Below are positions 1 to 64,000 of a DNA stretch of 64,000 nucleotides, one piece after another. Where the stretch lies: assembly GCA_948144175.1 (NCBI GenBank), contig CANXME010002275.1:4525001-4589000 (forward strand), read 5' to 3'. Below the pieces are notes generated by a model. That model was not told where the DNA came from and made no database searches. It saw only the letters and a list, made by a program, of their open reading frames with translations. Source of the DNA: Closterium sp. NIES-65 (Eukaryota > Streptophyta > Zygnematophyceae > Desmidiales > Closteriaceae). A program made the position numbers and the translations under genes. Numbering within the stretch: the first letter of the stretch is position 1; the number at the start of each line of letters is the position of its first letter.

Positions 1-1550
1 AGTGTGCCCGACGGGACAGCAGGACAAGGAAGGAGGGTGGAGGAGGTCGCAATTTCTGGACCCCCAGAGGGGTCAGCGAGCAAGACAGCGACTGGTCGAG
101 CAAGGGGCTCAAGAGCAGTGCGGTCACGAAAGAAACAGCGCGAAGCGCCTGAGTCTAGAGTGAAGGTGTGCAGTGCCTCAGTGGACTCAGTAGCACCTGA
201 GGTGGCGGACACACACGCACCTAGAGCAGTAGCCTCACCAGTACCTGGGGCAGCAGACACGCAAGCACCTAGGGCGGCAGCCTCACTCGTGCGGATGCCT
301 GGGTCAGGCGGAACACTCAGGTACTGGTCCTCCTCTCCACTAATAGTCAATGCATACATTGCTTTGAGAATAACATCAAAATCAAGAGCATAGATATCGA
401 TATCCTTCTTGAGGAGATCAGCCCACTGAGGGAGCTCAGGAGCGTCAGGAAACTGAGCACGCCAAGCGTCATCTAGGCGAGAGAAGCAGCGCTGCGAAGT
501 GTGCGCCCTCCCGCACGTCTGTCCCTTGCGGCGACCAGTGCGGATGACGTACGTGCAGCTAAGGCTACCCCCCCCACCCCCGTGCTGTAAGTACCACTCA
601 CGAAGCTCCTGGGAGGACTGAGGGTGCTGCGCACTCTGGCCAGTGCCAGAGCCTCCACGACCACCACCGCCGCCTCCACCACGACCACCACCGCCCCTGC
701 CGCCGCCACGTCCACTGCCGCCACCACCACCGCCCCCACCGCGGCCACCGCCGCCGCCGCTGCCTCCACCACCCCCACTGCTGCCACTAGCCCCTCCAGC
801 CCCGCCACCGCCCCCGCCGCTGCCACCACCCCCACCACCACCTCCCCCGCCGTCACCCCCACCGCCCTTGCCTCCCCTGCCCTTGCCGCTGCGACGCCCG
901 CTGGGAGCGGACGCAGAGCCGACCTGCTCAGCACCAAGAAGGTCGACAGCAGCAGCAGAGGCGATAGAGGGGAGGAGGGGGGAGGGGGAACACCCCTCGA
1001 AGAAAGGGGTGCGGGGGTCGCCACGAGAGGCACCTACAGCTACAATACTCTTCTCAGCTGCAAGTAGTTCCTTCTCTAGGGCGGCAATGGTGAGCTCAGT
1101 GGGACAGCGAGCTAGGAAGTGGTCCCTGACTGTTCGCAGAGTGTCAGGGAGGCGGGTGACTAGGTGGTAGAGAGTGAGCCAGAGCGGGGGAGGGTTGGAG
1201 GCAAGAAACTCAGCGGGCATGGCTGCACGGAAGCGGGCATCACTAGTACGGAGGTGAGTGATGAGGTCAGCGACTGTCTGGAAAGCGGACAGGTCGGGGA
1301 ACAGGTAGGGAAGTGAGAGACGGCCTAGTGCAGCTGAGGCGCATGAGGGCGCGGCTAGCGGAAACGGTGGGCCCTATCGTTTCGGTCCTAGGTGGAACCT
1401 AGGCTCGTAATACCATGTCAGAATGAGAAACGAGAATGAGGAGTGACTAGCAGGAACAACAGTACAAATATGTCAAACCCTAATCTGGTGTACCCCTTAT
1501 GGTATGACCCACTACAGCCTAGAACCACACAAACATATAAATGTTTGACA
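1..1550 (-). mobile_element. Ty1/copia element, 5' part (runs off window start)
   Basis: Read on the minus strand this is the LTR, leader, gag and start of protease of a copia element of the same family as the one at 35.2-42.5 kb. The complement of about 360-1350 encodes the gag region with its glycine-rich tract (the C-rich stretch at 640-900). The complement of about 60-180 encodes the aspartic-protease region that follows. The 5' LTR lies at 1416-1550, and the bases just inside it (complement of about 1400-1415) begin TGGTA, as expected for an initiator tRNA-Met primer site. The rest of pol and the other LTR lie outside the window. The element is inserted in a gypsy-like gag remnant that continues at 1551. 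It looks broken, with several disabling changes. Confidence 0.85.
1416..1550 (-). repeat. LTR (5') of the copia element at 1-1550
   Basis: 135 bp with TG...CA ends (TGTCAGAATG to ATGTTTGACA). It shares blocks with the other minus-strand copia LTRs here, such as the GTACCCC...TAGCCTA core and the terminal ATGTTTGACA. The flanking target sequence on its outer side starts CGGAG. The partner LTR is not in the window. Confidence 0.8.
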
Positions 1551-2877
1551 CGGAGCTTTTGTCGCGCCGCGATCGAAGCCGCGATTGGCTCGAAACGAGC
1601 GCGCAGACCTGCGCACCACGCGTCCCACGTACGATATTGGGGCACCTCCACGAAATACGACGACGCCCAGGGTCCGGTTCGTCCTTCCCGTGTCGGTAGA
1701 GTCGCGTAGTCTAACGGCTTCGTGACGATGAGGGGCCACCCGTCCATGGTGGGTCCTCGTAGCAACGACACGGCGTAGCGGATTTTCGCCGTATCCTCCG
1801 AGACGTAGTTGGCATCGAGAAACACGTTCATCGTGAACAACCACGCTTGAACGGTAGGACCACCCCGTTGGCTGGGATTGAAGCATGGCGGACGCTGCGG
1901 CTTCAGTGACATTGGTGACGGCAGTGCCGAACCATCGGTTGGTTCCAAAATTGTGACGCGTGGCTGGCTTCGGGCCGCATTCGTCGCTTCGGTGTGTCGT
2001 GCCGTGGTCGTCGTCTCCGTCGGGGCGGACGACGCCATCACTGGCCGCGCTCGCGGGTTTCCCTACACTTCCGTGTTGTGATGCCTGTGGTGCGGGCTGT
2101 TTCGGAGTGCCAGGTGCTTGAGATTGTGCCTGTTGTGCTCGTGTGAGGTCATTTTGCAGGGACGAGCGTTCTGCCGTCAGCGTCGTGATTTCCTCGGCGC
2201 TCTCGTGGATTTGCCGCAGCAGATCGTTCAAGTGCTCCTGCGTAAGCGTCGTGATATCAATGTGCTCGGGGGTGTCGGCTCGTCTTAGTCTAGGCGCAGT
2301 TGTGGCTGCACGCGTTTATGAGAGAACGCGAGGACAGCGGCTCCTTGGTGCTAAGGTGCGTGAGTCCCTTCGAGTGAAAAATCAAAAGTTGATTTCCTGG
2401 GGTGCGGAGATGCGTGGTCCGAAAGAAAGGGGCTCTGAATACCAAGTGTTACTGGTGCAATGAATCTAAGTAGCGAGAATTGCACTAAGGTGTCAAACGA
2501 GTACAAAGATGTGAGCGAAGGCGTGAGCGAACATTTATACGCGAACATGCAAACGGTAACGTAGTGCGTGCGAGCTAGCTAGTGCTACGCTGGCAGCGAG
2601 GCTCGGGCTAGTCCCGAAGCGTAGGCCGACACGGCCAGGCCAGCAGTGCGAGGTTTGGCAAAACAGTGCGCGCGAAGTTGGCGAAGTCCCGTTAGCAGTA
2701 ACGGGCGAACAACGGCTTTTGCTGTACGCGATGTAGTCGGGCTCCGTAAGGAATGCTGATAAAATTCCTTACAACTATACGGTATGTTAATCCAGAAAGG
2801 ATACCTGCATCTACGTTGCTGATTTACGGTCACCAACTCATGTCCAGGACTCTTGAAGCAGCAGTATACATTTGACA
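1551..2877 (-). mobile_element. Gypsy-like LTR element remnant (gag start plus 5' LTR)
   Basis: The minus strand encodes a retrotransposon-gag-like segment (complement of about 1555-2040). It has the typical run of an AWLF...F helix, KIRYAVSLLRGPTMDGW and a later W-x2-W...RF motif. Ahead of it is a coiled-coil-like stretch (complement of 2080-2231). Upstream, the complement of about 2430-2445 reads TGGTATTCAGAGCC, a good initiator-Met primer-binding site. Next to that is a 431-bp LTR. The assignment to Ty3/gypsy rests on the gag resemblance only; no pol is visible. The element is a fossil, cut by the copia insertion at 1550, and only the 5' end is present. Confidence 0.6.
2447..2877 (-). repeat. 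Candidate 431-bp LTR of the gypsy-like remnant
   Basis: The segment starts TGTTACTGG and ends TTTGACA on the plus strand and sits two bases from a primer-binding-site match on its inner side. No second copy is in the window, so the outer end is set only by the CA terminus. Confidence 0.5.
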
Positions 2878-3374
2878 CTACTGTTTGTTTTGTACAGTGT
2901 GCAAAGGCGATTTCGCCTCAACGAGAAAAAAACACGTCGGCGAGAGTGTTGGCGAAAAGCTGAGGCCCAACTGTTGTGAGAGAGCGGGGGTTGGGAAGGT
3001 TGTGAGTCACAAAATGGGACATTCTCCCGTCACCGAGCTCACCCTGCCACGCTTAGACTTGGGAGAACAAGAGAATACAAGCTAATAGAATATGTAGAAC
3101 GAACCAAGGAGTGGCGACACGGCGAGTGCTAGTAATCCCGGCTTTGCGCGAATACGAATACACGCTCGCGCCGTCTCGTGCGCCCAGACGCATTCGCACC
3201 GTCACTGTCGCGCCGCCGCATAGATGTCGCATTCCCCTCCTTTCCCAAGCTCCCTTCGACATTCCCTTGCCGCATTCCCCCCTCCGCATTCCGTCACCAA
3301 ACTACGAAGCTACGGTCACACACCTAGCGAGGCGAATCAGCGACTGTTTACTATGAATTTCCGCGGTATAGCTA
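2878..3374. other. Intergenic stretch, no gene recognised
   Basis: There are short open frames on both strands but none has a recognisable domain or a convincing start. The stretch around 3110-3260 is GC-rich with repeated CCGCAT/CGCATTC words. It ends in AGCTA, the target-site copy for the copia element that starts at 3375. Confidence 0.5.
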
Positions 3375-3507
3375 TATCAAAACATATGCATATCATTATC
3401 TAGGCTATATTGGGGCTAGCCTTAAGGGGTACAGAAACTTTCTCGACACTCTAGCCTTGTACCCCAACCTTGACCTAATCTCATCATTCTTGCCTTAGTT
3501 CTTAACA
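3375..3507 (+). repeat. 5' LTR of copia element 3375-11687
   Basis: 133 bp, ending CTTAACA and followed directly by the primer-binding site. It matches 11555-11687 at all but about four positions. Confidence 0.92.
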
Positions 3508-6500
3508 TGGTAACTAGAGCAGGAGGTCTCTAGGACCTAAGAATCGAGCCCACCTAACTGTGTTTCCCTAACTACTGCTTGCCTGCCTTGCCTACTGCCT
3601 GCGTGCGCCTTGGCTGCAGTGCGCGTCACCTTTTTTTTCGCGTGCGCCTCGACTGCTAGCGCGCGCGTCACTGTTTTTAGCGCGCGCCACTTCTGTAGTG
3701 CCGCGCGCCGATCCGCGTCGCCCGCGCAGCCCGCCGCCGCGCGCAGCCCGCCGTCGCGTACAGCTCGCCGTCGCCGCGCGTCGCGTTTATTGCCAGCGCG
3801 GCCCGCCACTGCGACGCGCGTCGCGTCGGCCGCCTGCGCGGCCCGCTGCTGCTTAGCGCGCTGCTTTAGGAGCTCGCGTGCGGCCGCTCCTGCCTGCTGC
3901 CTGCTGTCTCCTGCCTGCTGCCTGCTGCCTCTATCTTTGCCGGTGGCCTGGTTCCTACTGCCTCTTGTCTGCTGCCTGCTGCCTCCTTCCTCTGCCTGCT
4001 GCCATTACGATGACGCCTAACGTTCTCGCGTTCGAGTCTGACGGTTGCCCCATAGAGTTCGTTGTGTGGTTAGATGATCTCCAATTGTTCCTCCTGACCG
4101 ATGCCAAAGAGGGCGTTTCACTGTTCGATTACGTGTCTAGCACTGCCATTGCTCCTGCTGCCGATGCTCCTGCTCTCGAACGCTCGCAGTGGCAGACTCG
4201 CGATGCTGCTGCACGCCTAGCTATTAGGAACCATCTGCCGATTACTGAGCGTGCGCATTTCAGCTCGCACAAAACTGCTAAGACGCTGTACGACGCTGTA
4301 GTTGCGCGCTAATCCTCCCCGGCCACTGCAGCCATAGGTCGGCTCATGCTACCCTACCTGTTCCCCGACCTTTCCTCGTTCACCACTGCTGAGGACCTCA
4401 TTTCCCACCTATGCGCTACTGACACTCGCTTTTGTGCCGCCCTTTCAGCCGAGTTCCGCGCCGCAAACCCCCCCCCCCCGATGTACTTCACTCTCTATTT
4501 TCTCGTCACCCGCCTCCCTGACACTCTTAGCTCAGTCAGGGACCACTCTCTCGCGCTAGACCCCCCCACTCTCACTGTCGACGACTTCAAGAAGCACCTC
4601 CTCGCAGCAGAGAAGAACATCCTCGCTGTAGGTGCTGCTCGTAGCACTCCTCGCTCTCCCCTCTTTGAGGGGTGCTCCCCCTCCCCTCTCACCCCCTCTT
4701 ATGCCTTCGCAGCTGCTGCTCACGACTACCTTGGTGCTGAGGAGGTCGGGGCTGCTTCCGCTCCTAGTGGGTGTGGGTGGGCGGCAAGGGTGGCAGGGGA
4801 GGTGGGGGTGGCGGTGGAGGTGGCGGTGGTGCAGGCGGCGGGGGAGGTGGAGGTGGTGGAGGCGGTCGTGGGGGTGGAGGTGGTGGAGGTGGTGGTGGGG
4901 GCGGCGGAGGCACTGGGAGCGGTGGAGGTGGTAGCAACGGCGGTGGGGGAGGAGGGAGCGGCGGTGGGGGAGGAGGGAGCGGTGGTGGCAGTGGTGGTCA
5001 GGGCCAGCAGCAGTCGCAGCCGTAGCAGCAGCAGCAGCGTCAGCACCAAACCCCCACTTCCCAGTAGCTTCTTGACTGGTATGCCGGACGTGGGGCTTCT
5101 GGGGGTCCTGGTCGCTGCCCCTAAATCATTCGCACAGGTCCCCGCACTGGTCGCCAGTGCACAGGGTTTCACACTGAGCAGCGCTGCTTCGCTCGGCTTA
5201 GCGACGCCTGGCGCGCCAAGTTTCCTGATGCTCCTGAATTCCCCAACTGGGCAGAGCTGCTTAGGCGTGATGTACCTATCTTTGATCTTGACTATGAGGC
5301 TATTCTTGCTGCTATGTATGCATTGTCTGTTAGTGCTGAGGGTGACTCCTACTTGTGTGTGCCGCCGGATCCTGGTATAGCCCCTGGTAAAGCGCCTACA
5401 GCGCTAAGTGCTTGTGAGTCTGCTCCCCATGGTACTGCGCCTGCACAGGCCTTGCACACCTTTACACTTGACTCTGGTGCTTCCCGCTGTTTCTTTCGCG
5501 ATAGTACCACAGTCACTCCCCTCCCTGCACCTGTCCCTGTCGCACTGGCTGACCTCTTTGGGGGCCTAGTGCTTGCACGGTCTTCCACTGTGCTTTCGTG
5601 TTGGGCGGTCCCGTCTGGTGAGCTGTATGGTCTCCACCTCCCCTCGTTCTCTACGAACTTGGTGAGCAACGCTGTCCTTCAGGATGCGGGGGTTGACACC
5701 TTCACCCCTGGCCGGCAGCGTGTGGCGATCTGCACGTGCTCCCGAACCGGCCGCCACCTGGCCACGTTCACTCGTGCGCCAGGGTCCAGTCTGTACACCC
5801 TCACCACTGCGTCGCGCTTCGCCCCTTTGTCTCCCAAGTTACACGCGTCTACTCAGGTAGCTACCCAGTGTGAGTGTCGCCGGCTGTCGCACGACACTCT
5901 CCTGTGGCACCCCTCCCTGCCTCGCCTGCGTAGCATGCACTCTCGCTTCCTGGTCTCTGGTCTTCCCAGCTCTCTGCCTGCCCTCCCTCCCTTGCCTGCG
6001 CCGCCCTAAATTCCTTGCGTCGAGGGGCGGCGGCGCGCCGCTCCTCACTCCTCTTCGTTCCCTCCCACAGAGGCTCCACTGCAGACTCTCCACCTGGACG
6101 TGTGGGGCCCAGCCCGCATCCGTGGACAGGGCCGGGAGCGGTACTTCCTGCTGGTTATCGACGACTACACGCGTTACACCACGGTCTTCCCCTTGAAGGG
6201 ATGTCCTTGATGTTTTGATCCCCTGGATCCGCGCTGCTCGTCTCCAGCTCCGCGAGCGGTTCCAGTCGGACTTTCCTGTCCTGCGTCTGCACTCTGACAG
6301 AGGTGGTGAGTTCTCCTCAGACCTCCTGGCGGCCTTCTGTGCGGAGCACGGCATACGCCAGATTTTCACGCTTCCGGCCTCTCCGCAGCAGAATGGGGTT
6401 GCTGAGCGCCGCATTGGCTTAGTCATGGAGGTCGCTCGTACCTCCATGATCCATGCGGCTACCTCCCATTTTCTGTGGCCGTTTGCGGTCCGGTACGCCG

Positions 6501-8135
6501 CGCATCAGCTCAACCTTTGGCCCCATGTCTCCTTGCCGGAGACCTCGCCCACACTGCTGGGGACGGGGAAGGTTGGCGACGCGTCGCGTTTCCAGGTCTG
6601 GGGTGCTCGTGCCTTTGTCCGCGATACCACTTCGGACAAACTCTCCCCTTGCGTCATTCCTTGCGTCTTCCTTGGCTTTGTCCCTTACGCGCCTGACTGG
6701 GAGTTTTACGACCCCGCCTCGCGGCGTGTCTTTGCGTCTCAGGACGTCACCTTTGACGAGAAGGTCCCCTTTTACCACCTCTTCCTCTACCGCACTGCTC
6801 ATCGCCCCCTCCCGCCGCTCTTTCTCGCCCCAGGTCCTCCCGAGGTAGACCCCCTCCCTGCGCCAAGCCCTGCTCCTTCAGGTGTTTCTCAGGTAGACCC
6901 TCCCGTCCCTGCGCCTGTTGAGGTCACTGGTGACTCCGCAACTGCTGGGAGTGGTGCTGTCCCTGTGGGTGCGGAGCTTGCGGGTGCGCAGCGTGGGTGT
7001 GCTGAGTCTGGGGGTGCTGAGCGTGAGGAGCCTGAGGGTGTGGAGCTTGGAGGTGCTGAGCCTGTGCGTGAGGAGCTTGGAGGTCCTGAGCCTGGGGGTG
7101 CTGCGTCTGGGGGTGCTACGCCTGGGCGTACTGAGTCTGGGGGTGAGTCGCGTGAGGGTTCTGAGACTGCTGTTACGCGGTCTCCTTGGAGTAGCCGTCT
7201 TCGTCCGCGTGTGCCTCTCACCTCCCAGCAGCAGCACGACTGGTATGGACGCCATAAGCGTCGCGCTTTTGCACCTCAGGGCTCTACTGCTGGGGGTTCT
7301 TCTGCTGGCGTCACTGGAGCTGGGAGTGGTGCTGGTCCTTTGCCTGCTGGAGGTGCTGGTGTCGCTGGTCTCGGAGGTGCTGGTACTGGGGGTACTGGTG
7401 CTGGTGGCACTGCGGTTGGAGACCCTGGGCCTGGAGGTGCCGGTTATGGGGGTGCTGCACCAGGAGGGGCTAGAGCTACTGAGGGTGCTGGAGCTGCTGG
7501 AGGTACTGGAGCTGCTGAGGGTACTGGAGCTGGTGGAGGTGCTGGAGCTGCTGAGGACGCTGGAGCTGCTGAGGGTACTGGACCTACTGGAGGTGCTAGA
7601 GCTGCTGAGGGTGCTGGAGCTGCTAGAGGTGCTGGAGCTGCTGAGGGTGCTGGAGCTGCTGGTGTTGGTGGCACTGCACTTTTGCGCCTGTTCTTTGCTC
7701 CGCCGTCTCCGTCGTCTCTGCCACCGCCTGACTCTTTTGTCTACTGGTCTTCCGTTACAGCCTGGCTCACCTCTGCCTGCTCCTTCTCTTTACACTGAGC
7801 AGACAGGGGGCCTTGCTCAGCTTCGTGAGCCTGCGTCGCGTCCTGTCTCACGTGTCCATTCTGGTCGTTCCAGTCATCGTGTTCCTCGTCAGCGTCAGCC
7901 GACTGTCCCCGGCCCTTCCCTTGCAGTTCGTCGTCCTTCCTCTCCTCTGCAGCGTCTTCCTCTGGCGTCTCCTCCTGCGTCTTCTTTGCCTGTCGTTACG
8001 GACCTTGAGTTTGACCGGTTTCGTGCTGAGCACCCTACTGTCACGCGTCTGCTAGCCACTGTTGTCACTGACCCGTCGTTTGAGTCTACTGCTTCGTCTG
8101 CCTTTGTCGCTGAGCTGGTTGACTTCGCTGCTACC

Positions 8136-8259
8136 TGTCAGAATATTATGCTCTAGCCTGTAGTGGGGTGCTCCATAGCGAGTACAACCCTTCAAGGGTT
8201 TGCTATTTGTATCCCCATTTTTGCTAGTGCAGCCCTCTTCTCTTTTCTAAACTTTCACA
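8136..8259 (+). repeat. 5' LTR of the nested element
   Basis: 124 bp, TG...CA ends, with the primer-binding site directly after it. Confidence 0.9.
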
Positions 8260-9428
8260 TGCTATCAGAGCAGGTCGATCCCCTTGGATCGATCCTGTGG
8301 GTGGACTTACCACCTCGTTGCTTCCGCTGCAACCCCTACTGCTACTACTATCACTACTCTCTGTGCCGCACGCCCTGTGGCGTGCGGCAGTTTTTCCTTC
8401 CGCCGTGCGCCCCGAGGCGCGCGGCGGTTTTCAGGGCGCACGGCGGTTCTCTTCCCGCCGTGCGCCCCGAGGCGCGCGGCGGGTTACTGCCCCGTCACGC
8501 CGCGCGCCGCTCCTGGGAGGCGCTGCGACGGACGACGGGGACCTCCGCGTCGCCCCCCGTCGCCCGTCGTGGCCTGCGCCCGGCACGTACGGACCGCGCC
8601 CGACCTGTCCGCGGCCCGTACGGGCTGCGCCAGGCCCGCCCACCACCCGTACGGGCTGCGCCAGGCCCGCGCGCGACCCGTATGAACGGCGCCAGGCCCG
8701 TGCGCGGCTCGGGCCGCCTGCGTGCGGCTCGGGCGACCCTACCTACGGCACGTGCACCCCCCCCCCCCCCCCCCCCTTTTTTCCCGTCGCCTGTCGAGGC
8801 GACCTGAGGGGGCTGCGACCTGGGGGGTGGCGGGTGTGTAGTCTCCCCTGCTCCTCCTCCTCCTCTGTCTCCCACTGCTGCAGCTACCGCTGAGGGGGGT
8901 GGGTGTGTGGGAGTCGACGGAATGGTGCTAGGGGGTGGGGTGTGAGTGACCCTAGGGGTGCAGTAGGGGGTGTGTGTCAGGGGGGGTGAGACTGTTTGGG
9001 AAGCTGAACGGAGGTTGCCGTCGTGTCGCCAGCAGCACCTGTAGTCCGGGGAGTTGCTCCGGTAGCCCAGTCCTAGCCACCTGTGCCAGTCGCCCGTGGG
9101 TCCGTTGCTCGTCTGTCGCTACTTTAGCCGCGGGGCCAGTTACTCCAGTAGTCCGGAGAGTTGCTCCAGTAGCCACTGTGCCAGTGTGCCTCCTGTTGCC
9201 CGTGTGTCTGCAGCTTCAGCCGTCGCCTCCTATCTCCTCTCCTCTCACTCTCGCCTCCTCCTCCTCACTTGCCCTCTGCGATAGCCTCTAGCTTTGCTCA
9301 TAATTGTTAACTTTAAACTATTGCTTCTTGAACTTGTGCTCAGAATGCGTGGTGACATTGTGATCCACCCTGAGCTTGTACTGCTTTGCTTGCTCTGCTG
9401 ATTACACCCCACTTTGGCTATGGGGGTG

Positions 9429-9552
9429 TGTCAGAATATTATGCTCTAGCCTGTAGTGGGGTGCTCCATAGCGAGTACAACCCTTCAAGGGTTCGCTATT
9501 TGTATCCCCATTCTTGCTAGTGCAGCTCTCTTCTCTTTTCTAAACTTTCACA
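9429..9552 (+). repeat. 3' LTR of the nested element
   Basis: 124 bp, preceded by the purine tract ATGGGGGTG and followed by the CTACC target duplication. Confidence 0.9.
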
Positions 9553-11554
9553 CTACCTGTCGTCTAAACTACGCTGCTAGTCTTGTTGCTGAGTCTGAGT
9601 CTGTCTGTCCTCCGTCCGTCGGGGGTGAGTGTGCTCTTGGCACGGACGTCCTTAAGGACAAGCAAGAGGACCTTGAGTGTCTTGCCGCCGCTGCGCCTCA
9701 TCTCGTGGCCATGCTGCTTGCCCCTGAGGGAGACCCGGATGCACCAGACATCCCGACCATGCGCTCTTTCGCTCAGGCGATCGCGTGTGAGTACTCCTCT
9801 CAGTGGCAGACAGCCATGGACGCAGAGAAGGCATCCTGGAAGTCCACAGGCACGTACGTCGTCGAGGTTCCCCCTCCTGGGGCGAACATCGTCGGTGGTA
9901 TGTGGATTTTCAGGGTAAAGCGGCCGCCAAGTTCTCCGCCTGTCTTCAAGGCTCGTTACGTTGCTCGTGGTTTCAGTCAGCGAGAGGGAGTTGAATTCTT
10001 CCAGACTTTCTCCCCCACCCCGAAGATGACCACTCTTTGGGTGCTGCTGCACGTTGCCGCTCAGCGTGACTAGCTTGACTTCAGCACAGCTTTCTTACAG
10101 GGCAACCCGCACGAGAAGATCTGGCTGCGCCGCCCACCCGGCTTCACTGGGTCGTTCCCTCCTGGTACCCAGTGGAGCCTCCGGCGGCCGGTCTACGGTC
10201 TTCTCCAAGCACCACGTGAGTGGCACGACACACTGATGACGACACTTGCAGCTCTTGGGTTTGCTCCTTCGACTGCTGACCCGTCGCTGTTTCTACGCAC
10301 CGACACTTCGCTGCCGCCGTTCTACATCCTCGTGTACGTCGAGGACTTTGTCTTTGCCACTACTATCACTGAGGCTCTACTCCTGGTGAAGTCGGAGTTG
10401 CAGAAGAGACACACGTGCACAGACCTGGGTGAGCTGCGCAGCTACCTTGGCTTGCAGATCACCCGAGACAGAGCACGCCGCACCATCACACTGACTCAAT
10501 CACACATGGTGCAGCAGGTCCTTCAGCACTTCGGCTTCACTTGGTCCTCAGCACAGCACACTCCTCTGGCTACAGGACACTTGCTCTCAGCTCCACCTTC
10601 AAACGAGTCCGTAGAGCCGAGTGGTCCTTACCCAGAGCTAGTGGGCTGCCTCATGTATCTGATGACCTGCACTCGTCCTGACCTTACGTACGCTCTTGGC
10701 CTTCTGGCTCGCTACATGGCTCCTGGTCGGCACCGAAAGGTGCACATGGATGCTGCTAAGAGGGTATTGCGCTTCTTGTTCAGTACATCAGGCATGGGGC
10801 TCGTGCTTGGAGGGCGGAGTCCAGTTGTCCTCACTGGGCACTTAGACGCTTCTTGGGTTGACGACCAGGCTACACAGCGGTCGTCACACGGTTACACGTT
10901 CAGCCTTGGCTCCGGCTCTGTTTCTTGGCGGTCTACACGCTCGTCTTCTGTTCTCAGCTCCAGTTGTGAGGCTGGGATCTACGCCACAGCCATGGCTGCA
11001 CAAGAGTTACGCTGGCTCACCTACCTGCTGACCGACCTGGGAGAGCGGCCTCGTTCTCCTCCAGTTCTGTACGTAGACAACAAGGCTGCCATTGCCTTGT
11101 GTTAGGAGCACAGACTGGAGCACAGAACGAAGCACATCGCTCTGCGTTACTTCCTGGCTCGAGAGTTGCAGCAGCGGGGTCAGCTTCGCCTTGCTCACGT
11201 GGCCACTCGGGCCAACACTGCTGATATATTCACCAAGGCACTTCCGTCTGGTGACCATCAGCGCTTTTGTACTTTGTTGGGCCTTGTGCCTACGTTTCCA
11301 CACTTGCTGTAGTCTCTGCTTGTACTGTGATTTATATATATATACCTGCATGCTTGCTCTTGCTAGCTAGAGATCAGTGTGCTGTTTTTGTTGCTTATAT
11401 ACCTCTGAATGTGGACTGGCCTTGTGGCCGTTTGCTTGTGCTCAGTGTGTGTGGTAACGTTGTAATCCACCATGAGCTGTGTTTTGTTTCTTCTCTTGAC
11501 TGGTCTTGTGACCGTTGCTTGTTCTAGCTATCCCCCATTTCGCCTATGGGGGTG

Positions 11555-11687
11555 TGTCAAAACATATGCATATCATTATCTAGGCTATATTGGGGCTAGC
11601 CTTAGGGGGTACTGAAACTTTCTCGACACTCTAGCCTTGTACCCCAACGTTGACCTAATCTCATCATTCTTGCCTTAGTTCTTAACA
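11555..11687 (+). repeat. 3' LTR of copia element 3375-11687
   Basis: 133 bp, starts TGTCAAAACA and ends CTTAACA. It is followed by the AGCTA target duplication and is the same length as the 5' copy. Confidence 0.92.
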
Positions 11688-11692
11688 AGCTA

Positions 11693-11984
11693 ACCAAGTT
11701 GGGCTGGCTATACCAACATCGCGATTTTTCACCTAGTCGCGTGTGGTGTGAGTAACTACACATGTAGGCTAAGCCTTGAAAACGTCCATCAATTGAGCCC
11801 TCCATCTCCCTTTTAGTAGCCCCGCCGATTTGCATTCGGACTGCCGCCGCGTGGCATTCGCCGAGCCCGCCGTGCATGCAGCGCGCCGTCGTAACCTATT
11901 TCGTAAGAACCACGGCGAGTTACATTCGGCAGGATTGCCGCAATGCGATCATTGCATTTAAAATCGGGACATTGCCCGTGCTTC
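11693..11984. other. Unassigned stretch
   Basis: No gene is recognised. There are several short words with CGCC/GCATTCG composition around 11820-11950. It leads into the pyrimidine tract. Confidence 0.4.
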
Positions 11985-12660
11985 CCCTCCTTCCCCCCCC
12001 CTGTTTCTCCTCCCTTCCCTCCTACCTCCCACCCCCCCTCCTCCCCCCCCCCTCCCCCTGTATCCCCTCCTTTCCCCCCCTACTTTCCCCCCCTACTTTC
12101 CCTCCATTCCGCCCTTGCTTCCCCTCCTTTCCCTCCAAACCCCCCACTGTATCCCCTCCTTTTCCCCCCTGCTGTTCCTCCTTTCTGCCTCTGCTTCCCC
12201 TCCTTTCCCCACCTTGCTTCCCCTCCTTTCCCCCCCGTGCTTCCCCTTCTTTCCCCCACTGCTTCCCCTCCTTTCCCCCACTGCTTCGCCTTCTTTCCTC
12301 CCCTGTATACCCTCCTGTCCCCCCCTGCATCCCCTCCTTTCCGCCGCTGCTTCCCCTCCTTTCCCTCCTACCCCCCCCCTGTATCCCCTCCTTTCACCCC
12401 CTGCATCCCGTCCTTTCTGCCCCTGCTTCCCCTCCTTTCCCCCCCTGCTTTCCCTCCATTACACCCCTGCTTCCCCTCCCTTCCCTCCAAACCCCCCACT
12501 GTATCCCCTCCTTCCCCCCCCTGCATCCCCTCCTTTTCTTCCCTGCTGTTCCTCCTTTCCGCCCCTTGCTTCCCCTCCTGTCCCCCCTGTGCTTCCCCTG
12601 CTTTCCCCTGCTGCTTCCCCTCCTTTTCCCCACTGCATCCCTCCTTTCCCCCCTGCTAGC
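11985..12660 (+). repeat. Pyrimidine-rich minisatellite (CCCCTCCTTTCC...)
   Basis: About 680 bp of nearly pure C/T on the plus strand, built from imperfect units of the form CCCCTGCTTCCCCTCCTTTC with inserts such as CCACTGTATCCCCTCC. It is open in several frames on both strands only because stops need A-containing words that are absent. The proline/serine-rich plus-strand frames and the glycine/lysine-rich minus-strand frames should not be taken as genes. Confidence 0.85.
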
Positions 12661-13516
12661 ACATCGTTCCTACCTGACTTGAGGTCACTCCTCCCCACCC
12701 TTCCTTCCGATCTCTCCTGCCTTACACGCCATCTCATGTCTCTTCCTTCCCAACACCCTTATGATCCTCATCATCTGCCCTCTTCACCTTCGCTTTTCCC
12801 GACCCTTCCATCCCATCCCCCCTCTTCTCCCTTTCATCTCCCTTCCAACACACCTGTCAAGACACTAGCGTATGCGCTGCCAGTAGTGCAGGCACTGGCA
12901 GGGCGTGTGCTGCGGTGAGTCAGAGCGGTGGTGGTGTTGCCCACTCGAGACCATCTCTCACCTACCTCGACTCACTTACCCAGCTGATGTTTAACCATCA
13001 ACTTGTCTTTTTGCCCAACACACAATCCCGCTCTTCCTCTCTCCCCCTCCTCGCCCCCAACCGTGCCATTCTGCCTACTCCAGCAGGTGAAACACGTGTT
13101 TGACACCATGGCGCTAGCTGTCGGCCTCTCAGTGGCTCTCATCAACGGCCAATCATCGCTCGCTGACGAGGCAATCCACCGGAGGGGCCCTTCACATCTC
13201 CACTCCCTGCCTGCTAATTGGTAGTGTTGAAACAGGGCAGCAGATGCAAGCAGAGGCGCAGCTAGTAGTGGATGGTGCTCACAACCTTTGTATAGACTCG
13301 TGTGCATTGTATGAGTAGTATGTTACTGCTAGAGATATTTGTCACAAAGCCTGCTATGTGCTACCACGATTTAAGCAGTGCAGATTAATCATCCAAGATG
13401 CATGGACAGTGAAGGTGTCACATCACATACAGGGAGAAAGAAATATGTTCTTGCTAAGATGAATACTGCACGGATCTATTGACCTTTCTCTAGCTGATTT
13501 GACATGAGATGATGGC
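12661..13516 (+). other. Unassigned stretch with a possible exon shard
   Basis: Two short pieces look exon-like. One is 12850-12916, ending at a GTGAGT donor; the other is 13087-13224, preceded by a CCTACTCCAGCAG acceptor and reading VKHVFDTMALAVGLSVALI. The splice phases of the two do not fit each other, so no gene can be assembled. No domain is recognised in either. Nothing else stands out up to 13516. Confidence 0.25.
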
Positions 13517-14390
13517 GTGAGGCGAGATGATGGGGAGGGAGAGAAGGTAGGGAAGGGAGAGAAGGGAGGGGAGGGAGAGAAGGGAGGGAAGGGAGAGAAG
13601 GGAGGGAAGGGAGAGAAGGGATGGGAGGGAGAGAAAGGAGGGGAGGGAGAGAAGGGAGGGGAGGGAGAGAAGGGAGGGGAGGGAGAGAAGGGAGGGAAGG
13701 GAGAGAAGGGAGGGAAGAGAGAGAAGGGAGGGAAGGGAGAGAAGGGAGGGAAGGGAGAGAAGGGAGGGGAGGGAGAGAAGGGAGGGAAGGGAGAGAAGGG
13801 AGGGAAGGGAGAGAAGAGAGGGAAGGGAGAGAAGGGAGGGAAGGGAGAGAAGGGAGGGAAGGGAGAGAAGGGAGGGGAGGGAGAGAAGGGAGGGGAGGGA
13901 GAGAAGGGAGGGAAGGGAGAGAAGGGAGGGAAGGGAGGGAAGAGAGGGAAGGGAGGGAAGGGAGGGAAGGGAGGGAAGGGAGAGAAGGGAGGGAAGGGAG
14001 AGAAGGGAGGGAAGGGAGAGAAGGGAGGGAAGGGAGAGAAGGGAGGGGAGGGAGAGAAGGGAGGGGAGGGAGAGAAGGGAGGGGAGGGAGAGAAGGGAGG
14101 GAAGGGAGAGAAGGGAGGGAAGGGAGGGGAGGGAGAGAAGGGAGGGGAGGGAGAGAAGGGAGGGGAGGGAGAGAAGGGAGGGGAGGGAGAGAAGGGAGGG
14201 AAGGGAGAGAAGGGAGGGAAGGGAGAAAGGGAGGGAAGGGAGAGAAGGGAGGGAAGGGAGAGAAGGGAGGGAAGGGAGAGAAGGGAGGGAAGGGAGGGAA
14301 GGGAGGGAAGGGAGGGAAGGGAGGGAAGGAAGGGAAGGGAGGGAAGGGAGGGAAGGGAGAGAAGGGTGGGAAGGGAGAGAAGGGAGGAGG
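13517..14390 (+). repeat. Purine minisatellite (GGGAGAGAAGGGAGGGAA)
   Basis: About 870 bp of almost pure A/G on the plus strand, made of 9-bp units GGGAGAGAA and GGGAGGGAA/GGGAGGGGA in varying order. It is open in several frames as glycine/glutamate/lysine or, on the other strand, proline/serine/leucine repeats. These are composition effects. Confidence 0.9.
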
Positions 14391-14640
14391 GAGTGGAGAT
14401 GGGGAGGCGGGAATGGGAGATGGGGAGGCGGGAATGGGAGTGGGGAGGCGGGAAGGGGAGATGGGGAGGCGGGAAGGGGAGATGGGGAGGCGGGAAGGGG
14501 AATGGGGAGGCGGGAAGGGGAATGGGAAGGCAGGAAGGGAAAATGGGGAGAGAAGAAACAGTGATGGGGAGGCGGGAATTGGATATAGGGAGGTGGGAAG
14601 GGGAATGGGAAGGCGGGAATGGGAGATGGGCATGCGGAAA
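14391..14640 (+). repeat. GGGGAGGCGGGAA(T) short tandem repeats
   Basis: A transition zone of about 18-bp units such as GGGAGATGGGGAGGCGGGAA. It separates the purine block from the 21-bp array and shares words with both. Confidence 0.7.
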
Positions 14641-15240
14641 GGGGAGAACGGGAGGTGGGAAGGGGAGAACGAGATGCGGAAAGGGGAGAACGGGATGCGG
14701 AAAGGGGAGAACGGGATGCGGAAAGGGGAGAGCGAGAGGCGGGAAGGGGAGAACGGGATGCGGAAAGGGGAGAACGGGATGCGGAAAGGGGAGAACGGGA
14801 TGTGGAAAGGGGAGAACGGGATGCGGAAAGGGGAAAACGGGATGAACGGGATGCGGAAAGGGGAGAACGGGATGCGGAAAGGGGAGAACGGGATGCGGAA
14901 AGGGGAGAACGGGATGCGGTAAGGGGAGAACGGGATGCGAAAAGGGTAGAACGGGATGCGGAAAGGGGAGAACGGGAGGCGGGAAGGGGAGAACGGGATG
15001 CGGAAAGGGGAGAACGGGATGCGGAAAGGGGAGAACGGGATGCGGAAAGGGGAGAACGGGATGCGGAAAGGGGAGAACGGGATGCGGAAAGGGTAGAACG
15101 GGATGCGGAAAGGGGAGAACGGGATGCAGAAAGGGGAGAACGGGATGCGGAAAGGGGAGAACGGGATGCGGAAAGGGGAGAACAGGAGGCGGGAAGGGGA
15201 GAACGGGATGCGGGAAGGGGAGAACGGGACGCGGGAAGGA
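14641..15240 (+). repeat. 21-bp minisatellite (GGGGAGAACGGGATGCGGAAA)
   Basis: About 28 copies of a 21-bp unit, with a minority variant ending AGGCGGGAA. Because 21 is a multiple of three, the plus strand reads as 7-residue repeats (MRKGENG in one frame, ERGERDA in another). No start, splice or domain signal supports a protein. Confidence 0.9.
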
Positions 15241-15480
15241 AGGCGACTCCGCGAGCGGATTTGCGGTGAGGCGACGCCGCTATGGGATATACGGCGAGGC
15301 GACGCCGCGACCAGATTTGCAGCGATTCGACACCGCGGCCGGATTCGCGGCGAGGCGACGCCGCGACCGGATTTGCGGCGAGGCGACGCCGTGAGCGGGG
15401 ATTTGCGGCGAGACGACGCCGGGAGCGGATTTGCGGCGCGGCGACGCCGCGACGGGCGTTGAGGCGAGCCTACGAGGTCG
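15241..15480 (+). repeat. GC-rich short tandem repeats (GCGGCGAGGCGACGCCGCGACCGG type)
   Basis: About eight imperfect units of 24-28 bp built from GATTTGCGGCGAGGCGACGCC. The array directly follows the 21-bp array, so the three arrays form one continuous repeat domain from 13517 to 15480. Confidence 0.75.
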
Positions 15481-16063
15481 AAAGTTGCGATGGGACGAGG
15501 CCGCTACTGTTGGCTCGATGCGGAGGCGATTTGCGGCGAGCGGATTATGCAACGGAGGTCGACTCTAGGCTGCGTGGGGAGGCAACGAGATATCTACTGA
15601 AAGTGGCGACGCCGTGGCGACCAAACAAATGAATGCGTATTCGGCGACGCTGGCTCTGGCAATCTTCGGTGTATGACATAAGCCTAAAAGACGCACATCA
15701 ATGGTGTAGGTCAGATTATTCTAGTAGTGCACGCTAAGAACGCTACTGGAGTGAGCTGTTGCGGGGGGGAACGAATGAGTATACTTTTGCCATCTATAAA
15801 CTTCTGACATTCGAGTGAGCTGGAGGGAGTTGGGGGCAACTCGTTTTTTTTCGAGAGAGAGGTTGGGTGGGCTTGTAATTCGGTAACCACCATGTACCAT
15901 TTATAAAAATTTGGCACTGGCCCTGCCAAAAGTATACTGCTGCTTTAATGAGCTTCTGTTTGTGTTTCCATAAAAAGAAACACTGTATTACAGAAGGACA
16001 TTCTTGATTCAAATTCTATACGACAAACGAATTTATTATTGGCACAAAACTAAGAGACAATAA
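15481..16063. other. Unassigned stretch
   Basis: AT-richer than its surroundings and with no recognised gene. It ends with the TAA that flanks the MITE. Confidence 0.4.
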
Positions 16064-16219
16064 GGGAGGATTCCTGACTTCGGGTCATCCGCTTTTTGAG
16101 TCATCCCAAAATGTGGGATCCAATCGGAAAACTCGAATATCAAGATTGAGGCTTTTCTATTGGATCCAACAATTTCGAATGACTCAAAGAGCGGATGACC
16201 CAAAGTCAGGAATCCGCCC
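16064..16219. mobile_element. MITE with long terminal inverted repeats (Harbinger-like)
   Basis: The left end GGGAGGATTCCTGACTT and the right end (reverse complement GGGCGGATTCCTGACTT) begin inverted repeats of about 43 bp with only a few mismatches, around a centre of about 70 bp. TAA flanks both sides (16061-16063 and 16220-16222), matching the 3-bp TAA/TWA target duplication of PIF/Harbinger elements. It has no coding capacity. Family assignment rests on the duplication and the G-rich terminus only. Confidence 0.75.
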
Positions 16220-16228
16220 TAACATCAA

Positions 16229-16860
16229 TCATTCCCACTCCTGTCTGCTGCACTGCATGCTGGGGGGAAATGACGGAGGTAGTGGCGGGTGAAGCGTACA
16301 GAAGGGCATGAGAAGCGACAACGCTAAGGGATGGGCAAAGGGGAATGTTAGCAGGACAACAAGAGGGGTTAGAACGGGGGAAAGGGTGTGAGTGAAATGG
16401 GAAAGTGAGTGAGTGGGAGAGAGAGCGAGTGGGGAAAAAGGGGTGCACAACGGGGAAAGTGAGTACGGCAGATGGGAAGATAGGTGAGAACAAGGGTAAA
16501 GAGAGGGAGAAGGGGGAAACTGGGGTGAGAAAAAGGAGAACAAGGGGAAAGAGAGGGAGAAGAGGGGAACTGGGGTGAGCAAAAGGGGAACAAGGGTAAA
16601 GAGAGGGAGAAGGAGGGAACTGGGGTGAGCAAAAGGAGAACAAGGGGAAAGAGAGGGAGAAGGGGGGAACTGGGGTGAACAAAAGGGGAACAAGGGGAAA
16701 GAGAGGGAGAAGGGGGGAACTGGGGTGAGCAAAAGTTGAACAAGGGGAAAGAGAGGGAGAAGGGTGGAACTGGGGTGAGCAAAAGAGGAAAGAGAGTGAA
16801 AAGGGGGGAAAGAGAGTAAGTGAAGGGGGAAAGAGAGTGAGAAGGGGAGAAATTGGGAGA
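16229..16860 (+). repeat. Purine-rich block with 50-bp minisatellite
   Basis: Between about 16481 and 16790 a unit containing GGGGAACTGGGGTGAGCAAA recurs exactly every 50 bp (TGGGGTGA at 16521, 16571, 16621, 16671, 16721 and 16771). Flanks are looser GGGAAAGAGAGTGAG repeats. Minus-strand frames read as Ser/Pro/Leu/Phe-rich repeats and are not supported as genes. Confidence 0.85.
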
Positions 16861-17374
16861 GTGATGGAGAATAGCATCACAAAAAACCCGCGTTTCCAAT
16901 CTGGGGGGGTTGGGAACACTTTCGAGGTTGGGTTGTTTGGTTTGCGCGAGGAAACCCTGTTTTCGTCGAAGCTCAGTCTGCTCTTGGTCGCGCGTCAAAA
17001 TTTGGTCACATTGAGTCTGACGCCCTGCACATCGAGCCGCGTCAGATTCTGACCGAGGGTTAGGCCTGGCAAATTCAGGCCAGGGATGCTCCCATTTTAG
17101 GCCTGCTTTGTTAATGTTTGACGAGGCAAATTCGGACCAATTTTGGTCCAATTACAGATTGTTTACAGTTGTGTAGATCATGCTTTGCTCTATGAGACTT
17201 GTTATTTTATTACATGTATATATACAAATTGTAAAACTGATTAACAGAAACCAAAGTAACTTGTGTTACATAACGTCAACAATCTATCCGACGTCTTGTT
17301 TAATCTTGTGTAACTTGTGTTATAAAACATATTTATTTTATAACATGCCTACGCAGATGCATGCTTTCACTACA
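16861..17374. other. Sequence 3' of the transposase gene, no gene seen
   Basis: AT-rich from about 17160 on, so it could hold the 3' untranslated region and the end of the DNA transposon. No clear terminal inverted repeat was found by eye. Confidence 0.35.
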
Positions 17375-20300
17375 CTATCTAAGTTGGTATTTGTTAAGCA
17401 AATAAGCGGTGTCGCTATGAAACGCCTTGATAACGTGGACCTCGCGATAAATCGCATCGACGTTGACCACAACATACTTGGAAAGGGTTGTCGTCCATGC
17501 AAGTCGAGTGCATCCCGTTTTCGCATCCTCGCCCGTTTTGGTCCAGTACCTCACGTACGCCAGCTCCTTTTTGCAACCCCTCTCCTTGGTGTGAAACAGG
17601 AGCAACAACTTCCCATACCATTCAACATCTCCCCCGTCTTGTGCTGTCCCCATGATGGCCACGTCTGAGAACCATGGCCTCGAGTACGAATGGGGGGCAG
17701 CCTTCACAAAGTGTGCAACGCGCGAAAAGTGCTCTCCTTGGGCTGAGAAAATCGCCATTGTTGTGTGCGCCTGCGACAATGCATGAAAACCATCGTTATG
17801 CTTTGGATAACACTCTTATGTCATTAGGGCCGCACCCAAGTTTAGCTAGAAAAAACTGTGGTATCTCCATACCACATCTCAGGGAAGATGGGAGATAGGG
17901 AGGGCAGGAGAAAGTGGTGGATGGGGTTAGGCCGAATGGGGAAGGGTTGGAAGGATGATGGGTATGGGAACGGAGAAGGGGTGCTCCAGCCAGTTTCCAA
18001 GTGGCTAGTGTAGGTGGGTCTCAACAAGGCCAGGGCCAGCCCAGAGGAGCACTCCTGAGGGTCCTTTGCAGGGGGTTGGCTGGAGTGAGGGTGAGGGGGA
18101 TGTAGTGAGTCATGGAGGGAAATTGTGAGGGGGGGAAGGGGGGAGGGGTATTACTTCTTATCTGAGTGGATGGGGAAAGGTGGATGGGTTTGGGAATGGA
18201 AAAGGGGTGCTCCAGCCAGGTTCCTAGGGGGTCGTGCAGGTGGGGACTCAACAGTCCCACTGCCGGCCTAGAGTTGCACCCCTGTGTGTCCCGGGAGGGC
18301 CTAGGCTGGAGTGAGGGAGAGAGGGATGAAGTGGGGCAGGGTGGGAAAGAGAGAAGGGGGCATTATTATGCCCCTTGCTGTTTCTGCAACTCAGATTGCA
18401 GAGTGTTGGGTGCAAGTTGTCTTGCAGAGGTGTTCCCATGCCTTGGAGCTGCCCCCAGGTGGCACATCTGAGGGGAACAAGGAAATAGGGAGAGAGGGCA
18501 GGAGAGAGGGGTGCATTAGAGAAGGGGGAATGGGGAAGGGGAAAGGTGAATGGGTTTGGGAATGGAAAATGGGTGCTCCAGCCAGGTTCCTAGGGGGTCG
18601 TGCAGGTGGGGACTCAACAGCCCCACTGCCGGCCTAGAGTTGCACCCCTGTGTGTCCCGGGAGGGCCTGGGCTGGAGTGAGGGAGAGAGGGATGAAGTGG
18701 GGCAGGGTGGGAAAGAGAGAAGGGGGCATTATTATGCCCCTTGCTGTTTATGCAACTCAGATTGCAGAGTGTTGGGTGCCAGTTGTCTTGCAGAGGTGTT
18801 CCCATGCCTTGGAGCTGCCCCCAGGTGGCACATCTGAGGGGAACAAGGAAATAGGGAGAGAGGGCATGAGAGAGGGGTGCATTAGAGAAGGGGGAATGGG
18901 GAAGGGGAAAGGTGGATGGGTTTGGGAATGGAAAAAGGGTGCTCCAGCCAGGTTCCTAGGGGGTCGTGCAGGTGGGGACTCAACAGCCCCACTGCCGGCC
19001 TAGAGTTGCACCCCTGTGTGTCCCGGGAGGGCCTGGGCTGGAGTGAGGGAGAGAGGGATGAAGTGGGGCAGGGTGGGAAAGAGAGAAGGGGGCATTATTA
19101 TGCCCCTTGCTGTTTCTGCAACTCAGATTGCAGAGTGTTGGGTGCAAGTTGTCTTGCAGAGGTGTTCCCATGCCTTGGAGCTGCCCCCAGGTGGCACATC
19201 TGAGGGGAACAAGGAAATAGGGAGAGAGGGCAGGAGAGAGGGGTGCATTAGAGAAGGGGGAATGGGGAAGGGGAAAGGTGAATGGGTTTGGGAATGGAAA
19301 AAGGGTGCTCCAGCCAGGTTCCTAGGGGGTCGTGCAGGTGGGGACTCAACAGCCCCACTGCCGGCCTAGAGTTGCACCCCTGTGTGTCCCGGGAGGGCCT
19401 GGGCTGGAGTGAGGGAGAGAGGGATGAAGTGGGGCAGGGTGGGAAAGAGAGAAGGGGGCATTATCATGCCCCTTGCTGTTTCTGCAACTCAGATTGCAGA
19501 GTGTTGGGTGCCAATGTCTTGCAGAGGTGTTCCCATGCCTTGGAGCTGCCCCCAGGTGGCACATCTGAGGGGAACAAGGAAATAGGGAGAGAGGGCAAGG
19601 TAGGGGGGTGCATGGGGGTAGGGTGAATGGGGAAGGGGGAAATCCGGTTGATTTGGGATGGTGGATTTGGTGGCTCCAGCCAAGTTCCTTGCAAATTTGG
19701 GTGAACCCTGCACTGGAGTGAGGGAAAGAGGGATGCGATGCAGTGAGGCATTGGAAGAAGAGGGAGGAGGTGGAGGTGGGGGGGTGGGGAGTTGCCATTG
19801 CCTTGGTGGTTAGGGCAACAAATGTCAACAAAGTTGAATTTGCAGTCACGAATGAGCATGGAAGGCAATTCTTACCCGAACCTTGGTGGGCGACAAGTTC
19901 ACCCGTGCAAGTGCCTGCTTGAACTTGGCATGTGCCTTGGGGTGCTGCTCGCTCCACTCTTTCACGAAATCGCTGGGGTGCTTAGTCGCATCCACAGGGT
20001 CCACGGGGAAAAAATAAGATTCCTTGGTCATGACGCGCACGCCTTTTTCAATTGCCTGCAGTGAAAAAGGGCTCACTCATTGCCTGAAAGTACGCTATGG
20101 CTGAAATTTGGCTCGGCCAACATGTGCTCGAATATACTTACCGTTGCCATGGCGGTCTCGTGTTTAGTGTCCGACTCTTCGTCTTCCCACATGCCTAGCC
20201 GTTTTTCATGGTGCTTCATGATTTTCACGTCCACATTTCTCTTATTCGAGCGACGGTAGATTTGCTTCAACAGTGTGCTATGCAAGTGCTCAAAAAAATT

Positions 20301-23300
20301 CGTGCTGTGCTCTTGCACGTAACCGGCTCGTCGAATGGCGGGAACAAAATGTGACATGAGGTGAGTTTTAATGAGGTTCCAGTCGGATGCTTGTTGGGGA
20401 AAGGCTTTCACCAACAGTTTCACCAGCCTGGAGTGTATGGGCAGGCACAAGGAAAGGTTGATGAATATGCGAGGCTACGTACATGCACAAGGCAAGCTCT
20501 CTTGGTTTCTGGTTAAGAGAAAACCAAGAATATGTGTTTAGGGTGGAGTGAGCATACCTTGCTGCCTTCCGCTTCAGCTCTTGTAAAGTGCTCTCCGTGT
20601 GGAGGTCTTTGTTGCACCAAGTATACCAGTCAATGTATGTACGAATCGCCTCCAGTTGTCTCGCATCTAGTATGTCGGCCACCAAAAAAATCAGAACCTA
20701 TGGTGTAGGTTTCATGGTGTATTGGCAATGGCAAGGATCATATGATTATATGAGCAAGTAAAATCATGGCAGAGGAGCATACCGCATAGTTCATGGGTCT
20801 GAAACATAGGTATGCAACAGCATTGACTGAGATATGCAGGGAAGAAGAATGGAGAGGGTTTACGTCACTTTGTACTGCATGATCATTTCACATGATGAGG
20901 TTTGAACGTATGCAATAACATATGCATATTCAACCATGCAACATCAGCCCTACCTGCATCACAGCCATTTAAGGTGCGTGCTACCTGCATCCCACACCTA
21001 CCAGCCATTTAAGGTGCGTCCAACCTGCATCACAGCCCTATGCTCAAATGCTGGGACATTCGCAGTGCTCGAAAAGTACTCCTTATCGGGAAATCGCATC
21101 GTGTTGATGCGTGTAGCTTCACGCAAGTTCTGCAGCCTCCTTGCAGGGGGAAAGTACTGGTGAGGAGTTTTGAAACCCTGATAGGATGACCATCAAGAAA
21201 GATACACACTCCTTACCGCAAATGACAGATACAGCTATTCAGGTTCGAAAAGAACAAAGATGAACCTACGTGTCGAGCTTCTTGAGGGACCTCGGTGACG
21301 CTTTACGGATGCACTTGACAATGTGGTCCAATATTCCGAGATCCGCCATGTGCATGATGTCTGGCAAGAGTGCTAGATATGGGTTCCCCCATGCATGGAC
21401 AGGGATGCCCCATTGCCACAATGCGCACTGCCATACAATGACGTGTAGTGTAGATCTTCACTGAGCAACATAACACAACGACAAAGGCCAACATGCACGT
21501 CCAAGATATATGCTCCCACCATACACAAGGATGAGAGCGAAAACCCAGCACACTAAGGGTTAGGACGACATACCCACGTTTTGAGGTCGATCGCTCTCTC
21601 TTTCTCAAGCATTCTTTATCTTGAACTACGTTGTGCACATTCTGACCTGAAAGTTGTAGGTTGAATATTGTGCCAGTGAAGTATCTTCAGCAGACGCCTC
21701 CATTTGAGTCACCACCCACTGTTGGTGCCCAAGACTCCGAACAGCGTGGTCCATGTTAACAGATGAGAGGCTGTCTTGTCACGGTACGCGTGAAAACGGA
21801 TGATTGCTTGTGTCAACAATGGCCAGCAACAGGAAAGACAAACACGGATTGAGTGCTTACCCGATCAACGTAACAGATGCTGCACGGCTTCGAGCAGCCC
21901 TGGCCAGAAAGGGTGCCTGACAATTTCCCCGATTCAGGGTAGTCAGCAGCCCACCCAAGAAGCATCGGGACCACCTTGCGTTCAACCCCGTGTGGATCTT
22001 TCAATAACACACCACTGCATACGGACGGGTAGCAGCATGGATGGTTGGATTGAAGGACTCGTGGCGGTACACTATCTAAACAGCATGTTCACACAAGTCA
22101 GTCGCTAGAGTGTCATCAATAACGTACCTCTCCTTCACTTGAAGCAAAGGCTCCATTAGTTTTGCCACGCAGACGTTGAATATTTCAGCCTTCAGTTCGG
22201 TGGGCATCCCTTTGGGGGGAATGGGAAGCACCGCTAGCAGTGCATGCCCCATCGGACCCCACCGTTTTAGGAGTGGTATGTTGCCCAGTGTCATCACTAC
22301 TGGATGGGCCATTTTGCGACCGTTACTGCTGAGGTGAGTAACATCGCTGTAGAATATGAGTGCTGCTATCACAACATCAAGGCCTACCATTGCCTGTGGA
22401 CAAATGGAAGTGTTGAAGCAACAAAAGGTGCTGTTGTTAAAAACTGCATGAGATTATTGACTGTTACGCATAACTGTGCGCAAGCTTCAATGACCTCGCA
22501 TATTCAAACCGTAAACGGCATGGTACATACCTGTGCATCGTGCCACCAGGTCCCAGTCTCGGCAGTGGTATAAGCACGCTGCCTAGTATTCGGGTCCACT
22601 TCCCGCTTTGGCTTGAGACGGAAGCCCTCAGCGTTTTCCTTAGCAGACATCATATCCCTCAAGACCTACAAACAGTTCATCATAAAACAGGGCACGAACA
22701 ACGACACATGGAGAGATTTTGAAACCTGCGAGGTGTCGCCACCATTGATAATCTGGAGGTGGGCTGGCCATAATGGGCACATGCCCCATGCTTGCATGTA
22801 TGGCTATAATGGGCTCATTACCCATGCTTGCACGTCTGGCCATAATGGGCTCATTACCCATGCTTGCATGTCTAGCCATAATAGGCTCATTACCCATGCT
22901 TGCATGTCTGGCCATAATGAGCTCATTAGCCATGCTTGCATAGGCTGTCCAGCTTAGTAATGAAGATCATGAGCATGTCGATACAGGCTGCGAGGCAATA
23001 CTAGGATTAGCAGCATGGCACAGCGGCTTGTAAACGACACAAGTGAACATTTATGGGACTCGCAACAAATGTGTGGCAGAGGGCAAATATAAAGTATCAT
23101 GGCAGAAAATCACTGAGTATTAGTTGCCTGGATGGAAAATGTATGAAGGGATTGAAGGTTGCATACATGTTCCATACAAATAGTATCAACTTACGTGAAG
23201 AGGATTTCGGTGCAGCATGACCTGATCAGGGTAGCCCTCAACCACAATTGTTGTGGCCTGGAAGCCACGACCGGTGCTTGCCAAGTACTCGAGGTGCAGC

Positions 23301-23917
23301 TTCTCGAGATCCCGAGAGTTTGAAACCTTGGCGTCGACAAGGTTCTTGGCGAATTCCGGATGCAATAGTAGCTGGAGCAGGCGGTTGGTATTCATCTTGG
23401 ATAACCCATCTCCTCCATTCACACCGTCCACGAGCTGCAGCAACTTTAGGAGTACTGGGGTGACTTTCACATTGGGTGATGGAGGGTCTGCAGTCCCTGA
23501 GCCGCTTGCAGGAGGCTGTGGAGGAGGTGACGGCAACGGGCTCTCAGATGCGGGGCAAGAGGAGGTGGATGAGGAGGGAACATTTTCTCGGGCGGTGCTC
23601 GAGGGCTCGCCCCCAGATACAGTTGGCGGCACTTCAGCATCGCGAGTAGGGTCTGGATTGTCCGGAGGCGTGTGTGGGGAGTTGTTGTCACTGGCAATAG
23701 GCGCTCTACGAGGACGAACGCGCCTGTAGGTAGGGGCAGGGATGGCGTAGACAACCCCAACGCCCCCGTGCTCGGAGGTTGTAGGAGACAATCGCCTTGA
23801 TCGCCTACCTCGCCATGGCGCGCATGGAGAGTTCCCTCCCAAATGCCTACCCAGCACTTGGGGATTCGGGCAACACAAACCGCAAACGCTACAGAAGCAA
23901 GTTTGAGCACAATCCAT
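17375..23917 (-). CDS. Plavaka-like (CACTA/EnSpm-related) DNA-transposon transposase, 11 exons
   Basis: Predicted transposase of about 890 residues. Exons on the minus strand, 5' to 3': 23917-23195, 22665-22531, 22393-22128, 22014-21861, about 21774-21647, 21427-21270, 21139-21025, 20697-20558, 20427-20142, 20055-19876, 17770-17375. All have GT donors (many GTAAGT) and AG acceptors, and phases agree except at the exon 4/5 junction, which is uncertain. Exon 1 has a C2HC finger (CSVC, x12, H, x6, C) then a Pro/Ser-rich region. Exon 2 carries GTWWHDAQ. Exon 3 has FYSDVTHL and HPVVMTLGNI. Exon 4 ends CSICYVDR. Exon 6 has LLPDIMHMADLG. Exon 9 has MSHFVPAIRRAG and YRRSNKRN. Exon 11 is the C-terminal domain with ELAYVRYW and TGCTRLAW. 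From memory these match the order of conserved blocks in fungal Plavaka transposases. The Asp in YSDVTH, the Asp in LPDIMH and a Glu in FFEHLHS are candidate RNase-H-fold catalytic residues. No frame break was seen, so it may be intact. The start Met is the first in the finger exon; an upstream exon cannot be excluded. Confidence 0.8.
17960..19800 (+). repeat. 366-bp tandem repeat array inside the last transposase intron
   Basis: Nearly identical units begin near 18166, 18532, 18898 and 19264, with diverged partial units on each side (about 17960-18165 and 19620-19800). Each holds GGTGCTCCAGCCAGGTTCC and CAACTCAGATTGCAGAGTGT. The spacing is a multiple of three and each unit keeps a 95-residue frame on the plus strand (opposite to the gene). 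The array fills most of the 2.1-kb intron between exons 10 and 11. No functional product is suggested; intronic satellite amplification is the simplest reading. Confidence 0.92.
22768..22945 (+). repeat. 36-bp minisatellite in intron 1 of the transposase gene
   Basis: Five imperfect units of the form GGCCATAATGGGCTCATTACCC...TGCATGTCT, differing at a few sites each. It lies wholly within the 529-bp intron between exons 1 and 2. Confidence 0.85.
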
Positions 23918-24406
23918 GTTCCGGTGACTCTAAAAATAAAAGATCTGCTGGAACTAACGCTAAATGTGAGGCACGACCTGATCTGCCTCCGGGTGCATAC
24001 TAGGTTAACGTTGGTAATAGGCGGATGATGGAATTGAAGGCTATGGTCGAACTGACAATCACACGAGAGCCCGTTTAGGGCATCAGCCGCACCCATTGCT
24101 CGATATGTCCTAAGGCGCTGTGCTAATAACGACAAAAACGCGCTTCGGTAGAGTTTGACGGCGACGCTATTGAGAAGGTTAGGGTTAGGGTTGGAGAAAG
24201 TCGTGAATGCTGGCTGGTGGTGGGGGTACGAGAGAGGCCTTCAAAATTTCGAAAAAGAGGTTCGAATCTGTACCCCCTACTACAAAATCCAGGCAAAATC
24301 CATGATTTGTCCCTAAGACCATCATATAATATTTCGTAAACAGCATGACTGATTGTCTGCTATCCTAGACAATGCGAATCATAAATAGGAGCCCAACACA
24401 TTAGCC
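23918..24406. other. Region 5' of the transposase gene
   Basis: Probable 5' untranslated/promoter side of the transposase gene. No TATA box or initiator was assigned. It contains two adjacent TTAGGG words at about 24179. Confidence 0.35.
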
Positions 24407-24930
24407 TCACCTCGATACATACTAGAAGCTATTGTTACAGCAAAACGGGAGTATAAGGGACGGAGCTCTAAAATGCTGATTGTGTGTCGACTGCCTATCC
24501 TTGAACGGATCTAGTAAGTTCTGCACACAGACACATGTGTACCTATCCAAATCAGTTGCGAAGGGCCCCAAACCTGGAGAGCCTCACCAAGATACATACT
24601 AGAGGATATTGGTACTACGAGACGGGAGCTGAAATGAGGGTCGGGGATCTAAAATGCTGATTGTGTATCGCCTGCCTACCCTTGAACGGATAAAGCACGT
24701 TTTGCGCACCGACGCCTGCGCACCTATCCGAATCAGAGGCGAATGGCGTCAAATCCAGACATCCTCACCTAGATACATAGTAGAGGCTATTGGTACAACG
24801 AAACCGGAGCTAACACAATGGACGGGGCACTAAAATGTTGATAGTGTGTCGACTGCCTATCCTTGAGCAAATCTATAACGTTCTGCACACCGACGACTGC
24901 GTACCTATCCTCATCAGTTGCGTCTATGTT
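24407..24930. repeat. About 180-bp tandem repeat, three copies
   Basis: Units start near 24407, 24584 and 24765 with TCACC(T/A)(A/C)GATACATA. They share CTAAAATG(C/T)TGAT(T/A)GTGT and ACCTATCC(A/G)AATCAG-type words and are clearly diverged (perhaps 75-80% alike by eye). They may be subterminal repeats of the DNA transposon to the left, since CACTA-type elements commonly have such repeats, or simply an old local duplication. Confidence 0.75.
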
Positions 24931-25147
24931 ACGAATAGTAATACTTGAATAATACTGTGCACTCCTCACCGCAGCAAAGAGAAGCACGCAGTATCGCGAA
25001 TGAACGCGAAGCGTCAGACAGTTGGAAACGACTTGAAGCATCTGACAGTTGGGACGCATCTGAACCGTCGGAGCAGACAGCATCAGGCAGCTGCAGGTAG
25101 GATGGTTTTGGCGGGAACAATTTCATAACTGTTCGCGCCGCACACTT

Positions 25148-25247
25148 GGGAATGTATTTGAATAAGGGAATGTACCCCGTAGAGTACATGGCTAGCTAGG
25201 TCGATTCATATTCCCCTGTACTCTTATTTATATCGTTGTATTTGCAT
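25148..25247 (-). repeat. Direct repeat, probable LTR of the outer copia element (left)
   Basis: Starts GGGAATGTATTTGAATAAGG and ends TTGTATTTGCAT. It is repeated in the same orientation at 33663-33762 with roughly ten differences, so older than the nested copies. Confidence 0.7.
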
Positions 25248-26861
25248 TTGCCGATGGTTGAGGTCGGCGGGCGGTATTGTACCATGCACCCCCATACGCG
25301 CAGCATGGAGGTCCCAGTCCATTTGACGTGCGGAGACAGATTATCGGTGATGGCGGTGGTCAAGAGTAGGTTGTGCACCTGTACTGCGAGGTGCATCGCG
25401 TAGGTCCAGTAGATCGGCGGCAATTTTGCCTGCTTCATCAGCGTGCGCACCTTCGCCATTAGCGTGCGGTTCGTCCGCTCACCTACGCCCTGCAGCTGGT
25501 GCGCGTAGGGGAGAGAAATATGGTGCTCGATCCCTTTTTGCGTGAGGTAGGTTTGCATCTGGTTGCTCCTGAATTCTGCCGCACCGTCAGATTGCCAGAT
25601 TTTCAACTTTTTTCTAGACTGTCGCTCTGCGTGCGCCAGCCAAAGGCGAAACACCTCGTAGGCTCTGTCCGGTGACTCCACGTCCACGACCCACACGTAG
25701 CGCGTTCCAACGTCGATGAAGGTGAGTGTGTACATTTCGTCCTCGGTTCCGTAGTGCCCCTCGTTCAGGAAATCGCTGTACGCCTTGTGTAGCTTCGGGT
25801 AGCGGTTCGTTCCAGGTTCGAGCAGCGGGAACGGTTGGTGGCTCAGCGCAGCTTCGGGGCAGACGGTGCAGTTGCGCGGATGTGTCGCGCCTCTCACTTC
25901 GGAGCCATCAAGGCGCAGGAGTGCGCCAGGAGCGAAGACGTTGAGAAAACTAGAACAAGAATGAATGAACTATGAAAGAGTTGGGTACAAGTACTAACCC
26001 TAATTGAGTTGTACCCCTTATGGGCTACCCCACTACAGCCTAAACAAATGTATAAGCTATGATGTTCTGACACACCCCCATAGGCAAAGTGGGCGAGAAC
26101 AAGGGGTCACAAGACCAGTCAAGCAAAGCAAATCAAGCTCAGGGTGGATCACGAAGTCACCACACATTCCGAGCACAAGTTCAAGGCCACAAGGCCAGTT
26201 CACATGCAGGAGTACATATATATATAAAAGGCTAGACAAACAAGAGCAGGTGTATATATATATGTAACAGTACAAACAAGGTCAAGAGGTGAGCAAGTGA
26301 GGCAAGGCAGGCACAAGACCTAGCTGAGTACAGAACCGCTGATGATCACAAGGCGCAAGCGCCTTGGTGAAGATATCAGCAGTGTTGGCCTCAGAGGCCA
26401 CGTACGCAAGGCGCAGCTGACCACGAGCAAGAAAGTAGCGGAGAGCAATATGCTTTGTTCTGTGCTCCAGTCGCTGCTCCCGACACAAGGCCAACATGGC
26501 CTTGTTGTCTACGTACAGCACTGGAGGAGAACGAGGCGGCTCTCCGAGGTCAGTCAGCAGGTAGGTGAGCCAGCGAAGCTCTTAAGCAGCCATGGCTCCT
26601 ACGTAGATCTCAGCCTCACAACTGGAGCCGAGAACAGAAGACGAGCACGTAGCCCGCCACGAAACAGAGCCGGAACCAAGGCTGAAGGTGTAGCCCTGTG
26701 ACGACCGCTGCGTAGCCAGGTCGTCAGCCCAAGAAGCGTCTGCGTGCCCAGTGAGGACCACTGGACTCTGCCCTCCAAGCACAAGCCCCATGCCCAACGT
26801 ACTGCACAAGTAGCGCAACACCCTCTTCGCTGCAGCCATGTGCTCTGGTCGGTGTCTCCCA

Positions 26862-26998
26862 TGTGAAAGAAGTGAACAGGAAAAGTGGATGAACTAGCGG
26901 TGAAATGAGTATAAGTAGGAAACCCTAGAATTGTGTACCCCCTATAGGCTAACCCACTGTAGCCTAAACAACTACAACAACATATATAATGTTTAACA
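26862..26998 (-). repeat. 3' LTR of copia element 26862-31828
   Basis: 137 bp, starts TGTGAAAGAAG and ends TTTAACA. It has the block CCTAAACAACTACAACAAC, as in the LTRs of the 35.2-42.5 kb element. Confidence 0.88.
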
Positions 26999-29900
26999 CA
27001 CCCCCATAGGCGAAGTGGGGGAGAACTAGGGGTCACAAGACCAGTCAAGCAAAGCAAAGCAAGCTCAGGGTGGATCACAAAGTCACCACACAGTCCGAGC
27101 ACAAGAGCAGGGCCAGAGGCCAGTTCACATGCAGGAGTACAGACATATATATAAAAACTAGACAAGCAAGAGCAGGTATATATATATGTCACAGTACAAG
27201 TGAAGTCAAGAGGAGAGCAAGTGAGGCAAGACAGGCACAAGACCCAGCTGAGTGCAAAAGCGCTGATGGTCACAAGGCGCGAGTGCCTTGGTGAACACAT
27301 CAGCAGTGTTGGCCTCAGAGGCCACGTACGCAAGTCGCAACTGACCACGCTGCTGCAGCTCACGAGCAAGGAAGTAGCGGAGAGCAATGTGCTTCATTCT
27401 GTGCTCCAAGCGCTGCTCTCGACACAAGGCCAGCATGGCCTTGTTGTCTACGTACAGCACTGGAGGAGAACGAGGCGGCTCTCCAAGGTCAGTCAGCAGG
27501 TAGGTGAGCCAGCGAAGCTCCTGTGCAGCCATGGCCCCGGCGTAGATCTCAGCCTCACAACTGGAGCCGAGAACCGAAGACGAGCGAGTAGACCGCCACG
27601 AGACAGAGCCGGAACCAAGGCTGAAGGTGTAACCCTGTGACGACCGCTGCGTAGCCTGGTCGTCAGCCCAAGAAGCGTCCGCGTGGCCGGTAAGGACCAC
27701 TGGACTCCGCCCTCCAAGCACTAGCCCCATGCCCGACGTACTGCACAGGTAGCGCAATACCCTCTTCGCTGCAGCCAAGTGCTTTGGTCTGTGTCTCCCA
27801 GGAGCAACATAGCGTGCAAGAATGCTCAGAGGGTATGCAAGGTCAGGTCGTGTGCAGGTCATCAGGTACATGAGGCAGCCAACAAGCTCTGCATACGGAC
27901 CACTCGACTCTACGGACTCATCCGAAGGCAGAGCTGAGAGTGAGTGGCGAGTAGGTAGAGGAGTGGCCTGAGGCGAGGAGTACGTGAAGCCGAAGCGCTG
28001 AAGGACCTGCGGCACCATGTGTGACTGAGTCAAGGTAATGGTGCGGCGTGCTCTGTCCCGAGTGATCTGCAAGCCAAGGTAGCTGCGCAGTTCACCCAGG
28101 TCTGTGCACGTGTGTCTCTTCAGCAGCTCGGACTTCACGTAGGCGAGTCCAGCAGTGTCCCCTGTGGCAAAGACCAAGTCGTCGACGTACACGAGGATGT
28201 AGAACGGCGGCAGGGACGAGACGCAGGCTCACGACGCTCAGCAAGACCTCCAGTAGGACCAGTGTAAGGAGAGGGAGCAGGCAGTGGAGAGGAAGGCTCC
28301 AGCAGGGACTGCGACTGGACAGGCGGTGGACCCTCTACCGGAGGAGAAAGACCAAGAACCTGCTGCAGGAGCGGAGCGAAGAACGGCCGAGGCCGCGCGG
28401 CAGCTCCAGACGCAGCAGGGACAGCACGAGCACCCTCAGCGACAGCACCAGCGCCACCCACACCTCCAGCAGCAGGACCAACAGCAGTAGGCTCAGCACC
28501 AACGCCCTCAGCAGCTCCAGCTCCAGGAGGACCCGCAGGTCCAGCAGCTCCGGGACCGGCAGCACCCGCACCCTCGACTGTCGAAGAAGCTCCAGCTCCA
28601 GCAGCACCTCCAGACTCAGCAGCACGCCTCCAGCGGCGAGCGAACCACTCGCGCAGCTCCTGTGGAGAGAGGGGCTCCCGGCGAGACGCAGCAGCAGGAG
28701 AAACACCAGGCTCAGCAGCTCCAGACGCAGCACCCCCAGGCTCAGCAGCTCCCGACCCAGCACCCCCAGACCCACCACCTCCAGGCACAGCACCCCCCGG
28801 CTCAGCACCCCCAGGCTCCGCACCCTCCGCAGTAGCACCCTCAGGCCCAACACCCCCAGTAGTAGCACCCCTAGGCCTAGCACCCCCGCGCACAGCACCC
28901 CCAGAGTCAGCACCCCCAGGCTCAGCACCCGCAGCAGCACCAGAGTCACCAGTAACCTCGACCGGGTCAACGGCGTCTACCTGGGACACACCTGAGGGGG
29001 CAGGAACCTGAGGGGAGAGGGGGTCTACCGGGGGGGGAACCGGCACAAGGAAGTCCGGGGGAGGGGGGAGGGAAGGAGTGCGGTAGGGGAAGAGACGGTA
29101 GAAGGGGACTAACTCGTCGAACGTGACGTCCTGGGAGGACACAACACGACGAGAGGAGGGGTGGTAAAACTGCCACCCTGGGGCGTCAGTGGGGAAGCCA
29201 AGGAAGACACAGGGAGCAGCACGAGGGGACAGCTTGTCCGCAGACAAGTCGCGGACAAACGCCCGAGATCCCCAGACACGGAACACAGACACATCGCCAA
29301 CCTTCCCCGTCCACAGCAAGGCTGGGGACATCGCAGGCCGAGAGACCCGGGGGTGAAGGTTGAGCTGATGCGCCGCGTACCTCACCGCAAACGGCCACAG
29401 AAAATGGGGGGCAGCCGCATGCATCATGGACGTACGAGTGACATCCATGACCATGCCAATGCGGCGCTCAGCAATCCCATTTTGCTGTGGTGAGTCCGGA
29501 AGCGTGAAGGTCTGGCGGATCCCCCGTGCACGACAGTAGTCCCGCAGAAGGCGAGAAGAGAACTCTCCGCCTCTGTCCGAGTGCAGACGCAGAACAGGAA
29601 AGTCCGAGCCGAAGCTCTTCCTGAGCTGGAGACGAGCCTCGCGGATCCAGTCGATCAGCACCTCAGTGACCGCACCCTTGCTGCGCAAGGGGAGGACTGT
29701 GGTGTAACGCGAGTAGTCGTCAACCACCAACACGAAGTAGCGCTCGTAACCCTGCCCACGGACGGGGGCTGGGCCCCACACATCCATGTGAAGCGTCTGC
29801 AGGGGAGCCTCTGTCGGGGGGAAGTGGGAGGAGTGAGGAGTAGCCCGGAGGCGACCCTCGACACAGGGGACACAGGAAGGTCCTGGCTCGGAGGGGAGAG

Positions 29901-31229
29901 GAGGGAGAGACTGGAGAAGACCAGAGACAAGGACACGGGAAGCCATGCTCCGAAGAAGGGGCAAGGAGGGGTGGCCAAGACGGTGGTGCCACAGGAGAGT
30001 CTCGTGGGACAGGAGGCGACAAGAACAGGGGGCAGACTCAGGACCTGACCGGGACGCAGCAGCAAGCACCTGACCTGACGCCGCCACCTGACCAGATGCA
30101 GGGACAGGAGGAGACTCAACGGTCAGGGTGTAGAGACTCGACCCCGGCCGACGCGAGAACGTGGCCAGGTGTCGGCCTGTGCGTGCCTCCGTGCAGTGGG
30201 TCACCCGCAGACTCGCAGGAGTGAACTGGTGAACCCCCACATCCTGCAGGTCCGCTCCACTCACCAAGTTCGTAGAGAACGAGGGAAGGTACAGACCCGA
30301 CAGGGTGCCCGAAGGGGCAGCCGGACACGGGAGGACAGTGGAGAAGTGAGACAGGACAGGACCCCCAGAGGGGTCAGCAAGGGAGACCGCAACCGGCCGG
30401 CCGAGCGGCGTAAGGGTAGTGCGGTCTCGAAAGAAGGAGCGAGAAGCCCCGGAGTCAAGTGTGAAAGTGAGGGAGGACGAGGACGACGCAGTACCTGAGA
30501 GCGCAGTCTCACCAGTACCTGAGAGCACAAACGCACTGGCACCTAGAGCAGCAGCCTCACAAGCACCTAGCGCAGCAGTACCAATGCCCGGGTCGGGCTG
30601 GAAACAACGGTAACCCTCATTCTCCTCACTATAATCCACAACATACATAGCAGCAAGGATAGCATCAAAATCAAGATCAAAGATCGCTACACCAGCCCTT
30701 AGAAGCTCATCCCAGCGAGGGATCTCACTAGCCCCAGGGAACTGCTGACGCCAAGCATCCGTCAGGCGGCCAAAGCAGCGCTGGGTGGCGTGGGCACCCC
30801 CACACTGCTCACCCGCGCGGTCGCCGGAACGAAGAACGTAGGTGCAGGGACCAGTACCCCCACCCCTCTGACGCCCAGCGTACCACTCACGAAGCTGCTG
30901 AGGCGGAGGGATGTCCCGCGAGCGCTGCTGCTGCTGCCGCTGCGAGCGCTGGCCACCACCACCGCCGCTACGCTGCTGGGCACCACCTCGACCAGCTCCA
31001 CCTCCTCCACCACCACCGCCTCCTCCGCTGCCGCCTCCACCGCCTCCACCTCCGCCGCCTCCACCTCCGCCGCTGCCTCCACCACCACCGCTGGCACCAC
31101 CACCACCGTCTCCGCCGCTGCTGCCACCACCACCACCACCCCCGCCACTAGTCCCGCCGCCACCCCCACTCCCTCTGCCGCCACCGCCGCCACCGCCACC
31201 GCCCCCTCCAGCTCCACCCGCGGCGGGTG

Positions 31230-31620
31230 CAGCGGCGGGCCGGCGGATGCAGCGGCGGGGCCGTCAAGTGAGGCGGCGGGCCGTAGGGTGCAGCGGCGGG
31301 CCGTAGGGTGCAGCGGCGGAGCCGGCAGTGGGGCCGCGTCAGGGGAGGCGGCGGGGCCGCGTCAAGCAGGCGGCGGGGCCGCGACGAAGCGGGCGGTGGG
31401 GCCGCGTCAGAGCCGGCGGAGCGGGGCCGCGTCAGTGGAGGCGGCGGGGCCGCGTCAATTAGGCGGCGGGGCCGCGACGAAGTTGGCGGCAGGGCCGCGT
31501 AAGAGCCGACGACGGGGCCGCGCCAAGCAGGCGGCGGGACCGCGATCAGGAGGGGTGGCGGGGCCGCGTCTGAGGGACAGCGGGGCCGCGAGGGAAATGG
31601 CGACCCGAGGGGTCGCTAAA
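31230..31620 (-). repeat. GC-rich leader minisatellite of copia element 26862-31828
   Basis: Imperfect repeats of GGCGGCGGGGCCGCGTCA type lying between the 5' LTR and the gag region. The same position in other copies holds different repeat units. Confidence 0.8.
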
Positions 31621-31694
31621 AAAAGGCGCGCCTCGGGGCGCGCTTCGGTGGGCCCTAAAAAAAACGGTCCTAAGGAAGGACCCGCTCTATACCA

Positions 31695-31828
31695 TGTGAA
31701 AGAAGTGAACAGGAAAAGTGGATGAACTAGCAGTGAAATGAGTACAAGTAGGAAACCCTAGAATTGTGTACCCCCTATAGGCTAACCCACTGTAGCCTAC
31801 ACAAGCATAACATATATAATGTTTGACA
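31695..31828 (-). repeat. 5' LTR of copia element 26862-31828
   Basis: 134 bp, starts TGTGAAAGAAG and ends TTTGACA. It has the block CCTACACAAGCATAAC, as in the LTRs of the 51.9-59.3 kb element. Confidence 0.88.
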
Positions 31829-33662
31829 TCCCAGGAGCAACATAGCGTGTGAGAATGCTAAGAGGGTATGCAAGGTCAGGTCGTGTGCAGGTCATCAGGT
31901 ACATGAGGCAGCCAACAAGCTCTGGGTACGGGCCACTCGACTCTACAGACTCATCCGAAGGCAGAGCTGAGAGCGAGTGGCGAGTAGGCAGAGGAGTGGC
32001 CTGAGGCAAGGAGGAGGTTCTGCTGCTACCCCCTCTGCCTCTTCTTCTTCCTGCGCGGTGGTCAACATCAGCGCCAAGAACTCTCTGTCACGAATCTCAG
32101 AGAGCGGAATGTTGGTCTCAAGGATCGTGCCAAGTACAAATGCCGGTTTGCGTGGCTCAGGGGCAGGTCCGTAGACAGTGCGACGTGGGGTTGACGGCTC
32201 GTTGCCCTAGATGCTGGTGTCCGATGGATCGCGGCGCGCGGGGTTGTCAGGAGGAGGTGGTGCGAGTGGAACGTGATGCGGGGGACGGCCAAGAGGAACG
32301 ACTGCAGGTGTTGCCTCAGTTTCGTCCTCTCCCCCCTTTCGTTCTTCGCAGAAAGTACCCCAGCCGCTATTGTCGGCGCTAGTTGCGGTGCCCCATCCGC
32401 CGCTCGCGTTGGCCCAGGTGCCGCCGGTGTTTCCCCAGCCGCCAGTGTCACTTGTTCCCCATCCTCCAGCGCTTCCCCACCCCCCTTCATTGGAGGCACT
32501 TTTTTCAGCCTCGGCTCCCTAGGTGGCGCAAGCGAAGGTTCCACGTGCTTCTGCGAGGCTTAGCTGGCGAAGCTCCTCAGCTTCGCGGCGCACCAATTCT
32601 TCCTCTTCCTCCGCGGTGAGTATCTTCGATGAGTCGCGTCGATGAGAGTAGATGGCCAAAAACCTCTCGTAGGTGTAGGGTCGCGGCTCGCCATGGGCAT
32701 CAAAGGTGCCGACGCCGGTTCCGCGCAGCATGCCTTGAAGGTGCTGTGAGGGGGGACCGATGAGGGGATGCTCTGGCGTGCCGAAGATGCCGTGGGTGGT
32801 AACTTCAAGCTCGAGCTGCGTCATCCCTTCCTCTGGGGGCGCGTGGCGCTCTGCTTCAGCGATGGCGGCGAGTCCGCGGCCGGCAATCGCGCTTGTTGAT
32901 GTCGTCGGGGTATGAGAATCCCTGCAGATGCCATCTGGGTCGGGGTTGTGTAACGCCGTTTCGCGTGGGTGGGGATGATGCGGCACCCACGGTCTGCCGT
33001 CAGGGTGCTTCCAATCCCTGCGGTGGATTTGCTCGAAGCGCAGTGGCACGAGATCAATCAAATCGTGCGAGTCGCCGCTGCAGTCGGGAATGTCGAAATC
33101 TAGGACATACACTCCATTTACGGAGTGCGCTCGTCCAATCTGCCTGCGGGGAAATATGCTCAATTCGTAGTGCAGCAGGATGTCTCATGTCTCGCGATCC
33201 GTGCTAAGGTCGACGCCGCAGTCCATGAGCTGTGCGGCGGACAGGAGGTTGAAGCGCAGGTTCTGGACGATCAGCACATCGTTAAGCATGATGTGCGTGC
33301 GGCTTCTACGTGCTTTGAGCACGACGATGCCTTGTGCGCTTGCGCGCAGGCGCATGCTGTTCGCCACAGTGACGTAAGTTACTGTAGGGGTGGGGACGGC
33401 GTTGGATATGTAACGCTCGGAGCCCACCATATGCTGGCCGCAGCAGCTGTCCAGGTACCAGGTGTTGTAGCGCTTGTTGTCGTCACGTGCGAGCAGCCCT
33501 AATCGCGGTGTGACGATGTGCGGAGTGTCGAACTTCAGAAATTGCTCGCGCGAGAGCCAATCAGGTGGCGCCACCCGCATGTCTGGTATGTGCGGGGGAC
33601 TTTCAAGCTGCGGGACTGGGAGGTTCAAGTCCTGGTCATCGTCGTCGTTGTAGTCGCGGTGC

Positions 33663-33762
33663 GGGAATGTATTTGAATAAGGGAATGTACCCCTTAGAGT
33701 CCATGGCTAGCTAGGTTGTTTCATTTCCCCTGTACTCATATTCATATTTGTTGTATTTGCAT
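33663..33762 (-). repeat. Direct repeat, probable LTR of the outer copia element (right)
   Basis: Partner of 25148-25247, lying directly upstream of the protease-like region on the minus strand. Confidence 0.7.
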
Positions 33763-35238
33763 GTTTTAAATCATCTCAAAGCATTTTACATTCACTCCGC
33801 TATTGAGGTCAAGGGCCCACCAACATCACTTCTCTGCCACGATCAACTTCTGATCGCAGCAGTCTCGACAAACTTGTTGAACAACGCTCGTCGTTGGGCT
33901 CGTCGACGAGTGCTGTTGTAGACCAACAACGAGTGTTGACGATGGCGACTGAGTCCCGTCTAACAGTGCCTACTTGACCGTCATCTTAGCAGAAACCAAC
34001 TCGTAATCCAATCCGTCAAAATACTCACGTCGGCGGCGAGATTGGCTTCGCCCAAACGTAGGCGGTGCCTTTCTGCTCGACAGGCTGGAAGCGGGAAAAA
34101 TATGCCGTCCATGAAGAAAGTTGCTATGGTAGCCTATCGTTACAAAATCGATTGATGCTGAGCGTGGTGATTGATTTAGTGCTTTAGAAATTTGTGTGAT
34201 TCTATTAAGCAATTTTCCACGATGTGCAATTGACACTGGTATATACTAACGCCCACAGTAAGCAAAATCAGACTAGGAACCATTATTATTGCTGCAGTGA
34301 CCACATAAAATCCAGGACTAGTCGTATCTTGCACAAGGTTTGTTTGTTGATGTACAGTACACAACATTTCATGCTCAATGCATTAAGCTACGAGATACAA
34401 GCTCACAATAATTGTTACACCAAGCAGCCCTCTCACCCCTCACCACCACACACGACCCTTAAAACGCTACAAGACAAAACCCCCCCGCACCCCTCTTGGC
34501 GATCGTCCGTTTCAGGGTTGTAGGACAGAAACAACGACTGACAATGTAAGCCAGTTGTCGAATCTGCCACCCAAATCGTGATGTACAGTGCCATGCCACA
34601 AGGGACCATACACTGCTGTTTCAACAGAATCGCCAACACTCGAAATTGCACGTGATACAACAAAAGCGGCGATTGGCTAGACAGATTTGCGACCCTGAAG
34701 ATGCCAAGTTAACACGCGTGGTTGTTCTTGTTTTTTGCGAAGTATAGCTGTGACGCTGGCAGGATCGTGCCAGGTGGAGTTGCGATTCTGCGCGTGCTGA
34801 CAGATGCAAGGAAACTTCTGTTTCCTTGCGTCCTCGATTTGTCGTGAAAATTGTTTTACGCCCGTAGTTGTTTAGTTTGACAGCTTTGTTTCGTAACCAT
34901 CATACAACCACGAAGGAGCTGCGGAATTTAGAACGGTGCAAACGAATTTGTCAAACTTTTAGGAGTTTGAACAAAACAGTAGAATCTGTTGGGCATGCCA
35001 AATTACGACAAATTAAGAGCAACGCTGGCAAAAGTCACATGCCCTTGGATTCAATTTTGTTGTCCCTCTAGGCCACACAACAGCTGATCTCGATTTGCTA
35101 GAAAGTTCCAAGAATAAACCATATTTTGTCATACTCTGCACTGCACCAAATGGAAATGCTAGGCACACGAAAATGCTGCCATTACCACCAATGAAAGGGC
35201 AGCGTTTTTGCTAACATGGCCAGCTGTGCTGCTTGCAA
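33763..35238. other. Unassigned AT-richer stretch
   Basis: No gene, repeat or element was recognised on either strand. Open frames are short and lack domain signals. It ends in TGCAA, the target-site copy for the next copia element. Confidence 0.4.
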
Positions 35239-35364
35239 TGTTGAACAAGAATGAATGAACTAAGAGTGAAATGAGTACAAGTATCAAAACCTAGGAATGT
35301 GTACCCCCTATAGGCTAACCCACTGTAGCCTAAACAACTACAACAACATATATAATGTTTGACA
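35239..35364 (-). repeat. 3' LTR of copia element 35239-42537
   Basis: 126 bp, starts TGTTGAACAAG and ends TTTGACA. The inner side has the CACCCCCATAGG purine tract (complement GGGGGTG). Confidence 0.93.
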
Positions 35365-38300
35365 CACCCCCATAGGCGAAGTGGGGGAGAACTAGGGGTC
35401 ACAAGACCAGTCAAGTAAAGCAAAACAAAGCAAGCTCAGGGTGGATCACAACGTCACCACACAATCCAAGCACAAGTGCAAGGCCACAAGGCCAGTTCAC
35501 ATGCAAGAGTACAGATATATATATAAGACTAAACAAGCAAGAGCAGTGATATATATATGTAACAGTACAAAGAGGGTCAAGAGGAGAGCAAGTGAGGCAA
35601 GACAAACACAAGACCCAGCTGGGTACAGCGGCGCTGATGATCACAAGGCGGAAGTGCCTTGGTGAAGACCTCAGCAGTGTTGGCCTCAGAGGCCACGTAC
35701 GCAAGTCGCAACTGTCCACGCTGCTGTAGCTCACGAGCAAGGAAGTAGCGGAGAGCAATGTGCTTTGTTTTGTGCTCCAGTCTCTGCTCCCGACACAAGG
35801 CCAGCATAGCCTTGTTGTCGACGTACAGGACTGGAGGAGAACGAGGCGGCTCTCCAAGGTCGGTCAGCAGGTAGGTGAGCCAGCGAAGCTCTTGAGCAGC
35901 CATGGCCCCCGCGTAGATCTCAGCCTCACAACTGGAGCCAAGAACAGAACACGAGCGAGTAGCCCGCCACGAAACAGAGCCGGAACCAAGGCTGAAGGTG
36001 TAACCCTGTGACGACCGCTGCGTAGTCTGGTCGTCAGCCCAAGAAGCGTCTGCATGTCCAGTGAGGACCACTGGACTCCGCCCTCCAAGCACTAGCCCCA
36101 TGCCCGACGTACTGCACAAGTAGCGCAACACCCTCTTCGCTGCAGCCATGTGCTCTGGTCGGTGTCTCCCAGGAGCAACATAGCGTGCAAGAATGCTAAG
36201 AGGGTATGCAAGGTCAGGTCATGTGCAGGTCATCAGGTACATGAGACAGCCAACAAGCTCTGGGTACGTGCCACTTGACTCTACGGACTCATCCGAAGGC
36301 AGAGCTGAGAGTGAGTGGCGAGTAGGCAGAGGAGTGGCCTGAGGCGAGGAGTACGTGAAGCCAAAGCGCTGAAGGACCTGCTGCACCATGTGTGACTGAG
36401 TCAGGGTAATGGTGCGGCGTGCTCTGTCCCGGGTGATCTGCAAGCCAAGGTAGCTGCGCAGTTCACCCAGGTCAGTGCACGTGTGTCTCTTCTGCAGCTC
36501 GGACTTCACGTAGGCGAGTCCAGTAGTGTCAACTATGGCGAAGACCAAGTCATCGACGTACACGAGGATGTAGAACGGCGGTAGAGAGGTGTCGGTGCGC
36601 AGAAACAGCGACGGGTCGGCAGTAGACGGAGCGAACCCAAGAGCCGCAAGCGTAGTCCTCAGTGTGTCGTGCCACTCATGTGGCGCCTGGCGGAGACCGT
36701 AGACTGGACGCCAGAGACTCCACTGGGTACCAGGAGGGAAAGACCCAGTGAAGCCAGGTGGGCGGCGCAGCCAGATCTCCTCGTGCAGGCTGCCCTGCAG
36801 GAAAGCTGTGCTAAAGTCGAGAGAGTGCAGCTCGTAGTCCCGGTGAGCAGCAACGTGCAGCAGTACCCGAAGAGTGGTCATCTTCGGGGTGGGGGAGAAG
36901 GTCTGAAAGTAGTCAACTCCCTGTCGCTGACTGAAGCCACGAGCCACGTAACCCGCCTTGAAGACAGGCGGGGAACCCGGCGGCCGCTTCACCCTGAAGA
37001 TCCACATGCCACTGACGATGTTCGCCCCAGGAGGGGGGACAGCGTCAACGTAGGTGCCTGTGGACTTCCAGGAAGCCATCTCTGCATCCATAGCTACCTG
37101 CCACTGAGAGGAGTAGGGACCCTCTATCGCCTCCGCGTAAGAGCGCGAAGTCGGGATGTCAAGTGCATCCGGGTCTCCCTCAGGGGTAAGCAGTACGGAC
37201 ACGAGATGAGGTGAAGCAGCTGCCAGACACTGGAAATCCTCCTGCCTGTCCTCAAGGACGTCCGTGCCAAGGGCACACTCACCCCCGACGGACGGAGGAC
37301 ATACAGACTCAGACTCAGCAACAAGACTAGCAGCGTAGTCTAAGCGACAGCGAGCAGCAAAGTCGACGAGCTCAGTAACGAGAGCAGACGCAGCAGTAGA
37401 CTCGAAAGAAGGGTCAATAACAACAGTAGCAAGGAGACGCGTGACAGTAGGACTGGCAGCACGAAGAGAGTCCGACTCAGGGTCGGCGAGAGCAGGGAGA
37501 GAGGACGCAGGAGGAGAAGGCAAAGGGGCACGCAGAGGAGCAGTAGACGGACGTAGAGACATCCGGTGCGTGCCAGGGGTAGGAGGAGGACGCTGGCGCG
37601 AACTACGAGCACTAGCGCTAGCAGGACGGACAGGCGACGCCGGACGAGACGAAGACTCACGACGCTCAGTAAGACCGCCAGTAGGACCAGTGTAAGGAGA
37701 AGGAGCAGGTAGTGGGGAGGCCGGCTGCAACTGTAACTGTGACGGGACAGGCTGTGAACACGCTAAGGGAGGAGGACCAGGAGGAGGCGAGAGACCAAGA
37801 ACCTGCTGAAGGAGCGGAACGAAGTACGGCTGAGGGCGCGCGGCGACTCCAGGCACAGCAGGGACAGCACCTGTAACCCCAGCGGCAGTACCAGAACCAG
37901 CAGCAGCTCCAACGCCCAGGTCCTCAGTACTAGCCTCAGCACCAACGCCCGAGTCCTCAGCACCAGCAGTGGCTCCAACACCAGGGTCCACAGCACCTGC
38001 AGCAGCTCCAACGCCCGGGTCCTCAGCACCAGCAGGGACTCCGACACCAGGGTCCACAGCACCAGCCGCAGCTCCAACGCCAGGGTCCGCAGCACCAGCC
38101 GCAGCCCCAACGCCCGGGTCCTCAGCACCAGCAGCACCTCCAACCCTCGGGTCCGCAGCACTAGCAGCAGCTCCAACGCCAGGGTCCGCAGCACCACCAG
38201 CAGCTCCAACGCCCGGGTCCGTAGCACCAGGGGCAGCCGGGTCCGTGAGACGAGGCGCACCACTCCGAAGTGTGCAACGGCGCTCGTACCACTCACGAAT

Positions 38301-41300
38301 CCGCTCGCGAGAGGGGAGCTCCCGACTAGGAGGAGAAGTACCAGCCCCAGTCCCTGTAGTGCGCCTGGTCCCAGAGGTAACACTCCGGAGGCTGCAGTAC
38401 TGTAAGTACCACTCACGCAAGTGCTCCGAGGAGAGGTCGCGTCCAGGTGTAGCACCCTCAGGCCCAGCACCGCAAGGCTCAGCACCCCCAGTCACCGCAC
38501 CCCCAGGCTCAGCACCCCCAGGCTCAGTACCCCCGGTGTCCGCACCCCCAGGCTCAGCACCCCCAGAGTCCGCACCCCCAGGCTCAGCACCCCCAGAGTC
38601 AGCACCCCCAGGCTCAGCACCCCCAGTCTCCGCACCCCCAGGCACAGCACCCCCAGCAGTTTGAGAGTCGACAGCAACCTCAACAGGCTCGACCGGGTCT
38701 ACCTGAGACACACCTGAGGGAGCGGCACCCTGAGTGGGGAGGGGGTCTACGACAGCAGCACCTGGCGCGAGGAAGAGAGGCGGGGGTGGGAGCGGGGCAG
38801 TGCGGTAGGGAAAGAGGTGGTAGTAGGGGACAGACTCGTCAAAAGTGACGTCCTGAGAGGGCAAGACCCGGCGCGAGGTGGCGTGGTAAAACTGCCAACC
38901 AGGCGCGTCGGAACAAAGCCGAGGAAGACGCAGGGAACAGCACGAGAGGAGAGCTTGTCCGCAGACGAATCGCGGACAAAAGCTCGAGATCCCCAGACCC
39001 GGAAACGTGACGCATCGCCAACCTCCCCCGTCCACAGCAGTGTGGGCGAGGTCTCCGGCAAGGAGACACGGGGCCAGAGGTTGAGCTGATGCGCAGCGTA
39101 CCGGACCGCAAACGGCCACAGAAAGTGGGGGGCAGCCGCATGGATCAAGGAGGTACGAGCGACCTCCATGACCAGGCCAATGCGGCGCTCCGCAACCCCA
39201 TTCTGCTGTGGAGAGGCCGGAAGCGTGAACGACTGCTCAATGCCGTGCTCAGCACAGTAGGCTGCCAAGAGGTCGGAGGAGAACTCACCACCTCTGTCAG
39301 AGTGCAAGCGCAGGACAGGAAAGTCGGAGCGGAAACGCTCGCTGAGCTGGAGACGAGCTCTGCGGATCCAAGGGATCAAAACATTAGGGACCTCACCCTT
39401 GGCTCGCAAGGGGAAGACCGTGGTGTAGCGCGAGTAGTCGTCAACAACGATCAGGAAGTACCTCTCCTGACCCTGACCACGGACGCGGGCTGGGCCCCAC
39501 ACTTCCATGTGGAGCGTCTGCAAAGGAGCAGTCGTCGGGGGAAACGAGGAGTGAGGAGCGGCGCGCTGCCACCCCTCGACACAGGGAAGACAGGGAGGAG
39601 CAGGCGAGGGTGGGAGGGGAGGGAGGACCCTGGGAAGACCAGAGACAAGGTACCGGGAGTGCATGGCATGAAGGCGCTGCACAGACGGGTGGCCCAGTCG
39701 GTGGTGCCAGAGGACAGTCTTGTGCGCTAGAGAGCGACACGAGCAGGGGGCGGACAGCTGACCTGACGCGAACGCAGACGCAGACGCAGCGACCTGAGGG
39801 GGGGTAGTAGTCAGTGTGTACAGATCCGGCCCCGGCTACCGGGTGAAGGTAGCCAAGTGGCGGCCTGTACGGGCACACGTGCAGTGTGTGACACGCTCGT
39901 AGGCAGGGGTGAACTGGTGAACACCCGCGTCCTGTAGTGCACAACCTGCCACCAAGTTCGTAAAGAACGAGGGGAGGTGGAGACCTGACAGTGTGCCCGA
40001 CGGGACCGCAGGACAGGGAAGGACAGTGGAGGAGGTCGCAAGGACCGGACCCCCAGAGGGGTCAGCGAGGGAGACAGCAACTGGCCGAGCAAGGGGCTCA
40101 AGGGCAGTGCGGTCACGAAAGAAACAGCGAGAGGCACCTGAATCCAGTGTGAAGGTGTGCAGTGCTGCAATCGACACAGTACTAGGGGGGCAGACGTACA
40201 CGCACCTAGAGCAGCAGCCTCACCAGCACCTGGGGTAGCGGACACGCGAGTACCTGGAGCGGCAGACGCACTAGTCCTAATGCTCGGGTCGGGCGGGACA
40301 CTCAGGTACTCAGCACCCTCTCCACTAGTAGACATCACATACATGGCAGTGACATCACATACATGGCAGTGATGTCTGGTACTAGCATCAAAGTCTAGAG
40401 CATAAATATCAATCCCCTTCTTCAGGAGATCAACCCAGCGGGGCAGCTCAGTGGCCTGAGGGAACTGAACACGCCAAGCGTCGTTCAGACGAGCGAAGCA
40501 ACGCTGTGTGGCGTGCGGTCCCCCACACGGCTGGCCACTGCGGTCACCAGTGCGAATGACGTACGTGCAGCTAAGGCCACCCCCCCCCCCCCCCCCCCCG
40601 TGCTGAGAGTACCACTCACGGACTTCTGGGGGCGACGGAGTGTGCTGCTGGCCCTGGCCACCGCCAGTGCCTCCACGACCACCACCGCCGCTACCACCTC
40701 CTCGACCACCCCAACCCCGGCCGCTGCCTCGTCCACCGCCACCCCCACCACCTCCTCCGCCCCGGCCACCTCCCCCGCCGCTGCCGCCACCCCCCCCACT
40801 GCTGCCACCTCCCCCACCCGCGCCACCCCCCCCGCCACCACCACCTCCCCCACCACCGCCACTCCCGCTTTCACCACCACCGCCCTTGCCCCCCTTGCCC
40901 TTGCCGCTGCTGCGCCCACTCAAAGCAGACGCAGTCCCGACCTTCTCAGCACCAAGGAGGTCGACAGCAGCAGCAGAGGCGACAGAGGGAAGAAGGGGGG
41001 AGGGAGAACACCCCTCAAAGAACGGGGTACAGGGGTCACCGCGAGAGGCACCTACAGCGACTATGCTAGCCTCAGCTGCAAGCAGTTCCTTCTCGAGGAG
41101 GGCAATGGTGAGCTCGGTGGGGCAGCGAGCTAGGAAGTGGTCCCTGACTGAGCGCAGAGTGTCAGGGAGGTGCGTGACTAGGTGGTAGAGATTGAGCCAG
41201 AGCGGGGGTGGGTTCTTGGCAAGGAACTCATCAGGCATAGCGGCGCGGAAGCGAGCCTCACTAGTGCGGAGGTGGGTAATGAGATCAGCGACAGTGTGGA

Positions 41301-41689
41301 AGGAAGCTAGGTCGGGGAACAGGTAGGGAAGAGAGAGACGGCCTAGAGCGGCAGAGGCCGACGAGGAGTAGCGGGCAACGACAGCAGTGTACAGTGCCTG
41401 TGCAGTCTTGTGCTGCCCAAAGTGCTTGCGCTCATCTATCGGCAGAGAGTTGCGAATAGCGAAGCGAGTATGGGCGTCACGAGTCTGCCACTGTGAGCGA
41501 GCAGTGCTGTCAGTAGTAGCAGCAGGAGCAGTAGCGTGGCCTAAGGCATGATCGTACAGTGAGATGTCTTCCTTGGCAGTGAGATGTAGGAAGAGGTGTA
41601 GGTCATCAAGCCAGGTGTCGAACTTCACTGGGCGGCCCTCAGTATCGAAGGCTAGGACAGGAGGGCTAGCCATGGTAGCAGCAGTAGGA

Positions 41690-42330
41690 AAAGCAGTAGG
41701 AGCAGTAGGGTAGGTAGGGCGGCGCGGCTCGGTACAGGTAGGGCGGCGCGGCTCGGTATAGGTAGGGCGGCGCGGCTCGGGTCGGGCGGCGCGGCTCGGT
41801 TGGGGCGGCTCGGTTCGGGCGGCTCGGGTCGGTTAGGGCTAGCGGCTCGGGTCGGGCGGCTCGGTTCCGTTAGGGCTGGGCGGCTTGGGTCGGCTCGGTT
41901 CGGGCTGCTCGGTCTGGGTGGGGCCGTTCGTGGCCGCTAAGGGCGAGCGCGGGGAGCGGGTGGGGCCGTGAGGGACGAGCGCGGGGCCGACGTGGGTGCT
42001 AAGGGCGAGCGCGGGGCCGACGTGGGTGCTAAGGGCGAGCGCGGGGCCTATCGGGGCCGTGAGGGACGAGCGCGGGGCCGATCGGGGCGGTAAGGGACGA
42101 GCGCGGTGCCGACGTGGGCCTCTAAGGGCGAGCGTGGGGCCTATCGGGGCCGTGAGGGACGAGCGCGGGGCCGAACGGGGCCGGTAAGGACGAGCGCAGG
42201 GCCGACGCGGGCCTCTAGGGGTAAGCGCGGGGCCGATTCGGGGCCTCTAAAAGCGAGCGCGGGTCCGACCGAGGCCTCTAGGTGCGAGAGCGCGGGGCCG
42301 ACGGGGCCTCTAGGGGCGTGAAAGCCGAGG
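41690..42330 (-). repeat. GC-rich leader minisatellites of copia element 35239-42537
   Basis: Two arrays lie between the gag start and the 5' LTR: about 41730-41900 of GGGCGGCGCGGCTCGGT-type units, and 41935-42310 of units like TAAGGGCGAGCGCGGGGCC. A short GTAG run ends it at about 42345-42361. Confidence 0.85.
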
Positions 42331-42411
42331 CGCCCTAGGGCGTAGGTAGGTAGGTAGGTAGTGGTGGGCCCTAAAAAAAAATCGGTCCTAGGAAGGACCT
42401 GCTCTATACCA

Positions 42412-42537
42412 TGTTGAACAAGAATGAATGAACTAAGAGTGAAATGAGTACAAGTATCAAAACCTAGGAATGTGTACCCCCTATAGGCTAACCCATTGTA
42501 GCCTAAACAACTACAACAACATATATAATGTTTGACA
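42412..42537 (-). repeat. 5' LTR of copia element 35239-42537
   Basis: 126 bp, practically identical to 35239-35364 and followed by the TGCAA target duplication. Confidence 0.93.
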
Positions 42538-42542
42538 TGCAA

Positions 42543-43283
42543 CCCTGTCAATTTTTATCACATGTGGGCAGTCCCGATACATTTGGGAATCTGACGCGAA
42601 ATGGGCTGATGACCCTGCACGTCCTTCGGCTGGTGGGTACAGAGCCGCTAATGAACCTGCACGTTCATACGCTGGTAGGCATGAGCCTCGTATAAGCCCT
42701 ATCCACGAAAAAATGGGGAATGAAATGGATCATGAACAAATCTTGTTCTTTCATCTAAAATATTCCATGTAAGTTTGAATCTGACTCAACAGTTGGACAC
42801 ATCATGTAACTACAGCCCTGAAATGGTATCTTGAATACTCCCTGAACATGAATAGCATGGTGAACCCAGCAAGATGAGCGAGGGGGTCAAGCACGTACCT
42901 CTCATTCTGTGACTTCTACCACACCACAACCAATTGTGGTTTGTTCACCTTCAGTCTCCAAGTGCCTCTTTCCCCTTAGACGTGTCTAGACTGAACTCAC
43001 GTCCAGACTATGAGCGGATACCAAGCTCTACGTAATGGTTGCGCCAATGCCTAGAGCTGCTATGACGACAACGAGGGATTCGAATCGCGTTAGGTGAGCT
43101 CCCCTTGACTATTAGCCTAATATTTCTAGCGATTGGACACACCAATGCGCAGCAAACGACAGCTGATCTGGTTTGCCTACATAAGGAACACCAGAGGTCT
43201 TTGAGCATTCATTCATCTTCTTGGAGGATTAAGACTCATTCTCTCGAACTACCTATTTGCTCACGGACTGAAGTTACCTGCTC
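42543..43283 (+). promoter_or_regulatory. Probable upstream region of the eight-exon gene
   Basis: About 740 bp without a recognisable gene, between the copia target duplication and the first exon at 43284. Two short related words (CCTGCACGTCCTTCGGCTGG and CCTGCACGTTCATACGCTGG) lie about 50 bp apart near 42613-42676. No TATA box was assigned. Confidence 0.3.
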
Positions 43284-46200
43284 ATGGCTGTCAAACAAAA
43301 GAACGCGCATGATGTGCTATCGAGAGGGGAGGAGCATGCTATGAAGAAGCTCAAGAAATCTTCGTCCCGAAAGTCTAATGTGAGTCCCTAGAAGCTGGAT
43401 GGGGAAAGCTAGATCGGTATATATCCGTAAGCCTGGTTTGTTGCATGATGCTGTCTAGCTATTTTCTCGCATCATGCTTGTTGTGCCGTAAAAGTGCATC
43501 TGCGACCCTGTTTCATGCCATATAATGCATGTTGCATTGTTTTGATCATTTTTTGGTGATCAGGAAAAGAATGGCAGGGGATCCTCGCTTGAGCTCGAAG
43601 GGTCTGCTCGGAGGTTGGGTCGAAAGAGGCGCCCCAGTGTTAAAGTGGCTGAGAACCTTCCTTCCAAGGAGTATTTGAACGAAGGGACGGGCTCGGGGGG
43701 CGATGACGAAAAGGAGGACGGTGAGGGTGTTTCTCGAGCACTAGTCAGCTCGGATGAAGTAAAGAAGGCTGTTGATATGGAACAGAGTGATGAAGAGAGT
43801 TCTGAGTCGGAAGATGAGGAGGGCTCTGATGACGAGGACAAATCAGAAAATGAGGGAGGAGAGAACACTGATGAGGAGTGTGATGAGGAGTGTGATGAAG
43901 AGTGTGATGAGGAAAGCGAAAGTAGCAATCGTGAGGATGAAGATGGAACCGACAGGAGTGAAGAAGATGAGGATGAAGCTGAGGCACGTGCACGGAACAA
44001 CGACAAGATGCGTGCAGTGGAAGCGTTAAACGAGAAGACAGCTGATGAAGGCAAAGGTAAGATGTCATGTGTTCTAATTCATTGTTCACCCTTCACTGGA
44101 TAAAAGCATTTGATGTGAACAGCTTTCAGTGTCGTGCATTTGATGATGTTGGAAAACCGCAAACGGCTAAATATTACCTATTTAACACTTCGCAGGCAAA
44201 TCCAAGGCAACGCGTGGGAAGGGTCATGACAAGGGTAGACGCGGTCGCAACAAAAAGGGGAAGCATAGTTCATCCAAGAAGACGAAAAAGGAGAAGGATA
44301 GGAAGTGGAAGGGCAAGCTGGATGAGACCAACAATGAAGAGAAAGGCAAGAAGAAAGATAAGAAGGGCAAAGAGAAGGTTACCTACTCCATCAAGGAGAA
44401 AGGTGAGATCTAATTTTCAGCAACATTATCTGTTATTGTTGTCTTTATTTGACATCTTTGTAACAATGCCCTACCCTCTTTTGCCCATCCTTGATCCATT
44501 TACCCACTCCTCCCTCTTCCTAAACTTCCTCAATCCCACCCTTCCTTGATGCAACCAACCCCTCTGTCCCCCTTCTCCTCTGCCCACTTTATTCCGCCTA
44601 GCCACAACCCTAAACCATCCATCCCGTTTCTCCTTCCTCATGCCCACCCCCAAACCCGCTGCTGCCCCCCCCCCCCCCCCCCTCCCACTCCCTCCCTTGC
44701 TCCCTTTTTGCTTTCCTCCCTGTGTTCTAGTCCACCGCTTTCACCCTCGCAGGGTTATCTGGCTCCGCACCTCCTGGGAAGGTGCTGTGTGTGACAACCA
44801 AAAGTCATGAAGTGGCTGCAACAATCATGGCCAATCAGGCAGGACCTAGTGGTCTTAACCGTCAGAACAGTGGAGGAGTGTCAAAGGCAGAGTTCCTTGC
44901 GCTAGAAGGCAAGGTGATGGAGAAGTTAGCAGCGATACGCGAATTGGTGGCAGGAATTCCATCGAGCGGATTGTCAAATCCATCTCAAGGAACACTTGTG
45001 ATTGCCCGATCCGTCCCTGCGGTGAACCCTGCAATGTCAACTGACTCGGATTCCACCGAGAGTCCCGTTCTGCTGGCGAAATCGATCGTCATGAGGCATG
45101 TGGAAGACTAATGGGTGAGTATATCTTGACAAGAGGCATGGGGATTGTAAAGAGGCATGGGGAAATGGGGTGTAAATTCGCATGGGGATTGTATTATGAA
45201 AAAGTTGATACGGCATTGTTTATCTTGTTTATGGTGTTTTGTTCTAAGCTGTTGTAATGTTTAGAAACCTGTGCTGCTTTCTATGTTGCATTCTATGTCC
45301 AACCCTACTGCCCTTTCTCCCCACCCTTGTACTTTTTCTCCCCTTTGTTAGCCCTTTTATTTGCCCATCCCTTAGTTTGCTCTGGTGTTCTAAACCCTAG
45401 GCTCCAACCCATCCTTAGCCCTCATGATTTGAACAAATGCAATGTTTTAGGGTATTACCTCTTATGTACCCTAAACCCATCTTTTACAGGAACTAGCCAA
45501 ACGTGTGGCAACGCGCTTGATGTACACCAACGCAGCAGACCAGATTCAGTTTTATCCCTCGGATCGGGAGGCAATGGAGCTGGGTTTCAAGCAGTTTTTG
45601 CCAACGGATGCTTTGAAGACATTGATTGTCTTGTTCGAGCACCTTGACCCTGCCACACGCGGGGTCTTTCTGGAGCTGATGTCAACGACGCGGACAACTA
45701 TCGATGGTTTTCTACGGAAGTATTTGCTGGCTGCTCTTGGACGCAGTGCAGCGCGAAGCTATGTCAACAACCTACCTCCGGAGCTGCCACGGCCTGATAT
45801 CTTCTACTCTGATCAGGAATTAGTTGATAAGTACATGGATGGTGAGTTTGGATTTTTTTATGTTGTGTTGCATATTCTTGCTTTGAAATGGTGTCTGCAC
45901 ATGGTGCCATTTTCTCTCCTCACATATTGTCAAGCATGTCACAGGTTGACATAATTGGTCATACTTTTCTCACTCATTGTCACTCTTTCATTAGTTGCCA
46001 TTCTCTCAAATACTGCGATTCTTTCACATGCTGCCGTTCTCTCAAATGGTTTCCATTCTCCTTTTCACCCTTATTCAAATAGATGAGGGGACGTTAGCAT
46101 GGCATTTTCTTAACGGCGTGCCTTTCTCGACACAGATCTTCGCAGTTTGTGTCCGCTTAGCCCTGACAAGGAGAGGCGTCAACACTGAGAAGTTCAAGAT

Positions 46201-46782
46201 CCATCAGTTGGCGTGGATCTTGTATGCTGTGAGTATACAAAGTTACCCATAATTAGTTCAGGGTTATATGGTTGTGCAAAGTAGGATTCACATAATCCAA
46301 CATCCTTACTAATGGAAGCTTGTTAGCCAATAACCCCAACATCATATTTTTCACCTTGATCACATGCTTGCTTGAACCCTTTTTTTTGCCCCTTTTATCG
46401 TCAGGTGGAGTGGCCGTTGCTGCACAATGCGCCAGATGGGAAGCTTCCCACAAAGTGGGATACGAATCGCACAAATTATGAGGTCATGTGCGCTCGTGTC
46501 AAGAGGTTGGTCGAGCATGCTGTGCTCGACCTCGGAGTTGCGTATGACAGGAGCATGCACCCCTTCGTTTTTCCGAATGCGGTGTACATTGACGCTTCGG
46601 ATTCCGAGTCGGTGGTGAAAGAGTACCTTGTAAGTATGCATGGATGATGTTGATATGAAATAATATGTTTGTTTGATATGTTTTTGTACTAATTCATGTT
46701 ATCTTTCCTATTTGTATAAACCCTCCAGCGGAGGCAGGCAGCTTCGAGGACTGCGCAACAAGTTCGCGCAACCCCTCCCTGA
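43284..46782 (+). CDS. Unrecognised eight-exon gene: basic/acidic N-terminus plus conserved-looking C-terminal region
   Basis: Exons: 43284-43379, 43564-44056, 44196-44402, 44753-45114, 45490-45841, 46083-46228, 46405-46629, 46729-46782; about 645 codons. Every junction has GT/AG ends and matching phase (0, 1, 1, 0, 1, 0, 0), with strong GTGAGT or GTAAGT donors at several. The protein starts MAVKQKNAHDVLSRGEEH and has a basic patch KKLKKSSSRK. It then has an Asp/Glu-rich tract in exon 2 (DEECDEECDEECDEE) and a Lys-rich tract in exon 3 (KKTKKEKDRKWKGK). From exon 5 a normal-composition region of about 240 residues follows (RLMYTNAADQIQFYPSD, DALKTLIVLFEHLDP, AWHFLNGVPFSTQIFAVCV, KFKIHQLAWILYA). 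The composition suggests a nuclear protein. I do not recognise the C-terminal region; it could be a lineage-specific host family or the non-transposase gene of a DNA transposon. One in-frame TAA (45109) sits two codons before the exon 4 donor. A weaker in-phase GT at 45100 would exclude it. Confidence 0.65.
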
Positions 46783-46929
46783 ATGGTGGCACATGAGGGA
46801 TTTGGACCATGTGTGGAAGTAGCAGGGATGTGCAAGGTGGCTGGAAGTTGTAGAGTTGCACTGGAGAGTGGTTGGAAGTAGAAAGAGCTGGAGCATGATG
46901 GGACATAGTAGAGTGGTTGGAAGCATTAA

Positions 46930-48060
46930 CCTTGGGCTACAGAGTGGTTAGAAGTTGTGGATATGGGTTGCAGAGTGGTAGCTGGTAGCAGAGATGGGCT
47001 TCAGAGTGGCTGGGAGTGGTAGAGATGGGCTGCAGAGTGGTTGGAGGTAGCAAAAACGTGCTACAGAGTCAGAATGAAGTTGGAAAGTGGCAAAGCTGGG
47101 CTGCAGAGTGGTTGGAAGTAGTAGAGAAGGGCTGGAGTGTGGCTGGAAGTAGTAGATACACATTACAGAGTGGTTGGAAGCAGTGAAGATGGGCTGCAGA
47201 GTGGTTGGGAGTAGCAGAGGTGGGCTGCAGAGTGTGGGGGAGTAGCAGAGGTGGGCTGCAGAGTGGTTGGGAGTAGCAGAGGTGGGCTGCAGAGTTGTTG
47301 GGAGTAGCAGAGACGGGCTCCAGAGTGGTTGGGAGTAGCAGCGACGGGCTGCAGAGTGGTTGGGAGTAGCAGAGGTGGGCTGCAGAGTGGTTGGGAGTAG
47401 CAGAGGTGGGCTGCAGAGTGGTTGGGAGTAGCAGAGGTGGGCTGCAGAGTGGTTGGGAGTAGCAGAGACGGGCTTCAGAGTGGTTGGGAGTAGTAGCGAC
47501 GGGCTGCAGAGTGGTTGGGAGTAGCAGAGGTGGGCTGCAGAGTAGTTGGGAGTAGCAGAGGTGGGCTGCAGAGTGGTTGGGAGTAGCAGAGGTGGGCTGC
47601 AGAGTGGTTGGGAGTAGCAGAGGTGGGCTGCAGAGTGGTTGGGAGTAGCAGAGGTGGGCTGCAGAGTGGTTGAGTGTAGCAGAGACGGGCTGCAGAGTGG
47701 TTGGGAGTAGCAGACGGGCTGCAGAGTGGTTGGGAGTAGTAGAGACTGGCTGCAGAGTGGTTGGGAGTAGGAGAGAAGGGCTGCAGAGTGGTTGGGAGTA
47801 GCAGAGAAGGGCTGCAGAGCAGTTGGTTGTAGCAGAGACGGGCTGCAGAGTGGTTGGGAGTAGCAGAGACGGGCTGCAGAGTGGTTGGGAGTAGCAGACA
47901 CGGGCTGCAGAGTGTTTGGGAGTAGCAGAGACGGGCTGCAGAGTGGTTGGGAGTAGCAGAGACGGGCTGCAGAGTGTTTGGGAGCAGCAGAGATGGGCTG
48001 CAAAGTGGTTAGGAGTAGCAGCGACGGGCTGCATAGTGGTTGGAGGTAGCAAAGACGAGA
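46930..48060 (+). repeat. 31-bp minisatellite (GTTGGGAGTAGCAGAGG...)
   Basis: About 35 copies of a 31-bp unit with core AGAGTGGTTGGGAGTAGCAG followed by AGGTGGGCTGC or AGACGGGCTGC. Two alternating subtypes (GAGGTGG and GAGACGG) suggest higher-order amplification. Because 31 is not a multiple of three, the minus strand is open in more than one frame as Ser/Leu/Pro/Thr-rich repeats of up to 422 residues. I regard these as artefacts. The array begins about 150 bp after the stop of the eight-exon gene. Confidence 0.9.
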
Positions 48061-48650
48061 GATCACAGTTGCAACATGCTGGATGTAGTTTGCTGTGATC
48101 GGAGAAGCATTCGGATGTAGTAGTGATGGACAGGCGCCATGTTGGGAGGAGCCATGTTGCGAGGAGCCATGATGGGAGTAGTAACGAATGAGGAGGTGAA
48201 GAGTAGTTTCAAGCAACGAATGAAGCTGTTGGGTGTAGTAGCCGGTAGGCAGGAAGCCGTTTGATTTAGTCTTGATTGACGTAGATGGTGGATGGTGGTA
48301 GGTTAGGTGTAGAACAACTAGATGAGGTGTAGAACTTTAATAACCTTTTTATGTATTGGATTGAACTTATACAGTTTAATATAATTCTCATTTGCAACAA
48401 ATTTACTAGCCCAGACTGGCATGAAAGCCCTGTATATGGCATGCTCAGGTTTGTCCAATGTTGGACTGATTTTGGTCCATCTTGATGTTGAAATGGTATG
48501 TAGTATTTAGTCCCTGTTTTATGTCAAATTAGGGCTGAGTTCATGTATGCAGCCACACCATTCTTGGTCCAAAGCAATGGACCAAAGTTTGTCTGATTTT
48601 GGCAGAAAACACCAAGTTTGGACTTATTTTGGACCAAACCAAGGTCCGGT
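48061..48650. other. Unassigned stretch
   Basis: AT-richer, no gene recognised. TTTTGGTCCA-type words recur around 48473-48645. Confidence 0.4.
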
Positions 48651-49260
48651 AGTTTGTGATGAGAGAGTGTCCAGGGAAGCATTTGGGTGAGTGGAGGGAG
48701 AAAGAGTGAGCAGAGGAGGAAAGAAAATATGGGGAAAGGAAAGAGTGAGCCGAGCAAGGGAGAAATCGGGTTAGTGAAGGGGGATTGAGTGGGGTCCAAA
48801 ACGAAAACAGCAGTGTGTGAAAGGAGACTAGACGGCGGGAGTGAGAACAACAAAGGGGGGAAATCGGAGGGAGGCAGGGGGGAAACGGAAAGGAGGAAGG
48901 GGGGAAACTGAAGGAAGGAAGGGATGAAACTGAAGGAACGAAGGGGGAGAAAGTGAATGGAGGCAGGGGAGAAAGTGAATGGAGGCACGGGGGACACGGA
49001 TGGGAGGCAAGGGGGAAACAGAAATGAGGAAGGGGGGAAGGGATGAAGGGAGGAAAGTGAAGGAAAGCAGGGGGAAGAAAGTGAATGGAGGCAGGGGGGA
49101 AACGGATGGAAAGGGGAGGGCTTAGGATAGGTGATTTGTGGACGACTGGGGAGCTGAAGGGACGGGAAGGGGAAATGAGGGCGAGGAGAAAGGGAAGTGA
49201 GGGAGATGGGAAGGCGGAAGTGAGGGCGACACGACGGGGAAGTGATGGTGGCTGGACTGC
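48651..49260 (+). repeat. Purine-rich imperfect repeats
   Basis: G/A-rich on the plus strand, with loose units such as GAAAGTGAATGGAGGCAGGGG (best at 48900-49110) and GAAGTGAGGGCGA-type words after 49150. Long minus-strand Pro/Ser/Phe-rich frames here follow from composition. Confidence 0.7.
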
Positions 49261-49271
49261 AGATTGAAGGC

Positions 49272-49295
49272 TGATTTTGAGAATTCTCAAAATCA
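49272..49295. other. 24-bp perfect palindrome
   Basis: Centred on GAATTC, arms TGATTTTGAGAA; every base pairs. It lies between two repeat blocks. A chance short inverted repeat or a protein-binding site are both possible. Confidence 0.8.
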
Positions 49296-49309
49296 ACATA
49301 AAAAGAAAG

Positions 49310-49435
49310 TGACGGCGACGGGACGGGAAATGGCGACGGGACGGGCAATGGCGACGGGACGGGCAATGGCGGCGGGACGGGCAATGGCGATGGGACGGGC
49401 AATGGCGACGGGACGGGGACGTGATGGCGGCGGGC
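49310..49435 (+). repeat. 18-bp minisatellite (GCGACGGGACGGGCAATG)
   Basis: Six to seven copies with slight variation (GCGGCGGGACGGGCAATG), ending near the GTGATGGCGGCGGG word at 49420-49435. Confidence 0.9.
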
Positions 49436-49984
49436 CTGCAGATTGTTGAGTCATTTCCTCTGCTAAACTTTCTCATGCGCGCTGCTGCTCGCTGGAAATG
49501 TCTCAACATCGGAAGTGAGGGCGACGCGATGGGGAAGTGAGGGCAACGCGACGTTGAAGTGATGGCGGGGCTGCAAATTGAACATCCCAAATTTGTTTTT
49601 TGGGGGGGGTGGTTTGGACAGTGGGAGTGAGTACTATGTATTTCGAGATGCACTGTGGCTATACTCGCTACTGACTCGCTACTCCCTCCAGTCTCCAACT
49701 TGACACTCAGGTCTTCTCTCTTTCCTCACCTTATTTAATCTTCCCTTCCCCTTTTCTCCTCCCTTATCCCTTTTCCCCTCTTTATTCGAGCACGATACAG
49801 CGCGAGTCGCGCTTACTCGGGTACGCGCGTTCGACTACGACTGCGCAAACGAGGTACGCGAGACCGTTGCCGCTGTGAGCTTCTCTAATGGTGAGGGGTG
49901 GCGTAGCACGTGTCTCTACGGCGGTGGATATTCCTCTTGCCTCCGCCGATCTCCCGCGCCCACCCGCCGGACCTCTGTTGCGCG

Positions 49985-51708
49985 ATGGTGGGTGCGCGCA
50001 CGGGGGTATCTGCATCCGCCGCTGCGCGGAGCAGCGCGCGCTGCCTCTGCCGGCTTCGTCCACGGAGAGCGCGGCTGGCGGTGGTGCGGCTGGCGCTGGG
50101 AGCAGCGGTGGTCGTGGTGGGCGCAATTGCGGTGACGGTGTGCGGCAGTGGTGCCCCCATGAAGCGCGCAGGCGCGTAGCGAAGTCGGTGGTGGAGGGGC
50201 AGGGAGGGGAGAGAGGGGAGGTGGCGTTGGAGTAGGGAGGGAAGTGGGGTGGGGAGGGGCTGTGGGGGGGGAAGGAGAGAGGGAGCGAGGGAGAGATGGT
50301 GAGAGGTGTATGTGGGGCATGTGAGGTGATTGAGCAGGGGGGCAAGAGAGGTGGCGCAACGCCGCTAGTGTCGGATGCAGGCAGTAGGGATGGGGCGCGA
50401 TGGCATGCAGGGGGGTGTGCTGTCGCTGGGTAGCGTGGGGCGGTGGAGTGAGTGAGGCTGGTGAGCGAGTGGGTCTGTAGGGGTCTTGCGCATTGCTTGA
50501 GGAATCTCTCCATGCTGTCGTTCAGGGCTGCCACGCCGTGCCCTCCCTTCCTTCCACCCCCCCCTCGTCCCCACTCTCTCACCTCCTTTCTTCTCCCTGA
50601 CCACTACCCTCCCCTCTCCCTCCCTACTTCCCCCAATTCACACCAGCAGCGCTGCTCGACACTCTTAACCATCACAGCGCTCTTTGTGAATGGCGACTCC
50701 CGGGTGGACGCAGGCAACAACCATGACGGCTCCCAGCGCTTCCTGCGTGCTGACCTGCCGCTCTACGGCATGAGTTACATCGAGGCGTTGGAGCGCTTCT
50801 CCGATGGCCGCCTGAAGATCAACTACTTGGGTGCGTGCTGCTGCCAGTGGGGCTTGTGAGGGTTGCAGTGCGGGCGGGTGGTGCGATGGGGGGAACGGAA
50901 GGGAGGGAGTGGGGGGAATGAAGGCTTGTGAGGGTAGCAGAGGGGGCTTTTGGCGTTGCTGGGCCCACCTTTTCACAGCCGCCTCCCCTCCCTCCCGTTT
51001 CCCCCCTCCCCACCCCCCCCTCCCCCCCTCCCCCCCCTTCCCTTGCTTCCCGCCCATTTCCCCCGTCCTTCACTGCTCCCCATCTCCCCCAGCGCGCTAT
51101 CTGGGGCTGCCCTCGCCGCCGCCCTCCAGTCTCCAACTCTCCATCAAGGGCGCAATGCCTCTCGCGGGCTTTACTTCGCCCGTGCGGAGAGCCACACTCT
51201 CGACCACCGCCTGCTCGACGCGATTCACGGCAGCGAGGGTGGCTATATTGTGGGTGGCGCGGATTCGTTTTACTCGCGCATGGCAGAGCAGGACGCACAA
51301 GCTCCGCGGATGGGGGAGTGCGGCGGGCGGTGCGGAACGGGGGACGGCTCGAGCCTCATTGAGGTGAGGGGGAAAGGGGACTGGGAGAAGAGGGGAAGTC
51401 GGAATGGGGATGGGGATGGCCAGTGAGATTGATTTGATGTCGCTACCGTTTTTCCGCCTATCAATCGTCAAATGCTCAACTCATCCGCCCCCATCCCCTT
51501 TTTGTTCCGCCCTTTCCGCTTTGCGCCCCTCCCCCAGTCCCTCATCAAGTACCCACCATTGGAGGAAGTGAGGGGTCTGCCGGAGGAGATTGTGGGGGAT
51601 GAGAAGGAGGACATGGATTTTGCAGATGTTGATGCAAGCGTGGAAGGCGAGGAAGATGAGGATGATGGGGTGTACACTGTGTGTGCTGTTGGTTTTGCTC
51701 CCATGTGA
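49985..51708 (+). pseudogene. Partial GDSL esterase/lipase-like gene with acidic 3' exon
   Basis: The clearest exon is 50647-50830 (acceptor CACCAG, donor GTGCGT). It reads ALFVNGDSRVDAGNN, then YGMSYIEALERFSDGRLKI, which is block I of plant GDSL esterases with the catalytic Ser in GDS. The next exon, from 51093, continues ARYLGLPSPPP in phase, but the block II-like segment (GRNASRGLYFARAES) is in another frame, so one frame change lies between them. That second frame then splices in phase at 51363/51538 to an acidic last exon (EEIVGDEKEDMDFADVDASV, stop at 51708). A possible 5' exon near 49985-50130 encodes a hydrophobic signal-anchor-like segment (VVRLALGAAVVVVGAIAV). Blocks III (GxND) and V (DxxH) were not found. 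Such enzymes are normally secreted, about 350 residues, and use Ser-Asp-His. This copy looks truncated or rearranged. The acidic tail is not typical of the family and may belong to another gene. Confidence 0.55.
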
Positions 51709-51860
51709 TGCCACAGTTTGTTGCCGCTGTTTGTGTTTTTTGTTATTATTTTTATTGGAAAGAAAAACCTCGCTGGATATTAATTATAGCAAAATATGTG
51801 GTGTATTGAAAACAGTGTACGTCGTGTTACATGCTGTAACATGTGTTACCCTGAAATGTT
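51709..51860 (+). other. Probable 3' untranslated region of the preceding gene
   Basis: AT-rich sequence after the stop at 51708, with T-runs at 51738-51760. It ends in ATGTT, the target-site copy of the next copia element, which may therefore be inserted in the transcript's 3' end. Confidence 0.4.
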
Positions 51861-51992
51861 TGTGAGAATAAGCGAACAGGAATGAATGAACTAGCAGTGA
51901 AATGAGTACAAGTAGGAAACCCTAGAATTGTGTACCCCCTATAGGCTAACCCACTGTAGCCTACACAAGCATAACATATATAATGTTTGACA
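51861..51992 (-). repeat. 3' LTR of copia element 51861-59345
   Basis: 132 bp, starts TGTGAGAATAAG and ends TTTGACA. Confidence 0.93.
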
Positions 51993-54900
51993 CACCCCCA
52001 TAGGCAAAGTGGGGGAGAACAAGGGGTCACAAGACCAGTCAAGCAAAGCAAAGCAAGCTCAGGGTGGATCACAAAGTCACCACACAGTCCGAGCACAAGA
52101 GCAGGGCCAGAGGCCAGTTTACATGCAGGAGTACAGACATATATATAAAAACTAGACAAGCAAGAGCAGGTATATATATATGTCACAGTACAAGTGAAGT
52201 CAAGAGGAGAGCAAGTGAGGCAAGACAGGCACAAGACCCAGCTGAGTGCAAAAGCGCTGATGGTCACAAGGCGCGAGTGCCTTGGTGAACACATCAGCAG
52301 TGTTGGCCTCAGAGGCCACGTACGCAAGTCGCAACTGACCACGCTACTGCAGCTCACGAGCAAGGAAGTAGCGGAGAGCAATGTGCTTCGTTCTGTGCTC
52401 CAAGCGCTGCTCTCGACACAAGGCCAGCATGGCCTTGTTGTCTACGTACAGCACTGGAGGAGAACGAGGCGGCTCTCCAAGGTCAATCAGCAGGTAGGTG
52501 AGCCAGCGAAGCTCCTGTGCAGCCATGGCCCCGGCGTAGATCTCAGCCTCACAACTGGAGCCGAGAACCGAAGACGAGCGAGTAGACCGCCACGAGACAG
52601 AGCCGGAACCAAGGCTGAAGGTGTAACCCTGTGACGACCGCTGCGTAGCCTGGTCGTCAGCCCAAGAAGCGTCCGCGTGGCTGGTAAGGACCACTGGACT
52701 CCGCCCTCCAAGCACTAGCCCCATGCCCGACGTACTGCACAGGTAGCGCAATACCCTCTTCGCTGCAGCCATGTGCTCTGGTCTGTGTCTCCCAGGAGCA
52801 ACATAGCGTGCAAGAATGCTCAGAGGGTATGCAAGGTCAGGTCGTGTGCAGGTCATCAGGTACATGAGGCAGCCAACAAGCTCTGCATACGGACCACTCG
52901 ACTCTACGGACTCATCCGAAGGCAGAGCTGAGAGTGAGTGGCGAGTAGGCAGAGGAGTGGCCTGAGGCGAGGAGTACGTGAAGCCGAAGCGCTGAAGGAC
53001 ATGCTGCACCATGTGTGACTGAGTCAAGGTAATGGTGCGGCGTGCTCTGTCCCGAGTGATCTGCAAGCCAAGGTAGCTGCGCAGTTCACCCAGGTCTGTG
53101 CACGTGTGTCTCTTCAGCAGCTCGGACGTCACGTAGGCGAGTCCAGTAGTGTCCGCTGTGGCAAAGACCAAGTCGTGGACGTACACGAGGATGTAGAACG
53201 GCGGCAGGGAAGTGTCGGTGCGAAGAAACAACGACGGGTCAGCAGTAGAAGGAGCAAACCCAAGAGCCGCAAGCGTCGTCCTTAGTGTGTCGTGCCACTC
53301 ACGCGGTGCCTGGCGGAGACCGTAGACTGGCCGTCGGAGGCTCCACTGGGTGCCAGGAGGGAAAGTCCCAGTGAAGCCAGGTGGACGGCGAAGCCAGATC
53401 TCCTCGTGCAGGCTACCCTGCAAGAACGCAGTGCTGAAGTCGAGAGAGTGAAGCTCATAGTCGCGCTGAGGGGCTATGTGCAGCAGCACCCGAAGAGTAG
53501 TCATCTTCGGGGTGGGAGAGAAGGTCTGAAAGTAGTCAACTCCCTGCCGCTGACTGAAGCCACGAGCAACGTACCGTGCCTTGAAGACAGGTGGAGAGCC
53601 CGGCGGCCGCTTCACCCTGAAGATCCACATGCCACTGACGATGTTCGCCCCAGGAGGGGGAACCGCGTCAACGTAGGTGCCTGTGGACTTCCAGGAAGCC
53701 ATCTCTGCATCCATAGCTGCCTGCCACTGAGAGGAGTAGGGACCCTCTACGGCCTCCGCGTAAGAACGCGGAGTTGGGATGTCTAGTGCATCCGGGTCTC
53801 CCTCAGGGGCAAGCAGTACAGACGCGAGATGAGGTGAAGCAGCCGCTAGACACTGTAACTCTTCCTGCCTGTCCTCTAGGACGTCCGTGCCAAGAGCACA
53901 CTCACCCCCGACGGACGGAGGACAGACAGACGCAGACTCAGCAACAAGACTAGCAGCGTAGTCGAGACGACAGCGAGCAGCAAAGTCGACGAGCTCAGCG
54001 ACCAGAGCAGACGCAGTAGTGGATTCAAAAGAGGGGTCAGTGACAACAGTAGCAAGCAGACGCGTGGCAGTAGGACTGGCAGCACGAAGAGAGTCCGACT
54101 CAGGGTCGGCAAGCGCAGGAAGAGAGGACTCAGGAGGAGAAGGCAAAGGGGCACGCAGAGGAGCAGTGGACGGACGCAAAGACATCCGGTGCGTGCCAGG
54201 GACAGGAGGAGGACGCTGACGCGAACTGCGACCACTAGCGCGAGCAGCACGAACAGGCGACGCGGGACGAGACGCAGGCTCACGACGCTCAGCAAGACCT
54301 CCAGTAGGACCAGTGTAAGGAGAGGGAGCAGGCGGTGGAGAGGAAGGCTCCAGCAGGGACTGCGACTGGACAGGCGGTGGACCCTCTACTGGAGGAGAAA
54401 GACCAAGAACCTGCTGCAGGAGCGGAACGAAGTACGGCCGAGGCCGCGCGGCAGCTCCAGACTCAGCAGGGACAGCACCAGCACCCTCAACGACAGCACT
54501 AGCGCCACCCACACCACCAGCGGCAGGACCAACAGTAGTAGGCTCAGCACCAACGCCCTCAGCAGCTCCAGCTCCAGGAGGACCCGCAGGTCCAGCAGCT
54601 CCGGGACCGGCAGCACCCGCACCCTCGTTGGTCGAAGAAGCTCCAGCTCCAGCTCCAGCAGCACCTCCAGACTCAGCAGCACGCCTCCAGCGGCGAGCGA
54701 ACCACTCGCGCAGCTCCTGTGGAGAGAGGGGCTCCCGGTAAGACGCAGCAGCAGGAGAAACCCCAGGCTCAGCAGCTCCACACGCAGCACCCCCAGGCTC
54801 AGCAGCTCCCAGCTCAGCACCCCCTGGCTCAGCAGCTCCCGACCCAGCACCCCCAGACCCAGCACCTCCAGGCACAGCACCCCCCGGCTCAGCACCCCCA

Positions 54901-57900
54901 GGCTCCGCACCCTCCGTAGTAGCACCCCTAGGCCCAGCACCCCCAGCAGTAGCACCCCCAGGCTCAGCACCCTCGCGCACAGCACCCTCAGAGTCAGCAC
55001 CCCCAGGCTCAGCACCCGCAGTAGCACTAGAGTCACCAGTAACCTCGACCGGGTCAACGGCGTCTACCTGGGACACACCTGAGGGGGCAGGAACCTGAGG
55101 GGGGAGGGGGTCTACCGGGGGGGGAACCGGCACAAGGAAGTCCGGGGGAGGGGGGAGGGAAGGAGTGCGGTAGGGGAAGAGACGGTAGAAGGGGACTGAC
55201 TCGTCGAACGTGACGTCCTGGGAGGACAGAACACGACGAGAGGAGGGGTGGTAAAACTGCCACCCTGGGGCGTCAGTGGGGAAGCCAAGGAAGACACAGG
55301 GAGCAGCACGAGGGGACAGCTTGTCCGCAGACAAGTCGCGGACAAACGCCCGAGATCCCCAGACACGGAACACAGACGCATCGCCGACCTTCCCCGTCCA
55401 CAGCAAGGCTGGGGACATCGCAGGCCGAGAGACCCGGGGGTGAAGGTTGAGCTGATGCGCCGCGTACCTCACCGCAAACGGCCACAGAAAATGGGGGGCA
55501 GCCGCATGCATCATGGACGTACGAGCGACATCCATGACCATGCCAATGCGGCGCTCAGCAATCCCATTTTGCTGTGGTGAGTCCGGAAGCGTGAAGGTCT
55601 GGCGGATCCCCCGTGCACGACAGAAGTCTCGCAGAAGGCGAGAAGAGAACTCTCCGCCTCTGTCCGAGTGCAGACGCAGAACAGGAAAGTCCGAGCCGAA
55701 GCTCTTCCTGAGCTGGAGACGAGCCTCGCGGATCCAGTCGATCAGCACCTCAGTGACCGCACCCTTGCTGCGCAAGGGGAGGACTGTGGTGTAACGCGAG
55801 TAGTCGTCAACCACCAACAGGAAGTAGCGCTCGTGACCCTGCCCACGGACCGGGGCTGGGCCCCACACATCCATGTGAAGCGTCTGCAGGGGAGCCTCTG
55901 TCGGGGGGAAGTGGGAGGAGTGAGGAGTAGCCCGGAGGCGACCCTCGACACAGGGGACACAGGAAGGTCCTGGCCCGGAGGGGAGAGGAGGGAGAGACTG
56001 GGGAAGACCAGAGACAAGGACACGGGAAGCCATGCTCCGAAGACGGGGCAAGGAGGGGTGGCCAAGACGGTGGTGCCACAGGAGAGTCTCGTGAGACAGG
56101 AGGCGACAAGAGCAGGGGGCAGACTCAGGACCTGACCGGGACGCAGCAGCAAGCACCTGACCTGACGCAGCTACCTGACCAGACGCAGGGACAGGAGGAG
56201 ACGAAGTGGTCAGGGTGTAGAGACTCGACCCCGGCCGACGCGAGAAGGTGGCCAGGTGTCGGCCTGTGCGTGCGTCCGTGCAGTGGGTCACCCGCTGACT
56301 CGCAGGAGTGAACTGGTGAACCCCCGCATCCCGCGGGTCCGCACCACTCACCAAGTTCGTAGAGAACGAGGGGAGGTACAGACCAGACAGGGTGCCCGAA
56401 GGGGCAGCCGGACACGGGAGGACAGTGGAGAAGTGAGACAGGACAGGACCCCCTGAGGGGTCAGCAAGGGAGACCGCAACCGGCCGGCCGAGCGGCGTAA
56501 GGGTAGTGCGGTCTCGAAAGAAGGAGCGAGAAGCCCCGGAGTCAAGTGTGAAAGTGAGGGAGGACGAGGACGACGCAGTACCTGATAGCGCAGTCTCACC
56601 AGTACCTGAGAGCGCAGACACACTGGCACCTAGAGCAGCAGCCTCACAAGCACCTAGCGCAGCAGTACCAATGCCCGGGTCGGGCTGGAAACACCGGTAA
56701 CCCTCATTCTCCTCACTATAAGTCACAGCATACATAGCAGCAAGGATAGCATCAAAATCAAGATCAAAGATCGCTTCACCAGCCCTAAGAAGCTCATCCC
56801 AGCGAGGGATCTCACTAGCCCCAGGGAACTGCTGACGCCAAGCGTCCGTCAGGCGGCCAAAGCAGCGCTGGGTGGCGTGGGCACCCCCACACTGCTCACC
56901 CGCGCGGTCGCCGGAACGAAGAACGTAGGTGCAGGGACCAGTACCCCCACCCCTCTGACGCCCAGCGTACCACTCACGAAGCTGCTGAGGCGGAGGGATG
57001 TCCCGCGAGCGCTGCTGCTGCTGCTGCCGCTGCGAGCGCTGGCCACCACCACCGCCGCTACGCTGCTGGGTACCACCTCGACCAGCTCCACCTCCTCCAC
57101 CACCACCGCCTCCTCCGCTGCCGCCTCCACCGCCTCCACCACCGCCGCCTCCACCTCCGCCGCTGCCTCCACCACCACCGCTGGCACCACCACCACCGTC
57201 TCCGCCGCTGCTGCCACCACCACCACCACCCCCGCCACTAGTCCCGCCGCCACCCCCACTCCCTCCGCCGCCACCGCCGCCACCGCCACCGCCCCCTCCA
57301 GCTCCACCCGCGCCCTTGCCCCCCTTGCCCTTGCTGGAGCGACGTCTCCCACTAGGGGCAGACGCCGCGCCGACCGACTCAAGACCAAGCAGGTCGGCAG
57401 CAGCAGCAGAGGCAACAGAGGGCAGCAAGGGGGAAGGAGAGCACCCCTCAAAGATGGGGGTGCGAGGGTCACCACGAGAAGCACCTACAGCGACTATGCT
57501 CTTCTCCGCTGCGAGGAGGGCCTTCTCGAGGAGGTCGACGGTGAGGGTGGTGGGACAGACTGCGAGAAAGTGGTCCCTGACGACGCGAAGGGAGTCAGGG
57601 AGGCGCGCGACTACGTAGTAGAGAGCGATGTACATGGGGGGTGGGTTCTTAGCGCAGAACTCAGCAGGAAGGGCGGCGCGGTAGCGAGTGTCACTAGTGC
57701 GGAGGTGCGTAATGAGGTCAGCGACAGTGGGAAAGGCAGAGAGGTCAGGAAAGAGGTAGGGAAGCATGAGACGGCTCAGTGCAGCAGTGGTAGGGGAGGA
57801 GTAGCGCGCAACTACAGCGTCGTACAAGGTCTGAGCACTCTTGTACTGACTAAAGTGTGCACGCTCAGAGGTAGGGAGGTGGCAACGCACAGCAAGACGT

Positions 57901-58189
57901 GCAGCAGCATCGCGGGTGGCCCACTGAGAGCGGACAGTAGGATCAGCATCAGTAGCAGGAGCAGGAGAGGCGCCAGAGGTGAGGTCAAAGAGAGAAAGGC
58001 CGTCAGCCCTGTCGCACTGTAAGAACAGCTGCAGGTCGTCTAACCAGACCTCAAAATCAATGGCGCGACCCTCAGCGTCAAAAGCTAGGACACTAGGGGT
58101 AGCCATGGCGACGACAGCGACGCAGTGCAAGCAGTAGGGAAAGAGCTCGCAGTGACAGTGGGACTGTGCTCACCAGGCAGGGCAGGTCG

Positions 58190-59110
58190 TGCAGCTCTGC
58201 AGAAAGGCTGCACGGCGACCGGGCGGCTCGGGTGCACAGCGGCTCGGCTCCCGGGCGGCTCGGCGGCTGGGCGGCTCGGGCGCAGGGCGGCTCGGCTCCC
58301 GAGCGGCTCGGCGGCAGGGCGGCTCGGGTGCAGGGCGGCTCGGCTCCCGGGCGGCTTGGCGGCAAGGCGGCTCGGGTGCAGGGCGGCTCGGGTCCCGGGC
58401 GGCTCGGCGACTGGGCGGCTCGGGCGTTGGGCGGCTCGGCTCCCGGGCGGTTCGGCTGCACTGCCGCCCGACTGCTGCAGGTGTGGCGGCGGGGCCGCGT
58501 GAGAGAGCCGGGGCGGGGACGCGTGAGGGCCTGCGGCGGGGCCGCGTGAGAGCCGGGGCGGGGCCGCTTCAGAGCCGGTGGCGGGGCCGCAAGAGAGCCG
58601 GGTAGGGGCCGCGTGAGGGCCGGCGGCGGGGCCGCGTGAGAGCCGGGGCAGGGGCCGCGTCAGGGCCGGCGACGGGGCCGTAAGAGAGCCGGCAGCGGGG
58701 CCTGGAGAGGGCCGACGGCGGGGCCACGTGAGAGCCGGGGCGGGGCCGCAAGAGAGCCGGCGGCAGGGCCGCGTAAGAGCCGGGGCAGGGGCCGCGTAAG
58801 AGCCGGGACGGGGCCACGGAAGAGCCGGGGCGGGGCCGCGAGAGAGCCGTCGGCGGGGCCGCGTGAAAGCCGGGGCGGGGCCGCGCGAGAGTAGGCGGCG
58901 GGGCCGCGACAGAGCCGTCGGCGGGGCCGCGTGAAGGCCGGGGCGGGGCCGCGTAGGAGCCGGGGCGGGGCCGCGTGAGAGCAGGCAGCTGGGCCGCGTA
59001 AAGGCCGGGGCGGGGCCGCGACAGAGTCGGCGGCGGGGCCGCGTGAGAGCCGGCGACGGGGCCGCGTAAGGGAGGGCGGCGGGGCCGCGTCAGTGGAGGC
59101 GGCTGAGCCG
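58190..59110 (-). repeat. GC-rich leader minisatellites of copia element 51861-59345
   Basis: The first block (58200-58450) has units like GGGCGGCTCGGGTGCAGGGC. The second (58480-59100) has units like GGGGCGGGGCCGCGTGAGAGCC. Both lie between gag and the 5' LTR. Plus-strand Gly/Arg/Ala-rich frames here are composition effects. Confidence 0.9.
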
Positions 59111-59213
59111 CAGGGGAAAAGGCGACCCTAGGGGTCGCTAAAAAAATCGCGCCTCGGGGCGCGCTTCGGTGGGCCCAAAAAAAACGGTCCTTAGAAGGAC
59201 CCGCTCTATACCA

Positions 59214-59345
59214 TGTGAGAATAAGCGAACAGGAATGAATGAACTAGCAGTGAAATGAGTACAAGTAGGAAACCCTAGAATTGTGTACCCCCTGTAGGCT
59301 AACCCACTATAGCCTACACAAGCATAACATATATAATGTCTGACA
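59214..59345 (-). repeat. 5' LTR of copia element 51861-59345
   Basis: 132 bp, same ends as the partner except one base near the terminus; followed by the ATGTT duplication. Confidence 0.93.
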
Positions 59346-59350
59346 ATGTT

Positions 59351-60860
59351 GGGCGTAGTAGCTACACTGTAATTAGTTATTGTACGGACTATTTCGAATT
59401 TGCTACTACCGAGTCACTACGTACTGCATGGCCAGCCAACCTCAAAGGGTAGCGTTGCGACACAGCAAATACATTGTGTGAACTCCCCACCCCCGCGGAG
59501 TAGGAGCAGGGTTGGGACATTGTACCTACTCCACGCCGCGGTGAGTAGTAGTTTGTATGTATCAGCACATATGCGTACATACCCCCCAGGAGAGGAGTAG
59601 CTACTTAGTAAGTACACAGCACGTTAATAGTACATAGTATGCAGGTTCGCATTTACTACTTTGGGATGAAGGCGAAGGGAAGTGAAGGTGCGTGTGACTG
59701 GACGAGGAAGTGGGGGCGACGGGAAGAGAAGTCGCGGGTGACGAGAATGGGAACAGTGATGTCGGCGGGCCGCGTGATAGGAGGGGAATCTAGGATCTTC
59801 GTGCATTGTTGGTATTACACGACGCCACACCCTCTCACCGTGCTGCACATCCGCATCCCCGGCCTCCGACACACTCGATTCCGCGACAGGGGACCGTTTC
59901 TAAGGTAAGCTTCAAGTCCTAAGGTCATCGTTTGATGAACTAAGTTTATATGGAAACATTGCTGGTGCACCACACGTGGTGGAGAACGCAAGGAGGAGCA
60001 ACTTTTTTCGCTCTACTAAAGTTCTAAGGGTGTGGTCGTCGCAAGCACAGTATGACACTAGTCGTCGCAAATTGGTTTCGTGAGGGTGCTTTGCATCCAT
60101 TCCGAACCTGACTTCCAAACCACCCAACCAGCCCTTGTTACCCAGTTTCCGTCTAACGAGCTCTTGTTCTGTATACCCATTGGGGAAAGAAAAGTCTAAC
60201 GGTCAACTCGTTTTTCGCAACCACTTCTCGCACTTTCTCGTTCCTCTTCGCAGATAGTATATTCTTCGTGGAGAACAAATGGGCAGCCTTCCCTTCCTCC
60301 CCACATGCCAATCTTGTTTTTGCCAGCTCGTTGGCTGCAGTTCCCAGTTGTTTGCCTGCCTATGGTAAAATAATGATAAAATCGTATGACTTCAAATCTG
60401 CGCAATTTCTATCCGTTTCCCTTTCGAACCAGCAAGCTCAACAATTACAGTAGATTCCATAACCTCCTACAGCTTCCATCACTTCTGACTTAAAGCCCGA
60501 GTACTACATGGCTGTTTTCATTTTCAAGATTCTTGAATATGAATTCGCCAAAAACCATGTTACCACCCGAAGTGGAGCATTCTCTCACGATAGTGATCTG
60601 TGATTGGCCAGCGACACTCAAAGTCATATCGAGATTACGGTCAGCAGGCAAGGCAGCACTGTTCACTTGAACTGAACTTGAAAACCATCTTGTACTAATT
60701 GTCAAGCATACTAGACATAGTTCACCCGTCATTCACGCCCAATAAGTCACTTCGTTTTTTCACACAACTCATGTTCGAACACCCGCAAGATGCTGCTGCT
60801 ATATTCTCCCTGGTCTAGAGCTAGGTTGTTGGTCGCTTAGGTTCCCCTATTCGCCCTCAC
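59351..60860. other. Unassigned stretch
   Basis: Mixed composition, no recognised gene on either strand. Short words ACTAC/GTAGT recur at 59350-59640. Confidence 0.4.
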
Positions 60861-60939
60861 TTGCCCACGACGCTTTCAGTTCTTTGGCTCACGTTACTCG
60901 TGCGTTGTCCACGATCGCGCTCCCTTCTATTTGTCGCCC

Positions 60940-61345
60940 ACACTTCCAACCGTCGCTCCCTTCCATTCGCCTCCCTCTGTTCCGCTCGTCGCCCTCCCTT
61001 CCGCGCGTCGCCCTGCTCGTCTCTCTGCCTTTCGCCCGTCCCCTCTCATCCGCTCGTTGCTCCACCTTCCACGCGTCGCCCTCCCATCCGAACGTCGCTC
61101 TCGTCACCGTCCCTTCCACCCGTCGCCCTCCCTTCCGCCCGTCGCCCTCCCTTTCGCACGTCGCCCACCCTTCCGCCCATCGCCCACCCTTCCGCCCGCC
61201 GCTCTCCCTTCCGCCGGTCGCCCACCCTTCCGTCCGTCGCTCTCCCTTCCGCCGGTCGCCCACCATTCCGTCCGTCGCTCTCCCTTCCGCCCGTCGCCTT
61301 CCCTTCGTCTCGTCGCCCTTCCTCCCGCTCGTCCCCTCGCAGTCC
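60940..61345 (+). repeat. CGTCGCCCTCCCTTCCGCC-type short repeats
   Basis: About 20 imperfect units of about 19 bp (CGCCCGTCGCCCTCCCTTC and variants with CACCCTTCCG). It runs into the 22-bp array. Open in several frames on both strands because of composition. Confidence 0.85.
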
Positions 61346-61400
61346 CCGTCCTCCTCTCTCCCCATCGCCCTCGCCATCCCTCCCGTCTCCCTTCCCATGG

Positions 61401-62225
61401 TGCACACTTGTCACCCTTCCCTGCTTTCTCCCATCCCCTTCCCTGCTTCCCCCCATCCCCTTCCCTGCTTTCCCCCATCCCCTTCCCTGCTTCCCCCCAT
61501 CCCCTTCCCTGCTTCCCCCCATCCCCTTCCCTCCTTTCTTCCATCCCCTTCCCTGCTTCCCCCCATCCCCTTCCCTGCTTCCACCCATCCCCTTCCCTGA
61601 TTCCACGCATCCCCTTCCCTGCTTCCCCCTATCCCCTTCCCTGCTTCCACCCATCCCCTTTCCTGCTTTCCCCCATCCCCTTCCCTGCTTCCCCCCATCC
61701 CCTTCCCTGCTTCCCCCTATCCCCTTCCCTGCTTCCACCCATCCCCTTCCCTGCTTCCCCCCATCCCCTTCCCTGCTTCCCCCCATCCCCTTCCCTGCTT
61801 CCCCCCATCCCCTTCCCTGCTTCCCCCCATCCCGTTCCCTGCTTTCCCCAATCCCCTTCCCTGCTTTCCCCCAACCCTTGCCCTGCTTTCCCCCAACCCC
61901 TTTTCTGCTTCCCCCAATCCCGTTCCTTGCTTCCCCCCATCCCCTTCACTGCTTCCCCCCATCCTGTTCCCTGCTTCCCCCCATCCCATTCCCTCCTTCC
62001 CCCCATCCCCTTCCCTGCTTCCCCCCATTCCATTCCCTGCTTTCCCCAATCCCCTTCCCTGCTTTCCCCCAACCCTTGCCCTGCTTTCCCCCAACCCCTT
62101 TTCTGCTTCCCCCAATCCCGTTCCCTGCTTCCCCCCATCCCCTTCACTGCTTCCCCCCATCCTGTTCCCTGCTTCCCCCCATCCCCTTCCCTCCTTCCCC
62201 CCATCCCCTTCCCTGCTTTCCCCCA
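61401..62225 (+). repeat. 22-bp pyrimidine minisatellite (CCTTCCCTGCTTCCCCCCATCC)
   Basis: About 37 copies at a 22-bp period (for example CTGCTT at 61751, 61773 and 61795). A longer segment of about 190 bp (around 61845-62000) appears again near 62030-62190, a second-level duplication. Long frames in all three plus-strand phases and on the minus strand result from the stop-free composition. Confidence 0.92.
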
Positions 62226-63550
62226 TCCCCTTCACTGGTTCTCCCTTTCTCCCTGTTCCCTGTCTCCGTGTTAGCCATTTCACTGAACCTACTTTCCCCC
62301 ACCCTCTGCTCTGCTTCCTCTCTACCCCTGCCCTGCTTCCCCTCATCCTCTGCCCTCCCTTTCCTTCATCCCGTGCCCTCCCTTCCCCTCATCCTCTTCC
62401 CTCTCTTCCCCTCATCCTCTGTTCTGCTTCCTTCATCCTTGCCCACTTTATCGCCTGTCCACTTTACCGCCTGCCCACTTTACCGCCTCAAATCCTTCCC
62501 TTCTCATCCGCGCGCAGGTGTGGCGGAAGGTGTACGTGGCGTGGAGCATGTTGGAGGAGCGGCTTGACGTGATAATCACTGATAACGCCATTCTCTGGCA
62601 AGTCAACCCTGCTGCCCACGCCTTCCCTCCCACCTCCCCCACACCATGTGCATTTCAATATGCCAACGCAGTCCCTATTGCTCGTCTGCTCACTCTACTC
62701 TCTCCCCATTCCCTCCCCCTTTGCTCCTCTGCTTCCTCGCAGCAGGCCATCGAAGCCCCGCATCCAGCAGATTTTCGACTGGAGCTGCCCAGAGCAGCAC
62801 CTGCGCCACCGCCACGCTGCTCATGGAGCATTATCACTCTTTGGTTGGTTCTGCAAGATGGGCTCTTCTTCTGGTGGAGTTGTGAGGCAGCCTCCTGTCG
62901 AGACTACCTTCAGCCTCCCCTGCTGCCCCATACTTGGAAGCTGCTCTGCCAGACAGTCAACACTTTGCGGGCAAGGAGTTGAAGGTGGATCATGGGGCAG
63001 AGGTAATGGAGTTTGGTGTGCGGCATGGTCAGTGCGGCGTGGTGTGGGAGGAAGGGGGAACGGCAAGCACAGGGTGAAGGCAGGCAGGTGCGTGGCAGGA
63101 TATGGAGATTGGCAGTGTCAGCAAGATGCCGCAGAGCGTTGATGCAGGAGGGGAAGGCAGGCTGGCAGTAATGCTGGCGGCAGCGCACGTCAAGGCATGC
63201 AAGGTGGGGCACGGCTGGAATGCGCTGCTGTGGGCTGGGGGAGTGCAGAGTGGTGCAGGGAATGGCAGGGCATGTTGTGTGGCGTGCAGAGACTGACATG
63301 CTGCAGTGCCAGAACATAAGGCAAGCTCACTGTGCATGCCTCAACTGGTGCTGCACATTGCAGTGTTTGCGAGTCGTGACCATGGCAGTCTGTTGCCTGC
63401 CAGCACGCCAGAGGCACTCTTAGAGCACTCTAGCGGCTGTGAGAAATGCTTCCCTATGTACCTGAAGAAGCTGGGGTTATCTGTGATGATAGTGGTAGAA
63501 GGGGTGTATTGTGTATGCCCATATCTCGGTGTTGACCCGAGCTCTTCTTC
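62226..63550 (+). other. Possible exon shards of an unrecognised gene
   Basis: Three pieces look less repetitive than their surroundings. They are 62519-62620 (acceptor GCGCGCAG, then VWRKVYVAWSMLEERLDVII), about 62742-62900 (acceptor CCTCGCAG, then KPRIQQIFDWSCPEQHLRH in one frame) and about 63345-63495 (HIAVFASRDHGSLLP, then KCFPMYLKKLGLSVMI). I could not link them with consistent phases and recognise no family. They could be a host gene with several introns or a decayed copy. The first follows the pyrimidine minisatellite, which could then be intronic. Confidence 0.25.
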
Positions 63551-64000
63551 GTGATGCAACATGTCAATACGGGCCCTATTGCGGTTGCTGCTGACGTTTC
63601 CGATTATGCAATTGGCAGTGTTGTGAGTGCAGCACTTCTGAGAAACCGAAGCCAGACGCCTCTCTATTCCTTTCAAGGGAATTTGGGTACCGTAACAGAC
63701 GAGGATTTTCACAAATATCGTACGGTAATAGTAAGAGATGCAGTGAGCACAATATGAACCTAGGTGTGTAAGTTATGGTCCCTACCAAACACATGCAACA
63801 TAATTCGCCAAGGCCAACCATAGAACCCAACAAGTGGATTGGCATAAGGCGAGTCATACGGGGTGAGTATACAGCTCATAAGTCACTATGTTCAAGCTGG
63901 TAAGTAGCACTTCGGTGAAGCACACATGCCGGTCTTGAACGCACAACATCGTAGTCAACCTGCGCTAGAGCTGCGGCTGGTGGGAGGAGAACTCAGCAGA
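63551..64000. other. Unassigned window end
   Basis: No supported gene. A short plus-strand frame (63551-63757) was considered and rejected as an element fragment. Nothing further was recognised. Confidence 0.35.

Follow-up and report, generated by a model that had tools for sequence, protein, structure and literature searches.

A probable two-gene PlavakaB-type DNA transposon, in decay, in a streptophyte genome

The DNA analysed here, a stretch of 64,000 nucleotides that we refer to as the window, very probably contains a decaying copy of a two-gene cut-and-paste DNA transposon of the PlavakaB type, which occupies positions 16875-48661 and comes to ~18 kb without later insertions. The unit has precise ends bordered by 2-bp duplications, a transposase gene of the Plavaka family, copies dispersed through the genome and a conserved second gene in divergent orientation. 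A sequence-only reading of the window had centred on 17375..23917; that region is indeed the transposase gene, which is one part of the larger mobile unit.

The boundaries of the unit are as follows.

16873..16874, unstranded: left target-site duplication AG, repeated at 48662-48663
16875..16888, plus strand: left terminal inverted repeat CATCACAAAAAACC; the boundary is equally sharp in five other copies, whose flanks differ
46934..48057, unstranded: 31-bp tandem repeat, 36 copies, close to the right end
48648..48661, minus strand: right terminal inverted repeat GGTAGTTTGTGATG; the matches of copies C1052 and C1872 stop exactly there
48662..48663, unstranded: right target-site duplication AG

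Both ends are common, to the base, to copies on other contigs. The inverted ends, the short duplication and the other copies that the sequence-only reading had proposed to look for were all found. The motif TTTGTGATG occurs only twice in the 64 kb window, once per end and inverted; shuffled sequences averaged 0.28 occurrences, with two or more in 3 of 100. Across the 874-Mb assembly the right-end pattern occurs six times (window, C440, C332, C1052, C1872 and C1954), as does a stricter left-end pattern (window, C440, C1052, C1512, C1789 and C1872), and reversed-pattern controls for both ends gave 0. One of the six, C440, stays ~99% identical to the window well past the limits of the element and shares its right flank, indicating that it is an allele or duplicate and not an independent insertion. 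Four of the five independent insertions have 2-bp duplications (AG in the window, GG in C1052, TC in C1872 and AC in C1954, the last readable as up to 4 bp); the duplication is absent from C332 (CC vs TC). The single end seen in C885, a 73% relative, is of the same kind, GTTTGTGATG. An Rfam search at gathering score and a tRNA search of the window found nothing.

Among the copies whose full length was measured, C332 is the shortest at 17.8 kb. The window copy spans 31.8 kb because copia-type elements are nested within it.

25199..25939, minus strand: older copia-type integrase remnant (rve, E 4.1e-10), in a stretch common to other copies of the element
25941..32008, unstranded: later insertion, an LTR (25941-26861 and 31829-32008) split by a second insertion at 26862-31828
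33188..33706, minus strand: older copia-type Pol remnant (Pol_BBD, E 8.5e-15)
35239..42537, minus strand: copia-type retrotransposon (RVT_2, E 6.7e-47)

The retrotransposon is bordered by a clean 5-bp duplication, TGCAA (35234-35238 and 42538-42542), and C1052 lacks it at the corresponding site. The LTR at 25941 occupies the same site in C1052, a copy with other flanks and another target-site duplication, so the unit moved after it had gained this LTR. The 25941 insertion was not clean, since ~134 bp present there in C332 and C1954 are absent from the window.

The transposase gene lies on the minus strand, with its ATG at 23917 and its stop codon ending at 17375. Eleven exons had been read from the sequence, and each of the motifs quoted for them is present.

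23195..23917, minus strand: exon 1, with the start codon and a C-x2-C..H..C finger (residues 9-32)
22531..22665, minus strand: exon 2, GTWWHDAQ
22128..22393, minus strand: exon 3, YSDVTHL with the putative first D
21861..22014, minus strand: exon 4, WAADYPES (putative second D) and CSIC (C(2)C)
21647..21775, minus strand: exon 5; acceptor CAA in the window copy and C440, CAG in other copies
21270..21427, minus strand: exon 6, containing LLPDIMHMADLG
21025..21139, minus strand: exon 7
20558..20697, minus strand: exon 8
20142..20427, minus strand: exon 9, HLMSH (H(3)H) and FFEHLH (putative catalytic E)
19876..20055, minus strand: exon 10
17771..19875, minus strand: intron 10, 2105 bp, with a 366-bp-spaced tandem repeat inside (~18168-19689)
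17375..17770, minus strand: exon 11, with the stop codon, ELAYVRYW and TGCTRLAW

The spliced product has 893 amino acids and no stop except the terminal one, and MSHFVPAIRRAG is found in its translation. Nine of the ten introns of the window copy run GT..AG with phases in agreement, the exception being intron 4. Three lines of evidence back the exon borders. Splice sites, apart from intron 4, are conserved in the majority of copies at 95-98% identity and, as far as the alignment extends, in C885. Substitutions relative to C885 number 131, 86 and 309 at codon positions 1, 2 and 3 (232 synonymous and 173 non-synonymous codons), and those relative to C1862, which covers less of the gene than C885, number 69, 47 and 159. 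Finally, a member of another subfamily, L001, has one unspliced open frame that aligns without interruption over window residues 86-609, the span of introns 1-7. The gene is intron-rich, as had been noted. In the same genome the L001 subfamily lacks introns 1-7, and intron-rich and intron-poor Plavaka subfamilies coexist there. Subfamily L005 shows interruptions of its alignment where introns 5 and 8 lie, which makes these two look older than the others; the alignment of L006 restarts at the intron 10 site. CACTA families of land plants vary in exon number (PMC4158355).

Several variants of the gene model were discarded. An added exon in the tandem-repeat open frame at 22640-22966 was rejected, given that the exon 1 donor is intact in relatives and the exon 2 acceptor in members of the same subfamily. 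A start of exon 4 at 22071, upstream of which the frame is open, gave way to 22014, where unspliced relatives align straight through and the phase agrees; comparison of copies likewise moved the start of exon 5 from 21770 to 21775. A micro-exon near 20790 is unnecessary, as MQVL joins in the way it does in relatives. A DNA search with the exon-intron region, in which 40 of 89 candidates were scored and very common words skipped, yielded many-copy matches only in exons 8 and 9 and none in introns, which speaks against multi-copy introners without amounting to proof.

The second gene, missed by the sequence-only reading, lies inside the element ends on the plus strand at ~45490-46647, head-to-head with the transposase.

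44827..45107, plus strand: likely 5' exon (MANQAGPSG...), border unsure; counterparts of its first 44 codons occur in other copies of the same subfamily
45490..45841, plus strand: conserved exon, 117 codons, ending in phase 1
46083..46228, plus strand: next exon, phase in agreement
46405..46647, plus strand: last recognised exon, running to TGA unless spliced after 46629

At least 159 matches to its exons, at 35-99% identity, occur in the genome. We reduced the matches listed to 93 loci and compared these with 142 loci matching transposase exons 3-4 (one row each, later exons dropped) and with 123 Plavaka-model loci (133 rows, of which 10 second pieces were dropped). Among the matches listed, 64 of the 93 loci have a transposase within 40 kb, where ~2.4% would be expected by chance. 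All 64 pairs are divergent, and the two genes lie 7.4 to 25.6 kb apart (median 10.8). The pairing extends to transposases at 35-40% identity. Looked at from the other side, the second gene accompanies 32 of 33 transposase copies of at least 62% identity, no farther than 60 kb away on the contig concerned, and the copy that lacks it is the truncated C1698. The consistent orientation and the near-universal presence beside close copies indicate that the second gene is a standing part of these elements.

The protein it encodes has no recognised domain. Pfam gave no family for the window pieces (the joined core was searched up to E 10), and a piece from a relative had one match, Fra10Ac1 at E 0.038, below the cut-off of that model. 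Solved structures (E up to 1) gave no match and viral contigs no relatives, and a single-sequence fold of the main exon alone, at pLDDT 52.8, was too poor to use. A second gene without a function in the element, being a mere passenger or left over from another nested element, would fit a protein with no known domain in a unit that contains copia-type relics, and also the 29 of 93 loci that have no transposase within 40 kb among the matches listed; one of these is C1872, in which the two genes are ~58 kb apart. We nevertheless think this unlikely: a passenger would hardly be expected to be kept across transposases that diverge to 35-40% identity, in divergent orientation in every one of the 64 pairs and beside 32 of the 33 close copies. 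A role of the second protein as partner or regulator in transposition would be compatible with this distribution.

The family of the transposase is supported by profile, motifs and termini alike. Pfam PF18759 (Plavaka) matches the product with E 1.1e-34 and 120.6 bits against a cut-off of 26.3, over positions 20-323 of the 325 in the profile, and is its sole Pfam match at E up to 0.1. The profile search proposed by the sequence-only reading thus returned Plavaka and no CACTA or KDZ model, upholding its identification of a Plavaka-type transposase; a search of NCBIfam found no match, and viral contigs contained no relatives of a Plavaka protein from this genome. In the product, D 303, D 399, CSIC at 419, HLMSH at 629 and FFEHLH at 651 agree with the D, D, C(2)C, H(3)H and E motifs published for Plavaka, whose transposases have C(2)C and H(3-4)H motifs (PMC12730594). 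The catalytic D, D and E are putative, being assigned by motif and not by structure.

The termini narrow the assignment further. As described in the same source (PMC12730594), PlavakaB elements have CATCA..TGATG ends and 2-3 bp duplications, EnSpm has CAC..GTG ends and a 3-bp duplication, and Zisupton has an 8-bp duplication. The ends here, CATCACAAA..TTTGTGATG, are of the 5'-CATCA..TGATG-3' kind and not the 5'-TGT..ACA-3' of PlavakaA, and the duplication of 2 bp falls within the PlavakaB range. With Plavaka as the only Pfam family and a 2-bp duplication, the unit does not belong to the KDZ group (Kyakuja, Dileera, Zisupton). Nor is it a TET-bearing PlavakaB element as far as the open frames scanned between the ends go, which include part of the short ones; none of them has a TET/JBP match in Pfam. 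That the unit might be a CACTA/EnSpm element proper deserves a hearing, given that Plavaka and EnSpm transposases are related and the ends of their clade are mostly CA..TG (PMC12730594); it is very unlikely, however, with Plavaka the only Pfam model matched, no match to a CACTA model, termini CATCA..TGATG and a duplication of 2 bp, where EnSpm has 3 bp (PMC12730594).

The PlavakaB-type copy in the window is decaying. Its intron-4 acceptor (before 21775) reads CAA|GAC, as in C440, whereas all five other copies that reach the site (C332, C1954, C1872, C1052 and C1698) have CAG|GAC, in phase. This lost acceptor explains why only "nearly all" phases had appeared to agree when the gene was read from sequence: the GT/AG borders and phases held for nine introns and failed at the tenth, and the description of the gene as apparently unbroken has to be given up. 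Splicing at the nearest following AG, one base downstream, would shift the frame, and use of an in-frame AG deeper inside exon 5 (CAACAG) would drop part of that exon. With this acceptor lost, the window copy probably makes no full-length transposase.

Counting indels, splice sites and missing parts, and leaving stops aside, all eight loci compared with the window (C440 included) have a lesion, as does the window itself. In C332, exon 1 has gained one base, exon 6 has lost its donor and exon 9 has a deletion; in C1954, exon 9 is short of one base and exon 10 has lost its acceptor and its end; a deletion reaches into exon 2 of C1872; in C1052, exon 1 has a deletion, exons 6 and 7 have lost their acceptors and exon 10 has gained one base; and large parts of C1698, C1512 and C1789 are missing. 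Divergence from the window in exons and introns, respectively, is 0.040 and 0.041 for C332, 0.032 and 0.031 for C1954, 0.021 and 0.016 for C1872, 0.029 and 0.024 for C1052, and 0.036 and 0.037 for C1698. These similar values, together with the lack of any excess of third-position changes among the 95-98% identical copies, indicate that the copies decayed after insertion without coding constraint. That the gene is a Plavaka transposase domesticated by the host, for which its long coding sequence and the purifying selection between subfamilies would speak, is scarcely credible in view of the flanking inverted ends, the 2-bp duplication, the dispersed copies, the absence of a third-position excess among close copies and an exon divergence equal to or slightly above that of introns.

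The host can be placed from its plastid. The assembly contains plastid rbcL contigs, and a 309-residue stretch is identical at 291 of 309 positions to the best PDB chain, 9chz. Three chains, which we take to be those of pea, tobacco and spinach, score 678-682 bits, and 1gk8, presumably that of Chlamydomonas, scores 659 bits. The identity and the higher scores of the land-plant chains indicate a streptophyte; the green-alga genome suspected earlier is therefore supported as green lineage, to the level of Streptophyta. Within the 874-Mb assembly there are at least 133 Plavaka-model matches at no fewer than 123 loci, and at least 228 matches to exons 3-4 of the window transposase. This abundance, in intron-rich and intron-poor subfamilies, shows an established presence of the family in the green lineage.

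A working model can be drawn from these features. The transposase would use its D, D and E residues (motifs SDVTH, DYPES and FEHLH) to cut at the CATCACAAA ends and would join the unit to a target staggered by 2 bp, with the N-terminal C2HC finger predicted to bind DNA. TnpA of CACTA elements binds end regions or regulates expression. By analogy, the second protein may be a partner in transposition, acting most likely through binding of the end regions or control of expression. The window copy would move only with enzyme supplied by another copy.

A broader proposal is that streptophyte PlavakaB elements form a two-gene clade, whose second protein represents a new family of transposition or anti-silencing partners that co-evolved with the transposase across subfamilies; we would put the chances of this at about even. 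If true, Plavaka might have in the second protein its own equivalent of TnpA, or of the TET/JBP partner found in fungi. Plavaka has already been reported from a green alga (PMC12633428); what is new here is the conserved two-gene layout. The earlier argument that the copy is notable because Plavaka is best known from fungi is weakened accordingly: most descriptions in the literature covered are fungal, yet those from a green alga (PMC12633428) and from a relative of animals (PMC11244446) are in print. A conserved divergent second gene would turn Plavaka, at least here, from a one-gene element that now and then carries cargo into a system of two components, with the second protein as a concrete candidate for end binding or for release from silencing.

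CACTA elements (En/Spm, with TnpA and TnpD) are large and encode a DDE transposase plus a second protein, and in plants they have CACTA ends and a 3-bp duplication. The unit described here is similarly large and similarly pairs a transposase with a second protein, but that protein belongs to no Pfam family and the two genes stand head-to-head. Auxenochlorella is a trebouxiophyte, not a streptophyte. Its EnSpm-Plavaka elements share with ours the presence of Plavaka in the green lineage (PMC12633428). The Plavaka giant repeats of Amoebidium are alike in having a Plavaka transposase outside fungi with extra genes nearby; many of those genes are tyrosine recombinases in tandem clusters (PMC11244446), of which none was recognised among the frames scanned in the window element. 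Within the limited selection of Plavaka literature covered, neither a conserved second gene of this kind nor a streptophyte Plavaka is described, and TET/JBP is the only partner gene named in the parts of PMC12730594 drawn on here. Among the closest known systems is the fungal PlavakaB of Agaricomycotina (PMC12730594), with which the present element has in common its transposase family, the C(2)C and H(3-4)H motifs, CATCA..TGATG ends and a 2-bp duplication. It differs from the fungal elements in a conserved second gene, divergently oriented and matching neither TET/JBP nor any other Pfam family, in its ten introns and size of ~18 kb, and in its streptophyte host.

Remnants of an older copia-type polyprotein lie within the Plavaka element at 25199-25939 and 33188-33706 (rve, Pol_BBD), and the stretches that hold them are common to several copies of the element, so the remnants probably travelled with it by transposition. 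Beyond the Plavaka element, a copia-type element occupies 52347-58169, with a single open frame of 1941 codons that includes RVT_2, rve, SH3_retrovirus and gag_pre-integrs domains.

Tandem repeats make up most of the length of transposase intron 10, where they recur at 366-bp spacing (18168-19689); other copies of the element also have such an array, and the number of repeats apparently differs between copies. About 600 bp inward of the element's right end, a 31-bp unit is present in 36 copies (46934-48057); these units are possible subterminal binding sites. Immediately 5' of the second gene, open frames at 43546-44410, the first strongly acidic and the next strongly basic, may be 5' exons of that gene.

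The host's own assembly (G000) yielded 20 full-score matches to plastid rbcL, on contigs including C75, C97, C162, C824, C1848 and C2174. Several of these fall on a single contig, in both orientations, and the matches suggest that the assembly contains concatenated plastid DNA.

The frames at loci of other Plavaka subfamilies in this genome (L001-L008) are long and intron-poor, and intron content contrasts sharply among Plavaka subfamilies within one genome.
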